Assembly (NCBI RefSeq): GCF_030697375.1
Contig: NZ_JAUYQD010000018.1
Coordinates: 186,001-250,000, forward strand
Direction: 5' to 3'
Length of the DNA stretch: 64,000 nucleotides
Origin: Rhodoferax sp.
GTDB taxonomy: Bacteria > Pseudomonadota > Gammaproteobacteria > Burkholderiales > Burkholderiaceae_C
Below are positions 1 to 64,000 of this stretch, one piece after another. Numbering within the stretch: the stretch's first letter is position 1; every line of letters starts with the position of its first letter. The notes beneath the pieces are model-generated. The model was not told the origin of the DNA and ran no database searches. It saw only the letters and a list, made by a program, of their open reading frames with translations. Both the position numbers and the translations under genes were made by a program.

Positions 1-701
1 TCGTAGTCGCGCACCACCCGCAGCCCTTTGGGGAACTCCGCCAGAATCAGTGAGCGCACCCGCTCGCAGACTTCGTGGATATTGACGTCGCCCACCAGGT
101 GCGGGCGCCGGTGCGGTGCCAACAAGCGGTCCACCAGGCTTTGCAGCCGGTCCGCCTCGCGGATGATGACCTGGGTGTATTCGGTCAGGTCGGGCGACTC
201 CATCTCCATTTCCAGCAACTGCGCCGCACCGCGAATGCCGCCCAGGGGGTTTTTGATCTCGTGGGCCAGGTTGCGGATCAGTTCCTTATTGGTCTGGGCC
301 TGCTCGGCCAGACGGTCTTCGCGGTCCTGGCGGGTTTGCTGCTCCTGCGGCACCATCTCCACAATGATTTCGTCCGCCGGCTGGCTGCTGGTGACGATGA
401 CATGCACCGGCATGGGCTCCACGCCTACCCGCTTGAGCCAAGCGTCATAACGCAGGGTGGCAAAAGCATTGCCTTGGATGCCTGCCAGCGCACTTTGCAA
501 CTGCTGCGCCTCGGTGAAAACATCGGCCAAGCAGGAGCCCACTATCATGCGCCGGGAAATGCCGAGCGCATCCTCCAGCGCGGAATTGGAAAAGAGGACA
601 GTTGCGTCGGTTTGCGCCACGGCCACCAAGGTGGCCAGCAGGTCAAACGATTGAAAGCGCGCAGCAACCGTGGCGCCAGAGGAGTGAGAGGAGGTGTTCA
701 A
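1..701 (-). CDS. glnL: Nitrogen regulation sensor histidine kinase NtrB (C-terminus outside window)
   Basis: This is the PII-controlled kinase/phosphatase that phosphorylates NtrC when nitrogen is short. About 233 codons are visible, and the ATPase end lies beyond base 1. A PAS-like N-terminal domain (about residues 20-115) is followed by a dimerisation helix with the H-box HEIKNPLGG; the phospho-accepting His is near residue 147. No ATG fits the N-terminus. The best start is the TTG at 701, six bases past the stop of the upstream gene, giving a protein beginning MNTSSHSSG. It lies downstream of glnA and the DUF4124 gene on the same strand, the usual glnA-glnL arrangement. Identity is firm; the start codon is uncertain. 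Confidence 0.9.
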   Translation of the reverse strand, partial: MNTSSHSSGATVAARFQSFDLLATLVAVAQTDATVLFSNSALEDALGISRRMIVGSCLADVFTEAQQLQSALAGIQGNAFATLRYDAWLKRVGVEPMPVHVIVTSSQPADEIIVEMVPQEQQTRQDREDRLAEQAQTNKELIRNLAHEIKNPLGGIRGAAQLLEMEMESPDLTEYTQVIIREADRLQSLVDRLLAPHRRPHLVGDVNIHEVCERVRSLILAEFPKGLRVVRDY

Positions 702-706
702 GCCTG

Positions 707-1225
707 CTATTTTGCAGCAGAGGAAGCGGATGCCGCCGACACCCGCCCCAACTCGCGCCGAATACCGGCAATGTCACTCTCGTTGCGGCTGATGCTGGCC
801 TTGAGTTCAGCCACACGTTCCAGGTATTTCTGATTGTTACGGGTTTCCGGTCCAAGTTTTTCCGGCTCCCCGTTGTTGTATTCCTTGAGCAGCTCCGCCT
901 GACGGGCTTCGGCCTTTTTGAGTTCCGATTCCAAAATCACCTTGGCATCCGAATCCTTGGCCCGTTGCTCGCCCGCATCCACCCGCTGGCCCGGTTGGGT
1001 GGCGGTGGCAACCCGTGTCGCGGGTGCTGCAGAAGGCTTGTGGGCCTGCACCACCGTGACGTTGCCGCCGGATACCAGTTTGCAATTTTTTGCCTGTGCC
1101 TCCGAAACCGTGTTGGTGTATTCATTGCCGCAACGGTAAATGCGCTCCTGCGCAACAGCGCCAGTGACCATCCACACAGCGGCAAAGGGGATCAGAATGA
1201 GAATTTTCATACGGTATTGACGCAT
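707..1225 (-). CDS. Secreted DUF4124-like protein with C-terminal coiled coil
   Basis: A 172-residue protein of unknown role. It has a hydrophobic N-terminal signal segment (core ILILIPFAAVWMVTGAVA) and then a short Cys-containing domain (IYRCGNEYTN...NCKLVSGG) resembling DUF4124. A charged Ala/Glu/Lys-rich second half is predicted to form a coiled coil. The true start may be the internal Met at 1210, which places the signal peptide at the very N-terminus. It lies between glnA and glnL on the same strand, a position such small exported proteins often hold in Comamonadaceae. Any link to nitrogen control would be inference from position only. Confidence 0.7.
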   Translation of the reverse strand: MRQYRMKILILIPFAAVWMVTGAVAQERIYRCGNEYTNTVSEAQAKNCKLVSGGNVTVVQAHKPSAAPATRVATATQPGQRVDAGEQRAKDSDAKVILESELKKAEARQAELLKEYNNGEPEKLGPETRNNQKYLERVAELKASISRNESDIAGIRRELGRVSAASASSAAK

Positions 1226-1284
1226 CCATGTGCAATGCTATTGATCCAGTATGCGTCAAAAAGTGCCATAAACCAAAAATCAAA

Positions 1285-1314
1285 AAAAAAGGACGGCAAG
1301 TGCCGTCCTTTTTT
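1285..1314 (-). terminator. Intrinsic terminator after glnA
   Basis: An A/T-flanked perfect stem (GGACGG...CCGTCC extended by A6/T6) lies 34 bases past the glnA stop and is followed on the minus strand by a T-run. It would end most glnA messages, leaving the DUF4124 gene and glnL to read-through or a weak promoter of their own. That fits the much lower need for the kinase than for glutamine synthetase. Confidence 0.85.
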
Positions 1315-1348
1315 AACACCTGACCAGCCGCCACGAAGGCAGCAGGTA

Positions 1349-2764
1349 TTACAGGGAGTAGTACATGTCGAATTCGACCGGGTGCACCGACATGCGGTAA
1401 CGGGTCACTTCCTGCATCTTCAACTCAATGTAGGCATCGATCATGCTGTCGGTGAACACGCCACCCTTGGTCAAGAACGCGCGGTCTTTGTCCAGGTGCT
1501 CCAGGGCCTGGTCCAGGCTGTGGCACACGGTGGGGACCAATTTATCTTCCTCGGGAGGCAGATGGTACAGATCCTTGGTAGCAGCTTCGCCGGGATGGAT
1601 CTTGTTTTCCACGCCATCCAGACCCGCCATCAACAAAGCGGCAAAACCCAGGTAAGGGTTCATCAATGGATCGGGGAAGCGAGCTTCCACGCGACGGCCC
1701 TTGGGGTTGGCCACAAAGGGGATGCGAATCGAAGCGGAACGGTTCTTGGCCGAGTAAGCCAATTTCACCGGTGCTTCAAAATGGGGAACCAGGCGCTTGT
1801 AGCTGTTGGTACCAGGGTTGGTGATGGCGTTCAAAGCACGGGCGTGCTTGATGATGCCGCCGATGTAGTACAGCGCGAAGTCCGACAGACCGGCATAGCC
1901 GTCGCCAGCAAACAGGTTCTTGCCGTCTTTCCACACGGACTGGTGCACGTGCATGCCGGAACCGTTGTCGCCATGGTAAGGCTTGGGCATGAAAGTGGCG
2001 GTCTTGCCATAGGCATTGGCCACGTTGTGGATCACATATTTTTGCAAAATGGTCCAGTCAGCGCGCTCAACCAAGGTGCTGAAACGGGTACCGATTTCGT
2101 TCTGGCCAGCGCCCGCCACTTCGTGGTGGAACACTTCAACCGGAATGCCCAAGGATTCGAGAATCAGGGACATTTCAGCGCGCATGTCTTGCGTGCTGTC
2201 AACGGGAGGCACAGGGAAGTAACCACCCTTGACCGTGGGACGGTGGCCGCGGTTGCCGCCTTCGAGCTTGGAACCGGTGTTCCAGGGAGCTTCGTACTCG
2301 TCAATTTCGTAGAAGGTGTTGTTCGGCTCGGTGCTCCAACGCACGCCGTCAAAAATGAAGAATTCTGGCTCGGGGCCGAAGAATGCAGCATCACCAATGC
2401 CGGAGGCCTTGAGGTAGGCTTCAGCGCGCTTGGCAATGGAGCGTGGGTCGCGGTCGTAGGACTTACCGTCGCTAGGCTCCACCACATCACAGGTGATGAT
2501 GATGGTGGTTTCTTCGAAGAAGGGGTCGATATTGGCGGTGTTGGGGTCCGGCATGAGCAACATGTCCGAAGCTTCAATACCCTTCCAGCCTGCGATCGAA
2601 GAGCCGTCAAAGGCATGGCCCGACGTGAACTTGTCTTCATCAAAATGGGATACAGGCACCGTGGTGTGCTGCTGTTTGCCGCGGGTATCGGTGAAACGGA
2701 AGTCAACAAATTTGACTTCGTTCTCTTTCACCATCTTCATCACGTCTGCGACGGTCTTGGCCAT
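1349..2764 (-). CDS. glnA: Glutamine synthetase, type I
   Basis: Cytoplasmic dodecameric enzyme that makes glutamine from glutamate, ammonia and ATP. The protein is 471 residues, standard for GSI. Visible signatures are the N-terminal beta-grasp region with FDGSSIAGW, the metal/ATP region PEPEFFIFD, the ammonia/glutamate loop near NGSGMH, and the adenylylation loop [10 protein letters not shown] with Tyr400 as the GlnE target. An open frame extends upstream to 2842, but the start is set at 2764: it has an AGGAG Shine-Dalgarno nine bases upstream, and MAKTVADVM is the family's normal N-terminus. Expression should be driven by the sigma-54 promoter and NtrC sites listed separately. Confidence 0.98.
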
Positions 2765-2811
2765 CAAATACTCCTGTTGCACGGTTGTTAAAAGAATTGC
2801 CCTGTCCACAA

Positions 2812-2827
2812 TGCAGCTTTTGTGCCA
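2812..2827 (-). promoter_or_regulatory. Sigma-54 (-24/-12) promoter of glnA
   Basis: On the minus strand the sequence TGGCAC-AAAAG-CTGCA matches the sigma-54 consensus, with GG and GC exactly ten bases apart. It lies about 50 bases upstream of the glnA start codon. Together with the NtrC-type sites about 140-160 bases further upstream, it predicts nitrogen-limited activation of glnA by phosphorylated NtrC. Confidence 0.8.
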
Positions 2828-2953
2828 AAAGTTGCAACGCACACATTTTTGCTAAAGCACTCTATTTTGCCTTGAGATCAAGGCCATTTTGGATGCCCTA
2901 AGTCAAAGACTCGCATGGAAAAAAAATCATTGCGCACGGAGTGCAGCACCAAT

Positions 2954-2983
2954 GCGCCAATACAGTGCGCACATTATTGGTGC
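2954..2983 (-). promoter_or_regulatory. NtrC-type enhancer sites upstream of glnA
   Basis: A perfect GCAC-N7-GTGC dyad (2969-2983) has the same arrangement as the strong NtrC sites of enteric glnA. Directly adjacent (2954-2968) is a one-mismatch copy, GCAC-N7-GCGC. Spacing to the -24 element is about 130-155 bases, normal for an enhancer acting by looping. The sites fill the gap just past the stop codon of the next upstream gene. Confidence 0.7.
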
Positions 2984-2987
2984 ACCG

Positions 2988-3785
2988 CTATTTGCGCACC
3001 AACTCGGGGCCAACCGATGCTTGGAAGGTATCCAAGCCGCGACGCAAGCCTTGGTACGCGGGTTCGACCACATCCGGGTCGCCCTTGACCCCCAGTTCAA
3101 TATGGCGCCCATATTCGGGGTGGTCCACACTGGGCAGGCTGAACACTTTGACGCCCAGGTAGACCCGCTCAATCTCTTCCATCAAAGGCGTCAGGGTGGC
3201 TTCCATGGCGCCAAAGACAATGATGGATTTTTCGATCCAGGCGGCGGTTTGGAACAGATGCGGGTAATGGGTGTCCAGCACCCACTCCACCATGGGCCAA
3301 GCCATGACCGGAAAGCCCGGCACAAAATGGACCGTGCCACAGCTAAAGCCCGGAATTCCGTTGAACGGGTTGGGAATGATCTGCGCACCCACCGGAAAAA
3401 CGCCCATGTTCAGGCGGTGGATGTTGTCGGGCTGGTGGGGATCAAACACCTGGCCACGCTCTTGGGCGGTTGTCCGCATGCGCTGCACGATCAGGGCCTC
3501 GGCTTCCGGGTGCAAAGCCGACCCGACGCCCAGGGCCCGCGCGGCACATTGGCGGGTATGGTCATCCGGCGTAGCGCCAATCCCACCGGTGGAAAACACC
3601 ACATCCCCCGACGCAAATGCACGCTTCAGGGTGGCCGTGATGCGCTCGGGAGAGTCACCCACATACTCGGCGTAATCCAGTGGCAGGCCACGCGCCTTGA
3701 GCAATTCAATGACCTTGGGCATGTGCTTGTCTGCACGTTTTCCAGACAGAATTTCATCTCCCACCACGATCAGGCCAAAATTCAT
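2988..3785 (-). CDS. CinA-like protein, MoCF (molybdopterin-binding) domain
   Basis: A 265-residue protein consisting almost wholly of one MoCF_biosynth domain. It begins with GLIVVGDEILSG and carries the STGGIGATPDD loop typical of the competence/damage-inducible CinA family. The C-terminal amidase half of full-length CinA is absent, as in many stand-alone MoCF proteins. The start at 3785 is preferred over a GTG at 3791 because GAGG lies five bases upstream. It follows the EI24 gene by a few bases, so the two are probably co-transcribed. The true substrate is unknown, although pyridine-nucleotide pyrophosphatase activity is known for some CinA domains. Confidence 0.8.
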   Translation of the reverse strand: MNFGLIVVGDEILSGKRADKHMPKVIELLKARGLPLDYAEYVGDSPERITATLKRAFASGDVVFSTGGIGATPDDHTRQCAARALGVGSALHPEAEALIVQRMRTTAQERGQVFDPHQPDNIHRLNMGVFPVGAQIIPNPFNGIPGFSCGTVHFVPGFPVMAWPMVEWVLDTHYPHLFQTAAWIEKSIIVFGAMEATLTPLMEEIERVYLGVKVFSLPSVDHPEYGRHIELGVKGDPDVVEPAYQGLRRGLDTFQASVGPELVRK

Positions 3786-3792
3786 AAACACC

Positions 3793-4623
3793 TCACATAT
3801 TGGGTTCTACAACCGTTTGCACTGCTGCACGTTCACGCCGCAAGTCCTGCAAAGCAGCCAGGCAATAGTGGGCAAACCACAGCGACGCAAAGGCAAAAAT
3901 CAGGGTGTATACCCAGATCGAAATAGGCACCAAAATGGGGGCCATCACGATGGTCATGACACCAATCGACCAGATCAAGCTGGGCGCTGCACCCAAATAG
4001 CCCACCAGCATGCCCATGCCCACCAAGGCAATCCGGTGGCGGCGAATCAGTGCTTGCCGCTCCTCGCGGGTGGCATGCTCCGCCAAAGCATCGAAGGCCA
4101 TGACCCGGTAGGTCAACCAGCCCCAAATCAACGGGGGAAGCACCAACACCAGGGGCGGCACCAGCCACAGCGGCACCGACACCACCATGGCCAGCAGCGC
4201 CATTGCGGTCGAACCCAGCGACCACCCCAAACTGCCCCAAAACGAGGCCCCCTGCCTGCGCTCCAAGCCCTCAAACCGGCGCTTGGCGACCAAGGCCACG
4301 ATGACAGGCGTCATCAACAACCCGACCACCAGCAATGAGCCCATCACAATCACCGGGGTCACCACGGCAATCACCACCATGGGTGCCAGTACCGACTTGA
4401 GTTGCCCCATGCCTGCACGTTCCAGCCATGCCCATGCATTGTTCAACAGCGCGGAGGACTCCAACATCGCCCGGACCTGGTCCAAGGCGGGTTCCCAATA
4501 AAAGTAACCCAATCCTCCGATGGCGCCCACCATCAGGATCACCGGAAGCAGAGACAAGATGATCACGCGGGGATGCATGCAGTACGCGACCGCGCGCCAA
4601 AACGAGTCAAGAATCAGGTTCAA
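3793..4623 (-). CDS. EI24-domain integral membrane protein
   Basis: About 276 residues with several long hydrophobic segments: a pair near residues 15-45, a block near 90-130, a pair near 160-200 and a C-terminal pair. The pattern is that of the EI24/CysZ superfamily of inner-membrane proteins. CysZ moves sulfate, but nothing here identifies a substrate. An ATG at 4689 would extend the frame into the 3' end of the pseudouridine synthase gene. That extension looks like overlapping sequence, so I favour the TTG at 4623, just before the first hydrophobic helix. The start is uncertain. Confidence 0.7.
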   Translation of the reverse strand: MNLILDSFWRAVAYCMHPRVIILSLLPVILMVGAIGGLGYFYWEPALDQVRAMLESSALLNNAWAWLERAGMGQLKSVLAPMVVIAVVTPVIVMGSLLVVGLLMTPVIVALVAKRRFEGLERRQGASFWGSLGWSLGSTAMALLAMVVSVPLWLVPPLVLVLPPLIWGWLTYRVMAFDALAEHATREERQALIRRHRIALVGMGMLVGYLGAAPSLIWSIGVMTIVMAPILVPISIWVYTLIFAFASLWFAHYCLAALQDLRRERAAVQTVVEPNM

Positions 4624-4643
4624 GGTAAGCGCTCCAGTACCAA

Positions 4644-5387
4644 CTACGCGGAAATTTGTGCCAAATCCGTGGCACTCAGCCAGCGCCATTGCCCGGGCAA
4701 CAAATCAACGGGCAAACGCAGGCCCCCAATCTGGGAACGGTGCAAGGCCTCGACCCGGTTACTCACAGCCGCCACCATGCGTTTGACTTGGTGGTATTTA
4801 CCCTCCGTCAGGGTGAGCCGCAGGTGGTATTCATCTACCGCCTCGCATGCCGCTGCGCGCACCGGCTTGGGATCATCGTCCAGCACCACCCCCTCCAGCA
4901 AACGGTCCACCTGGCGCGCATCCAGCGGGTGCTTGACGGTCACCTCGTACACCTTGGGCACATGGTGGCGCGGCGAACTCATGCGGTGAATGAATTTGCC
5001 ATCATCGGTGAGCAGCAACATGCCCGTAGTGTCCTGGTCCAGCCGCCCCACCGCCTGCACCCCCTGCACCGCAGCCTTTTGCGGGCGCAAACGCAGTGGT
5101 GAAGGCAACAGGGTGTAGATGCTGGGGTAGGTGGACGGCTTTTGCGAACACTCGGTGGCTGCGGGTTTGTGCAGCACCAGGTAGGCCTTCTCGAAGTACG
5201 GCCAGTCTTCCCCCTGAACCCGAAAGCGCAATCCTTCCGCTACAAATTCCATAGCTGCTTGCGCACAGGGGACGGGGGCTTGCGCATCATTTGGCATATA
5301 AACTTGCACCAAACCCTGCTGGATCAGCCCGGCGCACACGCGGCGCGTGCCAAAGCCTTGTGAATAGAGAACATCTTGAAGTTGCAT
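4644..5387 (-). CDS. RsuA-family 16S rRNA pseudouridine synthase
   Basis: A 247-residue enzyme that isomerises a uridine in rRNA. An N-terminal S4-like RNA-binding part (LQDVLYSQGFGTRR...) precedes the catalytic domain with the motif GRLDQDTTGMLLL; the catalytic Asp is near residue 117. Further RsuA-type signatures are KVYEVTV and the later EGKYHQVKRM. By its compact length and motifs it resembles RsuA (16S U516) more than RluB/E/F, but specificity cannot be settled by eye. The start is the Met at 5387 (MQLQDVLYS), since the upstream extension to 5441 has no family character. Confidence 0.85.
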   Translation of the reverse strand: MQLQDVLYSQGFGTRRVCAGLIQQGLVQVYMPNDAQAPVPCAQAAMEFVAEGLRFRVQGEDWPYFEKAYLVLHKPAATECSQKPSTYPSIYTLLPSPLRLRPQKAAVQGVQAVGRLDQDTTGMLLLTDDGKFIHRMSSPRHHVPKVYEVTVKHPLDARQVDRLLEGVVLDDDPKPVRAAACEAVDEYHLRLTLTEGKYHQVKRMVAAVSNRVEALHRSQIGGLRLPVDLLPGQWRWLSATDLAQISA

Positions 5388-5459
5388 AAACCGTAGTATC
5401 GCAGGCCCAATCCCGTTAGACTGTGTCCACCGTGTTTCCAACCAATACGAGATCCACCC

Positions 5460-6986
5460 ATGTCAGACGATCTGGTTTTTAGTGACGAACTCCCGACACC
5501 CGTCCTTCGAAAAGAGCAAGCGCCTTGGCAGGTATTGGTGGTGGACGATGAGCCGGCGGTCCATGAAGTGACCAAGCTGGTCATGGCAGGGTTTGAAATG
5601 GAAGGGCGCCCCTTGCAGTTCACCCACTGCTACAGCGCAGCCGAAGCCCGCACTGTCCTCTGCGCCCCCAACGATTTCGCCCTGATACTGCTGGATGTGG
5701 TCATGGAAACCGAGCATGCCGGGCTGGATTTGGCACGCTACATCCGGGAAGACATTGGCAACCGCAATGTTCGCATTGTCCTGCGCACCGGACAGCCCGG
5801 CCAGGCACCGGAAGAGCAGGTGATCCGGGACTACGATATCAATGATTACAAGGAAAAGACCGACCTGACCCGGCGCCGCTTGATCACGGTGTTCTACTCC
5901 GGTCTGCGTGCCTACCGGGATCTGATGCGCATTGAACACGCCCGACTGGGACTGCGGCGGTCCATTGAGGCCATCAGCCAAATATGCGACTCCGACAATT
6001 TGCGCAATTTCGCGTCCGCCGTGCTGGAACAGGTCAATTACCTGCTGAACCTCAACGGTGAAGGCTTGTGTGCAAGCCACCTGTCCACCTATGCAGCCAA
6101 TGCGGCCAACGGCAATATTCGGGTCTTGGCCGCCACCGAAGCGTATTCACAACTCTTGGTCGGGCAAGATGTGGACAAGCTACCAGCCGAAGTTCGCGAA
6201 GCCCTGGATCGCGTATTGACCGAGAAAGCCAGCCACCACGGCGATAAACACTACGCGGGCTATTTCCGCACCAAAGCGGGGAGCGAAAGCCTGATTTACA
6301 TGGTGTTTCCTGAACCCGTGAATGACAGCGCGCGGGAGCTATTGGAATTATTCTCACGCAACGTAGCCATCACCTACGACGGACTTTTGCTGCGCGAAGA
6401 CATACAGCACACCCAGCGCACCACCATTTCGATTTTGGGCGGTGCCATTGAAAAACGCAGCATCCAACCGGAGCAACACTTACGACGCATAGGCGAGATC
6501 GCCGCACTGCTGGCAGAAAAAAGTGGTGCATCGTGCGCCGACGTGGAACTCATCCGCATGGCAGCCACACTGCACGATGTCGGTAAATCCTGCGTAGCAG
6601 ATCAAATACTCACCAAGCCTGGGCCGCTGACCACAGAGGAGTGGGACGCCGTAAAAGCCCATGCACCCCAAGGACACGCACTCTTGTCCCGCTCCAGTGC
6701 GAGTGTCCATATGCTAGGAGCAGTAGCGGCACTGGAACACCACGAACACTGGGATGGTTCCGGCTACCCCCAAGGTTTGAGCGGGGAAAATATCAGCTTG
6801 GTCGGGCGAATTTCCGCCATTGCGGACGTACTGGATTCTCTGGTAAGTGCCAGTTGCTACAAAAAAGCCTGGCCCCTGCAAGAGGCCCTCACCTACCTGA
6901 ACACCCATTCTGGTCAACAGTTTGACCCCGGCCTGATTGCTGTGCTCAACGCCCATCTGCAAGCTGTTGAAAAAATTTACAGCTAG
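5460..6986 (+). CDS. Response regulator REC-DUF3369-HD-GYP (cyclic-di-GMP phosphodiesterase)
   Basis: A 508-residue cytoplasmic signalling protein. The receiver domain (about 23-145) starts VLVVDDEP and has phospho-acceptor Asp79 in LILLDVV. A DUF3369 sensory segment covers about 150-320. The HD-GYP domain (about 325-505) has HD at 372-373 in LHDVGKS, HH at 427-428 and GYP at 435-437. All metal-binding and GYP residues are present, so c-di-GMP hydrolysis is expected when the receiver is phosphorylated. It is divergent from rsuA and has no kinase gene next to it, so the partner kinase is encoded elsewhere. Confidence 0.92.
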   Translation: MSDDLVFSDELPTPVLRKEQAPWQVLVVDDEPAVHEVTKLVMAGFEMEGRPLQFTHCYSAAEARTVLCAPNDFALILLDVVMETEHAGLDLARYIREDIGNRNVRIVLRTGQPGQAPEEQVIRDYDINDYKEKTDLTRRRLITVFYSGLRAYRDLMRIEHARLGLRRSIEAISQICDSDNLRNFASAVLEQVNYLLNLNGEGLCASHLSTYAANAANGNIRVLAATEAYSQLLVGQDVDKLPAEVREALDRVLTEKASHHGDKHYAGYFRTKAGSESLIYMVFPEPVNDSARELLELFSRNVAITYDGLLLREDIQHTQRTTISILGGAIEKRSIQPEQHLRRIGEIAALLAEKSGASCADVELIRMAATLHDVGKSCVADQILTKPGPLTTEEWDAVKAHAPQGHALLSRSSASVHMLGAVAALEHHEHWDGSGYPQGLSGENISLVGRISAIADVLDSLVSASCYKKAWPLQEALTYLNTHSGQQFDPGLIAVLNAHLQAVEKIYS

Positions 6987-7097
6987 GGCGTGTGATCGAA
7001 TTTGGAAGGCACTTGTAGAGCCCCCAAATATCCCGATAAACTACCGATTGCTTATAAGAAGCCACGACTGAGGGCTAGGCAATCAGGGAGATACAAA

Positions 7098-7796
7098 ATG
7101 ATTTGGGTATTTTTGCTCGGCGCAGGTGCGGGGGCTGGCATGCTGTTTTGGTGGGATAAAGCCACCGCACCAAAACGTCAGCGCATTCCAGAAGAATGGC
7201 CACTCAAACTACGGCCACTCGTCAATAGCAGCGAACGGCGGGTGTGGATTTGGCTATCAAAGGTCATGTTCGACCAACAGCTTTTGGTGAAACTACCGGT
7301 GACGCGCTTCACGAGTCCCACCGTCACAGAAGAAGCCACCCACTGGTACCCACTGCTCAATGGTGTTTATTGCACATTTACGGTGTGCGCCATGGATGGG
7401 CGGGTCATTGCATGTGTTGATGTGCAAGGCCCCAGCGGGCGGTCCATGGCGAACCAGGCCCTTAAAAATTCCCTGCTGTCGCAGTGCGGTATTCGCTATT
7501 GGGTGGTTGATCCTTCCAACCTCCCGCACCTTAGCCAAATTCGGACAGCGCTATTGGGTGAACCCGCCATGAAGGGCAGTGATCGTGATCTTCTGGAAAC
7601 ACGCTTCAAGGATGTGCGTGAAAACCTGCAGGCCGCAGTGACTCGCCAAAGAAACCACAAAAGCGGCCCCATGGAACGGCCCGACGCCGAAATTCACACC
7701 GGCGCGGATTTTCCTGAAAGTCGCCTGCCGTCCGGTTGGGAGCAAAACTCATTTCTGACGCCACTGGACAGCCGCTCGGCCGCTTTAGGAAAATAA
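7098..7796 (+). CDS. DUF2726-domain membrane-anchored protein
   Basis: About 232 residues. The chosen start (7098) gives an immediate transmembrane helix (IWVFLLGAGAGAGMLFWW) and has AGGGAG seven bases upstream; the frame is open upstream to 7002 but without a ribosome site. The central region (SSERRVWIWLSKVM...DVQGP...LLSQCGIRYWVVD) matches the pattern of DUF2726, a restriction-endonuclease-fold family distantly related to NERD. A charged tail follows. The role is unknown. It is the last sizeable chromosomal gene before the ssrA remnant. Confidence 0.7.
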   Translation: MIWVFLLGAGAGAGMLFWWDKATAPKRQRIPEEWPLKLRPLVNSSERRVWIWLSKVMFDQQLLVKLPVTRFTSPTVTEEATHWYPLLNGVYCTFTVCAMDGRVIACVDVQGPSGRSMANQALKNSLLSQCGIRYWVVDPSNLPHLSQIRTALLGEPAMKGSDRDLLETRFKDVRENLQAAVTRQRNHKSGPMERPDAEIHTGADFPESRLPSGWEQNSFLTPLDSRSAALGK

Positions 7797-7836
7797 ACCG
7801 CTGCAAAGCGACCACTGGCGTGTTCGCTATGTCGAT

Positions 7837-7980
7837 TCACTTGTTCTTTAACTTCCCGCGAGGAATCACTGCCGTAGTCACCGCCGCACGAATTGGCTCA
7901 CCTGAAATGGGTTTGGGCGGCGAGGTGTCTTTTTTTGGCTTTTTACTTTCTTTATTGGTTTTTTGCTGACCTTTGGCCAT
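7837..7980 (-). CDS. Small basic Lys-rich protein, 47 residues
   Basis: A very short gene: ATG at 7980, TGA at 7837-7839, preceded on the minus strand by a strong Shine-Dalgarno (GGAGGTCACC then ATG). The product begins MAKGQQKTNKESKKPKKD and is Lys/Pro-rich, then gives a short apolar stretch and a basic end (PRGKLKNK). I recall similar MAKGQ..N.E.KKPKK proteins from Burkholderiales genomes, but that is from memory. The ribosome site, start and codon pattern support a real gene. Function is unknown; nucleic-acid binding is only a guess from charge. Confidence 0.65.
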   Translation of the reverse strand: MAKGQQKTNKESKKPKKDTSPPKPISGEPIRAAVTTAVIPRGKLKNK

Positions 7981-8058
7981 GGTGACCTCCGTTGTAAAAG
8001 TGGATATGGAATGCACACTTTACACGATACATTCCTGTGGAATTGAGCTTTACCCAAG

Positions 8059-8090
8059 AAAAAAGCCGCCAACGGGTTAGCGTTGGCGGC
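8059..8090 (-). terminator. Intrinsic terminator after the ssrA 3' end
   Basis: A ten-base-pair perfect stem (GCCGCCAACG / CGTTGGCGGC, six-base loop) is followed by T6 on the minus strand, 13 bases beyond the CCA end of the ssrA fragment. This is the terminator expected for the original chromosomal tmRNA gene. Confidence 0.9.
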
Positions 8091-8102
8091 CTTCAAGAGA
8101 GG

Positions 8103-8138
8103 TGGTGGCGGAAGCGGGAACCGAACCCGCGTCCGCAT
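8103..8138 (-). ncRNA. ssrA: 3'-end fragment of tmRNA gene (displaced attachment site)
   Basis: On the minus strand this reads GCGGAC, a T-arm GCGGG-TTCGGTT-CCCGC, the acceptor strand TTCCGCC, discriminator A and an encoded CCA. The GGACGCGGGTTC block just before the T-loop is a hallmark of tmRNA 3' ends. Upstream (8139-8420) I could not find the resume codon, a proteolysis tag ending in ALAA, or a 5' acceptor strand able to pair with TTCCGCC. I therefore read this as only the 3' part of ssrA, cut off by integration of the element to its right. The terminator follows directly. A divergent complete tmRNA cannot be excluded without covariance-model scoring. Confidence 0.65.
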
Positions 8139-8453
8139 ATCGAGACAAATGGTAACACGTGCCCGCAAAGGGCATGAAATCGAGAGTTTGGCCGCTTCCC
8201 CCTGAAGAGCGTTTTGCATTTCGTCCGCTGCGTATTCGGATGGCGACTGCTCGGCCAGTAGGTTTGTCAAACATCAGTTCGATTCCGCGATTCGCAATCG
8301 AACCCGCGTCCGCAATCCATCATTGCGCCGGGGCCGCTGTCGTCGTGGCCCCAACTTTCATGGCGAGCGCACTTGGCATCGTGGTTCACCTAATTCTACT
8401 CAACCACAAAATCATCATCAAATTGCTACAGACTTAAATGCAATATGCGACGC
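8139..8453. other. Non-coding left end of the element with a second core copy
   Basis: No convincing gene lies here; open frames across it on both strands have no ribosome site and run through the RNA-like sequence. It holds an exact second copy of the 16-base ssrA core (8299-8314), a 27-base dyad (8277-8303), and a GGGGCC/GGCCCC hairpin near 8330-8360. These features suit the end of an integrated element, such as an attachment-site arm or an older, decayed insertion. Confidence 0.5.
8277..8314. repeat. Second 16-base ssrA core fused to an inverted repeat
   Basis: Bases 8299-8314 (CGAACCCGCGTCCGCA) repeat 8122-8137 exactly, 177 bases away. The second copy runs into the dyad GTTCGATT-N11-AATCGAAC (8277-8303). 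Outside the 16 bases the two copies diverge on both sides. This is what a duplicated attachment core, or a relic of an earlier integration at the same site, would look like. Confidence 0.6.
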
Positions 8454-8496
8454 TTGACGTTGTGTATTGAGTCGTATAAACTCTGCTAAACAATAC
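8454..8496 (+). promoter_or_regulatory. Promoter and dyad operator of the defence operon
   Basis: TTGACG (8454-8459) is followed by TAAACT with a 17-base spacer, or by TATAAA with 15. The -10 region is covered by the dyad GAGT-N7-ACTC (8469-8483). A wider one, GTATTG-N21-CAATAC (8464-8496), spans the likely start of transcription. The WYL regulator gene begins 25 bases further on. Dyads placed this way are expected for autorepression by BrxR/CapW-type regulators. Confidence 0.6.
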
Positions 8497-8521
8497 CGAT
8501 AGACCATTAGAGCCATAGCAA

Positions 8522-9403
8522 ATGTCCAGCGACCAACTTTCAGTAATGACCCAATCGCAACGCGACCGCCTCGCGTTCCTTGAGTTGCGCCTGCGTTTCG
8601 TCGGGGAATTTCGCCGCCAGGACTTGGTGGAACGGTTCGGCATTCAGGCGGCAGCGGCAACCCGCGACATTGGCCAATACAAAGAGCTCGGCCCGCGCAA
8701 TCTTGACTACGACACCAAGCGCAAGGTTTACGTGCGCGCCGATTGGTTCCGCCCTGTGTTCGACTTTGCTGCAAGTCGCGTCCTCACATGGCTGTCGCAG
8801 GGATTTGGTGATGGCGAGCCGATGCGCGTCCGCCAGTTGGTGGCGTGTGAGGGTTCGGAGCTGTCGACCAATCTAGATCTCGAAATGCTGTCAGTACTGA
8901 CTCGTGCCATTCACAAGAAAGCAGCGGTCGAGATTTCGTATCGCGCACTGTCCAGCGGGTTAACTACCCGGGAGATCGTCCCGTTCGCCTTGGCCGACAA
9001 CGGTCAGCGCTGGCACGTTCGCGCTTTCGACCGCCGCAGCGGTGACTTCCGCGATTTCGTACTGACTCGAATTGCTGACGCGAGATCGGTTGCCGGTGTC
9101 GTGCAAGAGCACGAGACCTCCGATCAAGACATTCAGTGGAACCGGATCGCTGAGATTGAACTGGTTCCTCACCCGGCCAACGTTCAGCACCCCGACACCA
9201 TTGAAGCCGAGTACGGCATGGAAAACGGCGCGCTACGGATGCGCGTGCGCGCGGCAATGGCCGGATATCTGATGCGTCGCTGGAACGTGGATTGCACCGA
9301 AGACCACAGTCTCAAGGGTGCCGAATACCACCTCTGGCTGCGCAATCGCCAAGCGCTTTATGGCGTGACCAACCTCGTGCTTGCACCCGGGTACGAGGTT
9401 TAG
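8522..9403 (+). CDS. WYL-domain transcriptional regulator (BrxR/CapW type)
   Basis: A 293-residue protein with an N-terminal winged-helix (about residues 12-65, [27 protein letters not shown]), a WYL domain (about 125-190, with RWHVRAFD in the WYL position) and a C-terminal WCX-like part. This architecture is that of BrxR and CapW, which repress BREX and CBASS operons and are thought to release DNA on binding a nucleic-acid ligand. It is the first gene of a six-gene operon and ends 14 bases before the helicase start. Dyads overlap its promoter. I infer that it controls the whole operon; the ligand is unknown. Confidence 0.88.
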
Positions 9404-9417
9404 GAGAAGGCTTACAA

Positions 9418-12942
<3,525 letters not shown>

Positions 12943-12954
12943 GGAAAACAAAAA

Positions 12955-15807
12955 ATGACCACCATTAAAACACCCAAAAAACTTATTGAAGTGGCTCTGC
13001 CGCTAGATGCGATCAACGTTGCAGCAGTCCGTGAAAAATCAATCCGCCACGGCCACCCGAGCACGCTTCATCTGTGGTGGGCGCGTCGCCCGCTAGCTGC
13101 TGCCCGTGCAGTCATCTTCGCCCAAATGGTAAATGATCCGGGCTATGAACGAGAACTCGGCCGAGGTGTGAACAAAGAGCGAGCAAAGATTGAGCGTGAG
13201 CGGCTTTTCGAAATCATGCGTCGGTTAGTTGAGTGGGAAAACACCAACGATGCTTCTGTCATTGCGGAGGCAAGGGCTGAGATCATGAACAGTTGGCGTG
13301 AAACCTGCGAATTGAATCGTAGTCACCCTCGCGCTAGTGAAATATTTAATCCTGACGTACTACCAGGATTCCATGACCCTTTTGCGGGTGGCGGCGCGAT
13401 TCCACTAGAAGCACAGAGGCTAGGCCTTCGCAGTCATGCAACGGATCTGAATCCAGTAGCTGTTGTTATAAATAAAGCCATGATCGAAATGCCCGCATTG
13501 TTTGCGGGGATGGCACCCATCGGCCCTTTGCATAAAAGCGATCAGCAAGTTAGTTTGACTATTGACTGGAGCGGCGCTCGAGGCCTCGCAGAGGATGTAA
13601 GACGCTATGGACTCTGGATGCGAGATGAGGCATTCAGACGTATCGGACATTTATACCCCAAAGTAGAAGTGCCAGAGAATTTGGGTGGAGGCGACGCAAC
13701 GGTTATCGCATGGATTTGGGCTCGAACCGTAAAGAGTCCCAATCCCGCTTTTTCTCATGTCGAAGTTCCACTAATCTCGACCTATATTCTTTCTAGCAAG
13801 GCTGGTCGGGAAGCCTATGTTAGGCCCGTAGTTTCTGGCGATAGTTACAGCTTCGAAGTCGTACTTGGCATTGCGACCGATGAGGCTAGGGCTGGAACTA
13901 AGTCGGGTGGGCGCGGAGCGAATTTCATTTGTATCGTTTCTGGCACACCAATTAGTGGCGACTACATCAAGGCGGAGGGTGTTGCTGGTCGAATGGGTTC
14001 TAGGCTTTTGGCTGTAGTAGCTGACGGACCGCGAGGCAGGTTGTTTCTGGCGCCTTCAGTGGAAATGGAAACAGTTGCAAGGTCAGCTGTTCCACAATGG
14101 AAACCGGGTGGAGAGGTTCCTGCTCGCCTAACTGGTGGGACTTGCGTTCCATATGGGATGAAGGAGTGGGGGGATCTATTCACTTCGCGTCAACTTGTAG
14201 CGCTCAATACATTCGTCGATGTAGTTCAAGAAGCACGAACCAAAATCCGAGCTGATGCTATCCAGGGCGGTCGTATCGATGACGGCAAATGCCTGAACGA
14301 TGGAGGAAGTGGAGCGACTGCTTATGCAGATGCAATTTCTGTTTATCTGGCTTTTCTTATAGATCAAGTTGCTAATCATTCATCTACGATTTGTGGATGG
14401 AACCATCCAAACACGCAACTACGAAGTGTTTTCTCCAGACAAGCACTTCCGATGACTTGGGATTTTGCGGAAACCAATGTTTTCTCAACATCATCGGGTA
14501 GCTTCAATAATCTCTTTGAGCGACAAATCAAAGGCTTTGAAGCACTTGGTCAAAAGCCGCCAGGTGTAGTAATGCAGGCGGATGCGCGGAGTCAGACTGT
14601 TTCAGCGGATAAAGTAATTTCGACAGACCCTCCGTACTACGACAACATCGCATACGCTGATTTGTCAGACTTTTTCTATGTTTGGTTAAGAAGAAGTCTT
14701 AGGACTGTATTTCCAGAAATATTCAGTTCTATGGTGGTGCCAAAGGCAGAGGAGCTTGTTGCCACCGCATATCGGCATGGAGGCAAAGACTCTGCGGAAA
14801 AGTTCTTCCTTGAAGGAATGACTGACGCCATGGGAAAGCTGGCGGCGCAGGCACATCCCGCGTTTCCCGTCACTATTTATTACGCATTCAAACAATCGGA
14901 TTCAACCGATGTTGTAGGTACAAACAGCACTGGATGGGAAACATTTCTTGAAGCTGTGCTGCGCGCTGGATTTGTATTGACTGGCACGTGGCCGATGCGC
15001 ACAGAAAAGGAAGGTCGCTCTATTGGCAACGGTGCGAACGCCCTCGCTTCGAGCATCATCCTTGTTTGTCGAAAACGTGCAGAAGACGCCCCAACTGTAG
15101 GACGTCGAGAATTCCTTCGGGAACTTAACTCGATTTTGCCCGATGCGCTATTGGATATGACGCGTGGAGGTGTCAATTCACCGGTTGCTCCTGTTGACTT
15201 GAGTCAAGCCATTATTGGCCCCGGCATGGCCATTTTTAGTCAATACGCTGCAGTTCTTGAAGCTGACGGTAAACCGATGAACGTTCGCACAGCGCTTCAA
15301 CTCATCAATCGTTTTTTCGCCGAAGATGATTTCGATCACGCCACCCAGTTTTGTCTGCATTGGTTCGAAGGTCAAGGATGGGCAGAGGGAAAGTTTGGCG
15401 AGGCCGATGTGCTTGCCCGCGCGAAAGGTACGAGTGTTGCTGGCCTTCAAGATTCCGGTGTCGTAGAAAGTGGCGCGGGCAAGCTGCGGTTGTTGCGGTG
15501 GGCGGAACTGCCAAAGGATTGGTCACCTGAGGGCGACAATCGCACGCCCGTGTGGGAGGCCCTGCACCAACTAATCCGAGCGTTGAATCAGGATGGCGAG
15601 TCTGCTGCGGGCGCACTGCTGGCGCGCATGCCAGCTCGTGCCGAACCGATGCGTGCTCTGGCCTATCGCCTCTACACCCTTTGCGAACGCAAGGGCTGGG
15701 CAGAGGAAGCGCGCGCCTACAACGAGTTGGTCACCGCGTGGTCGAGCATTGAGCAAGCGTCTGCGGATGCAGGCATCCTTGGTTCGCAAACAAAACTGGA
15801 TATTTGA
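12955..15807 (+). CDS. DUF1156 DNA methyltransferase (COG1743-like)
   Basis: A 950-residue adenine/cytosine-N4-type methyltransferase. The N-terminal DUF1156 segment has [19 protein letters not shown]. The SAM-binding motif [10 protein letters not shown] is near residue 141 and the catalytic DPPY ([19 protein letters not shown]) near 559. Between them is a long insert, probably the target-recognition region. ATG lies 12 bases after the helicase stop. It probably marks host DNA so that the helicase/ATPase partners spare it, as family context suggests. Roughly 13.2-15.3 kb is clearly more AT-rich than the last 500 bases of the gene and its neighbours, a sign of replacement of the recognition part by recombination. 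Confidence 0.9.
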
Positions 15808-15821
15808 TTGGGGAGATGAAG

Positions 15822-18656
15822 ATGACTCTAAAACCTTGGCGTGAAATCGCCGTCCCGCATGAAGATGTCCTGAAGGGCACATTCCAGCAAGCCGAGTTCG
15901 CAGCGGATTTGTCGCGCGTCCACGACGGCACGGCGACGCCGGAATACCAGAACCCTGCACTGTTCTTCCAGCGTACATTTATCACCGAAGGCATGCGCTT
16001 GCTGCTCGATTCCGTGGTGAAGCGATTGTCCGGCAAGGGTGGCGATCCGGTCATTCAGTTGCAAACCGCATTCGGCGGCGGCAAGACCCACACGATGTTG
16101 GCGGTTTACCACCTTGCCAAAGGCGAAGCGCAAGCCAGTGACTTGCCGGGTGTGCCTGCCATTCTCGATGCGGCCGGGGTGACTGAAATGCCGCGCGCAC
16201 GGATTGCAGTGCTCGATGGCATCAAGTCATCGCCTAACCAGCCATCGATTCGGCAGGATGGTGATACAAAACAAGCCATCCGCACCCTTTGGGGCGATCT
16301 GGCGTGGCAGTTGGGTAAGGCCGAGGGCTACGCCCTGGTGGCGGATGCGGATTCTTCAGGCACATCCCCCGGCAAGGCTGTGCTCGAAACACTGCTCAGT
16401 CGCTATGCGCCTTGCGTGATCCTGATCGACGAGTTGGTAGCCTACGTGCGCCAATTTGAAGAGGGCAAGACACTGACCGGCGGCAGCTTCGATTCCAACT
16501 TGAGCTTTGTACAGGCACTGACCGAAGCACTGAAAGCCGTGCCTACCGCTGTGTTGTTGGCTTCGTTGCCAGAGTCGGACAAGGAAGCAGGAAGCCAGCG
16601 CGGCGTAAAAGCACTGGCAGCGCTGGCGCACTACTTCGGGCGCATTCAGGCGTTGTGGAAACCGGTAGGTACCGAGGAGGCGTTCGAGATCGTCCGTCGT
16701 CGCCTGTTCAGCAGCATCAACGACAAACTGGCTGCCGAAACGGTTTGTCGTGCCTTTGCTGATTACTACACGGCCAACAGCGATGACTTCCCGCGCGAGA
16801 CCCAAGAGAGCCGATATTTCGACCGATTGATGCACGCCTACCCGATCCATCCAGAGGTCTTTGACCGGCTGTATGAGGACTGGTCGTCGCTGGATAACTT
16901 CCAGCGTACCCGTGGTGTGCTGAAGTTGATGGCCAAGGTCATTCACCGGCTTTGGGACAAAAACGACAAAGACCCATTGATCATGCCGGGGAGCTTTCCG
17001 CTTGACGATGCAAATACCCGCAACGAGGTGATTTACTACCTGCCGCAGGGCTGGGACCCGGTGGTCGAACGCGATATCGATGGCGAGCGTGCCGAAACCA
17101 CCGAGATTGAAAATAAAGATACGCGCCTTGGTAGTGTGCAGGCCTGCCGCCGCTCAGCGCGGGCCGTATTTCTTGGTAGTGCGCCCACCACGGCAAACCA
17201 GATGGTGCGCGGCCTCGAACTGGAGAGGATTGTTCTGGGCGTGGCACAGCCGGGCCAGCAGGTCGGCATTTACAAGGACGCGCTGCGTCGCTTGAGCGAC
17301 CGCCTCCACTACCTGAACAGCGGTAATAACCGCTTCTGGTTCGATACCCGCCCGAACCTGCGCCGCGAAATGGAAGAGCGCAAGCGCCGCTTCCAGGACA
17401 AGGAAGACGTGTTCCCGGCCATCCGTGATCGTGTGCAGAAGAGTTTTGCCACCGGCGTGTTTGGCGGCATCCACGTTTTCACGGCCAGCGGCGACGTTCC
17501 TGATGATTGGCAGCTACGGCTCGTTGTGCTGCCGCCCGACGCTGCGTTTAGCCGCAGTGGCCAGAGCCTTGCCATCGAGCGTGCGACTGAGATTTTGAAG
17601 GCACGTGGCGATCAGCCGCGTTTCAAGCAGAACCGGTTGATCTTTCTTGCCGCCGACTACGACAGCGTGAGCCGTCTGAAGGATCAGGTGCGGTCAACAT
17701 TGGCGTGGCAATCAATCGTCATCGACATCAAGGAGATGAAGCTCAATCTCGATCAGTTCCAGTCCCGACAGGCCAGCAAGAGCTTTGAGGATGCGAACGA
17801 TGCCCTGCGCCGCATGATCCGTGAAACCTACAAGTGGATGGTTGCGCCAATGCAGGAGGCCCGTCCCGGCAAGGGGCTGTCCGAAATTCAGTGGGAGCAC
17901 TTCCAGGTCAATCCGGGCGCGCAGAACCTGTCGCAGGAGATTGAGCGCGTATTGAAGGAAAACGAACTCCTGATCACCGAGTGGGCACCCGTCCACTTGA
18001 CCAAGGTGCTGAAAGACTGGTTCTGGAAGGACGACAGCAAAGACACCAGCGCACTCAACGTGTGGCAGCAAAGTTGCCAGCAGCTCTATCTGCCCCGTAT
18101 CAAGGACGACACGGCGTTTCAACACACGATGGCGGTTGGTGCAGAAAGCCGGGATTTCTTCGGTTTCGCCCAAGGCAAGGAAGATGGTCGCTATGTTGGG
18201 TTCAGTTTCGGCAAACGCACGTCGTTGTTCCTAGACTCGTCGCTGCTGCTGATCGAGCCGGTCGCTGCTGCCGGATACGCCGAGGCACAAAAGGCGGCTG
18301 ATGACGCCGCGCGGCCGACACCGGTCTATCCAACTGCCAGCGACACAGGCGACAAGCCGCAGCGTGCCGAGGATTCGGGCAAGCCGCCAATCTATCCCTC
18401 CGGCGATGCTGCGGCTCCACAGCCAGCAAAGAAGCAGTTCTACGCCAGCATCGAACTCGATGCGATCCAGGCCAAGAAACAGTTCGCCGATTTGGTTGAT
18501 GAGGTCGTGCTGCAGTTCACATCGCGACCGGGCGTGAAGGTCAAGATCGCCATCGAAATTCAGGCTGAATCCGCTATTGGATTCGACGACGGCATGCAGC
18601 GTGCGGTGAAGGAGAATTGCAATGTATTGCGGTTCAAGAACGCGGAGTTCGAATAA
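15822..18656 (+). CDS. DUF499 AAA+ ATPase (COG1483-like)
   Basis: About 944 residues. Walker A ([12 protein letters not shown]) is near residue 87 and the Walker B-like [12 protein letters not shown] near 200. A Pro-rich linker near residues 830-870 ([11 protein letters not shown]...[10 protein letters not shown]) leads to a C-terminal beta/alpha domain. An open frame begins at 15804 inside the methylase stop, but the Met at 15822 has GGGGAG at good spacing. DUF499 proteins are constant partners of DUF1156 methylases in defence islands; their biochemical role is not established. Here it is followed after 29 bases by the CD-NTase. GC content is high, like the helicase and unlike the next two genes. 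Confidence 0.88.
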
Positions 18657-18685
18657 TAGATGAGCAGAATGGAGGCGATGTGGCT

Positions 18686-19603
18686 ATGGAATCTACCAAA
18701 ATAAAAATGTATCCCCACGAAAATCTTTTACGTGACTGGGCAAAGCCGCCGACCACAACAGAAGATCAACGTTGTTCGAACGCTGAGAATGTCGTTCGGA
18801 ATGCCATCAACGCCTTTCCCGGGTTAAAAAATCATGACATCGAAGTATTTACTCAGGGGTCGTATCGAAATGGTACCAATGTTCGAAAAGAGAGTGATGT
18901 AGATATTTGCGTTTGCTGTAAAGATGTATTTTTCAGCGAATTGCCGTCGGACATGTCTTGGTCTAATGCCGGTATCGTAGATGCTGACTATACGTATATT
19001 CAGTTTAAGGACGATGTAGGAAAAGCGCTTAGGAATTATCTTGGTGACCAAGCCGTAAAAAGAGGAAAAAAAGCATTCGATCTGCATGAAAACACATACC
19101 GCGTCGATGCTGACGTAGTGCCAGCATTTGAGCATCGTCGTTACTACGTACAAAATGGGCAATTGGCTTGGCTATCGGGAACAGAATTACATCCGGATGA
19201 TGGTGGTCGAATTATTAACTGGCCTCATCATAATTACGAAAATGGCACGGAAAAAAATCGACTAGCGAATACTCGATTTAAAAAGCTTGTGCGCGTTCTG
19301 AAAAATCTTCGGAATGTGATGGCTGATCACGGGATAGACGCGGCAGAACCTATACCGTCTTATCTCATAGAATGTTTGGTTTGGAATGTCCCGAATGATT
19401 TGTTCGGCAATGCCGAGTACGTTGATGATTTGCGTTCCGTTCTAATCCATTTGTATGAATATACAAAAGCCGATACAACATGCTTCGAATGGGGTGAAGT
19501 CAACGAATTGAAATACTTATTCCGGACTACGCAGCCATGGACGCGGGAAGTTGTAAATCAGTTCGTAATTTCGGCATGGAACTACGCTGAATTGGGAGGG
19601 TGA
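18686..19603 (+). CDS. CD-NTase (cGAS/DncV-like nucleotidyltransferase) of a CBASS
   Basis: A 305-residue cyclic-oligonucleotide synthase. The polymerase-beta core shows QGSYRNGT (Gly58-Ser59), the metal-binding pair Asp71/Asp73 in SDVDICV, and the third acidic residue in VDADVVPA (near 143). All catalytic positions are intact. CD-NTases make cyclic di- or trinucleotides on phage infection, which switch on an effector. The start at 18686 has GGAGG ten bases upstream; a GTG at 18680 is an alternative. The stop lies four bases before the Cap15 start, so the two are translationally linked. AT-rich base use sets both apart from the DUF499 gene. The product nucleotide cannot be told from sequence alone. 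Confidence 0.9.
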   Translation: MESTKIKMYPHENLLRDWAKPPTTTEDQRCSNAENVVRNAINAFPGLKNHDIEVFTQGSYRNGTNVRKESDVDICVCCKDVFFSELPSDMSWSNAGIVDADYTYIQFKDDVGKALRNYLGDQAVKRGKKAFDLHENTYRVDADVVPAFEHRRYYVQNGQLAWLSGTELHPDDGGRIINWPHHNYENGTEKNRLANTRFKKLVRVLKNLRNVMADHGIDAAEPIPSYLIECLVWNVPNDLFGNAEYVDDLRSVLIHLYEYTKADTTCFEWGEVNELKYLFRTTQPWTREVVNQFVISAWNYAELGG

Positions 19604-19607
19604 GGTC

Positions 19608-20234
19608 ATGCCAAACAGACTGCAAATTTCTATTTTCTTGTTTGTGGCTGCCGCTATCTGGGCGAGCTTATTGGTTATTGAGGGAGTTGCAGTTCAGTCG
19701 ACATGGGCGCGGCCATTTTCAACAGTTGTCGGCGTTCTAGTGCTTCTGCTATTGGCATTTGACCTTTGGCTTTGGAAGATTCCTTTGCTACAAGGCTGGT
19801 TTGTTTATCGTCCAAATATTCGTGGAACTTGGAGAATCCAATTGCAGAGCAACTGGATTGATCCAAAGACAAATCAAGGCATTCCTTCCATTGCTGCTTT
19901 TTTAGTGATTCGACAGACATTTTCAATGTTGAGTATGCGGCTACATACACCTGAATCGTCTTCCGAGTTACTCGGTGCTGAGATTACTAAAGCGTCTGAT
20001 AGCACTTTTCGCGTCTTGGGCATTTATAGAAACGAGCCGCGTTTATCGGTTCGGGATAGGAGCTCGATTCATTATGGCGGGCTCGTTCTCGATATTACTG
20101 ACGGCCAAGCGCTTGCTCTGTCTGGGCACTATTGGACGGACAGGAATACTTGCGGAGAAATCAGATCCATAGAAAGAAAACCGCAGATCTCAGGCAGTTA
20201 TGAGGATGCGAATCGATTATTCTCGATATCGTAA
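19608..20234 (+). CDS. cap15: Cap15-type membrane beta-barrel CBASS effector
   Basis: A 208-residue protein with two N-terminal transmembrane helices (about 5-27 and 36-60) and a beta-rich cytoplasmic domain from residue 70. This domain has the signature order of Cap15: RGTWRIQL, then LVIRQTFSMLSMRLHTPESSS, YRNEPR, HYGG, LSGHYWTDR and GEI. In known CBASS, Cap15 binds a cyclic dinucleotide, oligomerises and ruptures the inner membrane, killing the infected cell. It is paired directly with the CD-NTase, and no Cap2/Cap3 genes are present, so this is type I CBASS. Its 3' end overlaps the convergent lysozyme gene by 18 bases. Confidence 0.85.
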   Translation: MPNRLQISIFLFVAAAIWASLLVIEGVAVQSTWARPFSTVVGVLVLLLLAFDLWLWKIPLLQGWFVYRPNIRGTWRIQLQSNWIDPKTNQGIPSIAAFLVIRQTFSMLSMRLHTPESSSELLGAEITKASDSTFRVLGIYRNEPRLSVRDRSSIHYGGLVLDITDGQALALSGHYWTDRNTCGEIRSIERKPQISGSYEDANRLFSIS

Positions 20235-20666
20235 GGCTTCTGCATTTCGACGGGAGACAAGACCAGGTAGTCGTCGCCCTGCTGCCCAAACCCATTTCAA
20301 AAGCTCATCAGGTACTTCTTCGTGGGCACACCGATTTATTTGCTTCCGTAGCGTGGACCGTTGTAATGCTCCGGCCCCGAGGTTGAACGTAAACGATACC
20401 AATGCGTCGAACTGGCCGTCGGTCAGCGGCACACGGATCAGGCGCACAACCGCTGCTTCCGCAATCTGTGCGTCCAGGCGCAGGAGTTCGACGCCCTCTT
20501 CCTCAGAGATTCCATCCGAAAATCGAGCACGTTCCTTTGGCAAGACGACGTGACCGTATCCGATTGTCGGATAGCCCGCAGGGCAAATGTAGATCGTCGG
20601 ACTGAAACCCTCGAAGCGTTTGATAAGGCACAGTCCGACGTCAGTGATGTGCCGCATCTCAGCCAT
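20217..20666 (-). CDS. Phage endolysin, GH24 lysozyme
   Basis: A 149-residue muramidase of the T4/P21 lysozyme family. The catalytic triad follows E-X8-C-X5-T (Glu in KRFEGF, then Cys, then Thr before IGYGH); Cys replaces the Asp of T4 lysozyme, as in P1/P21-type enzymes. No signal-anchor segment precedes the catalytic domain, so export would depend on the holin. The start at 20666 overlaps the holin stop. It is the last gene of the lysis block and ends tail to tail with the Cap15 gene. Confidence 0.92.
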   Translation of the reverse strand: MAEMRHITDVGLCLIKRFEGFSPTIYICPAGYPTIGYGHVVLPKERARFSDGISEEEGVELLRLDAQIAEAAVVRLIRVPLTDGQFDALVSFTFNLGAGALQRSTLRKQINRCAHEEVPDELLKWVWAAGRRLPGLVSRRNAEALRYRE

Positions 20667-21120
20667 CCCGGCGCATCTTGGCGATCTGGCGGCTACCGAA
20701 CCAGAACGACATCACGGCGGCGAACAGTGCCTGCGTTTCTTCATCCCACACCAGCCGGAGGGCGTCCAGCAATTGGACACCCTGGCCTCCGATCAGCGAC
20801 GTCAGTGTGGCGATCTTGATCACGGCGAACACCGCGAAGAAAGCGTAGGTAATGACCGGGCGTACCGAGGCTTGCAGGCCTTCAACCCACGCGATGCCAG
20901 TCGGGCGGTTGGCGTAGTTGTAGAGCGCCTGCGACTCGGCAACATCCGCTCCGATCTGGATTTCCTCCAGCCGTTGGGTGTGGCCGAGCTTCTGCATTTC
21001 CATCTGGCGGTCGAGGATGGAGAGTTCGTGGTCGCGATCCTTGCCCTCGCGCCAGAGTTTCAGAAATTCCGGGAAGGCGGAACCAAGGAAGCCAAGCAGG
21101 GAACCGAGCAGGGTCAACAT
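20659..21120 (-). CDS. Putative holin (3TM, gene-transfer-release type)
   Basis: About 153 residues. There is an N-terminal hydrophobic helix (LTLLGSLLGFLGSAF), a long charged amphipathic region (about 22-70), then two further hydrophobic segments (YAFFAVFAVIKIATLTSLIG and LFAAVMSFWFGS). This layout suits the 3TM holin family (GTA_holin-like). It lies directly upstream of the lysozyme with overlapping ends, the usual holin-endolysin order. A TTG at 21126 could add two residues. Confidence 0.7.
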   Translation of the reverse strand: MLTLLGSLLGFLGSAFPEFLKLWREGKDRDHELSILDRQMEMQKLGHTQRLEEIQIGADVAESQALYNYANRPTGIAWVEGLQASVRPVITYAFFAVFAVIKIATLTSLIGGQGVQLLDALRLVWDEETQALFAAVMSFWFGSRQIAKMRRDG

Positions 21121-21122
21121 GA

Positions 21123-21425
21123 TCAATTCCCCCCGCCGAAAACTTTGAGCTTGATGAGCGCGCCCGCGACCAGCGCCAGCACAAAGCCGGTGGTGATCAT
21201 CTTAACTACCGTTTGCCACGCAGTGTGCTTCGCGGTATTAAAGGCTTCCAGCAGGCCGCGCAGCTCACGGATGTCGTTGGCAGCATCTTCGCCATCGAGA
21301 CCGACGTCCGCCAGTGCCGCACGCGCGCCGCGTTCAGCGACGCGCTCCAGCAGTTCTTCGAATTCATCCTTGGGCATGGTCACCATGCCGTCGCTGATTG
21401 TTGGTGGTTGAGTCGGTGCGTTCAT
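21123..21425 (-). CDS. DUF6127-like small membrane protein of the lysis cassette
   Basis: A 100-residue protein with an acidic N-terminal half (MPKDEFEELLERVAERGAR.ALADVGLDGEDAANDIRELRGLLEAF) and one C-terminal transmembrane helix (VVKMITTGFVLALVAGALI). The pattern resembles DUF6127 proteins found beside phage holins. It overlaps the holin gene at its stop. A role as holin partner or antiholin is inferred from position only. Confidence 0.6.
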   Translation of the reverse strand: MNAPTQPPTISDGMVTMPKDEFEELLERVAERGARAALADVGLDGEDAANDIRELRGLLEAFNTAKHTAWQTVVKMITTGFVLALVAGALIKLKVFGGGN

Positions 21426-21448
21426 TTCGCGTTCTCCAGAAATGCGAA

Positions 21449-21467
21449 ACCCGCCACGCGGGCGGGT
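21449..21467 (-). terminator. Possible weak terminator hairpin before the lysis genes
   Basis: A perfect seven-base-pair stem (ACCCGCC / GGCGGGT, five-base loop) lies in the 65-base gap between the small tail gene and the lysis cassette. Only three T residues follow on the minus strand, so it would be a weak terminator or an RNA-processing hairpin. Confidence 0.35.
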
Positions 21468-21490
21468 CTCAGGGTTGGTAAAGGGGTTGA

Positions 21491-21715
21491 TCAGATTTCG
21501 ATTTCGACAGTCGGCAAAGTAGGTGCGTCGCCGGTCACTCTGCCGTCGCGCACAAACACGCGGTCGCCAACGGAGCCACTACCGGTCACGCGCAACAGGC
21601 CACCATCAAGCAGTTCCACAGTGACGGTGCCATCGGCGTGATGGGTGGCCACGGTGCCGAGCAGCAAAGGGGAATCCGGCAGCAAGTCCTCGAACTGCCG
21701 CCATAGATTGGGCAT
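21491..21715 (-). CDS. Small tail/baseplate-associated protein
   Basis: A 74-residue acidic protein, predicted to be nearly all beta strand (ATHHADGTVTVELLDGGLLRVTGSGSVGDRVFVRDGRV). The short OB-like beta pattern recalls small spike/hub accessory proteins next to tail-tip genes. I do not recognise a named family. It is downstream of the 613-residue tail protein with a 10-base gap. Confidence 0.55.
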   Translation of the reverse strand: MPNLWRQFEDLLPDSPLLLGTVATHHADGTVTVELLDGGLLRVTGSGSVGDRVFVRDGRVTGDAPTLPTVEIEI

Positions 21716-21725
21716 TTGGTTTCTC

Positions 21726-23567
21726 CTACAGGTAGTGACGTTCGACTTCGACGGTCTGGCGCACGGTCAGGCTTTCGCCCCAATCGGCAGCGATGCTGGT
21801 GGCACGCACCAGACCTCGCCAGTTGGTCGCGCCTTCGCCGACAGCGATCAGCAGCCCGGGATCGAGCAGCCCTACCGAATTCAGCATCGGCAGCTCCAGC
21901 GTGACCACGGCCTGCTTGCCGGTGTCGGCCAGGATCGCGCGGCCTCGCTCGCGTGCAGCGTCCGCGTGGGTGATCAGACCGTCAACCACCATCGGCGCGA
22001 CGGCGTCGCCTGCCGTGCCGGATCGGATGACGTGGCCGGTAATGCCCTGGCGTTCACCCGACACATACACCGCGTTAAAGGAAGGCTTCTCCTGCCAGCG
22101 CAGGTTCAGCGTCTTGACGATATCGATGGGCAACGACCGATCCGGTGGCAACGTCGCCCAGTTCCACGGCAATTCCGGATAGCGCGACTTGGCCACCAGT
22201 GTCTTGAGCCGGGTGTGTGCGTTGAGGTAACCGCCAACCGACTCAGCGATGTGACCGACGACGCCCATCGGGCTCAGGGACTGGTAGTTCCAACTGCCCT
22301 CGGGCACCAGCCAGTCCGGCAAGCGCCAGTCGAGGTTGAAACCGGTCACCAGTCCCGGCCGCGTGAGTTCCTGCTCGGCCAGTTGCCGCGCCGTGAAGGG
22401 CGATGTGGGTACGAACGAGCGCTTGGGAGCGTAGGGCTCGGCCAGATACGCCGCCAGCGACCGCCCTCGGATGCCAAGGCTCGACTGACCAAACTCGCGC
22501 CGCACGTCGAAGCCCTCAACCAGCATTACCCACGTCACGCCGTTGATGGTGATCTCGATCTCCACCGGCCCTGACGAGGTTGGCTCAATTAATTCCAGCG
22601 CAGAGTACGGCAGGTTGGCCGAGAATCCCCATGCCCACGAATCGGTGTCGATGCCGATCTGGATGCTTTTGACCGGGATGGGTTCGCGGCCCGGGAGCCG
22701 CACGACATTGACGGAGTTGCTCACGAAGTAGACCTTGAGAATGGGGACGCTGAAGCTTCCGCTCGGGCACGGGTGCGCGCCAAAGTCGAGCAGCAACAGC
22801 GGTCGCCACGCGACGCCAGCTCGGGTCGCGCGGCAGATGAAATCGAGATTAGGGTGGTACTTTGGCTGCGGTGGTTCGACGGGCGGATCGACCGGCAGGT
22901 GCGACTCGCCGAAACGCGGCTGGCGACCGATCTCCCACGGCAAACCCCAGCGTTTTGATTGCCAGATGCCGTGCGCGAATCCGAACTGCCAGCGCTTCGA
23001 TAAAGCCACTGCCTTTTGCCACGGCTGCAACTGATGGCTAGGGAATGGCACCAGCCAAACAAACGGGCTGACCACAGCATCGGCAAATGCTTCGCCCTCA
23101 CCCCAGTGCAAACCGAGTAGATCGTGCTTCGGCCACAACGGATCGAAGCGCTCTGTCGTCGCTTCAGCGATCTGCTCCGTGTTGTTCCAATGCGCGCGAC
23201 TGGCGTCGCGGCTGCGGACGTTCTCGCCGCTGCTTGATGCCAACGACGCGGTGGACTGCTGGCCGTGATCCCACGCAAGCGCAGTCGCACCTCGGTCGTG
23301 TCCAGTGTCACCCCAACCATCCTGCGTCGCCCTGGCTTGCCAGTCGGAGCGCTGCCAGTTGATCCTGCCACCGGCCTCGAGCGTGCGGTTCACGAGGTTG
23401 TTGTACGCCGCCCGAATATGGACGGTCGGCGGCGGCAACTGAATGCGGATCGTGGCGCTTGTGGCCTCGGGTGCCTCGCCGTTCTCCTGCTGCAATCCGA
23501 AGTTGAGATTGGTCGATCCACCGGCGGGAGGCGTCCATGCACCTTTGAAGTCCAGATCCAGGCCCAC
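21726..23567 (-). CDS. Phage tail tip/hub-like protein, 613 residues
   Basis: A large protein placed after the host-proximal tail genes. The N-terminal third is Gly/Ser/Thr-rich with Trp repeats; from about residue 280 it turns into a structured section (VPVKSIQIGIDTDSWAWGFS, then WVMLVEGFDVRREFG, IRGRSLAAYLAEPY). That second part resembles tail-hub (gpD/gp27-like) folds found in siphophage tail tips. Exact function is not certain, but its size and position in the tail operon make a virion role very likely. Confidence 0.65.
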   Translation of the reverse strand: MGLDLDFKGAWTPPAGGSTNLNFGLQQENGEAPEATSATIRIQLPPPTVHIRAAYNNLVNRTLEAGGRINWQRSDWQARATQDGWGDTGHDRGATALAWDHGQQSTASLASSSGENVRSRDASRAHWNNTEQIAEATTERFDPLWPKHDLLGLHWGEGEAFADAVVSPFVWLVPFPSHQLQPWQKAVALSKRWQFGFAHGIWQSKRWGLPWEIGRQPRFGESHLPVDPPVEPPQPKYHPNLDFICRATRAGVAWRPLLLLDFGAHPCPSGSFSVPILKVYFVSNSVNVVRLPGREPIPVKSIQIGIDTDSWAWGFSANLPYSALELIEPTSSGPVEIEITINGVTWVMLVEGFDVRREFGQSSLGIRGRSLAAYLAEPYAPKRSFVPTSPFTARQLAEQELTRPGLVTGFNLDWRLPDWLVPEGSWNYQSLSPMGVVGHIAESVGGYLNAHTRLKTLVAKSRYPELPWNWATLPPDRSLPIDIVKTLNLRWQEKPSFNAVYVSGERQGITGHVIRSGTAGDAVAPMVVDGLITHADAARERGRAILADTGKQAVVTLELPMLNSVGLLDPGLLIAVGEGATNWRGLVRATSIAADWGESLTVRQTVEVERHYL

Positions 23568-23573
23568 GGTTCA

Positions 23574-23972
23574 TCACTCGCTGATTTCGGCTAATTGCAC
23601 GTTGACCGCGCCACCTGCGAACAGGGCGAGCTTGGACAGTTCCACTTCTGCGCCACTGTCAGTCAGTCCGACATCCAGATCGGCAGCCCAGCGTTCGTCG
23701 CCGTCAAGCAGTCGCGCCCACGCTGCAGTGCCAGATCGGCGGCACAGCGCCTCGCCAATGGATGCGAAGGTCAGTTTCCCTGCGTCCAGACTCCACGTTG
23801 AGGGTTTCGGCAACCGAATTTCGACCAGCAGAATCTGCTCGGTAAGCAGTTCGCCAATGGCTGGTCGCGGGGCCGAGTAGATTCGCAATAGTCCGCCGGC
23901 AGCAGCCGAATCCAGTGCATTTCCAATCACTGCCAGCCGACTGTTTCTGATCGGCACAGACAAAGTGATCAT
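23574..23972 (-). CDS. Phage tail-region protein, unknown
   Basis: A 132-residue protein with regular hydrophobic/beta pattern and no recognised domain. The start overlaps the stop of the upstream gene (ATGA type), indicating translational coupling in the tail operon. It resembles other small tail-tip complex proteins only in size and place. Confidence 0.6.
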   Translation of the reverse strand: MITLSVPIRNSRLAVIGNALDSAAAGGLLRIYSAPRPAIGELLTEQILLVEIRLPKPSTWSLDAGKLTFASIGEALCRRSGTAAWARLLDGDERWAADLDVGLTDSGAEVELSKLALFAGGAVNVQLAEISE

Positions 23973-24451
23973 GGGTAGACCGTTGGCTCAGGCTTGACCC
24001 AATCGGCGATCACTGCGTTGAACTGACGCACGTAATCGTGAGCGAGCACAAAGTATTCGCGCGACGGGTCGAGAAAGTCGAAGCGGTACTGACCGTCCTT
24101 GCGCGACCACGCCTCGGCGACCAGCAGGCCCGTCAGCACATCGAACAAGCGCACCTTGCGCGCAGCGGGTGTGCCCTCGATGCTGACCTTGCCGGTGATA
24201 GCGCCGTTTCCCCAAAAGTCGCGTGGGCGCGAGCTTGGCATTTCACCGTGACGGGTCGGCGACACACCCTCGTGGCAGAACGACGCGTTGCGGGTGAGGC
24301 TGTCCAGCACCTGCGACGTCGACGGCCCTGAAATGCTCCCCGGTGCGCAGTGCGCCTCGTTGTGCAGGACGTGGCGCGAGGGCGCACCTGCGACTGCGCC
24401 GGGTGCTGTTCTGCTGAATGTGCCGACAAATTTCGGGATCTCGCCAGCCAT
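23969..24451 (-). CDS. Tail protein with carboxypeptidase-regulatory-like beta domain
   Basis: A 160-residue protein. The N-terminal 75 residues look flexible (Pro/Ser/Ala-rich). The second half (GAITGKVSIEGTPAARKVRLFDVLTG...WSRKDGQYRFDFLDPSREYFVLAHD) has the strand order of carboxypeptidase-regulatory-like or Ig-type domains, which phages often use as accessory adhesins. It overlaps the next gene by four bases. Confidence 0.6.
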   Translation of the reverse strand: MAGEIPKFVGTFSRTAPGAVAGAPSRHVLHNEAHCAPGSISGPSTSQVLDSLTRNASFCHEGVSPTRHGEMPSSRPRDFWGNGAITGKVSIEGTPAARKVRLFDVLTGLLVAEAWSRKDGQYRFDFLDPSREYFVLAHDYVRQFNAVIADWVKPEPTVYP

Positions 24452-24455
24452 CGCT

Positions 24456-25622
24456 TTAGTCCCACGGCCCGGTCAGATCGAAGGCCATCCTTGCGCCACC
24501 ACTGCTCTGCGAGCCGTTCACCACCAAGAGTTCACGCTGCGTCCCGTCGATGACGAAGCCCTGGTACTTCCACGGCTCCGGTGCGGGAATGGATTGCAGC
24601 GGGCACAGCAGGCCAGGCAGACGGCCGCGCAGCGACGGGCCGGTCTGTTCCTGAATCATCAGCGGCATCACGTAAATGCCGTTGTCGGCAGGGTTCGGAT
24701 AAGGGATGCCCGTCCAACCCAGCCCGGTGCCGCCGTTGGCTGCCGGTGCGCTGACCCACTGCGCATTGATGCGTCCACCCAATTGCGAGTAGCCGCGCGC
24801 AAGCCAGATGCCGGTGTTGCCGACGGCGGTGCCAACCGAGTAGACGTAATCCGCTACTTCATTCGACGCCGGGTCGCCCCAGTTGTAAATGAGATCGTAG
24901 TAACCGGCGATCACCGTGCCGTAGGCGTCACCAGCCTTGAATGACGGGAAATCACCGAAGAAATATGGCACGTAGCGGTTCGGATAGCTCTCGCTCCAGT
25001 TCACCGCCAGCCAGAAGCGCTTGCTGTCGCCCACCAGCACCCAAGGACGCGCCGTGGCGCTCTCGTTGTGCGCCTTGCGCCACCATGTCTCGGACTTGCC
25101 CGTGCCGTTGTCGATGTCGTTCAGCACCTCCCACATCTGCGCAAGCGCGGTGCGTGCTCCCCGGCCATAGTTGGCGTCACCGGTCAGTGGTGTCTCATCA
25201 ATGCGCAGGAACAGCCGATTGCCGGTCACGTCCTTGGCGCGGTAGACCGCTTTGTTCGCGCCGGAAAACGGCGACTCCCAATCGAGCGGCGCGACCTTGG
25301 CAGTGATTATGCCGGTCGCCGTTGTGGCCGGATCACCCGTCACGTCGAATTGGAAGCTGTTGGTGGTGACGTTCCGGATGCGCTTTTCGCCGTTGTAGGC
25401 TGTCTCGTTCGCGCTGGCAATCAGCACAGTGTCGCTGTCGCGGAAACCGTGACCGGCGTCTGCCGTGGCGGTCGCCACGTTCCCGACGCGCGTGATGCTG
25501 GTCAGTGTGCGCAGATTGAAGCCGTTGAGCAGGCACGCGTTGAGTACTGCGATCAGCGATCCGGCTTGTCCGGTGATTTGCGGTGCGCCGTTCTGGTTGG
25601 ATTGGTACCACTTGATGGTCAT
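24456..25622 (-). CDS. Phage tail structural protein, 388 residues
   Basis: A beta-rich protein with many Gly/Asn/Trp residues (GYYDLIYNWGDPASNE, GIPYPNPADNGIYVMPLMIQ). It lies between the 1,210-residue tail protein and the small tail-tip genes, with four to about 25 bases between genes. The N-terminus (MTIKWYQSNQNGAPQITGQAGSLI) recalls tail-fibre or receptor-binding components. No catalytic motif is seen. Confidence 0.6.
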   Translation of the reverse strand: MTIKWYQSNQNGAPQITGQAGSLIAVLNACLLNGFNLRTLTSITRVGNVATATADAGHGFRDSDTVLIASANETAYNGEKRIRNVTTNSFQFDVTGDPATTATGIITAKVAPLDWESPFSGANKAVYRAKDVTGNRLFLRIDETPLTGDANYGRGARTALAQMWEVLNDIDNGTGKSETWWRKAHNESATARPWVLVGDSKRFWLAVNWSESYPNRYVPYFFGDFPSFKAGDAYGTVIAGYYDLIYNWGDPASNEVADYVYSVGTAVGNTGIWLARGYSQLGGRINAQWVSAPAANGGTGLGWTGIPYPNPADNGIYVMPLMIQEQTGPSLRGRLPGLLCPLQSIPAPEPWKYQGFVIDGTQRELLVVNGSQSSGGARMAFDLTGPWD

Positions 25623-25644
25623 TGATTAGCTCCTGGGAGGTTGG

Positions 25645-28600
25645 TCAGCGGTCGATGTCGCCGCGAATCTGGATCTGAAAGGAATCGTTGGTCTGCGTCG
25701 CCGGGCCTTGCAGCACGGTACGGGCGACCCATACGGGGAAATTCGCTGCCGCCGTGTTGAAGCGCAGCACGTTGCCAGCGGCCCAGCCCGAACCCCAGCC
25801 TCCCGCCTTGAGCGTGAAGTACGGGGCGTGCGTCTCGGGGTTGGTCGGCGCGAGGTCGGCGGCGGTGTTACCGATGGCGATCTGTCCGACCGATTCGCCG
25901 ATCACCCGGAACTCGTTGGTGTTGGTGAAGATCAGCGCCCAGCGTTCCTCGATGGCCCCGCGATTGCTCACCGCCAGCGGATAGACCGTCTCGTTGTACT
26001 GAGCGATGGTGTTGGCACCAAGCCGGGAATCTTTCCACTCGCCCGTCCACGTCTGCTGGGCGAACAGCGTGTGTGCGCGCGATTGCAGATCGCCGATGAT
26101 CAGCGCCGACGACACGCGCGATTCCTGCGCCGGGTAGTCGTGCGTCAGTGGTCGGGTCAGGGTCAGGACACCGTTGATCTGGGTGTCGGAGATCAAGCCC
26201 ATGTCTTCGACGCGATGCTCGGCGCGCAGCGGTTCGATGAATCCGGCGATGTTCAGCGGCGTCTTGAGCGTGACGATGCCTGCGTCAAGATCGACGGTGT
26301 AGCGGTCGGCGGGCACCAGCTTGCCTTCGACATCCAGCACGCGCAGCGACGACAGCCGCACGCGCCCAACGTCCAAGACATATCCTGCCGTGATGTTGTT
26401 CGGGAACGGCGTCGATGCAGTGTGATGCACAACGGCCACATCGCCCGGACGGTAGATCGGCACTTGTCCGTCAAGCGGCAGACGCACCGGGTCGAGGCCC
26501 AGCACATCGGCGGACAGCGGCAGATAGGTGTAGGCCACCGCATTGAAACGGATGGTGTCGGCCAACACTGGCTGCGGCTTGAAGATCTGCCCGTTATTGA
26601 CCGCATCTGCGCTGTACCAGACTTGGGTTTCGTTGCCTTGGGCAGTCACGTAACGTCCGAAGCGCACGCGCACCACGCCGGTCTGATAGTCGACGTTGCC
26701 GATCATCCCGCTGGTGATGATCGTGCCGTCAGAATTCGCGGTTGCGGAAATCTGGCCACCTGTGAGCGGTGTCGCGCGAATTTGCAAACTACTCGGCCTC
26801 ACCGGCGCGGCAGGTACACGGAAGGTGACCTCATCGACCGGCTGGCCACCGAGCTCGGTGAGCAGCGACAACATCGACACCGCGTTGGCCGAACCCGGCT
26901 GCCAGACAGTCAGCAGCGCGCGGCCGGAGGCGTAGTCGATGGTGCCTGCCTGCGTCCCTGCGCCGGTATTGGCGTTGATGTCGGTCACCAGATTGCCGAG
27001 CCGGTCGATGTAGACCTTGCTGCCCAGCGCGAAACGGATGCTGCCGGGCACGATGCGCTCGGCGTAGCGATCGGTCAGATCGAGTTCAAGCTGGCTGAGG
27101 GTGACAGTTTCAGTTGCGCTGTTGGGTGTGTCGACTGCGCGGTACCGCACTTTCACATAGCCCGATTCGTCATACGGCATCAGGGCGCCTGCCGGGATGT
27201 ATTCCCAATGGTCGAACAGATAGCGGTAAGTCCGGGTGATGGTCGTACCTTGCGCCGTGACGGTGCGCGCTTCTCCGAGCAGCTTGTTGACATACACCGG
27301 CTTGGGGATCAGCACCGTTGCCTCGGGGCGAAAGGTGATCGCGCCTGTGACGTAGTCGATGGTGCCAGCCAGAGTACCGTCGAAGCTGCCACTTGCCGCA
27401 TTGGGGCCGCTGGCTTGATCACGCACGATCTTGATCGGGTCGATGCGGCGGCCCGGTGCCGGGATGAACTCTACGGTGGTCGAATACTTGGCCTCGTAGT
27501 CCTCGATCAGCAGGTTGAATTCGAGCTCGACCGTGTTCGGCCGGATGTCGGTTTGCGGCAGCGTCACGCTGATGGTGCCGTCGCCGCCACGCAGCGGGTG
27601 CGGGAAGTTCACCTCCTGCGGCGGCCCCCACTCGTAGTCGATGGAAAACGACGCACCGCCTGCGGGCAGCGCGTTGGGGCGGAACACCAGTTCGCCGCGT
27701 GCGTAGCGCACCATGCCTACTGCGTCGCCGCTGATCAGGCCGTGCCCGTTGTCAACGGCCAGCCGGTTATTGCTGCCGTCCGTCCAAGAAATCAGCACCG
27801 ATCCCGGCACAATGCCCGGATGCTCGACGGTATGGCGAACTGTCGGCGGCGTAACCGGCGCGGTCACGCGATTGAAATAGCTCGCGCCGGTACCCCAGGC
27901 GAACAGGATCGCCGTGCTGGCATCGGGCAGCGCGCCGGTGGTCAGGATGATTGACCCGGTCACATAGTCCAGCGTCGCTGCACCGAATGACGAGTCGGTG
28001 CCACGGATCGCACCGTCGCCCCGGTCGCGCAAGTCGTACCACTTGCCCTGCGCCATGAACGACACGATCAGTGCCCCCGGCTTGGGTGGTGGCGAGAGCG
28101 TGATGGTGTAGGCGTAGCCACGGTTCTCTTGCGAGATGGCAATCGCAGCCGTGTCCGCCACCCGGATCGGCGCACCTGCAGGCCGGAAGCTCACCTGAAA
28201 CCCACCGGAGAACCCCGGCGTTCCATCCTTGAACGCGATCAGTCCTCGCGCGTAGTCCACGGTGCCGATTACGTTGGTGCCGGATTTCAGCTCGCCAGCG
28301 ACATCGACAAACTCGTAGCCTGCGCCATTGATGCGCAAACTGCCGGGTACGCAGCCGTTACCCAGATACAGGTTCTTACCGCTGCTGACTTGCCCGGACG
28401 TGGTGTAGGTCAGTACGCCATTGCCGCTCTCCAGCAGGGGCACGGTCTGACCGGCAGCGGTCAGATCAACCAACGGCGTTTCCGACTGCGCCGACGGCAC
28501 CAACTGGCCGAACAGGCTGGGCACCTGCACGCGCACGTCCCCGACTTGCGTGTCGATCACCGTCGGCGCGATGCCGTAGTACACGGCGGCATTGGCAATC

Positions 28601-29277
28601 ACGGAGTCGCGCACGACCGCCTTGGTTGAGATGTCGTCGCGGCTCGATGGTGGCGGCCCTTCGAAGTCGTAGCGCAGCGGATCGGAGATTTCGCAGGTGG
28701 CCACTACGCCGGTGAATTTGATGGTGCCGCTGCCGTCGTTGACCGTGAATTCGCGTTCGACCGTCGTGATGCGCGTGATGCGCACGTACTGCTCGTACTC
28801 GGTCGGCTTGGTTTCGTCTTGCACCAGTACCAGCGCTTGCCCCACACGCGGCAGTGGGTCGGCGAGTTTGAGCAGCAGCGCGATGGCACGCTGACCGGTG
28901 AGCTGACGCTCCAGCAACTGGCCCGGCCACTTCACGCCACGCGCCAGATAGCGTTCGACCCGATCCTTGGCGGCGTCGCGCCGGTCAGTCCAGGACTTGG
29001 TCGTGAACAGTGTGACCGAGACCCGAGGGTCATCCGGTGCGTCGGCGATGATCGCGTGCGCCCCGTAGTACGAGTCGGTCGAATCGGTGAGCACGCCGAC
29101 GTAGGACTTGCGCAGCGACACGCGACCATAGGTGCGGTCGAGTTCCGAGATGTCGGGGAACAGGTTGTTCGACTGCCCGTCGACGACGACGTGGCCGGTC
29201 ATGCGGCCACCACCATCGGGCGTATCGAGCAAGCGTTCGGAGGCGAGCAGCTTCACGTCGCCGGAAAGAATAGGCAT
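25645..29277 (-). CDS. Very large repeat-built phage tail protein, 1,210 residues
   Basis: An almost purely beta-strand protein. At least six copies of a short repeat of the form G-hydrophobic-x-Y-x-x-G followed by a hydrophobic strand can be picked out: GTVDYARGLIAF, ATLDYVTGSIIL, GMVRYARGELVF, GTIDYVTGAITF, GTIDYASGRALL and GNVDYQTGVVRV. They sit roughly 80-150 residues apart between about residues 340 and 880, so the protein is a string of similar modules. Its place after the tape measure suggests a tail-tip or central fibre component. A central-fibre role is inference. Confidence 0.7.
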   Translation of the reverse strand: MPILSGDVKLLASERLLDTPDGGGRMTGHVVVDGQSNNLFPDISELDRTYGRVSLRKSYVGVLTDSTDSYYGAHAIIADAPDDPRVSVTLFTTKSWTDRRDAAKDRVERYLARGVKWPGQLLERQLTGQRAIALLLKLADPLPRVGQALVLVQDETKPTEYEQYVRITRITTVEREFTVNDGSGTIKFTGVVATCEISDPLRYDFEGPPPSSRDDISTKAVVRDSVIANAAVYYGIAPTVIDTQVGDVRVQVPSLFGQLVPSAQSETPLVDLTAAGQTVPLLESGNGVLTYTTSGQVSSGKNLYLGNGCVPGSLRINGAGYEFVDVAGELKSGTNVIGTVDYARGLIAFKDGTPGFSGGFQVSFRPAGAPIRVADTAAIAISQENRGYAYTITLSPPPKPGALIVSFMAQGKWYDLRDRGDGAIRGTDSSFGAATLDYVTGSIILTTGALPDASTAILFAWGTGASYFNRVTAPVTPPTVRHTVEHPGIVPGSVLISWTDGSNNRLAVDNGHGLISGDAVGMVRYARGELVFRPNALPAGGASFSIDYEWGPPQEVNFPHPLRGGDGTISVTLPQTDIRPNTVELEFNLLIEDYEAKYSTTVEFIPAPGRRIDPIKIVRDQASGPNAASGSFDGTLAGTIDYVTGAITFRPEATVLIPKPVYVNKLLGEARTVTAQGTTITRTYRYLFDHWEYIPAGALMPYDESGYVKVRYRAVDTPNSATETVTLSQLELDLTDRYAERIVPGSIRFALGSKVYIDRLGNLVTDINANTGAGTQAGTIDYASGRALLTVWQPGSANAVSMLSLLTELGGQPVDEVTFRVPAAPVRPSSLQIRATPLTGGQISATANSDGTIITSGMIGNVDYQTGVVRVRFGRYVTAQGNETQVWYSADAVNNGQIFKPQPVLADTIRFNAVAYTYLPLSADVLGLDPVRLPLDGQVPIYRPGDVAVVHHTASTPFPNNITAGYVLDVGRVRLSSLRVLDVEGKLVPADRYTVDLDAGIVTLKTPLNIAGFIEPLRAEHRVEDMGLISDTQINGVLTLTRPLTHDYPAQESRVSSALIIGDLQSRAHTLFAQQTWTGEWKDSRLGANTIAQYNETVYPLAVSNRGAIEERWALIFTNTNEFRVIGESVGQIAIGNTAADLAPTNPETHAPYFTLKAGGWGSGWAAGNVLRFNTAAANFPVWVARTVLQGPATQTNDSFQIQIRGDIDR

Positions 29278-29673
29278 TCAGATCTCCATCAGTCGGAGGG
29301 TTAATCGGTAGAAATCGTTGTTGTGCCGCGCCGGGAAACCCGTCACCGGCTCGGCCTCGATGGCTGTCTCGTGATGGCGAAATGCCACGGTGAAGACGCG
29401 ACCATCGGTGAGCGTCAGTTCGAACTGACGGCTCGGGAGGGTGGCCCAGCCATACAGCGTGTTCACTGTCTCGCGGGTGACCCATGCCATGTCGGCGCTG
29501 CCCACCAGCGTTAACGGTCGCCCCTTCTGGCGGGCGGCAGACTCGACCAGCAGCGCGCCGGTCAGCAGGTAGGAAACCGCCGCCACTGCTGGCGTCCACG
29601 CATGTTCGTCAGACCAAAGGAGGTCATCGGGCAGCGCCACAAGAGCGTTGTCCGCAAGGTTTTTCAATTGCAT
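29278..29673 (-). CDS. Phage tail-assembly region protein
   Basis: A 131-residue protein (MQLKNLADNALVALPDDLLW...) lying just after the tape-measure gene and abutting the 1,210-residue gene. In siphophages this place belongs to small distal-tail or tail-tip assembly proteins. The C-terminal half is predicted beta strand (RQFELTLTDGRVFTVAFRHHETAIEAEPV). No family is recognised. Confidence 0.6.
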   Translation of the reverse strand: MQLKNLADNALVALPDDLLWSDEHAWTPAVAAVSYLLTGALLVESAARQKGRPLTLVGSADMAWVTRETVNTLYGWATLPSRQFELTLTDGRVFTVAFRHHETAIEAEPVTGFPARHNNDFYRLTLRLMEI

Positions 29674-29696
29674 AAGGGATCACAAAGCCCGGCTCA

Positions 29697-32600
29697 TTAG
29701 GAACGAGCCTTGGCTTCCTTCAAGAGTTCAAGCAGCCGCGACTCATCGCGGGCATCCACGGTGGCCACCACCTTGCGTTCACCTGACGCGAGTTCCACCC
29801 GGATCGTGCGGCTTGGGGCGGTTCCCTCTGTCGCCAAGGTAGGCGTTGGCATTCGCATTGATGCAGCGATGCTGTCCATCACGATGCTGCCGAGATCTGC
29901 GGTCGGTAGATTTTTGACGGCGCGTGATGCGCGCGCAGCCATTCCCGCCATTGGCCGCACGATGCCGCCCGTGGCGAAACCTTGCACTTTTTGCGCGAGC
30001 GCCTGCGCAGGTATCGACAGGTTGTTGATCGCTTCGAAGAAACCCGCGCCGTGACGGTCGACAGCCTGCTTGTTCACGACATATTCACCGGGGGTGAGCA
30101 TCGCCGGGACACTGTCCGACTTGGCCACGCCACCACGCCGGTAGAACGCACCCTGGTTCTGCTCCATGTAATCGATCAGATCGCGCTCCAGGTCTTTACC
30201 CCAGAGCAGCGGCTGGGCCATCGCCTGCCGCCACGTCTGCTTCATCTGTTCCAGTTCCTGACGCTCGTTGCCTGTGAGGGTCTTGCGGTTGATGAATTTC
30301 TCGATGGCGTTGCGATCCTGTTGCGCTTGCTTGCCATAGCTGTCCATCGTTTTCGAGCGCATGTCGAGGCTGACCGAGGCACCGTAATTCCATTGCAACC
30401 ACGAGGTGTAGTCGTTCATCCCTTGCAGACCAAGCTCGATCATCTTCTGCACTTCCACCGCTTCGCGGTTGCGCTTAGAGGCATTGCCATCGGCGCTGCC
30501 GAGTACCTTGTTTTTTCCGAAGGACAGCACCGCGCCACCGGTAGCGAATTTCGCCACGCCGTTCGCCAGTTTCGAGAGCGCACCGCTGCCGTACTTCTGC
30601 ACCGCAGCCTTGCGCAGCACGAAGGCTCCGGCATCCAGCGTGCGTGGCACTGTATCGTTGTGCCCGGAGCCGGGCACCGATCCGCCATTCATTCGTGGGA
30701 ACGCTGGTGCGACCGCTCCGCCGTCTGCAAATTTCCGCACGCCTGCACCGACCAGACCGCCTGTCGCATTTGCCTCGACCTTGCGCACATGAATGATGTG
30801 TTCCGAGTGCGTGGTCACGCCATTTAACGACATCACTTCCGAGCGCGCAGCACCGGCATTGGTGTTGACTTGATGCTTTGATTCCGTCTGGATGCGATCC
30901 AACGCCTTGAGCTGGCCTTCGACATTGGTGATCGCTGCCTGCGCTTTTTCGGTGGCGATCTTCAGTTCGAACTCCGAGGTTTCCTTGGCATAGGCATTGA
31001 GTTTGTCGAGTGCAGCCTTGGCCTTGGATACGTCGGCATCGACCGGCAGCGTTTTTCCTTCCTTGAGTAGCTGCTCATACTCTTGCAGCTTCTTTTGCGC
31101 CTGCTCCAGATCGGCCTTGATCACCATCAGACGCTCTTTCTCTGCGAGCGCTTTGTCGAGATCGACGATGGCTTTATCGAATCGCGTGGTATCGGCGTCG
31201 ATGGTGACCTTCAGGCCATCTTTCAACTTGGCCGTGATCTGGTCGATCTGCGTTTCTGTCTGCGTGAGGGTTTGCTTGATCTCATCGCGGGCCGACACCG
31301 CAGCCTGCGCAGCCTTCTGGTGTGCCTTGGCCTCGGCATCAAGACTCTGGTTGAGAATTTCCTGCGAGTCGCGGATGTTCTGGATCGCGCGATTGACGCC
31401 TTCTTTGCCTTGCGCAATCTGGGCATCGGCGTCCTTGGTTTTCTGGGCCAGTTCGGCGCGCAGTTGCTCGGCCTGACGCATCAGGGCATCCGCCTGTGCA
31501 TACTCCTGTTTGCGGTAAGCCTCGCGCGATTGCGCTTCCAGTTGCGTGACTTGGGAGACGCCCTGTTCGGCCTGCTTGCGTGCCTCCTCAGCACGCTTGG
31601 CCTCACTGGTCTGCGCGCTGGCCACCTGTGCTGCCAGATCCATCGCCTTCTGCGCCAATTGCCGCGCGTGCTCGAATTCGCCCTGTGCCAAGGCTTCGCG
31701 CGCCTTCTCCTGCATCTCCGCGATCTGGCGCTTGCGATCCTCGGTTGCTTCGAAATCGGTCATGCCCTGACGACGGATTTCGCGGATGCGCTCCTCCGTG
31801 GACATCGAGAGTTGGCGCTTCTCCTCCTCGATACGCTTGATCTCAGCCAGATGGCGGTTGGCCTCGGCGTTGAGCGCATCGATGTGCTGGCGGTACTCGG
31901 CCAGCGACTGTGTGAGCGTCTGGCGCTTGGTGGCGAGAATCTCGTTCTCGACGCGCTGCACGTTGGCGCGACGCTCCTCCTCAGTCTGACCTTGGTGACG
32001 AGCCGCCTCGATCCGTGCCTTGGACTCGTCGTCGATCAGTTTCAGTGTGTCGGTGGTAGCCTGCCGACGCAGCGTGGTCTGCTGGGTCAGCGCCTCGGTC
32101 AGCAGTTGCGTCGATTTGGTGATCAGCGCGGCTTCCGACTGCTTGGAAGTTTCGAGTGCCGACTGCTCCTGCTGGTAGCGCGCCTTGACGGCTTCGATCT
32201 GCCTTTGGAGATTCGCCTCGACGATGGAGGTCAGCCCTTTGTAGGCCTCGGCCATCTTTGCGGTGGCGTCATTCACCGTCTGGTTGGCCTTGCCGACCGC
32301 TTGTTCGACTTCACCCAGCCGCGACTTCAGTTTTTCCAGTGCGCCGTGAAGCGCCTCGATGCCGCGACCGACCGCTTCCTGCGTGCCTTGGCGCACGGCC
32401 TCTAACCGTTTCGCAATCTCTTCGGCAGCGCTGGCGGCTGTGTTCATTGCGCCCTTGGCGGCCTCCGATCCCTTGCTGGCGTCGGCGTACATCTCCTTGA
32501 AGATCTGGTTCATTTCCACCAACCGCGCCTGATGGCGTTTAATGGCTTCGGCGATGGTGTCGGAGGTGAACACCGCAGCGAACACTTCCCATTGGAAGCG

Positions 32601-33806
32601 CAAGTGCTCGATGCCGTTCATCAGCACCTGCACCATGAAGATGCCCGCCTTGCGCACGATCTCGAATTTCTCCGAGAGCCACGTTCCGATTTCCCATCCG
32701 ACCAATAAAGCACCCAGCACCACAAAGGCGGTCTTGAGCACACCGATGCTGACGACGGCGGCGGACACCGACAGGTTGGCCGTTGCCCATGCCGCTGCGG
32801 TGGCACTGGCGGCCGTCGTCGCTGCTGCGCCTAGCGTCTGCCACGCGGTGATCAGCGCCGGGATCAGTCGATAGGCCAGCACCGCCAAGCCCACTTCGGC
32901 AATGCGCTTTAACCACTGCATCACCGTGTCGAGGTTTTTAGCGAGCCACGTCAATGCATCGGACAGCTTTTTGGTAAGCCCGGTCGATTCATCGACCTTG
33001 TTGACCCATTGCCCGAAAGCGTTCCTCAGCCGTTCGAAAGCCTGGCTCACGGTTTGAGGCAGTTGCGTGTACTCAGCGGCGAGCTTGTCCTTCTGCGACA
33101 GCAGCGCGTTGACCACCACGTCGGCGGTCAGTCGACCTTCCTCGGCGAGCTTGCGCAGCCGCCCGATGGGGACGTTCAGGCCGTCGGCCAGTGCCTTCGC
33201 CAGACGTGGGCTGTTCTCGACGACGGAGTTGAATTCCTCGCCGCGCAGCACACCGGAGGCGAGCGCTTGTCCGAACTGCAGCAGTGACGATTGCGCCTCG
33301 GTTGCCGATGCGCCAGAGATGCGCAGTGCCTGTGAGATGCTCTCGGTGATGGTGAGCGCGTCCTTCTGTTCGCCACCCAGCATTCGTACTGCCTGCTGAA
33401 GCTTGCCGTAGAGAATCGCCGTCTCCTGGATCGGTACGCCGATACGCTGGGCAATCTCAAACAACTCTTTCTGTGCGGTCGCAAACTCGCGCTGACCAGC
33501 CGTGGCGAGCTTCAGACGCGCAGCCATCATGTTCCACGCGTCCGCAATCTGGACGATCTCCAGCACCTTGTCACCGGCCCAGTCGATTGTGAGGAACGCG
33601 AGCAACTGCATTCTGGCGGTCGATATCTGATCACCAAATGCGGATACACCGGCCTTGACCTCTGCTATCCCGGCAGCGGCCTCGGTTCCAGCAGTTTTGG
33701 CTGAAGACGACAACTCGCCAAGGCTGCGTTCGGCAGACGTGATGGCGCGTTTAAGACCTTCATCGGCTCCTTCCAGTGCGACGAGGATCGAGATTCGCTT
33801 CGCCAT
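29697..33806 (-). CDS. Tail tape-measure protein, 1,369 residues
   Basis: The tape measure sets tail length and helps DNA passage. The N-terminal 250 residues match the TMP_3-like region (IAQRIGVPIQETAILYGKLQ, SGVLRGEEFNSVVENSPRLAKALADGLNVPIGRLRKLAEEGRL). A hydrophobic stretch covers about 305-375. A long alpha-helical coiled coil rich in Glu/Lys/Gln/Arg runs from about 480 to 1,010, and the C-terminal part is Gly-rich with repeats (FADGGAV, KFATGGAV, FATGGIV). The protein would predict a tail of roughly 200 nm by the usual residue-to-length rule. Confidence 0.93.
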   Translation of the reverse strand: MAKRISILVALEGADEGLKRAITSAERSLGELSSSAKTAGTEAAAGIAEVKAGVSAFGDQISTARMQLLAFLTIDWAGDKVLEIVQIADAWNMMAARLKLATAGQREFATAQKELFEIAQRIGVPIQETAILYGKLQQAVRMLGGEQKDALTITESISQALRISGASATEAQSSLLQFGQALASGVLRGEEFNSVVENSPRLAKALADGLNVPIGRLRKLAEEGRLTADVVVNALLSQKDKLAAEYTQLPQTVSQAFERLRNAFGQWVNKVDESTGLTKKLSDALTWLAKNLDTVMQWLKRIAEVGLAVLAYRLIPALITAWQTLGAAATTAASATAAAWATANLSVSAAVVSIGVLKTAFVVLGALLVGWEIGTWLSEKFEIVRKAGIFMVQVLMNGIEHLRFQWEVFAAVFTSDTIAEAIKRHQARLVEMNQIFKEMYADASKGSEAAKGAMNTAASAAEEIAKRLEAVRQGTQEAVGRGIEALHGALEKLKSRLGEVEQAVGKANQTVNDATAKMAEAYKGLTSIVEANLQRQIEAVKARYQQEQSALETSKQSEAALITKSTQLLTEALTQQTTLRRQATTDTLKLIDDESKARIEAARHQGQTEEERRANVQRVENEILATKRQTLTQSLAEYRQHIDALNAEANRHLAEIKRIEEEKRQLSMSTEERIREIRRQGMTDFEATEDRKRQIAEMQEKAREALAQGEFEHARQLAQKAMDLAAQVASAQTSEAKRAEEARKQAEQGVSQVTQLEAQSREAYRKQEYAQADALMRQAEQLRAELAQKTKDADAQIAQGKEGVNRAIQNIRDSQEILNQSLDAEAKAHQKAAQAAVSARDEIKQTLTQTETQIDQITAKLKDGLKVTIDADTTRFDKAIVDLDKALAEKERLMVIKADLEQAQKKLQEYEQLLKEGKTLPVDADVSKAKAALDKLNAYAKETSEFELKIATEKAQAAITNVEGQLKALDRIQTESKHQVNTNAGAARSEVMSLNGVTTHSEHIIHVRKVEANATGGLVGAGVRKFADGGAVAPAFPRMNGGSVPGSGHNDTVPRTLDAGAFVLRKAAVQKYGSGALSKLANGVAKFATGGAVLSFGKNKVLGSADGNASKRNREAVEVQKMIELGLQGMNDYTSWLQWNYGASVSLDMRSKTMDSYGKQAQQDRNAIEKFINRKTLTGNERQELEQMKQTWRQAMAQPLLWGKDLERDLIDYMEQNQGAFYRRGGVAKSDSVPAMLTPGEYVVNKQAVDRHGAGFFEAINNLSIPAQALAQKVQGFATGGIVRPMAGMAARASRAVKNLPTADLGSIVMDSIAASMRMPTPTLATEGTAPSRTIRVELASGERKVVATVDARDESRLLELLKEAKARS

Positions 33807-33808
33807 TT

Positions 33809-34456
33809 TTAGTTATCCACCATGCCGATTTTGTTTTCGATGGCAGCGGCGAGGCGCGGAATGCGACCCGCGACCAGCCGTTCGATGTCCAGCCGCTTTT
33901 TGAGCACGACCTTGGGCACCAGCACCGCAATCGGAATATCAGCCCCGCGCTTGATGCGTTTGATGCCGTCCGCCTTGCGGTAGCGCCGTTTGAAACCGGC
34001 AAGGGGGCGGGCGTGTTCCTTGATGTTTTCGGCCATCAGCACGATGTTTCCTTTGGCGTTCTTGATGAAGTAGGCATTGCCGCCGCGCATCAGCTCGGCG
34101 ACCTGGGCTTTGAAGCGCTTGCGTCCAACCCGTCCGTGCAGCGGGATCAACATTCGTCCACCGATCATTCCGCCCCTCTCGTGCATTCCCGACCAAGGGA
34201 TACGTGAGCCGACGTAGAGCGCGGGCAGTCGTGTCGGGTCTTTGTCCAGCACCTTGGCCGAGAAGCCTTTGAGGAAGGATTTCTTGACCACGGCCATCTG
34301 GCCCGCGACGTGGCTGCGGACTTCCTGCTTGATCTCGGCCGCCTCGCTCGCAATGGCACGCGCGACCGCTTTCTTTACCTTGTCCCGGAACTCGCCGCCC
34401 CAACGGCGCAGTTGCGCTTGCGCGGCGGCACTATCGATTCGGATGGTGACTTTCAT
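33809..34456 (-). CDS. Minor tail protein, DUF6441-like
   Basis: A 215-residue basic protein. The pattern IPWSGMHERGGMI.....LIPLHGR followed later by VPKVVLKKRLDIERLV resembles DUF6441 phage proteins and minor-tail (gpZ-like) proteins. Its ATG overlaps the -1-frame stop of the tail chaperone (ATGA), and its stop lies two bases before the tape-measure start. Position supports a tail completion or tape-measure-associated role. Confidence 0.65.
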   Translation of the reverse strand: MKVTIRIDSAAAQAQLRRWGGEFRDKVKKAVARAIASEAAEIKQEVRSHVAGQMAVVKKSFLKGFSAKVLDKDPTRLPALYVGSRIPWSGMHERGGMIGGRMLIPLHGRVGRKRFKAQVAELMRGGNAYFIKNAKGNIVLMAENIKEHARPLAGFKRRYRKADGIKRIKRGADIPIAVLVPKVVLKKRLDIERLVAGRIPRLAAAIENKIGMVDN

Positions 34457-35042
34457 GGGCGTTGGGCGCGGTCGGTCAGGCGGTCGAGGGTCTGGTCGAG
34501 GTTGCGGGCGTCGCCGCGCGTGCCGATGGCGATCAGGGACAGCAGTCGCGCATCACGCGCTGCGTCCTGACGTGCGGTCGCGTCAACGAAGCCACGCAAC
34601 TGCGCCAGCGTGTAGTCGAGGATGTCGGGCAAACGGTGACCGTGGTCGATCAGGTGTTGGACGGCGTCGAACCAGATGTCGGCGCGAGGTTTTTGGCCTG
34701 CGCGAACAGGCCGTCCAGTTTCGGCATCACCGTCCGGGTAAAAAAATCGGCATTGACCTCGATCACCTTGGCCGCCAGCAGGATGGCTTCGTCGGCGGCG
34801 AGCTCATCGACCCACTGGCGCGGCTTGCTGACAGCAATGGCAATCGCTGACAACAGGTCATCACCACGTTCGCCAAACAGCGCCAGCCAGTCGATCTCCG
34901 TCTGGGTGAGGTGTTGCATCACCGGCGAGATCGCACGCAGGAAGGCGGGCATCTGGCCGACCTTCAAGGGTTTGATCGCCAGCGTTTCGCCATTGATGAT
35001 CAGATCGACCGCCTGCGGGATGAGTTTTTCCAGATCGTTCAT
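34453..35042 (-). CDS. Tail assembly chaperone, -1 frameshift fusion product
   Basis: The zero-frame gene (34650-35042) ends at TGA, but the -1 frame is open before that stop. It encodes 70-odd more residues with protein-like composition (DIWFDAVQHLIDHGHRL, then ILDYTLAQLRGFV), ending at 34453 and overlapping the next ATG. The candidate slip site is C-AAA-AAC at 34688-34694, seven zero-frame codons after LDGLF and well before the zero-frame stop. This matches the gpG/gpGT arrangement of lambda-like tails, where a few percent of ribosomes shift. Frameshift is inferred from the open frame and heptamer. Confidence 0.7.
34650..35042 (-). CDS. Tail assembly chaperone, zero-frame product
   Basis: A 130-residue acidic, mostly helical protein (MNDLEKLIPQAVDLIINGE...LKVGQMPAFLRAISPVMQHL) with the look of tail assembly chaperones that coat the tape measure. 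The start at 35042 has AGGA/AAGGAC upstream; the longer frame from 35066 is inside the tail-tube gene. It lies just after the tail-tube gene, as expected. Confidence 0.8.
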   Translation of the reverse strand: MNDLEKLIPQAVDLIINGETLAIKPLKVGQMPAFLRAISPVMQHLTQTEIDWLALFGERGDDLLSAIAIAVSKPRQWVDELAADEAILLAAKVIEVNADFFTRTVMPKLDGLFAQAKNLAPTSGSTPSNT

Positions 35043-35062
35043 TGCTGTCCTTTCCTGATTCA

Positions 35063-35836
35063 TCACAGTTGAACGATGCGGCCGAATTGGCCGAGCACCG
35101 CGTCGAAGGGTTTGGTGGCGTCGGCCAACAGCGAGCCTTCCATCTCGAACTTGTTGTATTCATCCGAGATGAAGGAGATTTCCTTCAGCGGGTCGAAGGC
35201 CACGCGGTACAGCTCGACCAGCACCTTGGCATTGCCCTGCGCGGTGTTCAGCCCTTCGAGGCGCAGGTAACGCTCTGGCAGCGGCTGCGTGAAGATGCCG
35301 ATTTCGGTGGCGACACCGAAGGCGTAGCTCGCCTTGAATGGCGCAACGTACGGCGTGGCAGGAGCGCCACCATCATCGAGGCGCAGGAACTGGAGCGCGC
35401 CGAAATCCGGATCGGCGGTGTAGTCGATTCCAGCCACCAGGGTGACGGGCGTTGCGCTGCTGTCCTTGAGGACGAGGCTCGACACCTTGGGGTGAGCGAA
35501 GAAGTAGCGGTCACCGATCATCGGCGTGGCCCCGCCAATCGGTTCGTCAGTCACGGTGCCCGGGACGGCGGTCACAAAATTGCCGTACAGCGCCAGCGCG
35601 AGGTTTTCTTTCGTGAACTCCTCGATGGTCAGATTCACCGTGGCCGATTTCTGCTTGACCATGCGGTGATCCAACGTGCGCTGACCGGTCTGGCTCTCGT
35701 AATGCTCCAGCACATCGGTCTTGAGCGAGAGTTTCAGTTCGGCGACGTTGCCGGGCGAACGTACTTCGATGGGATTGCCGAGGGCGTCGCGTTTGCCGAG
35801 GAAGACTCGGCCTTGGAAAGATGCATAGGTGCTCAT
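35063..35836 (-). CDS. Major tail (tube) protein
   Basis: A 257-residue protein with the beta-strand pattern of siphophage tail-tube proteins (SFQGRVFLGKRDALGNP..., ELKLSLKTDVLEHYES, SATVNLTIEEFTKENLALALYGN, C-terminal FISDEYNKFEMEGSLLAD). It precedes the tail chaperone and tape measure in transcription order. Its ATG overlaps the stop of the small upstream gene. Confidence 0.85.
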   Translation of the reverse strand: MSTYASFQGRVFLGKRDALGNPIEVRSPGNVAELKLSLKTDVLEHYESQTGQRTLDHRMVKQKSATVNLTIEEFTKENLALALYGNFVTAVPGTVTDEPIGGATPMIGDRYFFAHPKVSSLVLKDSSATPVTLVAGIDYTADPDFGALQFLRLDDGGAPATPYVAPFKASYAFGVATEIGIFTQPLPERYLRLEGLNTAQGNAKVLVELYRVAFDPLKEISFISDEYNKFEMEGSLLADATKPFDAVLGQFGRIVQL

Positions 35837-36054
35837 TGCTTGGATTCCTTACGTTGGAAGGGTTTTGGTTCGGGGGCGGGTTGGTGCTCTGCCTTTGTGG
35901 GTGATTGTTTCTGTGAGGGTTCGGGCGCAGCGCTGCCGATTGACAGCAGCCATTGCCCAAGATCGGAATCGACTTCGATCCGGTCACCCTCCTGGTAGTG
36001 CTTGCCCGCGTGGGTGTGCGGGCGGGTCAGTACGAGTCTGGTTTTCATGGTCAT
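35833..36054 (-). CDS. Small phage protein with Pro/Gln-rich tail
   Basis: A 73-residue protein: a 37-residue ordered part (KTRLVLTRPHTHAGKHYQEGD-type) and a disordered Pro/Lys/Gln-rich end. The start at 36054 overlaps the stop of the upstream gene (ATGA). Such short proteins with a G-x-x-Y-x-x-G-D motif are common before the tail-tube gene of lambda-like phages; the function is unknown. Confidence 0.6.
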   Translation of the reverse strand: MTMKTRLVLTRPHTHAGKHYQEGDRIEVDSDLGQWLLSIGSAAPEPSQKQSPTKAEHQPAPEPKPFQRKESKQ

Positions 36055-36497
36055 CCTGGGGTTGCGAGATCGGCAGCCAGCGTCCGGTAGGTGATGCGGT
36101 AGCGGGCGGGGATCGCAGCGGCCACCGCATCGGCGTCCTCCACGTCCCACTCGCACTCGATCTCCTTGATGCCGAGCGCCAGTCCATTGAGATTCACGTC
36201 GGCCATCAGGACGGCGTGGGCGGCGGTGAGCAACGCATCGGCTTGCGTTTCCGGCGCTGCGGGTGGCACCGCGCGGGCGAGCGCCGTGATGCGCAGCGTC
36301 AGTTCACGGGTGACACGGTCGTTGGCGCGTTCGGTGATCGATTCCGACTCAGGGAACACCACCAGTGCCGGACACTGCTCGCGGGTGATCGCTACCGTGG
36401 GCGAGCGGTGCAGGGTTGCGCCAAGGTTTGTTGCCGCTGGACGCAAAGCCGTCACCACCGCGAGCAGAATCTGCTCACGGATTGAATTGCCAGCCAT
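36051..36497 (-). CDS. Tail terminator/minor tail protein U-like
   Basis: A 148-residue protein (IREQILLAVVTALRP...) with alternating helix and strand, and a final acidic region (IKEIECEWDVEDADAVAAAIPARYRITYRT) typical of tail-terminator proteins. Order in the operon (capsid, head-tail connector, this gene, tail tube) supports the terminator role. Confidence 0.65.
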   Translation of the reverse strand: MAGNSIREQILLAVVTALRPAATNLGATLHRSPTVAITREQCPALVVFPESESITERANDRVTRELTLRITALARAVPPAAPETQADALLTAAHAVLMADVNLNGLALGIKEIECEWDVEDADAVAAAIPARYRITYRTLAADLATPG

Positions 36498-36502
36498 CGG
36501 GG

Positions 36503-36805
36503 TTAAATCCGCGTGAGCTTGGCGCGCATCTCGGAGCCGTCGCCCACAGCCCGGATTTCTCGCACCTGAAACGCCACGCCTTCGATCTCGACTGTTTCGC
36601 GCGGGGCGAGGCCGTCGAAGATCGTCGCGGGGTAGGACATCGTGGTGTCGGTGGTGGCCGCGAGGTTGTCCAGCACCGTGTCATCGGGCGCTTGCAGGCC
36701 GATCATGTTGGTGCGCGGCGGGCTGCCGTCCGAGGGACGCCAGATGCACTCCTTCAGGAAGCCGACGTTGGCGGCCGCTTCGTAAATTTTCTCGACGAGG
36801 CTCAT
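36503..36805 (-). CDS. Head-tail joining protein
   Basis: About 100 residues. The start at 36805 (MSLVEKIYEAA) overlaps the capsid stop. A beta-rich C-terminal half (RETVEIEGVAFQVREIRAVGDGSEMRAKL) resembles small head-tail connector/stopper proteins. It lies between the major capsid and the tail terminator genes. Confidence 0.65.
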   Translation of the reverse strand: MSLVEKIYEAAANVGFLKECIWRPSDGSPPRTNMIGLQAPDDTVLDNLAATTDTTMSYPATIFDGLAPRETVEIEGVAFQVREIRAVGDGSEMRAKLTRI

Positions 36806-37809
36806 CACGCCATCTCCAGTTTCACCAGCAGCGCGGGCCTGTGGCACAGCGGCAGCGGGTTTGCCTGCGTGTGCAGATCGGTGCCCCGCTCGAACTTGCG
36901 CGGCTCCTGCTTGGCATACAACGGCAAGGCGACCGTGTTGGCCGTCTCGTTGAAATCCGCAGGCGCGTAATAGGTCGCGAAGGTGTCCATCGTGCCGAGC
37001 GGAAAGGTGTAACCCTCGCCCTTGCCGACGAAGCGGCGCACGCTGTTGCCGGTGCCGACTGCGCGACCGCGATGTTCCTCGAAGGTGATGCCCGCGAAAG
37101 CGAAGCCGCTGCGCATATCGCTGCGCAATGCCTGACCATCCTGCCAGCGGTTGTAGGCTTCCAACACTTGATCGTGGCCGGTGAGCGCGTCGTAAAAGTC
37201 CTCGCCGACAAACGACAGCAAGCCGCTCATTCGCTCGCCTTCGAGGTTGTCTTCAACGTAGCGGGTCACGTCCAAGCAGGCCTTCTTCACGTCGAAATCC
37301 GGGTCGGACAGCGTGAAGGTGAACACCTTTTGCGTGATGCCGAATTCGTCGAACAGGTCGTAAATGGTCGATCCGTCCGCATCGAGAATCTGACCCTTGA
37401 GCGCACCGAAGCGCAAGTGCTCGACGGTGATCGCATGCTTGTTGCGCATCGTCTGCAAATGCTCGGCCATCACACCGGCCACGGTCTGGATTTCGCTCTC
37501 GGAGCCGAAGGCGCGGATGCCCTGGACTTCCTCGGGCAGGATCACGTCGTCGTGCGGGATGTGCGGGATCGTGAACGAGCGCACCTTGCGTTTGCCGCGC
37601 ACGCCGACGGTGCCGGGCGAGCCGACCGGCATTGTGGGCAGCAGCGTCAGCACGCCATTCTTCTCTTCGACCGTGATCGAGCGGAAGCGCTGTGGCTTCG
37701 GTGGAAACAGGTTCATCCGTTCCAGCCGGTCGTAGTTGTTTGGCAGCAGATTGATGGCGGTGGTGAGTGCCGTCATCGAGAAGGCGGGGTTTTCGAAGAT
37801 GTTTTGCAT
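36805..37809 (-). CDS. Major capsid protein, gpE family
   Basis: A 334-residue coat protein of the lambda gpE (phage_cap_E) family. Signatures are the N-terminal FSMTALTTAINLLPN, VEEKNGVLTLLP, PHIPHDDVILPEEVQGIRAFG and the C-terminal FNETANTVALPLYAKQEP. The start at 37809 follows the decoration gene by two bases; the longer frame to 37899 overlaps it and is not used. HK97-fold shells of this family are stabilised by a gpD trimer, which is encoded just upstream. Confidence 0.93.
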   Translation of the reverse strand: MQNIFENPAFSMTALTTAINLLPNNYDRLERMNLFPPKPQRFRSITVEEKNGVLTLLPTMPVGSPGTVGVRGKRKVRSFTIPHIPHDDVILPEEVQGIRAFGSESEIQTVAGVMAEHLQTMRNKHAITVEHLRFGALKGQILDADGSTIYDLFDEFGITQKVFTFTLSDPDFDVKKACLDVTRYVEDNLEGERMSGLLSFVGEDFYDALTGHDQVLEAYNRWQDGQALRSDMRSGFAFAGITFEEHRGRAVGTGNSVRRFVGKGEGYTFPLGTMDTFATYYAPADFNETANTVALPLYAKQEPRKFERGTDLHTQANPLPLCHRPALLVKLEMA

Positions 37810-37811
37810 GG

Positions 37812-38192
37812 TCAGACTCCTTGGCGAACGAGAACGCCCAGCGCCTTCAACTGGGCAATGGAGGCCTGTTGCTCGCCGGTGGTGATACCGACCGGCCATT
37901 GCAGGGCGTGGTCGGAAACGATGGCGTGACGCGCGACCATCAGGCCGTCATCGCGATCCGCCAGATGGGCGTCGCAGTTCTGCATCAGCACGCCAGCGGC
38001 GTACTGACTGCCATCGGTGGCGGACGGGTCGATCTGCTTGACCTTGCCCGAGGCGGTGACCATTCCGGCCACCGCGCCAAGCGGCAGGTTCTGACCGGCG
38101 ACGACCGTCACCCGGTCGCGCGAATACAGGTTGGGTGCTTCGTACTTGAGCAGATCGCCCAAGTTCATCGGTTCAACAAAAACGGTAGGCAT
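37812..38192 (-). CDS. Head decoration protein, gpD family
   Basis: A 126-residue protein with the gpD pattern (LYSRDRVTVVAGQNLPLGAVAGMVTASGKV, then AAGVLMQNCDA). It trims and stabilises the capsid at threefold sites. It is transcribed between the protease/scaffold gene and the capsid gene, exactly as in lambda. Confidence 0.88.
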   Translation of the reverse strand: MPTVFVEPMNLGDLLKYEAPNLYSRDRVTVVAGQNLPLGAVAGMVTASGKVKQIDPSATDGSQYAAGVLMQNCDAHLADRDDGLMVARHAIVSDHALQWPVGITTGEQQASIAQLKALGVLVRQGV

Positions 38193-38193
38193 T

Positions 38194-38544
38194 TCAGAGC
38201 TCCTTCTTCAGTGATGCGGACTTGGCCGCGAGTTGTTTCGCGGCGTCGACCAGCGGGTTGCTGGTCGGGGTGATGGATGTGGCGGCATCGGGCGAGATGC
38301 GGCTCACGATCTCGGGCGAGTTGTCGGCCTGTGCTGCAAGCAACTGGCTGCGCACTTTGGCCGGGGACACGCGCGCTTCGAGAAAGCCTGCGGTCAGGTC
38401 AGTGCGTCCTGCGAGCGAGCAGGTCTGTGCGATTTCGACTGCGTCCGCGATAGTCATGGTGGCGGGGGCGGTCGGTTGAGGATGAGTGCCAGCAGGATCA
38501 GCAGCAGGCCGATCAGTAGCAGCGGGGTCGGATAAATCATTCAT
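38194..38544 (-). CDS. Nested scaffold protein (Nu3-like) from internal start
   Basis: In frame inside the protease gene, ATG at 38544 (MNDLSDPAATD) is preceded by GGAG at a suitable distance on the minus strand. The 116-residue product is exactly the scaffold tail of the protease, as with lambda C/Nu3. The internal ribosome site is direct sequence evidence; that it is used is inferred. Confidence 0.6.
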   Translation of the reverse strand: MNDLSDPAATDRPAADPAGTHPQPTAPATMTIADAVEIAQTCSLAGRTDLTAGFLEARVSPAKVRSQLLAAQADNSPEIVSRISPDAATSITPTSNPLVDAAKQLAAKSASLKKEL

Positions 38545-39441
38545 GGGGTACTCCGTCTGGAGGTTGAGGAAAGAACCCGAAGCAGTGGCTTTCAACTTCG
38601 GGCGCGAGGAAATGGTTTCGGTGAGCTGCGTGAGTTGCAGGAGCGCGTCGTCGAAGGTGCCGACGGCGTCGGCCAGTCCTGCCGACACAGCGTCTTTGCC
38701 GAAAAACAGACCGGCTTCGGTGGCAACTACGGCGTTAGCCTTGAGTCCCCGATGCTTGGCCACGGTCTCGACGAACAGGCCGTAGACGCGATTCACCTCG
38801 CCCTTGAGGAAGGCGTGGGCTTCGTCGGAGATCGGCTCGTGCGGGTTGAGATCGTTCTTGCGGTCACCTGCGAAAACGGCTGTGTAGCGAACGCCGTCCT
38901 GCGCGTCCTTGACCGATTGGTCGACGTGCATCGCGATGACGCCAATGGAGCCAACACCACCTGTGCGTGACACAAAAATGCGTGAGGCACCGGACGCGAG
39001 CGCATAGGCGGCTGAGAACGCCATGTCGTTGGCCACCGCCCAGACCGGCTTTACGCTGGCGGCGGCGCGGATGCGGTCGGCGAGATCGAACACACCGCTC
39101 GACTCGCCACCCGGGCTGTCGATATCGAGCAGGATCGCGGCAGCGTTCGGGTTGGCCAGCGCCGCGTCCAACTGATCTGCGATAGCGGCGTAGCTGGACA
39201 ACCCCGACTCGGCTTCAAGACCCACCGTGCGGCGAACCAACGTGCCGTGAATCGGGATTACGGCGATCTTCAAGTTAGCCGACGGTGCGGGGCGCTCTGG
39301 CGGCGCGTAGCCAGCAGGAGCAGCGAGGTCGATCACGCCGACACGCGGGCCGAGCACGGCCAGGATCACGTCAAGTTTCGGGCGATGGATCAGCAGCGGC
39401 GCACCGAACAGGCGCGCCGCTACGTGTGGCAGCAAGGTCAT
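38194..39441 (-). CDS. S49-family head maturation protease with scaffold tail
   Basis: A 415-residue protein. The first 270 residues are a ClpP/SppA-fold S49 peptidase: PIHGTLV, LLDIDSPGGESSGVF, the catalytic Ser in NDMAFSAAYALAS, SIGVIAMHVD, and the Lys in AGDRKNDLNPHEP. The last 117 residues are Pro/Ala-rich and helical, the scaffold part. This corresponds to lambda gpC with Nu3 nested in its end. It lies between portal and decoration genes. Confidence 0.88.
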   Translation of the reverse strand: MTLLPHVAARLFGAPLLIHRPKLDVILAVLGPRVGVIDLAAPAGYAPPERPAPSANLKIAVIPIHGTLVRRTVGLEAESGLSSYAAIADQLDAALANPNAAAILLDIDSPGGESSGVFDLADRIRAAASVKPVWAVANDMAFSAAYALASGASRIFVSRTGGVGSIGVIAMHVDQSVKDAQDGVRYTAVFAGDRKNDLNPHEPISDEAHAFLKGEVNRVYGLFVETVAKHRGLKANAVVATEAGLFFGKDAVSAGLADAVGTFDDALLQLTQLTETISSRPKLKATASGSFLNLQTEYPMNDLSDPAATDRPAADPAGTHPQPTAPATMTIADAVEIAQTCSLAGRTDLTAGFLEARVSPAKVRSQLLAAQADNSPEIVSRISPDAATSITPTSNPLVDAAKQLAAKSASLKKEL

Positions 39442-39450
39442 GGGAATCTC

Positions 39451-40950
39451 TCAGGCAGGAGGCGAAGCGGTGTCGCCCATGTGTTTGTTCGGCTCGGCGC
39501 TGCCGCCGTCCTTGGATGTGCGGCGCGGGTCGGAGTCAAAAATCAAACCGAGCGCATCGGCACGCGCGTTGTCGGCGGCAATCTCGCGATCCACGTCCTC
39601 AGCGTCGTAGCCGTTGGCCGATATCGCTTCCGAGCGACTCATCACCCCAGCGCGCATTGCTGTCAGCATTGCCTTGAACTCTTTTTCGGGATCGACCCAC
39701 TGCCAGCCCTGTGGAATCCACTTGACCTGTAGGTATTGGCGTCGGCGAGCCGCACCACCACGAGCGAAACCCGGCGCGTCCAAGGCGCCTGCAAGCACCG
39801 CTTGCTTCATCCACGCGGCCCACACCGGGCGGCACATTTGATGCACCAGCACCGAGTGCTGCACCATCTCGCAACGACGTCGAAACTCCAGCAGCCCGGC
39901 ACGGATGGACGAATAATTCACGCCGGTCAGGTCGCCGGTCAGTTGCTCGTAGGTGATGCCAATGGCTGCTGCCACCGCGCGGAACTGGGTGCGCAAGAAT
40001 TCGGCGTAAGAGCCACCCACGTCAGCCGGGTCGGAGAATTTGATGTCCTCGCCGGGTTCCAAAATCTGCATCGTTCCCGGCTCCAGCCCTGCCAGCGAAA
40101 CGCCATCGCTGTCGGGTGCGCCTTCGCCCATCAGGTTGTCCTCTGGGCTCTGTCGGGTGATGAACCCGGCGAACATCGCAGCAGTTTTCTTGCGTACCAG
40201 TTCAGCGTCGTCGTATTGGTCGAGTTCGTTCAGCTTGACCAGTGCGCGCGACAGCCACGGCTCGCCACGAATTTGACCGGGGCGTAGAACACGGAACAGG
40301 TGGATGATTTCGCTGGCGTCGATGCGCACCGTGTCCATCCCACCCTGGCCCGACATTGGGGCCAGTCGCCCATCGTCGGGATGCGAGCGGTACAGGTGGT
40401 AGGCCACGCGTCGCCCAAGGTTGTTGAACTCGATGCCGGAGCGCACCACATTGCCGGAGGCCAGATCGGTGTTGAGGTTGATCGGCAGGTGCTCAGGCTC
40501 CAGCAGTTGGAGTTGCAGCGGTACGGCCAGCCCATCTTCCGGGCGGCGGGGACGTAACCGGATCAGGCACTCGCCGCCTTCGAGCATTGCCCGACACGCC
40601 AGCGCCTGCAGGCCGTAGAAATCGGTCTGGCCTGCTGCATCCGCTTCCTCTGTCCAGTCACGCCACAGCGCCTGCACGTCGGCCTTGAATCGCTCATCGG
40701 TGGCGAGACTCTGCGGCTTGATGCCGGTGCCGACCGCATTGGCCACGAAGGCTTCGATCCCGGCCTGCGCCCATGCATTGCGGCGCACGAGGTCGCGGCT
40801 TTTGCTGCGCATTTCGGTGTTGGTGGCCAGTAGCGCGGCTACAGCGCCGGGATTGCCGGGCATCCACGCCAATGAGCGTCGCCCGCGACCGGCGGCCTCG
40901 TGAACCGGAGGCTGGCCGAACAGGCTGCGAAGTTTTGAGTACCAGGCCAT
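39451..40950 (-). CDS. Phage portal protein, lambda gpB family
   Basis: A 499-residue portal. Recognisable parts are RRNAWAQAGIEAFVANAVGTGIKP, the HLPIN region, SEIIHLFRVLRPGQIRGEPWL, and FRAVAAAIGITYEQLTGDLTGVNYSSIRAGL, a hallmark of this family. The start at 40950 (MAWYSKLRSLFG) is coupled to the gpW stop; the longer frame to 41001 is not family-like. It forms the dodecameric DNA gate at the head vertex. Confidence 0.93.
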   Translation of the reverse strand: MAWYSKLRSLFGQPPVHEAAGRGRRSLAWMPGNPGAVAALLATNTEMRSKSRDLVRRNAWAQAGIEAFVANAVGTGIKPQSLATDERFKADVQALWRDWTEEADAAGQTDFYGLQALACRAMLEGGECLIRLRPRRPEDGLAVPLQLQLLEPEHLPINLNTDLASGNVVRSGIEFNNLGRRVAYHLYRSHPDDGRLAPMSGQGGMDTVRIDASEIIHLFRVLRPGQIRGEPWLSRALVKLNELDQYDDAELVRKKTAAMFAGFITRQSPEDNLMGEGAPDSDGVSLAGLEPGTMQILEPGEDIKFSDPADVGGSYAEFLRTQFRAVAAAIGITYEQLTGDLTGVNYSSIRAGLLEFRRRCEMVQHSVLVHQMCRPVWAAWMKQAVLAGALDAPGFARGGAARRRQYLQVKWIPQGWQWVDPEKEFKAMLTAMRAGVMSRSEAISANGYDAEDVDREIAADNARADALGLIFDSDPRRTSKDGGSAEPNKHMGDTASPPA

Positions 40951-41171
40951 CAGAATCCCTTCGAGGTCGTGACCCGGATCTGGCGCGGCGCACCCGGCCA
41001 CAGCCCGGTGGCAGCGGCTTGTTCAAAGATGCCGCGCTTCACTTCGCGGATCGCGGCCTTCAGTTCATCGACCGAGCGGTACTCGACGGTCTTGTCTTGG
41101 AAAGTGACGCGGCGTTCGCCTTTGGCGAGCGCGGTCTCCAATGCCTGGAGTTGGGCTTCTGTGTAGGCCAT
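40950..41171 (-). CDS. gpW-family head-tail joining protein
   Basis: A 73-residue protein (MAYTEAQLQALETALAKGERRV then DKTVEYRSVDELKAAIREVK), the clear pattern of lambda gpW. It plugs the portal after packaging. Start and stop overlap both neighbours. The longer frame to 41468 runs through the next gene and is rejected. Confidence 0.85.
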   Translation of the reverse strand: MAYTEAQLQALETALAKGERRVTFQDKTVEYRSVDELKAAIREVKRGIFEQAAATGLWPGAPRQIRVTTSKGF

Positions 41172-41563
41172 TAGCGAAATACCGTCAGGTTGAGTTCGGT
41201 GGTGTCCGAGAGCGTTCCGGACTGTGTGGCGCAGATGACCTCGACGTACTGGGTCGTCTTGGCTTCCGCATTCACGCGCGCGGCGGCGATCTTTAGCGCC
41301 GTCTGGTTGCCCGCGTTGCGGGCAAATGCAGTCCAGCAGTAGGCGGTGTCGGGCATCCGGATCGCAAACGTCACCCGGTACTTGCCAACAGCAATTCGCG
41401 CGACGCTCTGGACGTTGAAGGAGGCCCGGATCACCACCTGATTGCCGACATAGCCGAAGCACACCCATGCCTTGGCGACGCCGGGGTGTTGCGCGGTGAT
41501 GCGGGTCTTGATCTCGCGGCCGATGGCCGTAGCGAGGTCGGCGATGTTCCGGGCCAGTGTCAT
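41171..41563 (-). CDS. Phage head-region protein, unknown
   Basis: A 130-residue protein with two beta-rich halves (VWVCFGYVGNQVVIRASFNVQS-like, and QYVEVICATQSGTLSDTTELNLTVF). No family is recognised. It sits between the putative head-fibre gene and gpW, an unusual insert in the lambda order, so it may belong to the fibre as an accessory virion protein. Confidence 0.55.
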   Translation of the reverse strand: MTLARNIADLATAIGREIKTRITAQHPGVAKAWVCFGYVGNQVVIRASFNVQSVARIAVGKYRVTFAIRMPDTAYCWTAFARNAGNQTALKIAAARVNAEAKTTQYVEVICATQSGTLSDTTELNLTVFR

Positions 41564-41565
41564 GG

Positions 41566-42075
41566 TTAGACGCCGATCAGGGCGGTCTCGAAGATCGCGA
41601 CGAAGTCGGTTTCGGGATCACCCACCGCATCGACCGCCAGCGCGCCGATGTTCTGACGGGCTTGCGTTTGTTCTTCGGCAGTCAGCGATTGCGCCGCATC
41701 GAAGCGCACACGAGCGTCCACGGCAGCGAGCAAAGCGGCGATGCCGGTCTGGTCATTGAGGATGGCGTCCTGCAATTCCTTCAATGTGTCGAAGGCAGCA
41801 TCCGCGCCGCCCAGCAGGTCAGCCTTGAGGGCGTCCAGCAAGCCGGTGATCTTCGAGGCCGAGAACGTGGTCGAGGTCGCCGCCGCGTTGGCGTCGTCAA
41901 TCAACGTGACGCCAGCGACCGATTCGATCTGCGTGCGCAGTTCGTTGATCGCCGAGACGAGGTTGGTCTTGTCGGTGGTCGACAGATCGGCCAGCGTACC
42001 GATCTGGCCATAGATGGTCTTGAACTCTGCGGCGAGGCGCAGGACAAGCGATTCAATGCGAACTTGCAAACTCAT
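41566..42075 (-). CDS. Putative head-fibre/decoration fibre protein
   Basis: A 169-residue protein. The first half has a heptad-rich segment (LSTTDKTNLVSAINELRTQIE), and the second holds the phage-fibre motif AQSLTAEEQTQARQNIGA seen in tail and head fibres. The position between terminase and portal, far from the tail-tip genes, points to a head-borne fibre. No enzymatic motif is present. Confidence 0.6.
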   Translation of the reverse strand: MSLQVRIESLVLRLAAEFKTIYGQIGTLADLSTTDKTNLVSAINELRTQIESVAGVTLIDDANAAATSTTFSASKITGLLDALKADLLGGADAAFDTLKELQDAILNDQTGIAALLAAVDARVRFDAAQSLTAEEQTQARQNIGALAVDAVGDPETDFVAIFETALIGV

Positions 42076-42120
42076 GGATGAAACTCCTTATAAAAAAACA
42101 AAAAGAAAGCACAGTGGTGC

Positions 42121-44118
42121 TCACGAGGACAGCCAGCGGCTTTTGATCACGCGCCGACCGGATTTCTTGGCTCCAGAATCAGAAAGGCCACCGCGATCCG
42201 TGCTGGAATGGGTGGCCTCTTTGGGATCGAATGCTTGAATCGGGGGCGGCTCATCCGGTGGCCGTTCCATCCCGAGTTGTCGTTCCAGTTCGCGCCAGTG
42301 GCGCTCCTCGAAACGATCCAGCCCCGCAGCCGATGCGGCGGCCCTGGCGTACACGTAACAGTCGAGCGCTTCGTTGCGCTCGCGCATCTTTTGCCACTCG
42401 CGGATGGCGAAGCCGTTCCGGTCGCGGCGGGTGATCAACTGCTCGGCACACAACTGCTGGATGAACTCCGCGTCGATCTTCGGCAGATGAACGAAGCCGG
42501 TAGGGAACGAGGTGGTCACGCCATCCTCGGCCACGTCGGCTGCTTTGCGCAGGTTGTTGTAGAACTCCAGCTTGGCGATGCCGACCGTCACCGAAAACAC
42601 CTTGATGCCCCGGCGCAGCTTCTTGCCGCCCTGCGACACATCGACCGCCGTCGGCGTGCCGACCAAGGCCGCGCCGCGCGGGACGCCTTTCACCGGCATC
42701 ACGCGGGGATCGCGGCACGCGCGCACGAAGGTGTAGGCTTCCTGCGTGGCAAAGCCGGTGTCGAGAGCGAACCGCACCAAAGGCAATGCGGCACCGGACT
42801 CGTGCGTCCATGTCTCGGCGATCAGTTCACCGAGCCGTTTCCACACCGCGTCGCGGGCGGTGTCGCCCATCAGCACGCGGTGCTCGACCAGCCACGATTC
42901 CTTGCCACGCCCGAAAGCCCAGATCGACGCTTCGATACGATCCTTCTGCACGTCGGCACCACCCACCAGCAGCAAGCCGCCGTTGGGCACGGCACCGATG
43001 CGGTAGTCCTCGCGGCGCTCGACCAGACGTTGCCAGTCGGGCGCTTCGCCTTCCTCGACCCACGTCTCGCCCAATTCGGTGTTCTTGAAAGTCTTGATGG
43101 CGGCTGCCGATCCCGATTCCTTGTTCACCGCGCTCTCCCACGCAGCGGCGATATCGCGCCAACTGCGCCAGCCCACCGGGCTGTACAGGGATGAGAGGTG
43201 AAAACCCGCTGTCTTGATTCCATTCTCTGGAACCATTGCCCGCCATTCGCCGTGCTCCAGCATCCACGTCTTGTGATGTTCGGCAATCGGCTCATCGCAG
43301 GACTCGCAAACGTAGGCCGCCGTTTCCGGTTCGCCTTTTTCCCAGCGCAGATGCTCAAAGCGCAGCCACTGCCGGTGCGAGCAATGCGGGCACGGCACGA
43401 AGTAGCGGCGCTGGTCGGATGCCACATATTCCCGTTCGATGGCGCTCGCGCCCGAGATCGTCGGGGTCGAAACAATAAAAATCTTCCGGCGCGCAAACGT
43501 CCGCGTGCGGGCTTCGGCCAGCGAAATCGCATCGCCTTCGCCCTCGACGTCAATCGGATACCCGTCGACCTCGTCGAGGAACAGGTAACGCACCGGCATT
43601 GAGCGCAAACCCACTGCGCTGTTCGCGCCCGTCATTACCAGCACGCCGCCCCGGAACTCCTTGGCCAGGATGGTGTTACCCGAGTCGCGCGAGCGCGCCG
43701 GGGCGATCAATTCCATCAATGCAGCTGACTCTTCGATCAGCGGATCGATCCGCTGCTTGGAGTTGCGCTTGGCCATATCCACCGTGGGCCACACGGCCAT
43801 CATCGGCCCGGGCGCGTGGTGAATCACATAGCCGATCCAGTTCGATCCCATCTCGGTCGCGCCGAGCTGCGCCGCCTTCATGAATGCCACGCGCTCGACC
43901 GGTGATGTCGGCGACAAGCAATCCATGATCGCCTTCAGGTACGGCGTGCGGCTGGTACGCCAGCGCCCCGGCTCGGCAGATGCTTTGCTCGACAGCATCC
44001 TGTGCCGATCCGACCACTCGGACACGGTCAGCAGCGGGTCGGGTGTGAGTCCTTCGCGCCATGCGCGTTCGATCTCGGCGGCGCCTTCGTACTGATCCAC
44101 CGCATTTGTGTTCAGCAT
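42121..44118 (-). CDS. Terminase large subunit, gpA family
   Basis: A 665-residue packaging ATPase-nuclease of the lambda gpA family. The ATPase has the variant Walker A around KAAQLGATEMG (near residue 85) and Walker B RYLFLDEVDGYP. A zinc-ribbon-like CPHC...CESC follows, and the C-terminal nuclease part includes LDTGFATQEAYTF. gpA enzymes cut cos sites, so cohesive-end packaging is expected. The start at 44118 (MLNTNAVDQ) overlaps the small-subunit stop; the longer frame to 44259 is rejected. Confidence 0.93.
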   Translation of the reverse strand: MLNTNAVDQYEGAAEIERAWREGLTPDPLLTVSEWSDRHRMLSSKASAEPGRWRTSRTPYLKAIMDCLSPTSPVERVAFMKAAQLGATEMGSNWIGYVIHHAPGPMMAVWPTVDMAKRNSKQRIDPLIEESAALMELIAPARSRDSGNTILAKEFRGGVLVMTGANSAVGLRSMPVRYLFLDEVDGYPIDVEGEGDAISLAEARTRTFARRKIFIVSTPTISGASAIEREYVASDQRRYFVPCPHCSHRQWLRFEHLRWEKGEPETAAYVCESCDEPIAEHHKTWMLEHGEWRAMVPENGIKTAGFHLSSLYSPVGWRSWRDIAAAWESAVNKESGSAAAIKTFKNTELGETWVEEGEAPDWQRLVERREDYRIGAVPNGGLLLVGGADVQKDRIEASIWAFGRGKESWLVEHRVLMGDTARDAVWKRLGELIAETWTHESGAALPLVRFALDTGFATQEAYTFVRACRDPRVMPVKGVPRGAALVGTPTAVDVSQGGKKLRRGIKVFSVTVGIAKLEFYNNLRKAADVAEDGVTTSFPTGFVHLPKIDAEFIQQLCAEQLITRRDRNGFAIREWQKMRERNEALDCYVYARAAASAAGLDRFEERHWRELERQLGMERPPDEPPPIQAFDPKEATHSSTDRGGLSDSGAKKSGRRVIKSRWLSS

Positions 44119-44645
44119 CAATCCACCCGTGGGCGCAGATCGCCCAGTTCCTGCAGGTGCTCGCGCACGGCGGCTTCCAACGCGACGTGCATCGAGTGCG
44201 GATCGATGCCGAGCTTGGCCGCCATTTGCGCAGAGACACGCGCTGGCCAATTGAGCCATGCATCACGCTCGGATCGCGCCAGTTTGAAAACGTGGGCGAT
44301 GGCCTGCGGCCGATCCACCAATTCGCCCTTCAATCGGGCCAGACGCACCTTGTTCGTCTGCGCCTTGACCACCTCGTTGACCGTCCGGGCCTGCAGCAGT
44401 GACGTGCCGCCCGACGGCAACGCGGCGGTTTGCTCCCCGGCGTTCTCTCGAACCGTAACGCTCTCAGCACGCTGCTGCGTTCCCTTCTTTTGCGTATCCG
44501 TGTTGCGTGCCCATTCCTTGTCGGCACGGTCGGCGTCGATGGTGCCGTCAGCCTCGGGCGTGACGCGACCGGCACGAATCGCCTTGTGTACGGCGGTGTC
44601 GGTGACCCCACGGTGCCGGGCGTAAGCGCGTATCGAAATTCCCAT
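44118..44645 (-). CDS. Terminase small subunit
   Basis: About 175 residues. The N-terminal HTH (ISIRAYARHRGVTDTAVHKAIRAGRV) is like that of Nu1-type small terminases, and the C-terminal helical part binds the large subunit. The start at 44645 has AAGAGG upstream; a TTG at 44657 is an alternative. It precedes the large subunit in one operon. A cos site should lie in or just upstream of this gene. Confidence 0.85.
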   Translation of the reverse strand: MGISIRAYARHRGVTDTAVHKAIRAGRVTPEADGTIDADRADKEWARNTDTQKKGTQQRAESVTVRENAGEQTAALPSGGTSLLQARTVNEVVKAQTNKVRLARLKGELVDRPQAIAHVFKLARSERDAWLNWPARVSAQMAAKLGIDPHSMHVALEAAVREHLQELGDLRPRVD

Positions 44646-44749
44646 CGGCCTCTTCAATCATTTGTTCAATATTTTTCGGAATCAGCTTGGCTTCCATCTG
44701 GAACAGCGCGTTCATACGTTCGTCATCAACCACCACGAAGGAGCAGAAA

Positions 44750-45265
44750 ATGACCACCACCCAACTCACCGCCACGCAGCACGCCGTCCTGGCCCACGCT
44801 ATTCACCACACCGACGGCAAGCTCGAATGGTTCCCCGACAACGTCAAGGGCGGGGCACGCAAGAAAGTCCTCGACGGACTTTTCAATCGCGCGCTGATCA
44901 CACCCTCCGGCACTGACTGGTTCGTTGCCGCCGAGGGTTACGACGCCCTGGGCTGCGAACGTCCTGCACCTGCACCCCTGAACGCAGACCCCGAGATCGA
45001 GGCCGCCGTGACGGCCGCAGAGGCCACGTGGGCGCAAGAACGCGCCGAAGCCAAACCCCGCACGCGCGAGAACAGCAAGCAAGCCGCCGTGATCCGGATG
45101 CTGCAACGCCCCGAGGGGGCAACGGTTCATCAAATCTGCGAGGCCACCGGCTGGCAAGCGCACACGGTGCGCGGCACGTTTGCCGGAGCCTTCAAGAAAA
45201 AACTCGGGCTCACTATCCTCTCGGACAAGCCCGAGGGCGGCGAGCGCGTGTACCGGATCGCATGA
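44750..45265 (+). CDS. DUF3489-domain protein
   Basis: A 171-residue protein with a strong ribosome site (AAGGAG). The N-terminal part (TATQHAVLAHAIHHTDGKLEWFP) and the C-terminal winged-helix-like part (NSKQAAVIRMLQRPEGATVHQICEATGWQAHTVRGTFAGAFKKKLG) match DUF3489. It is on the plus strand, opposite to terminase, and with the next gene forms a small counter-oriented pair. Regulation of late genes is possible but not shown. Confidence 0.8.
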   Translation: MTTTQLTATQHAVLAHAIHHTDGKLEWFPDNVKGGARKKVLDGLFNRALITPSGTDWFVAAEGYDALGCERPAPAPLNADPEIEAAVTAAEATWAQERAEAKPRTRENSKQAAVIRMLQRPEGATVHQICEATGWQAHTVRGTFAGAFKKKLGLTILSDKPEGGERVYRIA

Positions 45266-45363
45266 TCGAGAAAGATTGAGAAATGAAGCCAACATCGCTT
45301 GGCTTCTCAATCGAATAGCGCGTTACTACAGGTGTCGCAACGATCAATCACAAGGAGCCAACG

Positions 45364-45744
45364 ATGAACACCACCAACCAGATCCCCGCCACCCAGAATC
45401 AAGAATGGGGCTTTTGGGGCACGATGAACCAGCACGCCACCGCAGCGTGGCCGATTGCCCTCCCGGCGATTGCCGAAACCACCGGCACCAGTCCGGATGC
45501 GGCACGCGCCTTCCTCGACAGCCGCCACGGGCGGCACTTTGCAGACGACGTCCTCAACCAGATCCACGCGGGCCGCAGTCTGGTCGACGCGATCCGCGCG
45601 GCAACAACGCAGTGGATGAGTTGGAAGATCAATCGCCAAACCGCCAAGGACTACGGCATCCCGCGCGGCTTGCCCTACTTGACGGGTTTCGTGATTCACT
45701 GCGAAATCGTGGAACTGAGCGACGAGGAATCGCTCGCCGCCTGA
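45364..45744 (+). CDS. Conserved phage/plasmid protein, unknown
   Basis: A 126-residue protein after AAGGAGCC. It has a Trp-rich N-terminus (QEWGFWGTMNQHA) and a helical body, and is transcribed from the plus strand behind DUF3489. The last 49 bases overlap the 3' end of the convergent methyltransferase gene. I do not recognise a function. Confidence 0.65.
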   Translation: MNTTNQIPATQNQEWGFWGTMNQHATAAWPIALPAIAETTGTSPDAARAFLDSRHGRHFADDVLNQIHAGRSLVDAIRAATTQWMSWKINRQTAKDYGIPRGLPYLTGFVIHCEIVELSDEESLAA

Positions 45745-46979
45745 TCATCGAAGGCCGCCCCATCGGATTGGCGGGTGGCCTGCTTGCCCGTCCAGTCTTG
45801 CCAACGGCGCACGATCACATCGACGTACTTGGGGTCGAGTTCGATCAAGCGTGCCAGCCGTCCCGATTTCTCGGCGGCGATCAGCGTGGTGCCGGAACCG
45901 CCGAAGGGATCGAGCACCACGTTGCCGGGTCGGCTCGAATTGCGGATTGCACGCTCCACCAGTTCTACCGGCTTCATCGTCGGATGCAGATCGTTCTTGT
46001 GCGGCTTTTTGATTTGCCAGACGTCGCTCTGGTCTCGATCTCCGCACCAATGGCGCGTCGCCCCTTCGGGCCATCCGTACAGGATCGGCTCGTATTGGCG
46101 CTGGTAGTCGGAGCGGCCCAGCGTGAAGGTGTTCTTGGCCCAGATAACGAAAGTCGACCATTTGCCGCCTGCCTCGCGGAACGCGGACTGCAGCACATCC
46201 AGTTCGCTGGACGACATCGCCACGTAGATCCCGCCCCGGCAACTCGCGATGGTCGGCGTCAACGCCGCCAGCAGGAAATCGTAGAAGCCGTCGCCCAAAT
46301 TGTCGTTCAGGATCGCACGGTCTTTACCGCGCATCTTGTCCTTGGGCGTGTTGGCGTAATTCACGTTGTACGGCGGGTCGGTGAAGACCATGTCCACCAA
46401 CTCGCCTTCCAACAATTGTTTGTAACTCCCGGCCTGCGTCGAGTCGCCGCATAGCAGGCGGTGGCCGTCGAGCAGCCAAACGTCGCCGGGTCGTGAGATC
46501 GGCGTCTCGGTGACCTCCGGCACAGCATCGTCATCGGTCTGGCCCGCCCCGTCACCGTCCTCGCCAGCAAGCAAATCGGCCAGGTCATCGGCATCGAAAC
46601 CCGTCAGCGCCAAATCGAAATCATCATCCTGCAGTGACACCAGTTCCACGCGCAGCATCGCTTCGTCCCAGCCTGCGTTCTCCGCGATCCGGTTGTCGGC
46701 AATCACCAGCGCGCGGCGCTGGGTCGCGGACAGGTGGTCGAGCACGACCACCGGCACCGCTTCCATTCCAAGCTTCTGGGCGGCGGCGAGCCGACCGTGA
46801 CCGGCGACGATCACACCGTCGCTCCCGGCCAAGATTGGGTTTGTAAATCCAAACTCGGCAATCGAGGCTGCGATCTGCGCGACTTGTTCCTCCGAGTGCG
46901 TCCGCGCATTGCGTGCGTAGGGCAGCAGCTTGGTCGTCGGCCATTGCTCGATTTTGTCGGCCAACCACGAGGCGGTCAT
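45696..46979 (-). CDS. ParB-like nuclease domain/DNA methyltransferase fusion (DPPY type)
   Basis: A 427-residue protein. The ParB-N-like domain covers residues 10-100 (LLPYARNARTHSEEQVAQIAASI, VIVAGHGRLAAAQKLG). An acidic linker leads to a beta-class methyltransferase with DPPYNVNY near 200 and DPFGGSGTTLIAAEKSGR near 356. DPPY fits N6-adenine methylation (Dam/CcrM order). It overlaps the next methylase gene by four bases. Such fusions are common in prophages and probably protect phage DNA from host restriction. Confidence 0.88.
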   Translation of the reverse strand: MTASWLADKIEQWPTTKLLPYARNARTHSEEQVAQIAASIAEFGFTNPILAGSDGVIVAGHGRLAAAQKLGMEAVPVVVLDHLSATQRRALVIADNRIAENAGWDEAMLRVELVSLQDDDFDLALTGFDADDLADLLAGEDGDGAGQTDDDAVPEVTETPISRPGDVWLLDGHRLLCGDSTQAGSYKQLLEGELVDMVFTDPPYNVNYANTPKDKMRGKDRAILNDNLGDGFYDFLLAALTPTIASCRGGIYVAMSSSELDVLQSAFREAGGKWSTFVIWAKNTFTLGRSDYQRQYEPILYGWPEGATRHWCGDRDQSDVWQIKKPHKNDLHPTMKPVELVERAIRNSSRPGNVVLDPFGGSGTTLIAAEKSGRLARLIELDPKYVDVIVRRWQDWTGKQATRQSDGAAFDDQAASDSSSLSSTISQ

Positions 46980-48394
46980 TGCACCACCTCCGCATCTGTC
47001 AGACGCTCGGCAGCGACGGCGTCGAAGGTCTGGCCCGATTTCCTTCCATTACTTTCCAGCAGCGTCACCGGTACGCCCGGGAAATTCTGCTGGAAGCGCT
47101 TGACCGCCACATCCACGTACTCGGGTGCGATCTCGACGGCGCGGCATTGGCGACCAGTGCGCTCGGCAGCAAGCATCGCCGTGCCCGACCCACCGAAGGG
47201 TTCGAACACGATGTCGCCGGTGTTGGAGTACGCTTCAAGGATGAATTCCGGCAACGCCACCGGGAACACGGCCGGGTGATCAATGTCCTGTCCGATCTTG
47301 CCCTTGTGGCGCATGACCCGGATCACCGAGTCGGGAATCCGGTTGTCCTGCGTGGGTTGGCCCGCGTGCGTCCAGCCGCCGACCTCGCCATCCTTGCTGC
47401 GCATCGCAGTCGAGGAGCCATCGGCGCGCAGATGCGACTCTTGCCCGGCATGTTTGCAAGGCACGATCTTGTTGGGCTTGCGGCTTTGCCGGTTGAAATG
47501 AAAAACGAACTCGAAGCTCGGAGCCAGTCGTCCAGACCAGTCGCCGGGCATTCCCGGCCCTTGATCCCAGACGTACCACGCGAAACGCCGCCAGCCTTGG
47601 GTGCGCATCCATCCGAGCCAACCATCCCAATACGGGATGACTTCGTTGTCGCGATGGATCAGCCCGAGGTTGACCAGGACTTGCGCGTCCTCGGCCACCG
47701 GCAGGCGTGCGAACACGCCGCGCATCAGGCCATCCCAATCGGTGATGCCGCCACTGGCATAGTTGCGCTGGTTGCCGTAGGGCGGCGATGTGAAGCAGAG
47801 CTTCGCTTGCGCGCCATCCATCAGCGCCGCGATCACTGCCGGGTCGGCGGCGTCGCCACAGATCAGCCGGTGCTGCCCCAAGGCCCAGGCATCGCCGGTG
47901 CGAGACACTGGCGTGGCCGGAGTATCAGGTACATCGTCGGCGGCATCGGGTTCGTCTTCGTCCTGCTCCTGCCCGCTTTCGTCGTCAGCAATCTCGTCAG
48001 CCAGCAAGGCTTCGATCTCGCCATCCTCAAATCCGGTCAGCGCGAGGTCGTATCCCGCCTCGGACAATTCGGCCAGTTCCAGCGCCAGCAATTCTTCGTT
48101 CCAACCTGCGTCTAGCGCGAGGCGATTGTCGGAGATGACGTATGCGCGTTTCTGGGTCGGCGACAAATGCGCCAGTTCGATCACCGGTACCTCGTCCAAG
48201 CCCAGCTTGCGCGCGGCGGCCAAGCGACCGTGGCCCGCGATGATGCCGTTGTCGCCATCGACCAGCACAGGATTCGTCCAGCCATACTCGACGATGCTGG
48301 CGGCGATCTTGGCCACCTGTTCGTCGGTGTGGGTGCGCGGATTCCGGGCGTAAGGAATCAGCGCCTCGACCTTGCGGTACTCGACGTTGAGCAT
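46976..48394 (-). CDS. ParB-like domain/DNA methyltransferase fusion (SPPY type)
   Basis: A 472-residue paralogue of the neighbouring fusion. The ParB-like part is nearly parallel (LIPYARNPRTHTDEQVAKIAASI, IIAGHGRLAAARKLG). Motif IV reads SPPYGNQRNY instead of DPPY, which often goes with cytosine-N4 methylation, and motif I is EPFGGSGTAM. A very acidic linker (about 150-180) separates the domains. The start at 48394 (MLNVEYRKV) is chosen, as the longer frame to 48568 crosses a terminator-like hairpin and repeats. Target specificity is unknown. Confidence 0.85.
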   Translation of the reverse strand: MLNVEYRKVEALIPYARNPRTHTDEQVAKIAASIVEYGWTNPVLVDGDNGIIAGHGRLAAARKLGLDEVPVIELAHLSPTQKRAYVISDNRLALDAGWNEELLALELAELSEAGYDLALTGFEDGEIEALLADEIADDESGQEQDEDEPDAADDVPDTPATPVSRTGDAWALGQHRLICGDAADPAVIAALMDGAQAKLCFTSPPYGNQRNYASGGITDWDGLMRGVFARLPVAEDAQVLVNLGLIHRDNEVIPYWDGWLGWMRTQGWRRFAWYVWDQGPGMPGDWSGRLAPSFEFVFHFNRQSRKPNKIVPCKHAGQESHLRADGSSTAMRSKDGEVGGWTHAGQPTQDNRIPDSVIRVMRHKGKIGQDIDHPAVFPVALPEFILEAYSNTGDIVFEPFGGSGTAMLAAERTGRQCRAVEIAPEYVDVAVKRFQQNFPGVPVTLLESNGRKSGQTFDAVAAERLTDAEVVQ

Positions 48395-48485
48395 GTTCTG
48401 TTTGTGCTTCCCAAAAAAAAGCAGCCCGGACGAGAAGGTGTTGAACCTCGTCGCGGGCCGCAAGCGGCATTGCAGGATTGAAATG

Positions 48486-48520
48486 AAAAACCCGCCGACG
48501 CTTAAGATCGTGGGCGGGTT
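48486..48520 (-). terminator. Intrinsic terminator before the methyltransferase genes
   Basis: On the minus strand AACCCGCC pairs with GGCGGGTT across a 16-base loop that has further partial pairing (CACGA/CGTCG). T5 follows. It lies downstream of the DUF6362 gene and would separate early from methyltransferase transcription. Confidence 0.65.
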
Positions 48521-48546
48521 CGTGATGTGTGGCCGATGGTGGCGGG

Positions 48547-48580
48547 GTGCAAACTGCAAACCCTGCAAACCTCGGTTTGC
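48547..48580. repeat. TGCAAAC heptamer cluster (iteron-like)
   Basis: TGCAAAC occurs at 48547-48553, 48554-48560 and 48563-48569; an inverted copy, GTTTGCA, is at 48574-48580. The last two form an 18-base palindrome with a two-base centre. Close spacing, near one helical turn, suggests a protein-binding array. Confidence 0.65.
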
Positions 48581-48787
48581 AGTCGGACGCTAGAGCAATG
48601 CCGCGCTCGCGCCCCCCGCATTGCGATTTGGCGAGGAAGGACCCCTTTTGCCTCGGGCCAACTCCGCTACTGACGCACCTTTCGCAACCATAGCCGTCAC
48701 TGTAGGGCAAAACTACCTGAAATGCGACACCTTGCCAGCCACCCCAAAAGGACAAACGCGGCAAAGCATGGACAAGCGTCGAAGCTA

Positions 48788-49204
48788 TTACCCTACGTTG
48801 CTCAGGATTTTGGAAGGTGTCTGTGTGTCTTGGTCGTTGAGCTTCACTACGACAGCGTCCAAAGCCTTCTGCCAATGACGTTGTGCCGTCTTGGTACAGC
48901 AAGCAAAGCGGATGGATATGTCCCTCCATCCATACCGCTTGGCACGCATCCATACGAGGTGACGCTGCTCGACCTCAAGCCACTGCACCCAACGCATCGT
49001 CTCCAGCATCCGGTCGATGTCAACCGGGCTTGGCGGGAAGGGTCGGTACACAGTCTCTCCAGCAGAGAACGCTTCCCACTCCTTGCGCACGAAGGCAGGC
49101 CACGTATTGAAGTAGCCCTGCACACGTACCGGAGGCAGGCGTCGTCCGGTGTCGGCAGCATCTTCGAAACGTGCTGCGACGTCATCTATCGTCCAGTCAG
49201 TCAT
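48788..49204 (-). CDS. DUF6362-like phage protein
   Basis: A 138-residue protein (DWTIDDVAARFEDAADTGRRLPPVRV, FNTWPAFVRKEWEAF, C-terminal HTH-like RYGWRDISIRFACCTKTAQRHWQKALD). The arrangement matches DUF6362 proteins, found in early phage operons. The C-terminal helix-turn-helix suggests DNA binding. The start at 49204 has GGAGGG upstream; the frame to 49309 extends into the next gene. Confidence 0.75.
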   Translation of the reverse strand: MTDWTIDDVAARFEDAADTGRRLPPVRVQGYFNTWPAFVRKEWEAFSAGETVYRPFPPSPVDIDRMLETMRWVQWLEVEQRHLVWMRAKRYGWRDISIRFACCTKTAQRHWQKALDAVVVKLNDQDTQTPSKILSNVG

Positions 49205-49400
49205 GACGTGTCCCTCCGTACAGTCGTTCACCAATGCGTCGCACGATCTCGCGTTCGATGAAGTCCAGTCGCTCGTCGGACTCATTGACCACCAGGATGT
49301 GTTGGTCACGCCAGCCGTTACGCTTCATCGCGTCCAGATCCGTGGTGTCTGGTTGCAGCCGACCAAGGGGGCAGCGGTATTGGGGTGTTGGTGCCTTCAT
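49197..49400 (-). CDS. Small early phage protein, 67 residues
   Basis: The start at 49400 follows a perfect AGGAGGTGTGAC. The product (MKAPTPQYRCPLGRLQPDTTDLDAMKRNGWRDQH...) is predicted helical in its second half (ERLDFIEREIVRRIGERLYG). It overlaps the DUF6362 gene by eight bases and follows the resolvase gene by one base. Function unknown. Confidence 0.7.
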   Translation of the reverse strand: MKAPTPQYRCPLGRLQPDTTDLDAMKRNGWRDQHILVVNESDERLDFIEREIVRRIGERLYGGTRHD

Positions 49401-49401
49401 G

Positions 49402-49887
49402 TCACACCTCCTGTGTCTCGATGGCCCAGTGCAACAATGCAAGGGCATCGGCTTCGTTGTCGTCGCAAGGGGAGTGACCACGCAACTGGACGGACGCGAT
49501 CATCTCGTCTTTGCCCGCGTTGCCTTTGCCGGTCGCGTGCTTCTTGATCGTGCCGACCGGAACGCCTTGGTACGGGATGTTGTGATGCTCACACCAAGCA
49601 GTGAGGTGACCCATGAAGCCACCGTAGGCGTGCGCTGCATCGACGCCCGCATGTCGTCGTACCTCCTCGAAGAACACCGCGTTGATGTGGTTGCTGGTGC
49701 CCAGCAGTTCGTTGAGCCAGCGCTTGAACCGGAGGAAGCGCATTCCGCCGCCCTCGAATCGTTGCGGCTTGAAGTGTTCGGTGCCACTGGTGATCGTGGT
49801 GTCCAGGTGGTGCAGTGCCCACCCGGTGTGCGTGCCCAGATCGAGCGCCAGAATCGTTGTGTTCGTTGTCGCGTTTGTCGTTTTCAT
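49402..49887 (-). CDS. RuvC-like Holliday-junction resolvase/nuclease
   Basis: A 161-residue RNase-H-fold protein. The acidic residues of the RuvC family can be seen: Asp in LALDLGTHTGWAL, the Glu pair in AVFFEEVRRHAG, and the Asp pair in DDNEADALALLHWA. The conserved Lys-rich VPVGTIKKHATGKGNAGKDEM segment lies between them. It would resolve junctions before packaging. The start at 49887 has GGAGC eight bases upstream; a Met at 49893 is possible. Confidence 0.8.
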   Translation of the reverse strand: MKTTNATTNTTILALDLGTHTGWALHHLDTTITSGTEHFKPQRFEGGGMRFLRFKRWLNELLGTSNHINAVFFEEVRRHAGVDAAHAYGGFMGHLTAWCEHHNIPYQGVPVGTIKKHATGKGNAGKDEMIASVQLRGHSPCDDNEADALALLHWAIETQEV

Positions 49888-50029
49888 CGTCATTGCTCCA
49901 GAGTTTTGTGGGCGAGTGACGGATGTGACGGGTTTGTCGGATACATCTCTTTGCCTGCGCATGCGCGCGCACACGTGTAGAGAGTTATACGAAGAACCCG
50001 TCGCATCCGTCACTCGACGGTTTTGTTGG

Positions 50030-52306
50030 TCAGTCATCGCGGTACGGATAGCTGGGGCTGTAGGGCTTTGGTCTGAGGGAAAGTCCCGTCAAGCCGCGCA
50101 CGCCACCGGTCAGTCGGCACTTCTCGAACTTGCGTGTGGCCATCAGTTCGGAGAAACGCTTGACCGAGCCGACGTACTCGCCCGCGCGCTCGGCCCACTC
50201 ACGCCAGTCGGAGAACAGCTCGGACACGCCCTCGCGGCTGGTCTTGGCCAGCAGGCAGCGTTCTTCAATCCACTGCCCGAGCGCGTCCTCGGCCTCGAAA
50301 TATTCCTCGGTAGCCGACACCACGCTGGCAGGCGGTTTGAGCCCTTGCTGTTGCCAGAGGCGGCAACCCTCGACCGCCCACGCCAGAATGCCGTCGCGTT
50401 CCTTGAGCAGCTTCTCGGTGAGCTTGCCGTCACGTTTGTCGGGCGGGATGGTGACCGTGAACGGGATCAGGTGCAGCCGACGCTTCATCGCCTCGTCCAC
50501 GTTGCGAATGGATGGTTTGTGGTTGCCCGCGATCACCAGCTTGAACTGCGGCACGTACTCGAAGAAGTCCTGGCGCATGAAGCGCGCTGACACCTTGTCG
50601 CCACCGGTGATCGCCTTAACTTTGGACTCGTTCCAGCGCCGCCCTTGCTCGGTTTCGATGGCGGACACGAAGCGCGCGCCGCGCAGCCCGGCCAGATCGG
50701 TTGGGTGCCGGTCGGTGCGTGCGTCCATGAACGTGTCCATCGGCGCGTTGGCCGCGTAGTCGCCAAGGATCGTGGTGATCACGTTGACGAACACCGACTT
50801 GCCGTTCGCGCCGGTGCCGTACAGGAAAAACAGCGCGTGCTCGCTGGTGATGCCTGTCAGGCAATAGCCCACCATCAACTGCAAGTAGGCGATCAACTCG
50901 GCGTCGCCGCCGGTGACGTCGGCCAGGAACGCAAGCCACGTTGCGCAGTCGCCCTTGGGTGTTGCCGTGCTCACCTTGGTCATGCGGTCGTCGCGCCGGT
51001 GCGGACGCATCCGGCCCGAGCGTAGATCGACCACGCCGCCCGGCGTATTGAGCGCCCAGGTATCGGCATCCCATTCATCGGCAGTGGAGGCGTGCTTGGG
51101 ATCGGAGCGTGCGATCTTCTCGACCGCCGAAATGGTGGACGAACTGGCGAGCTTGGCTTTCAACCTCGGGCCGTCCGCCTTAAGCGATGCCGTGCGGCAG
51201 ATGCCCCGGGCGAGATGCGAGACGAACAGCACCTGATCGGCATTCCAGCGCACGCCCGTCCAGACCAGCCACTTGCCCCACAGGGCGCAGTAACGCCAGT
51301 CCTCGCCGTAGCGGCGGGTGAAGGCGGTGGACAAACCGTCCTCGGTGCTCCAATCGATACCGGTCAAGAGATCGGGTGGCGGTGCCTCCTCGATTGAGCG
51401 CATGACTGGCATCCGCTCGCCGACAGCGAGGAAGCCAGCGACATCGAAGCCCTCGGGGATGGCGTTAGCCGCATCCCAGCCTTCCGGCTTGTCGTCGGGC
51501 GGCACGAGGATGACGCAGGACGCAGCACCAGACTGCAAGATGGCCTGCGACGCGCGGTCGGCGTAGTCCCATCCCGGCCCATCGCGGTCGGGCCAGATCA
51601 GCACCGACTTGCCAGCCAGCGGCGACCAGTCCGTTTTGTCGACCGGGGCGTTCGCGCCGTGCATTGCCGTGGTGGCCACGACACCGATGTCGATCAGCGC
51701 CTGCGCGCACTTTTCGCCTTCGACCAGGACGACTTGACGGGCAGCGGCCAAGCCCGGCTGGTTGTAGAGGGGACGCGACTCGGGCGGTGCCATCTTGCGG
51801 CGCTTGGCATCCCACGGCCGGAATTCCTTCTTGCGCCCGGGCGGATCGTAGCGGTACACGACGGCGATCAGCTTGCCGGTGGCGTCGAAGTAATCCCACT
51901 TCGCTGTGGCGGGGCCGAGATCATCGACCGGCGGCGCTGGTTTGGCCTTGCGTACCGGTGCCGACCGGGCGCGTCCAAGCAGATCGTTGGCCTGCGTCAG
52001 CACGCGTGGAAAGTCGATGTGGACGTCGGCTCCAAGGTAAGCCGCGATCAGATCGAAAATGTCGCCACCGTCGCCAGTGGCGCGATCTGTCCATAAACCT
52101 GCCTTCGCGCCGGCAAGTACGATCTCGAGACTGTCACCGGGGCTGCCGAGCACGTCACCAATCAGGAATTTACCGCCGCGCTTCTTTCCAGTCGGGAACA
52201 TCGTCGTCAGCGCCGATTCAAGCCGTGCGATCAGCTCCGTGCGAATTTCGTCGCGTTCTGCATCCCGGTTGCCGATGGGTGGAGATGTGTCATTGAAGTC
52301 GATCAT
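50030..52306 (-). CDS. Phage primase-helicase (TOPRIM plus D5/SF3 ATPase)
   Basis: A 758-residue replication protein. An N-terminal primase-like part (GGKFLIGDVLGSPGDS...DIFDLIAAYLG) is followed by a TOPRIM domain (VVLVEGEKCAQAL near 190, IWPDRDGPGWDYA). A D5_N section leads to an SF3 helicase with Walker A YGTGANGKSVF near 490. This is the P4-alpha/D5 layout used to unwind and prime phage DNA. The start at 52306 (MIDFNDTSPP) overlaps the upstream gene by four bases. Confidence 0.92.
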   Translation of the reverse strand: MIDFNDTSPPIGNRDAERDEIRTELIARLESALTTMFPTGKKRGGKFLIGDVLGSPGDSLEIVLAGAKAGLWTDRATGDGGDIFDLIAAYLGADVHIDFPRVLTQANDLLGRARSAPVRKAKPAPPVDDLGPATAKWDYFDATGKLIAVVYRYDPPGRKKEFRPWDAKRRKMAPPESRPLYNQPGLAAARQVVLVEGEKCAQALIDIGVVATTAMHGANAPVDKTDWSPLAGKSVLIWPDRDGPGWDYADRASQAILQSGAASCVILVPPDDKPEGWDAANAIPEGFDVAGFLAVGERMPVMRSIEEAPPPDLLTGIDWSTEDGLSTAFTRRYGEDWRYCALWGKWLVWTGVRWNADQVLFVSHLARGICRTASLKADGPRLKAKLASSSTISAVEKIARSDPKHASTADEWDADTWALNTPGGVVDLRSGRMRPHRRDDRMTKVSTATPKGDCATWLAFLADVTGGDAELIAYLQLMVGYCLTGITSEHALFFLYGTGANGKSVFVNVITTILGDYAANAPMDTFMDARTDRHPTDLAGLRGARFVSAIETEQGRRWNESKVKAITGGDKVSARFMRQDFFEYVPQFKLVIAGNHKPSIRNVDEAMKRRLHLIPFTVTIPPDKRDGKLTEKLLKERDGILAWAVEGCRLWQQQGLKPPASVVSATEEYFEAEDALGQWIEERCLLAKTSREGVSELFSDWREWAERAGEYVGSVKRFSELMATRKFEKCRLTGGVRGLTGLSLRPKPYSPSYPYRDD

Positions 52307-52566
52307 TCGCCTCCCTCTTCTGGAGTCGGCACTGCGCTGCCGTCCCGGCCCTGCGGCACGCGGGCACTGGTCGCCCACGCGGTGAGTTCGCAGAGCCGAT
52401 AGCGAACCAAGCCGCCAAGCAGGTAGTGCGGAATGCGGTACTTGGCGCGCATGGTGTGATCGGCAAACCAGTAGTACGGCAGACGCAATGCGGCCGCAGC
52501 CTGCTTGGCGTCGATCATTGGCTCGTCGTCGTCGACCGGTGCTATTCCTGTGTTGTTGTCGTTCAT
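52303..52566 (-). CDS. Small HTH DNA-binding protein (excisionase/AlpA-like)
   Basis: An 87-residue protein. Residues 18-70 (MIDAKQAAAALRLPYYWFAD...RIPHYLLGGLVRYRLCEL) match the winged-HTH pattern of excisionase/MerR-type proteins, including the typical second half with YRL.EL. It is coupled by overlap to the primase gene, so a replication-initiation or regulatory role is as likely as excision. Confidence 0.65.
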   Translation of the reverse strand: MNDNNTGIAPVDDDEPMIDAKQAAAALRLPYYWFADHTMRAKYRIPHYLLGGLVRYRLCELTAWATSARVPQGRDGSAVPTPEEGGE

Positions 52567-53300
52567 GTTTGCGTTCTCCAGCAGCGGTCTTGCCACGCGC
52601 ACATCCGGCATTCGAAGTGGGTCTGGTCGGTGAACGCGCGCGGCAGAAGTTCTCCCGCTTCGGTCGCCGTGATCACCTTCACCGCCCGATCCGACATGCG
52701 TTGGGCAAGGGCTGCGTCAAAGGGCACTAGCTCGGTGTAGATCTCCATCGTGTCGGCGTTCACCGCCGTGAAAATCGCCGGGTGCTCGTGTAGTTCGAGA
52801 TAGGCCTGGTACAGCGCGACTTGCGCCGCGTAGACCGGCTTGGAAATGGCGAGCCGGTTCTTTTCCAGATCGCGCCACGATTTCGAGCCGAGGCATTTGT
52901 TTTCCCAAAGCGCCGGGTAGGCGAAGCCCTCGGGGCCACCGACGAATACACCGTCGATATGCCCCTGCAGCCGACCATCGGCCACCGAGAATCCGAATTG
53001 CTCGCCGTCGGCCTTGTGGGTGCGCAGATCAAAACCTGCATCCCGCAGCCATCCGACCATGCATTCCTCGTTGACGTGGCCACGCTCGAAAATGCGCAAT
53101 ATCCGGCCTTGGATGTCGCGCCCATAATCGACCGGTGCTTGCGCGAACTCAAACTGGAGCGCGCGTTCGCAGGCCACGCCCAATCGGGATGCACCGAGAT
53201 AGCGGCGCACTACCTGACCAGCACGCGCTTGCTGCAGACCGGCATCGACCAGCGCGGTAATTTGCCCGGACACGCTCGCTGTGGAATTGAAGTCCATCAT
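52563..53300 (-). CDS. PD-(D/E)XK phage exonuclease (Cas4-like)
   Basis: A 245-residue nuclease. The core acidic pattern is visible: His/Asp in LQGHIDGVFVGG and Glu-X-Lys in ALWENKCLGS. The C-terminal CRMCAWQDRCW brings three Cys that may be part of an Fe-S or zinc site as in Cas4/AddB-type nucleases. It probably makes 3' single-stranded ends for the recombination proteins encoded nearby. A start at 53297 is also possible. Confidence 0.8.
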   Translation of the reverse strand: MMDFNSTASVSGQITALVDAGLQQARAGQVVRRYLGASRLGVACERALQFEFAQAPVDYGRDIQGRILRIFERGHVNEECMVGWLRDAGFDLRTHKADGEQFGFSVADGRLQGHIDGVFVGGPEGFAYPALWENKCLGSKSWRDLEKNRLAISKPVYAAQVALYQAYLELHEHPAIFTAVNADTMEIYTELVPFDAALAQRMSDRAVKVITATEAGELLPRAFTDQTHFECRMCAWQDRCWRTQT

Positions 53301-53764
53301 GGCTTCGTCTCCCACGGCAGATCATCCTCAAGGTCGGCGAAGGGATCATTGATGCTCTCCTTCATGCCGCGCACCGGCGGATATTTGGTTGCGTCGTGAT
53401 GCTCGACCATCGCCTCTGTGTAGCGGGTGACGATGGCATCAATGACCTGCAGCGCTTCGGCTTCCGAGTAATCCCCGAGAGGCTTCGTAAATCCGATCCC
53501 GCCAGCCACTTCACCGAAGGCCTTCAGGCATTTTTTCATCGAGGCGAGTTCGACATCAGAGGGATCGATCATCGTGACCTCCCTGCACTTGATCGGCTCG
53601 TCCTTGGCTTTGAGCCAGTTGCCGTACATCGTGTGAAATACGTTCTGGCAGCGCTGCGAGCAGAACACCCAGTCGATGGGGTAGCGGAGGGGACTGCCGA
53701 CACCGTGTCGGTTGTCGGTATGGCCGAATCCTCGCGCCTGACGTTTGCAGACCCAGCATTTCAC
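53297..53764 (-). CDS. DUF6511-like protein with N-terminal zinc finger
   Basis: A 155-residue protein. Cys pairs in KCWVCKRQARGFGH and FCSQRCQNVFH make a clear zinc-binding motif in the first 45 residues, the feature of DUF6511-type phage proteins. The remainder is helical and acidic, ending FADLEDDLPWETKP. It overlaps the exonuclease start by four bases. The role is unknown; a nucleic-acid or protein adaptor is plausible. Confidence 0.65.
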   Translation of the reverse strand: MKCWVCKRQARGFGHTDNRHGVGSPLRYPIDWVFCSQRCQNVFHTMYGNWLKAKDEPIKCREVTMIDPSDVELASMKKCLKAFGEVAGGIGFTKPLGDYSEAEALQVIDAIVTRYTEAMVEHHDATKYPPVRGMKESINDPFADLEDDLPWETKP

Positions 53765-54615
53765 GCTCCCTCCTCAAACTCGTCGACCAGCAGACCGAGC
53801 TGCAGCGCGCCGCCCGCGAAGGCAGCCTCGCAGCGCCTGCTGAAGTCGCGGTAGTTGGTCGAGCAGCGGGCTATCGCCGTCACTGAATGAATCTGCTGCT
53901 CCAGCCGCGCCAGCCCTTTGTCGGTCAACCATTGGTGGTGTTTGTCAGAGATGCGCTTGCGATTGCGGATCTCGTCGAGCAACTCCTCCGGCAGCACCGG
54001 CCCGTAGACCCAGCGCTGAGTAATCTGGCCAAGGACGTGGGGTGGGTTCTGGGCGTGGCCCTGGTATTTCCAGCCGAACAGCCGGTAGATGGCGCGGTAG
54101 TAGTCGGCGTGGAAGCGCCGCTCCCACGAGCAGCTGGATTGGCGCAGCAGCTTGCTGATCAAATCCTGCAGAGCATCGGGCGCACGGTGGTACTGATAGC
54201 CCGTTGCCTCATCGATCAGCGCGACCTCGCCGGTGGTGGCCAGCGCGTGCATGATCTTCATGCAGTTGGGCACGATCCCCCGACGCGCCTTGTGCAGCGT
54301 CCCGGTCAGCGCAGCATTGACAACGGCAGATGCAAGATCAGCGATGATCCCGGCCGGAAAGAACTGTGTTTGGCGACCAGATGGCAGCAAAATCGGCTCA
54401 CGAGTTTTTTCCAATTGCGACAAGGAGTTAGGCGCAAAATCCGTGAGAAATCGAGCGAATCGGCCACCCTTGTGGCCTTCGTGGAAGCCGAGTAATTTGG
54501 CAAGCTGGCGACGCACGTAGCCGCGTTCGCCGCCCTTGAGGACGACAGCTTCGCACTCAAGGTCGCCGAAACGCACGACGCCGTAATGGCTGGCAGTAAG
54601 AATGGACGTATTCAT
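53761..54615 (-). CDS. P63C-domain protein
   Basis: A 284-residue protein of the P63C family, which is widespread in phages and often found beside antirepressor-type genes. The core shows HADYYRAIYRLFGWKYQG, QITQRWVYGPVLPEELLDEIRNRK and HHQWLTDKGLARLEQQI. The N-terminal segment (GVVRFGDLECEAVVLKGGERGYVRRQLAKLLGF) resembles Bro-N/antirepressor starts. A regulatory role is inferred. The start at 54615 has AAGGGG at good spacing. Confidence 0.75.
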   Translation of the reverse strand: MNTSILTASHYGVVRFGDLECEAVVLKGGERGYVRRQLAKLLGFHEGHKGGRFARFLTDFAPNSLSQLEKTREPILLPSGRQTQFFPAGIIADLASAVVNAALTGTLHKARRGIVPNCMKIMHALATTGEVALIDEATGYQYHRAPDALQDLISKLLRQSSCSWERRFHADYYRAIYRLFGWKYQGHAQNPPHVLGQITQRWVYGPVLPEELLDEIRNRKRISDKHHQWLTDKGLARLEQQIHSVTAIARCSTNYRDFSRRCEAAFAGGALQLGLLVDEFEEGA

Positions 54616-54625
54616 GGTCATCCCC

Positions 54626-55264
54626 TTATTGCGCCCATGACGGTTTTCCCGTCACGGGTGCGCGTTGTGCAGCAGCAGCGGGAGCCTGATAGGCCGGTGC
54701 CGCCTGCGCCGGAGCGCCCGACGTGCCGCCGCCGGTGTTGGTCTTTGGCGGCACACCCTTCAACTTGGCGTAGTCCGCGTGGTCGGGCTCGACCGCGAGC
54801 TTCGCCACGTTGCGATCCGCGCCCTTGGCGTCCTTCTCGATGTCAACGCGGACGATGAACTCGATTCCGTCAAGCTCATGAAAACCTTGGATGCGACGCG
54901 CGGCCGCCGCCTGTGGCGTGTTGTCCTGCGGGTGGATATTGCGGGCGCTGTTGAGCGCGGCGCGGATGAAACTGCGTCCCATCTGTCCCCAGGTCGGCCC
55001 TTTGGGGGAATGCAGACCGATGTTGCTCCACATCTTTCGTTTGACGTGGTCACCATCGGTCACCACAAACTCGGCCACAAGATAGATCGAGCCGGTCTCG
55101 AAGGATTCGGTGGCGTAGCCGCCACCCCAGCCTTGTGCGGGATCGTCGTAACCCCCGGGTTTGATAGTCATGCGTACCGGCACCACGGTACCCTTGGGGA
55201 TCAGGTCAAAACCGGACTGCTGTGAGTCGGCGTCATTAAAGTCATTCCATGCATTGGCAGTCAT
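54626..55264 (-). CDS. DUF669-like single-stranded DNA-binding protein
   Basis: A 212-residue protein with an OB-like core: FDLIPKGTVVPVRMTIKPGG, YLVAEFVVTDGDHVKRKMWSNIGLHSP, and IEFIVRVDIEKDAKGADRNVAKL. A disordered Gly/Ala/Pro/Gln-rich tail ends in an apolar tip (GKPSWAQ), like SSB tails that recruit partners. It is next to the Sak4-like ATPase, the usual DUF669 pairing in phage recombination modules. Confidence 0.75.
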   Translation of the reverse strand: MTANAWNDFNDADSQQSGFDLIPKGTVVPVRMTIKPGGYDDPAQGWGGGYATESFETGSIYLVAEFVVTDGDHVKRKMWSNIGLHSPKGPTWGQMGRSFIRAALNSARNIHPQDNTPQAAAARRIQGFHELDGIEFIVRVDIEKDAKGADRNVAKLAVEPDHADYAKLKGVPPKTNTGGGTSGAPAQAAPAYQAPAAAAQRAPVTGKPSWAQ

Positions 55265-55269
55265 TGCGA

Positions 55270-56115
55270 TTACTCCTTGGATTCGATGTTGGTTTGGGCG
55301 GCGGCGCTGGGTGTGGAAGCGCTGCTTGCGCACTTGGCGATCAGTGCGCCGAGATGCGGCGGCTCCAGCAGGTCGAGCCGACCGCTGCGGTCTTTGGCGG
55401 GGAAGCCGTAGGGATTGACGGTGTGGGTGACGAAGGCGCGATACGAACTACCGTCGTCGGCCTTGATTTCGGCCAGCGTCACCACCTCGTCGACGATCCC
55501 CGGCAGCTCGAGGCTGGTCTTGCTGCCTTCGATCTGCGGCACGAACACCTTGCGATTGAAGTCATCAAGACGTTCGTCAAGAATCGCCACGAAGATCACG
55601 TTCTTGCCCCGAGCGTGTTGCAGGTGGGTCAATGCACCGATCATTTCCTGCCCGAGCAGCCCATAGGCCGCACGCAGATCCGGCTTTCCAGAACGGTCAC
55701 TGACCGCGCCCGGTTGGGATTTACACCAAGCGAAACACTGTCGCGACAACTGCGTGATCGAGTCGAGGAAGAAGGTCTGGTAGCGATCAAGTTGCGTGGC
55801 GTCGCCAAACTTCTCGACGACGTGATCAAAATGCGCCTGCGAAAACGCGCACTCGGCTGGCAGCGACTTATCGGGACCCGAGAGGAACACGAAGAAGTCA
55901 CGGCTTTCCGGCCAGGACGCGGGGCGGATGGTGTCGCCCGGCCAATCAGCCACCGAAAGATCGCCAGCCTCGATGTCGATGAACAGCGTGGTGTCGGGGT
56001 CGAGGTCTTTCAGTCGGGTGGTTTTGCCGATGCCGGATTTGCCCAGCAGCAGGAGCTTGACGCCCTTGCGCTCGGCCATCCGTTCGACGGCGGACACGAT
56101 GGGGAGCTTTTTCAT
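55270..56115 (-). CDS. Sak4-like RecA-fold ATPase (phage recombinase)
   Basis: A 281-residue P-loop protein. Walker A is LLLLGKSGIGKTT; the Walker B region is TLFIDIEAG and the later FFLDSITQLSRQ; LPGIVDEVVTL follows. The size and order match Sak4 single-strand annealing ATPases, often annotated as ATP-binding proteins of phage. It follows a small gene with ATGA overlap. Partners upstream and downstream (ssDNA-binding protein, exonuclease) complete a recombination set. Confidence 0.8.
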   Translation of the reverse strand: MKKLPIVSAVERMAERKGVKLLLLGKSGIGKTTRLKDLDPDTTLFIDIEAGDLSVADWPGDTIRPASWPESRDFFVFLSGPDKSLPAECAFSQAHFDHVVEKFGDATQLDRYQTFFLDSITQLSRQCFAWCKSQPGAVSDRSGKPDLRAAYGLLGQEMIGALTHLQHARGKNVIFVAILDERLDDFNRKVFVPQIEGSKTSLELPGIVDEVVTLAEIKADDGSSYRAFVTHTVNPYGFPAKDRSGRLDLLEPPHLGALIAKCASSASTPSAAAQTNIESKE

Positions 56116-56594
56116 TGCGCGTCCTCCTCGATGGCCAGCGTGAACGTAGGCTTGCCGGGTTCGACCGTGCGGGCGGCGGCAAACTGCTGCTGCAGCGCCG
56201 GTGGCCAGTTGGTGTAGCGCGACTCGGACACCGCGAGCTTGGTGTCGATGTAGCCCTCGACCTTCTCGCCGGAAGCCACGATGCGTTCGGCAATCTCGGC
56301 CAACTGCTTCTGGTTCCAGCTGACCTTCTTGGGCAACTCGAACTTGATGCGCAGCGGGCCGTCGCTGATGTGGGCGGTACCGAAGTCGCGGCCGGAGTCG
56401 CGCAATGCGGTGCGGGCCTGCTCGCCGAAACGCTGATCCAACGCGGCGTCGAGCTTGGTACGCGTTTTTTTGGCCCAATCGATCAGGTGATCGAGGTTGG
56501 CGTCGGCCTCCTGCAGTTGGGCAGGCGGCAGCTTGGCCAGTTGGCTCACCGACATGTCGGCGAGGTCGGCAGGGAATACGGACAGATCATTCAT
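56112..56594 (-). CDS. Early phage protein, unknown (helical)
   Basis: A 160-residue protein with a helical N-terminal half (LSVSQLAKLPPAQLQEADANLDHLIDWAKKTR-like) and a mixed second half (ISDGPLRIKFELPKKVSWNQKQLAEIAERI). The start at 56594 is preferred to 56663, which lies in the next gene. Its constant place before Sak4 suggests a role in the same recombination step. No named family is recognised. Confidence 0.6.
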   Translation of the reverse strand: MNDLSVFPADLADMSVSQLAKLPPAQLQEADANLDHLIDWAKKTRTKLDAALDQRFGEQARTALRDSGRDFGTAHISDGPLRIKFELPKKVSWNQKQLAEIAERIVASGEKVEGYIDTKLAVSESRYTNWPPALQQQFAAARTVEPGKPTFTLAIEEDAQ

Positions 56595-56604
56595 GGCCGC
56601 CCCC

Positions 56605-56868
56605 TTATGCGTAAGCTCGAGTGAAGGTCGAGTAGCGCGAAACGCGTCGCTCGAAGGCTTCAACTTCGGAGATCAGATAGGTGACGCGGGCACCCAGCTT
56701 GCAGAAGACGGGGCCGAGTTGTTCCTGCCGCCAACGGCGCAGGGTCTTGACGGAGAGCCCCCAGCGGGTGGCGAGCTCGTTTTCATCGATGGCGATGCGC
56801 GTGGCACCGTCTCGACTGATCCGGCGGTGTGTACGACCGGATTCAACTGATGGGACTTGGTTTTGCAT
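56605..56868 (-). CDS. Small HTH protein, excisionase-like
   Basis: An 87-residue protein. The HTH pattern DENELATRWGLSVKTLRRWRQEQLGPVFCKLGARVTYLISEVEAFERR is typical of MerR/excisionase-type proteins. It is the first gene of the early replication operon on the minus strand, so it could be the operon's control protein or the recombination directionality factor. Confidence 0.75.
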   Translation of the reverse strand: MQNQVPSVESGRTHRRISRDGATRIAIDENELATRWGLSVKTLRRWRQEQLGPVFCKLGARVTYLISEVEAFERRVSRYSTFTRAYA

Positions 56869-56963
56869 TTCGATGTGCCTCCTTTATGAAATGGGCACAT
56901 CGAAGTTTCCGCATGAATTTACGGCCTGAGTCCGGGCCGACATACGGAAAAACTTACGGATTG

Positions 56964-57896
56964 CTATTGGCGTCGGACTTGGTAATGACCACCTGCCTTG
57001 ATCAGAATGAGGTATTCCTCGCGCGTGGCCTTGTCACCAAACGCTTCGTCAAAGGATCGATAGCCGCAATCCACTTTCGACTTAACCTCTGTCCACTTCA
57101 TCGCTGGTGGCGTTTTATCTGCCTCGCCCCACATGACCTTTAAGATGCTGGCGCGTGTATCACTCACGAGTCGCGACTTCTCAAAATGCGGTAATTTCAC
57201 TCTGGTACCTTGCAAGAATTGCGGTAACTCTGGTTCGCCACTGACTGTCACGAAACCTCGAAGTACCCGGTCGAAGGCGCTCGCGTCGAAAACGTCCTGC
57301 CCGTCCTCCACGCGCACGAAATCGTTCAGGCCGCGCATCACATGGTCGCGAGGCAGGTCATCTCTGATCGGTTGATGCCGAAGGAGCACGCCACCGCGCG
57401 GCCAGGCCGGGTCGCACAGCACCGACGTCACTTCGGAGTCCGGCGCGCGCTCCCATGAGCGTCCGACAAACACTGGCGCGAAATCGTGGGTGCCAGCGAT
57501 TCGCGCATCACCGAGGTGCCACAAGTGGTCTGGCACCCGAGTACGTTGTTGCGACAGATGCCGTGGTTCGATGCTGATCAGCTTGCACAGATCGTTGAGC
57601 CACGTATCGATGCGCAGTGCGTAAAGCACAATTTCAGAAAGGGGACGCGCGACGATTCGAGATCGCTGTTGTGGGCTCCGGTATCGGAAGACACCTGCAC
57701 CCTCGTCAATATCGGCTTCTACTTCTTCCTCCGAATCGTGGAAAGGCACCATCACACGGGTCAAGTAGCCATCCTCAGCCACCCATCCACGCCGAACGAA
57801 TTCGGCGCGGTGACGACCGACGGTAGTGGCGACGACGCGCGGCTCGACGCTGCGCACGCGCTCAAGCGTGCGGAAATATTCCAAGTACGCAGACAT
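56964..57896 (-). CDS. Unknown protein A of the lysogeny region, 310 residues
   Basis: No family is recognised. Visible features are an N-terminal YLEYFRTLERVRSV, a section GYLTRVMVPFHDSEEEVEADIDEG that is strongly acidic, and several Arg/Trp-rich segments (VFVGRSWERAPDSEVTSVLCDPAWPRGG). The start (57896) is 10 bases after the stop of protein B, so the two are co-transcribed. The N-terminus (EYF-TL-R) is echoed in protein B. Being near the repressor, it is a candidate lysogenic conversion or superinfection gene. Confidence 0.65.
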   Translation of the reverse strand: MSAYLEYFRTLERVRSVEPRVVATTVGRHRAEFVRRGWVAEDGYLTRVMVPFHDSEEEVEADIDEGAGVFRYRSPQQRSRIVARPLSEIVLYALRIDTWLNDLCKLISIEPRHLSQQRTRVPDHLWHLGDARIAGTHDFAPVFVGRSWERAPDSEVTSVLCDPAWPRGGVLLRHQPIRDDLPRDHVMRGLNDFVRVEDGQDVFDASAFDRVLRGFVTVSGEPELPQFLQGTRVKLPHFEKSRLVSDTRASILKVMWGEADKTPPAMKWTEVKSKVDCGYRSFDEAFGDKATREEYLILIKAGGHYQVRRQ

Positions 57897-57906
57897 GTCG
57901 ACCTCC

Positions 57907-59343
57907 TCAGAATTCACACAGGACACCGAGTCGAGCCAATTGCTCGATTACGCGCTTGCGGTCGTCCTCGGTTTTGCTCTTGTCGTTCAGGCCGTTGGGC
58001 GACGTAATCTGGACGGCCACGTTGTGCGCTTTGCGATGCGGTTGTTTTCCCATCCGGAAAACCAGTTTTACTTGCGACAAGGTATATCCAGTTAGGTCGT
58101 CGAGTCCGTAATCGTCGTAGGCAACTTGGTAGATGTGACGGTTGTCGCGACGATCACGGCCGATCACCAGCGTGCTCGACAGTTGCTGGACGATGTCACG
58201 TCCGTTGGCTTCATCGGTGGTGTTCTGCTCGAAGGGGCGCGCAATTTTCACTTGCAGGATCGAGATCTTCTCGACCCCGTCGACGCGTGCCTCGTCAATG
58301 CGCTTGAGCATGGCGTGTGTTGAAAAGCCAAGCAGATCAAACTCGCGCATCGGCATGTCGTTGATCTCTCCATCACAGGCCAATACGACATCCCGGAAGA
58401 TGGTGGCCAGATCACGGCGAGACTCCTTGTCCTCGCAGAACACGCCCAGCGCACCAGTGCCGGGCTCCCACGAGAAACTCGCCGACATGGCTGCAGGTTC
58501 TTCGTGGTCAATTACTTCGCCGTCGGCGACTTGCTTGAAATGCGCGGTCGAGCCATTGAAGGTCGCTGTGAGCGTATGCAACAGCACCGGCGTCGTTTCG
58601 TCAGCATCTGTGCCGCCACAGCGATCTGCGTGCGCAAGGTCGCGTCGCGTGAACTGCTCGATCAGAATTTGGTCGGCTGCCACCTTCGGATAGAGGGCGG
58701 CGATCCGGGTGCGCAGCACATCCTTTACATCGGCGTCGATCTTGGGCTCGATACCTTTCGGCCCGAGGTAGTGGCTGGAGAAGTTTTCGCTCTTCCACTG
58801 CCGATGCATCACTTGCAGGCGCTCGGCGTGCTCGAAGCGGTGCTCGGCCTTGACCCCGTCGGATGGAAATTCCTGAAGAAGATACAGGTATAACGCGCGG
58901 CTGTATCTGTCTGTTGGTGCAGACAGTACCGCGACATCACCGGCATCCTCTTCGTCGAGAAGAGACTGGACGGCTTGCGCACCGTATTCGTCGTCGAGCA
59001 ACACCACCAACTCAGCGGCGTGTTCAATACGCTGCTGTTTGTCGAGCATGAGTTTGGACACGACGTGGAACAACGCTTTTCGTGCTTGAATCGGTAGCAC
59101 GCCCTTGGCTGCCTCGATCAGCGCGGCAATTTCAGGCAGTGTGGTATCGGCGGCGCGTTCAACCAGCGTGAGAATGAGAGCCGGTCGCTTTACCTTGCGC
59201 GCCAGGGTGACGAAATATTCCATGCAAGGAAGTACATCCGGTCCACCATCGGATTGCCGCCTGCGGGCTACCTTTGATGTCTGCCGATCAGCAGCCGACT
59301 GGTTTTGTTTTTCGTTGTTTTTTTGTTCGACTGCCGTCATCAT
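57907..59343 (-). CDS. Unknown protein B of the lysogeny region, 478 residues
   Basis: No family is recognised. The first 35 residues are polar and probably disordered (Asn/Gln/Lys/Arg). Then a helical section (CMEYFVTLARKVKRPALIL, LPIQARKALFHVVSKLML) leads to a mixed region with SASFSWEPGTGALGVF and HIYQVAYDDYGLDDLTGYTLSQVKLVFRMG. It is separated from the ImmA/IrrE gene by a terminator, so the A/B pair may be transcribed on its own. No catalytic motif is obvious. Confidence 0.65.
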   Translation of the reverse strand: MMTAVEQKNNEKQNQSAADRQTSKVARRRQSDGGPDVLPCMEYFVTLARKVKRPALILTLVERAADTTLPEIAALIEAAKGVLPIQARKALFHVVSKLMLDKQQRIEHAAELVVLLDDEYGAQAVQSLLDEEDAGDVAVLSAPTDRYSRALYLYLLQEFPSDGVKAEHRFEHAERLQVMHRQWKSENFSSHYLGPKGIEPKIDADVKDVLRTRIAALYPKVAADQILIEQFTRRDLAHADRCGGTDADETTPVLLHTLTATFNGSTAHFKQVADGEVIDHEEPAAMSASFSWEPGTGALGVFCEDKESRRDLATIFRDVVLACDGEINDMPMREFDLLGFSTHAMLKRIDEARVDGVEKISILQVKIARPFEQNTTDEANGRDIVQQLSSTLVIGRDRRDNRHIYQVAYDDYGLDDLTGYTLSQVKLVFRMGKQPHRKAHNVAVQITSPNGLNDKSKTEDDRKRVIEQLARLGVLCEF

Positions 59344-59399
59344 GAATTCCCTTTTCTGAATGGAGTGCGCGATTGCGCGAATGGTTAATTGATGGGTTC

Positions 59400-59424
59400 A
59401 AAAAATGCCGACACAAGGTCGGCG
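59400..59424 (-). terminator. Intrinsic terminator between ImmA/IrrE and the A/B pair
   Basis: On the minus strand GCCGAC and GTCGGC form a six-base-pair stem with a five-base loop and then ATTTTTTT. It lies 20 bases past the ImmA/IrrE stop, which fits the end of the XRE-ImmA transcript. Confidence 0.75.
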
Positions 59425-59443
59425 GCTAGGGTGGGAGCAAGAA

Positions 59444-60292
59444 TCAAGCGATTCCTGCTCCCGATGCCAGAAGGCCGTAACGTTCCATCCGGACTTGAAT
59501 GAATCGCCGGTGAACGCCAAAGCGTTTTGCGAGTGCCTTCTGTAAACATTCCATGTCGAAGAATCCGATGTCGCCATCGGCAGTCAGCCGTAGGGTCGTA
59601 CCGGGCACCTCCGGATCGAGAGACGGGCTACGGTGGATCGTGACACCGTGCTTCGGGGCCAGTTCTTCCACCGCGCGACACAATTGCTGTCGCGGCACAA
59701 GCAATGAGCCCATGAACTCATTGGCACGTAGCTCGGCAAAATGGATGCTGCGATCAAGCTCGCTGTTGCGCGCTGTTCTAGGCTCCAACTCAAGCGCGAC
59801 TGGCGGCTTTGCCAAGTGCTCTGCATCACGAGTCGTGGTGCGGTATGCCTTGCGCGCCAGCTCCGTAGGGTCGTCGAACAAACCAGGGCCTTTGGCGGCG
59901 GCTGCAATCCAGCTCGGAGCATCGAAAATGGCGTGGCCAAGTTCGTGTGCAAAGGTACTCAGTACCAGTTCCTCGGATGCTGTTTCACTCACCGGCGACA
60001 CCGATAGCACGGTGGCGTCCAGCGATGCTGCGGGATCAAACTCACAAACACCAAGCACAGGATTTCCCTGCTCGTCGTTGACCGCGTGATCGGTATCCAC
60101 CCAAAGTTCGAATTGGATGCCGTTGATTTTCAGGCCGCCGATATCGCGCAAAACCGACAGCGAGATGGCATCCGTATTGGCATCGACTAACTGCTGGCGT
60201 GCCAGCATTGCGATACCTTCAACTTCAGAGTGTTTGATGTAGCGGGGAAGCATCCGGTCGCAGCACCGGTAGGCGAGAGTCAATACCGGCAT
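59444..60292 (-). CDS. ImmA/IrrE-family metallopeptidase
   Basis: A 282-residue protein with the zinc-protease motif HELGH (in FAHELGHAIF) and a downstream acidic helix (HFAELRANEFMGSLLVP) giving the third ligand, the arrangement of IrrE/ImmA. Such peptidases often cut a partner XRE repressor to release lysogeny or mobile-element genes. Here the partner is directly upstream with adjoining stop and start codons. The likely job is induction control of this prophage. Confidence 0.9.
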   Translation of the reverse strand: MPVLTLAYRCCDRMLPRYIKHSEVEGIAMLARQQLVDANTDAISLSVLRDIGGLKINGIQFELWVDTDHAVNDEQGNPVLGVCEFDPAASLDATVLSVSPVSETASEELVLSTFAHELGHAIFDAPSWIAAAAKGPGLFDDPTELARKAYRTTTRDAEHLAKPPVALELEPRTARNSELDRSIHFAELRANEFMGSLLVPRQQLCRAVEELAPKHGVTIHRSPSLDPEVPGTTLRLTADGDIGFFDMECLQKALAKRFGVHRRFIQVRMERYGLLASGAGIA

Positions 60293-60571
60293 TCACTTTT
60301 CTCCCGTCGCGCGCTTGCGATACATCCGAACGATATCTCCCACATCTTCTCGCATATCCGGCGGAAGACGGCTCGCTTCAATGAACGCCTCGTCGGGGTT
60401 CTCGCCAAGAATTTCTGCCGCCTTGCGGATCAGTTCGTCCTTTGGCGGCTTTTCCATCTCGCGCTCGATGCGCGACCAATAGGCGGGGGATATGTCGAGT
60501 TGACGCGCGAAGTCATTCATAGCAATGCCCTTCGCGTCTCTCTTTTGCCTGATGTAGGCTCCGAAACCCAT
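60293..60571 (-). CDS. XRE-family repressor
   Basis: A 92-residue HTH protein. YIRQKRDAKGIAMNDFARQLDISPAYWSRIEREM is the classic HTH_XRE pattern. The rest is short, with no autocleavage domain, so release depends on the adjacent ImmA/IrrE peptidase. It is divergent from the plus-strand integration genes, and a 25-base dyad lies in the intergenic space. It is the best candidate for the lysogeny repressor. Confidence 0.9.
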   Translation of the reverse strand: MGFGAYIRQKRDAKGIAMNDFARQLDISPAYWSRIEREMEKPPKDELIRKAAEILGENPDEAFIEASRLPPDMREDVGDIVRMYRKRATGEK

Positions 60572-60583
60572 AATGTGACCCAG

Positions 60584-60608
60584 TTGCGTGATTAGTTAAT
60601 TGACGCAA
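60584..60608. promoter_or_regulatory. Dyad operator between repressor and integration genes
   Basis: TTGCGT-N13-ACGCAA forms a 25-base dyad, 13 bases upstream of the repressor start and 157 bases before the first plus-strand gene. A second related stretch (TTAACGCGCAAT, about 60644-60656) lies further right. These are likely XRE operator sites controlling both directions. Confidence 0.6.
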
Positions 60609-60764
60609 TCATAAACACAACGATTCTCGCCGTCAACTGTTTTGTTAACGCGCAATCCATGAATCATCGCAGCTATATACATGGTCACCGATTGCTCTCC
60701 TTTGCCATCCTGTTCGGAAGATCGGCTTCATCATTTGTGACAGTTGCCATTCCACGGAGCAGTC

Positions 60765-60971
60765 ATGAAGAACATCGAACTTCCCACGCCGACCGCCATG
60801 TCGGCGACCGGGCGATCCGCCGAAATCACATCGATCTTGGCAAGCGCCATCATTCGCACCCAGCTTGCGGAGAACGAGGCCCATAGCGCCAAACAGAGAG
60901 AGGTTGGACTTGGCTTCCTGCCCGACCAGCGCGTTCATACAACTCCCTATCAAACGGAGAAGTTGAAATGA
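60765..60971 (+). CDS. Small protein of the integration module
   Basis: A 68-residue protein with GGAG at good spacing before ATG. Ser/Thr/Ala-rich and helical in the centre (AEITSILASAIIRTQLAENEAHSA). Its stop overlaps the DUF2924 start by four bases, so it is translated together with the recombinase genes. Function unknown. Confidence 0.65.
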   Translation: MKNIELPTPTAMSATGRSAEITSILASAIIRTQLAENEAHSAKQREVGLGFLPDQRVHTTPYQTEKLK

Positions 60972-61435
60972 ACGAGCAAAAAATATCGGCGGCTGTGTCC
61001 GTAGCCGCCCAGATCGCGGCGCTGCCAGCATTGCCGACCACGGAGCTTTGGGCTCTGTGGGATCGGTACTACCCCCGCCGCCCGGAAAACCCGAACCGCA
61101 GCTATCTGGAGTCGCGCATCGCCTACAAGCTACAGGAGGAGGCCTTCGGTGGCCTGTCTCCGGACACGCGCTTGCGCCTTTCCAACATTGGCATCCGCCA
61201 CTCGAAGATCAAAGAACGTCGCAAACAAAGGGACATTCATCTCGCACCGGGTACGGTGCTGGTACGCGAGTGGGGAGAGCGCGATCACAAGGTCAGCGTG
61301 ACCGCCGAAGGCACCTTCGAATACGAGGGGCGCTTTTTCAAAAGCCTGTCATCGGTCGCCCGGCATATCGCGGGATCGCCGTGGTCGGGCCCTGCATTTT
61401 TCGGCCTGCGTAAACATGGGGAGGGGTTCGAATGA
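60968..61435 (+). CDS. DUF2924-domain protein
   Basis: A 155-residue protein. LPALPTTELWALWDRYYPRRP, RSYLESRIAYKLQEEAFGGLS and GTVLVREWGERDHKVSVTAEGTFEYEGRFFKSLSSVARHIAG are all signatures of DUF2924, a family nearly always found just before a serine recombinase in proteobacterial prophages. It overlaps the recombinase start by four bases. It is thought to assist integration; the mechanism is not known. Confidence 0.88.
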   Translation: MNEQKISAAVSVAAQIAALPALPTTELWALWDRYYPRRPENPNRSYLESRIAYKLQEEAFGGLSPDTRLRLSNIGIRHSKIKERRKQRDIHLAPGTVLVREWGERDHKVSVTAEGTFEYEGRFFKSLSSVARHIAGSPWSGPAFFGLRKHGEGFE

Positions 61436-62829
61436 GCGCTCAATTGCCAATGCAGCCGCCAACCCTCGCGCAGACCAAACCGCGCAAACGCTGTGCCGTC
61501 TACTGCCGCGTCTCGTCGGACGAGCGCCTGGATCAAGAATTCAACTCGATTGATGCGCAGAAGGAATCGGGACAAGCCTACGTCGCCAGCCAGCGATCCG
61601 AGGGCTGGATTCCGGTGGCCGACGACTACGACGACCCCGGTTTTTCAGGCGGCAACACCGAGCGCCCGGGACTCCGGCGGTTAATGGCTGACATCGAACG
61701 CGGGTTGGTGGACATCGTGGTGGTCTACAAGATCGACCGCCTGACGCGTAGCCTTGCCGATTTTTCCAAGATGGTCGAGGTGTTCGAGCGTCAAGGCGTG
61801 TCCTTTGTGTCGGTCACGCAGCAGTTCAACACCACCACATCGATGGGACGGTTGATGCTGAACGTATTGCTGTCCTTCGCCCAGTTCGAGCGTGAAGTCA
61901 CCGGCGAGCGAATCCGCGACAAGATTGCCGCGAGCAAACGCAAAGGACTGTGGATGGGCGGCGTGCCACCCCTGGGCTACGACGTTGAAAATCGCCTGCT
62001 CGTGATCAATGAAACTGAGGCAGCGGTGGTGCGCCGCATCTTCAGCGAAATGCTGACGGTCGGCTCACCCACGCAGATCGGTCGCGCTCTGACCGACGAG
62101 GGTATTACCACCAAGGCGTGGACGACGAAGGAAGGCCAAACCCGACTCGGCGCGCGGATCGACAAGAAGTACCTGCACAAGCTGCTGCGCAACCGCATCT
62201 ATTTGGGCGAGTTGTCGCACAAGGGAAACTGGTTTCCCGGCGCGCACCCGGCGATCATCGACCACGGACTGTGGGGTCGCGTCCACGAGGTGTTGGCTGA
62301 GGATTCGCACGGTCGCTCGGTCGAAACCAAAATCCGGTCGCGCACCGACGCCTTGCTGCGCGGCCTGCTTTACGCCCCCACTGGCGAGCGGATGTACCCG
62401 ACCTATTCGCGCAAGAAGGGGCGCAAGTACCACTACTACGTTTCTAAGTCGGAATCGCGCTTCGGTGCTGCCGACAAGACTTACGAGCGCATCCCTGCCG
62501 ACGAGGTCGAGGCTGCCACAGTTGCCCAAATCAAGACGGTGTTGGCCAGCGCCGAATCTGTCGCGTCGGTGTGCAACTTCATCAAGAAAAACGGCGCGCA
62601 GGTCGACGAGGCCAGTGCCGTGATGGCGATGGTCAAACTGGGCGACGTATGGGAGCAATTGTTTCCGGCAGAGCGCCACCGCATCGTCAACCTGATGATC
62701 GAGCGCGTCGATCTGGTGCCGGGCGGCTTGAAAGTGAAATGGCACGAATTGGGCTGGAAGGCGCTGATAGGGGAATTCACACCGGACAGCATTGGTGCCG
62801 AGCTGGTCGCGATGGAGGCTACGGCATGA
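61432..62829 (+). CDS. Large serine recombinase (phage integrase)
   Basis: A 465-residue site-specific recombinase. The catalytic Ser is residue 28 in YCRVSSDE, with supporting Arg residues in VVYKIDRLTRSLADF and the GERIRDKI helix start. The recombinase domain (about 190-290) follows. The usual zinc-ribbon Cys residues are missing (LLYAPTGERMYPTYSRKKGRKYHYYVS), a variant common in proteobacterial members. It is the only integrase in the window, sits close to the right attachment end, and so probably integrated the element. Confidence 0.93.
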   Translation: MSAQLPMQPPTLAQTKPRKRCAVYCRVSSDERLDQEFNSIDAQKESGQAYVASQRSEGWIPVADDYDDPGFSGGNTERPGLRRLMADIERGLVDIVVVYKIDRLTRSLADFSKMVEVFERQGVSFVSVTQQFNTTTSMGRLMLNVLLSFAQFEREVTGERIRDKIAASKRKGLWMGGVPPLGYDVENRLLVINETEAAVVRRIFSEMLTVGSPTQIGRALTDEGITTKAWTTKEGQTRLGARIDKKYLHKLLRNRIYLGELSHKGNWFPGAHPAIIDHGLWGRVHEVLAEDSHGRSVETKIRSRTDALLRGLLYAPTGERMYPTYSRKKGRKYHYYVSKSESRFGAADKTYERIPADEVEAATVAQIKTVLASAESVASVCNFIKKNGAQVDEASAVMAMVKLGDVWEQLFPAERHRIVNLMIERVDLVPGGLKVKWHELGWKALIGEFTPDSIGAELVAMEATA

Positions 62830-63188
62830 ACGACGATCTGGAAACATTTGTGCCACTGATCTTCAAGCGGCGCGGCGTGCAGCGACTTGCCGCGACCGAC
62901 GCACCTGCGCATGACACGACGTTTTTGGAGGGATTGGGGCGTGCCTTCTACTGGCAGAAGCTGCTCGACTCCGGCGCGATGAAAAGCGGCTCGGAGATCG
63001 CCATCAACGAGGGGTTGCATCATTCGACGGTGAATGAGCTGTTACGCCTCACGCTGCTGGCACCGGACATCATCGACAGGCTTATGGCGGGCCGACAGCC
63101 AAGAAGGCTGACACTGATGTGGTTCCAGCGGAACCGTCTGCCGGTGGATTGGCAGGCCCAGCGCGACATCATCGCCAGTTTTGAATAG
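62826..63188 (+). CDS. HTH accessory protein of the recombinase, copy 1
   Basis: A 120-residue protein whose start overlaps the recombinase stop (ATGA). The second half has an HTH-like core (GSEIAINEGLHHSTVNELLRLTLLAP) and ends VDWQAQRDIIASF. It is clearly paralogous to the next protein. By position it may be a directionality or integration helper. Confidence 0.75.
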   Translation: MNDDLETFVPLIFKRRGVQRLAATDAPAHDTTFLEGLGRAFYWQKLLDSGAMKSGSEIAINEGLHHSTVNELLRLTLLAPDIIDRLMAGRQPRRLTLMWFQRNRLPVDWQAQRDIIASFE

Positions 63189-63196
63189 GAGGAGAG

Positions 63197-63679
63197 ATGG
63201 CCAAGAAGGACAAAGGGTTGCTGACCGGCGACCCGATCACGTACCAAACGCCCAGCCCGGCAGGCGGCGTGCAGATGGAAACCTTCATCCCTTGGACGCT
63301 GGTCAAGCGCGGGGTGAAACGGCAAGTCATTACGCCCATCGATGCGCCAGAGCAATTTCAGATGGAAGCCACGGTGGAACGGCAAGAACGCAAGGTAGCC
63401 CAGGACACGCCGCTGATCCGTGCATTGGGGCTGGCGCACCACTGGCAGCGGCTGCTCGACGATGGCAAGGTGCAAACCATCGCCGATATCGCCCAGATGG
63501 AGGGCATCGACGTCACGCAGGTGCGGCGGTTGCTGCGTCTTGTACTGCTCGCCCCGACCTTGGTTGAGATGATTGTGGTCAGCAACGAACAGGCGTCGAT
63601 CAATCTGGAGTTTGTCCTGCGCCGGGCGATGCCCGTCAATTGGCAGGAGCAGGGAGCGCTGTTTGCACAACGACACTGA
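63197..63679 (+). CDS. HTH accessory protein of the recombinase, copy 2
   Basis: A 160-residue protein. Its second half aligns by eye with the previous gene: LG.A..WQ.LLD.G, then IA..EG.....V..LLRL.LLAP and finally the NWQEQ ending. A ribosome site (GGAGGAG) precedes it, eight bases after the stop of copy 1. An intrinsic terminator follows, so it closes the integration operon. Confidence 0.75.
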   Translation: MAKKDKGLLTGDPITYQTPSPAGGVQMETFIPWTLVKRGVKRQVITPIDAPEQFQMEATVERQERKVAQDTPLIRALGLAHHWQRLLDDGKVQTIADIAQMEGIDVTQVRRLLRLVLLAPTLVEMIVVSNEQASINLEFVLRRAMPVNWQEQGALFAQRH

Positions 63680-63700
63680 TGAATATAACTGCCTGCCAAG

Positions 63701-63721
63701 CCGCCTTCGGGCGGTTTTTTT
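63701..63721 (+). terminator. Intrinsic terminator of the integration operon
   Basis: CCGCC-TTCG-GGCGG forms a short GC hairpin with a stable UUCG tetraloop, followed by seven T. It is 21 bases past the stop of the last HTH gene. Confidence 0.9.
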
Positions 63722-63956
63722 GCGTCTGCTGCCTGTTTCTCCGTTCTCGGTCGCCTGCGCCAGACCAACTTACTTTTCGCACTCACGGGCCGCAAACCCG
63801 CGTTAATGCAGGGAATTGAGTCGCGAACGCTCGCGAGGCAAACAGAGAACAGAGAGAGAAACGGGCGGAAGTTGCCACCCAAAACGGGGGCGGCGACAGA
63901 TGGGCGCTCGCGAGGAAAGCGCGCGAAACCGCGCCAACACTGGCGTTCCGGGCAAA
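63722..63956. other. Non-coding right end of the element with CTCGCGAG repeats
   Basis: No gene is supported. It holds two copies of CGCTCGCGAGG (63828-63838 and 63905-63915), each containing the palindrome CTCGCGAG, and several further TCGCGA or GCGCGC tracts. Being next to the attachment site, these may be binding sites for the recombinase or its helpers. Confidence 0.5.
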
Positions 63957-63957
63957 A

Positions 63958-63986
63958 AAAATCCCAACCGATAAGAGTTGGGATTT
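63958..63986 (-). terminator. Intrinsic terminator of the right-hand ssrA
   Basis: AAATCCCAAC and GTTGGGATTT form a ten-base-pair stem with an eight-base loop, followed on the minus strand by a run of T. It lies eight bases past the TCCACCA end at the window edge. Confidence 0.85.
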
Positions 63987-63993
63987 CAAATTA

Positions 63994-64000
63994 TGGTGGA
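63994..64000 (-). ncRNA. ssrA: 3' CCA end of a tmRNA (ssrA) gene, cut by window end
   Basis: The last seven bases read TCCACCA on the minus strand, the standard tmRNA (and many tRNA) 3' end, and the terminator follows in the right place. With the ssrA fragment at the left end of the element, the simplest reading is the intact ssrA restored by integration. Only seven bases are visible, so this is mainly inference. Confidence 0.45.

What the first reader, a model, noticed from the sequence alone, without database searches (positions are those of the whole stretch)
8454..20234. One operon joins a DUF1156/DUF499/SNF2-helicase defence set with a minimal CBASS
Six plus-strand genes are spaced by 14, 12, 14, 29 and 4 bases: WYL regulator, SNF2 helicase with DUF3883 end, DUF1156 methylase, DUF499 ATPase, CD-NTase and Cap15. 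No promoter-sized gap lies between them. DUF1156, DUF499 and SNF2 proteins are known partners in defence islands; CD-NTase plus Cap15 is known type I CBASS. Having both on what looks like one transcript suggests a two-layer system: modification-guided DNA attack first, membrane-rupture suicide second, perhaps with DNA breakdown products or ATPase state feeding the CD-NTase. The usual extra partners of the DUF499 set (DUF3780, HerA-type ATPase, PLD nuclease) are absent, so CBASS may replace them.
Basis: partly seen in the sequence, partly recalled or inferred. Interest (0 to 1): 0.88.

Follow-up and report, generated by a model that had tools for sequence, protein, structure and literature searches.

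The report
Prophage Hma operon with trailing CBASS
A virus lodged in a bacterium's chromosome carries one tightly packed run of immune genes in which a known DNA-modification defence called Hma is followed by a small suicide alarm called CBASS; close relatives carry other defences in that place, so the alarm looks like a swappable cassette.

Summary
The six genes, their order and spacings (14, 12, 14, 29, 4 bases) are confirmed. The first four are a WYL regulator and a complete, already named Hma system (HmaA, HmaB, HmaC by PADLOC), not a partial DUF1156/DUF499 set. The last two are an intact type I CBASS: a CdnE cyclase whose lid residues predict cyclic di-UMP, and Cap15. The operon lies in an apparently complete serine-integrase prophage, against the endolysin gene. 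In 80 surveyed genome loci, Hma operons often have inserts between A and B (42 of 53 measurable), between B and C (48 of 73), or a coupled gene after C (20 of 75). Thirty cargo proteins from 18 loci were profiled; they include Septu, Thoeris, TIR, GmrSD and PsyrT. Cargo families keep their slot (112 of 114) although occupants change often on the HmaC tree. CBASS after HmaC was seen only here (0 of 136 other loci), and two relatives with 96-99% identical HmaA and HmaC carry other cargo. So CBASS is exchangeable, probably co-transcribed cargo; direct biochemical coupling to Hma is not supported. Embedding in Hma is already in print; the trailing CBASS, prophage setting and slot habit are the new parts. 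Nothing was bench-tested.

The parts
8412..8435 (+). Candidate operator: TCATCATCA element, conserved upstream of WYL in related Hma operons
   Evidence: Alignment of 14 upstream regions; perfect ATCAnnnTGAT in 6 of 14 (mononucleotide shuffles: mean 0.05, max 1 of 14 in 500 rounds), but not in the window; TCATCA or TGATGA in 8 of 14, window included (mean 1.2, max 6)
8454..8482 (+). Promoter-like site TTGACG-17-TAAACT; the other two + strand sites of the scan lie inside hmaA and hmaB
   Evidence: pattern TTGACn-N16-19-TAnnnT in 9 of 14 WYL upstream regions, shuffle mean 0.17, max 2
8522..9403 (+). WYL-domain regulator, 293 aa
   Evidence: Pfam WYL 50.8 bits over cut-off 21.8
9418..12942 (+). 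HmaA, SNF2-type helicase with NOV_C (DUF3883) end, 1174 aa; GAGKT 132, DEAH 230
   Evidence: PADLOC HmaA 2132 bits; motifs
12955..15807 (+). HmaB, DUF1156 DNA methylase, 950 aa; FAGGG 143, DPPY 558; residues about 400-550 (300-550 against L055) are the least conserved, a possible target-recognition part
   Evidence: PADLOC HmaB 1636 bits; identity profile and motifs
15822..18656 (+). HmaC, DUF499 P-loop ATPase, 944 aa; FGGGKTH 84-90, ILIDE 200-204
   Evidence: PADLOC HmaC 1580 bits; motifs
18686..19603 (+). CdnE-type CD-NTase, 305 aa; QGSY 57, DVD 71, DAD 141; lid residues N178, N183, Q283-x-W285; GGAGG at 18671-18675
   Evidence: PADLOC Cyclase E=1.8e-121; phmmer E=4.7e-83 to solved 7x4f; positions; sequence
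19608..20234 (+). Cap15 effector, 208 aa, two N-terminal hydrophobic segments, then the Cap15 receptor domain
   Evidence: Pfam PF18153 62.5 bits over 31.2; PADLOC 2TM effector E=5e-71; hydropathy
20217..20666 (-). Prophage endolysin, converging on and overlapping cap15 by 18 bases
   Evidence: PHROG 7 endolysin E=2e-47
21726..44259 (-). Prophage structural block: tail proteins, tape measure 29697-33806, major head protein 36805-37899, portal 39451-41001, terminase large subunit 42121-44259
   Evidence: PHROGs
50030..56478 (-). Prophage replication and recombination genes: primase, Cas4-type exonuclease, Sak4-like annealing protein
   Evidence: PHROGs
61432..62829 (+). Integrase, serine-recombinase type by its match to DNA invertases, at the far end of the prophage; the intact tmRNA follows at contig positions equal to window 63994-64380
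   Evidence: PHROG 95 integrase and PHROG 125 DNA invertase; tmRNA
8103..8163 (-). tmRNA 3'-end-like fragment at the probable left end of the prophage; not identical to the intact tmRNA
   Evidence: cmscan tmRNA 20.3 bits, below the gathering score 47; alignment

Best explanation
A prophage carries a complete Hma defence operon (WYL regulator, HmaA, HmaB, HmaC) whose last position, directly after HmaC, has been filled by a type I CBASS cassette (CdnE plus Cap15). One WYL-linked promoter at 8454 most likely drives all six genes. Inferred mode of action: in the lysogen the WYL protein holds expression low. HmaB marks resident DNA, and HmaA and HmaC act against unmarked incoming DNA, by analogy with other methylase-helicase-ATPase defences. 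When infection proceeds, DNA damage signals relieve WYL repression, as reported for CapW/BrxR relatives. CdnE, triggered by a phage product, makes a cyclic dinucleotide, predicted cyclic di-UMP, that opens Cap15 in the inner membrane and kills the cell. The two halves are co-regulated but biochemically independent: the CBASS is exchangeable cargo, like Septu, Thoeris, TIR and other modules in sister operons. Shown by sequence: gene content, intact motifs, prophage neighbourhood, cargo differences between near-identical operons. Inferred: co-transcription, repression, messenger, killing, anti-phage effect.
For: Complete Hma by PADLOC. CdnE and Cap15 motifs present, lid residues as in LpCdnE. 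Phage genes to the right, endolysin abutting cap15; endolysin-like genes in the fetched flanks of 7 of 80 genome loci and 6 of 36 viral-contig loci; 8 of 10 genes scanned beside Hma in relatives matched a phage tail or endolysin family, two of them (L135, L056) only as second-best match. Nearest relatives L036 and L055: HmaA 98.5 and 98.3%, HmaC 98.8 and 96.2% identical, HmaB 74.2 and 68.9%, different cargo; homologous DNA ends at 18656 and 18652, the HmaC end. GC: HmaC 58.4%, CdnE 43.0, Cap15 45.5. Genome loci: inserts over 250 bp in 42 of 53 A-B and 48 of 73 B-C gaps; coupled ORF of at least 150 aa after C in 20 of 75 (at least 100 aa in 28). Slot fidelity 112 of 114, permuted mean 71.5, max 81. 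At least 18 changes of A-B occupant among 39 loci. Promoter pattern upstream of WYL in 9 of 14.
Against: No RNA data; the 29-base gap is larger than those inside Hma, and a promoter inside the 3' end of hmaC is possible. The promoter scan found fewer consensus sites than shuffles give (4 against 5.8), so absence of a CBASS promoter is weak evidence; it also found terminator-like sites on the + strand inside hmaA, hmaB and cap15 (7 in all on both strands, shuffles 14.2). The perfect operator repeat is absent in the window. HmaB too has lower GC (51.5%), so low GC is not special to CBASS. Cargo is partly inherited with the backbone. The left prophage end is not proven. The messenger is predicted from lid residues only. 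Hma's own mechanism is unknown.
Confidence: 0.75

Rival explanations
1. Integrated two-layer machine: Hma action on phage DNA directly produces the trigger of the cyclase, so CBASS has become the effector arm of this Hma.
For: Tight spacing on one strand; both halves intact; a WYL protein of a kind reported to sense single-stranded DNA could link DNA attack with CBASS expression (passages of PMC13373217).
Against: Junction unique in the sample: 0 of 136 other loci with a CD-NTase, 0 of 26 more, 0 of 21 other CdnE-like loci with Hma. HmaA and HmaC at 96-99% identity occur with other cargo in two relatives. CdnE and Cap15 occur without Hma genes in the 16 kb fetched from G146 and G169 and, on a Vibrio plasmid, after a helicase that matches HmaA over 57 residues only.
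Confidence: 0.1
2. Chance neighbours: a self-contained CBASS inserted after HmaC in a defence-rich prophage end and transcribed from its own promoter inside hmaC.
For: Sharp GC step at the junction; relatives without Hma exist; junction seen once.
Against: 29-base gap with a GGAGG at 18671-18675 and no consensus promoter on the + strand from 14512 to 20800. The position after HmaC is used by other defence cassettes, several with 4-base overlaps and some shared between loci, such as Thoeris in L055, L090 and L135.
Confidence: 0.12
3. Decaying leftover: the operon is a silent relic in a defective prophage.
For: No functional data; the left attachment site is not clean.
Against: Six open frames with motifs present; structural, lysis, replication and integrase genes of the prophage are present.
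Confidence: 0.03

Closest known systems
Hma system (helicase-methylase-ATPase), PADLOC 2021, PMC8565338
   Same: Three genes HmaA, HmaB, HmaC in order on one strand, full-length profile matches
   Different: Led here by a WYL gene and followed by CBASS; beside phage genes
Hma-embedded candidates (HEC) and guilt-by-embedding (Payne 2024 preprint, known here only through passages of PMC12111858, PMC12988326 and PMC12255303)
   Same: A second defence shares the Hma operon
   Different: HEC genes lie between Hma genes; CBASS here lies after HmaC, and the A-B and B-C gaps hold only 12 and 14 bases
Type I CBASS with CdnE and Cap15 (LpCdnE, PMC10442399; Ssc-CdnE03, PMC10686824)
   Same: Two-gene cyclase-effector pair; lid residues N, N, QxW as in LpCdnE
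   Different: Appended to an Hma operon behind a WYL-led promoter; 43-45.5% GC after a 58.4% GC gene
WYL regulators CapW/BrxR (PMC9122601; PMC13373217)
   Same: WYL protein encoded at the head of a defence operon, with conserved promoter-side sequence
   Different: Heads Hma rather than BREX or CBASS alone; its binding site and ligand are untested

Membership tests
Hma | HmaA, HmaB and HmaC all present as neighbours on one strand | tested here: met
   PADLOC 2132, 1636 and 1580 bits; gaps 12 and 14 bases
Hma | Helicase, methylase and ATPase motifs present | tested here: met
   GAGKT and DEAH, FAGGG and DPPY, FGGGKTH and ILIDE
Hma | Protects against phage | not testable with these tools
   Needs phage challenge
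CBASS type I | CD-NTase with catalytic G-S and three acidic residues | tested here: met
   QGSY 57, DVD 71, DAD 141; that these are the catalytic residues is recalled
CBASS type I | One effector and no ancillary Cap2/Cap3 or HORMA/TRIP13 genes | tested here: met
   Neighbours are HmaC and the phage endolysin
CBASS type I | Cap15: two transmembrane segments plus barrel receptor | tested here: met
   Pfam PF18153 over cut-off; two hydrophobic peaks within residues 4-31 and 32-62; fold not modelled
Cyclic di-UMP CdnE (LpCdnE group) | Lid 1 Asn and (R/Q)xW lid 3 | tested here: met
   N178 and Q283-P-W285 by alignment to 7x4f; rule from PMC10442399
Cyclic di-UMP CdnE (LpCdnE group) | Makes cyclic di-UMP | not testable with these tools
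   Needs LC-MS
Hma-embedded candidate (HEC) | Gene lies between Hma genes | tested here: not met
   CBASS follows HmaC
DISARM / BREX / DUF1156-DUF499-DUF3780 set | Best match to DrmD/BrxH helicase, DUF1156_MTase or DUF499 models of those sets | tested here: not met
   DrmD 411, DUF1156_MTase 82.5 and DUF499 162 bits against 2132, 1636 and 1580 for the Hma models
CapW/BrxR regulator | WYL domain, first gene of a defence operon | tested here: met
   Pfam WYL; position
CapW/BrxR regulator | Inverted-repeat operator and repression released by single-stranded DNA | tested here: inconclusive
   Perfect short repeat in 6 of 14 upstream regions but not in the window; binding not testable

The most novel reading that the evidence does not exclude
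Hma operons are a modular immune chassis with three cargo slots (between A and B, between B and C, after C) under one WYL-linked promoter. Cargo families move between chassis yet land in the same slot, and HmaB's central, probably target-recognising part is exchanged with them. The last slot is a docking place for signalling suicide modules (Thoeris, TIR, now CBASS), and prophages spread the loaded chassis, so a lysogen gets a first line and a matched fallback in one delivery.
Probability: 0.37. Interest if true: 0.72.

Novelty: new variant of a known kind. Interest (0 to 1): 0.5.

Why it matters
Defences embedded in Hma are already used to find new systems, but why operons nest them, and whether chassis and cargo cooperate, is to my knowledge open. 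Here an Hma operon ends in a module with a well-understood read-out (cyclic dinucleotide, membrane rupture), and near-identical sister operons end in other modules. That allows a direct test: same chassis, different last module. The slot habit of cargo families (112 of 114) despite repeated exchange also asks for a mechanism, such as recombination through the flanking hma genes or a need for translational coupling.

Tried and rejected
Considered and dropped: DISARM, BREX or DUF1156/DUF499/DUF3780 membership (Hma models match better). A clean prophage att duplicate: no shared 14-base word between 7501-8650 and 60001-64000, one 11-base word between 7001-8650 and the tmRNA side, and the left fragment differs from the intact tmRNA, so the left boundary stays inferred. 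An empty site in family members: the left-flank DUF2726 protein has relatives in 15 of 40 genomes, own genome included, but in the two cases where I compared contig and position, G413 and G422, they are not beside tmRNA. Isolated phages: no HmaC or CdnE match at E<=1e-5 in 50,697 phage records, so the prophage link rests on this window and on genome and viral-contig loci. A viral-contig scan with the CdnE protein found nothing. A viral-contig scan with the tail protein gave 4 loci, not analysed further. A search of phages with a tail-region protein found 34 records, all under 60% identity, best listed 38.0%. Whether trailing cargo prefers operons without embedded cargo was looked at by eye only; no claim is made. 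Structure prediction and fold search were not used. The 2024 embedding preprint is not held; whether it already lists CBASS or trailing cargo is unknown to me.

Limits of the survey: the 80 genome loci are the best-scoring of 444 relatives, so they lean towards the window's Hma. The 136 loci include distant HmaC relatives (down to 25% identity in viral contigs) and repeats of one site (L035 and L056, L037 and L074; L136 probably L070). ORFs were called by length, not by a gene finder. Cargo identities come from representatives: 30 proteins of 18 loci were scanned with PADLOC, 20 of them also with Pfam; other cluster members were assigned by BLAST clustering. Six of the ten (L058, L084 second gene, L098, L137, L091, L072) and two of ten (L036 first trailing gene, L088) had no PADLOC match. 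The upstream-region test used 14 of 23 loci with a WYL match, window included; shuffles were mononucleotide. The tree is FastTree with 26 of 78 inner branches drawn open. A first count of occupant changes pooled an untyped 570-aa family with HEC-05 and counted L094, which has two A-B families, once; one search keeps the family apart and leaves L094 out of the A-B count. Rows with rare, mixed or unassigned occupants were left out: 39 of 54 rows used for A-B and 53 of 74 for B-C.

Full report
WHAT IS THERE. PADLOC profiles match the middle three over their full length as HmaA (2132 bits), HmaB (1636) and HmaC (1580). That is the complete Hma system, named in 2021 (PMC8565338, passages read: a three-gene operon, 1,638 instances, 26 phyla, frequently with Septu type I). 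DrmD, DUF1156_MTase and DUF499 models of other sets score far lower (411, 82.5, 162 bits).

THE CBASS. The CD-NTase matches PADLOC Cyclase PDLC00801 (E=1.8e-121) and, among solved structures, best the cyclic dipyrimidine synthase 7x4f (E=4.7e-83). Catalytic residues are present (QGSY 57, DVD 71, DAD 141) and the three lid positions are N178, N183 and Q283-P-W285. PMC10442399 (passages) gives lid 1 Asn and the (R/Q)xW motif as determinants of pyrimidine choice, with LpCdnE having Asn at lids 1 and 2, in operons with Cap15. The window protein has the LpCdnE set, so cyclic di-UMP is predicted. Cap15 has two hydrophobic segments and a receptor domain over Pfam's cut-off. Another CdnE-Cap15 pair is triggered by a phage RNA and makes a cGAMP (PMC10686824, passages), so an RNA trigger is plausible here, by analogy only.

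SETTING. Genes from 20217 onwards are those of a tailed phage: endolysin, tail, tape measure, major head protein, portal, terminase, primase, exonuclease, annealing protein and an integrase with DNA-invertase similarity at 61432-62829. The intact tmRNA lies at contig positions equal to window 63994-64380; a weak tmRNA 3'-end match lies at 8103-8163, left of the operon, but is not a copy of the intact one. The operon therefore most likely belongs to the prophage; the left boundary is inferred. Cap15 and endolysin overlap by 18 bases. Endolysin-like genes in the fetched flanks were found in 7 of 80 genome loci and 6 of 36 viral-contig loci. Of ten genes beside Hma in relatives that I scanned, eight matched a phage tail or endolysin family (two of them as second-best match), one a QueC-like family filed under phage auxiliary genes, one a phage family of unknown function. 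Against this, no isolated phage record holds HmaC.

CARGO SURVEY. HmaC relatives: 33 of 399 genomes of the order, 23 of 398 of the phylum, 80 loci kept of 444 in genome contigs, 36 in viral contigs. In the 80 genome loci the A-B gap exceeds 250 bp in 42 of 53 measurable cases and the B-C gap in 48 of 73; an ORF of at least 150 aa starts within -33 to +60 bases of the HmaC stop in 20 of 75 (at least 100 aa in 28); both internal gaps are closed in 9 of 53, as in the window. In viral contigs: 6 of 10, 11 of 16, and 9 of 24. Typed cargo: A-B slot Septu (PtuA, PtuB), HEC-09 (NYN domain), HEC-08; B-C slot HEC-02, HEC-05 (GmrSD), PDC-M61, Ppl, PsyrT; trailing slot Thoeris (ThsA and ThsB typed in L055, cluster members in L090 and L135), TIR, PDC-M41, PDC-S20 and others, eight of the scanned proteins without PADLOC match. 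In the genome set, 18 cargo families with three or more members hold 114 proteins, 112 of them in the family's main slot; permuted labels give a mean of 71.5 and a maximum of 81 in 2000. Shared descent explains part of this: on the HmaC tree the A-B occupant changes at least 18 times among 39 loci (shuffled mean 22.6; 3 of 500 shuffles as low) and the B-C occupant 20 times among 53 (mean 25.2; 2 of 500). So cargo is partly inherited, yet exchanged often, and the slot is kept through the exchanges.

THE JUNCTION IS UNIQUE IN THIS SAMPLE. A CD-NTase profile built from the window and six relatives finds no CD-NTase in 136 other loci with HmaC relatives at E<1 (75 of the 80 genome and 24 of the 36 viral loci have at least 700 bp after HmaC) and none in 26 phylum-level loci with about 1.5 kb flanks. 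In reverse, none of 21 other CdnE-like loci from the order and phylum searches has an Hma gene in the fetched stretch, and 7 of them have a Cap15-like gene; several of these are weak CdnE matches. In G146 and G169 CdnE and Cap15 lie in 16 kb without Hma genes; on a Vibrio plasmid the pair follows a helicase that matches HmaA over 57 residues only.

MOSAIC EVIDENCE. L036 and L055 share with the window the promoter region, WYL, HmaA (98.5, 98.3%) and HmaC (98.8, 96.2%), but HmaB is only 74.2 and 68.9% identical, lowest (28-54% per 50 residues) around residues 400-550, just before DPPY558. L036 carries Septu in the A-B slot and an untyped trailing trio; L055 carries HEC-08 and Thoeris. Homologous DNA ends at 18656 and 18652, the end of HmaC. 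The order FAGGG, variable part, DPPY fits an amino-methylase with an exchanged target-recognition part (class recalled, not from a call); PADLOC's paper called HmaB an m5C enzyme. GC drops from 58.4% in HmaC to 43.0 and 45.5% in CdnE and Cap15; HmaB is also low at 51.5%. I read the CBASS as a recent, exchangeable arrival.

CONTROL OF EXPRESSION. A promoter-like TTGACG-17-TAAACT lies at 8454-8482. The spaced pattern occurs upstream of WYL in 9 of 14 Hma operons tested (mononucleotide shuffles: mean 0.17, maximum 2) and ATCAnnnTGAT in 6 of 14 (mean 0.05, maximum 1), the latter not in the window; L036 and L055 are close kin of the window. No consensus promoter lies on the + strand from 14512 to the end of cap15, but the whole scan found no more sites than shuffles. 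WYL regulators of the CapW/BrxR type repress immune operons until they bind single-stranded DNA (PMC13373217, passages) and bind inverted repeats (PMC9122601, passages). I infer, and have not shown, the same here, with CBASS brought under that control.

WHAT IS KNOWN AND WHAT IS NEW. That defences are embedded between Hma genes, Septu among them, and that HEC systems can confer phage resistance, is in print (as cited in passages of PMC12111858; PMC12988326; PMC12255303). In library searches none of the rows listed (15 of 1,269, 15 of 15, 11 of 11, 14 of 14, 12 of 12) has a title or listed abstract start that describes CBASS after Hma; full texts were not read for this. The original preprint is not held, so priority cannot be settled. 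New as far as these calls show: CBASS as trailing Hma cargo, its prophage setting, the slot habit of cargo under repeated exchange, and the differing central part of HmaB in near-identical operons. Verdict: known parts in a new arrangement, and a good test object for whether nested defences cooperate.

Noticed in passing
window 45696-46979 and 46976-48568 (-): Two adjacent prophage genes both match the same DNA methyltransferase family and ParB-like families (phrog_498 best for both), a tandem pair.
   Followed up: no
L036:12725-15185 and the trailing genes of L063: A three-gene trailing module (221, 318, 268 aa) shared by two Hma operons; of the two genes scanned in L036, one had no and one only weak PADLOC matches; a candidate new defence.
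   Followed up: partly
L088:12829-13992 and L091:12817-14226: A trailing cargo family overlapping the HmaC stop by 4 bases, with no PADLOC match and, for L088, no Pfam match.
   Followed up: partly
window 8122-8137 and 8299-8314: A 16-base piece of the tmRNA-like 3' end occurs a second time nearby; may be a remnant of an earlier integration.
   Followed up: partly
L118:6530-9981: PsyrT-like gene with a 452-aa partner in the B-C slot of Hma in Pseudomonas fluvialis; the same pair in L119.
   Followed up: partly
window 5460-6986 and 7002-7796 (+): Protein with response-regulator-like (just under cut-off), DUF3369 and HD domains, then a DUF2726 protein, just left of the prophage.
   Followed up: no
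phage collection: HmaC has no match in 50,697 isolated-phage records although prophage-like contigs carry it.
   Followed up: no
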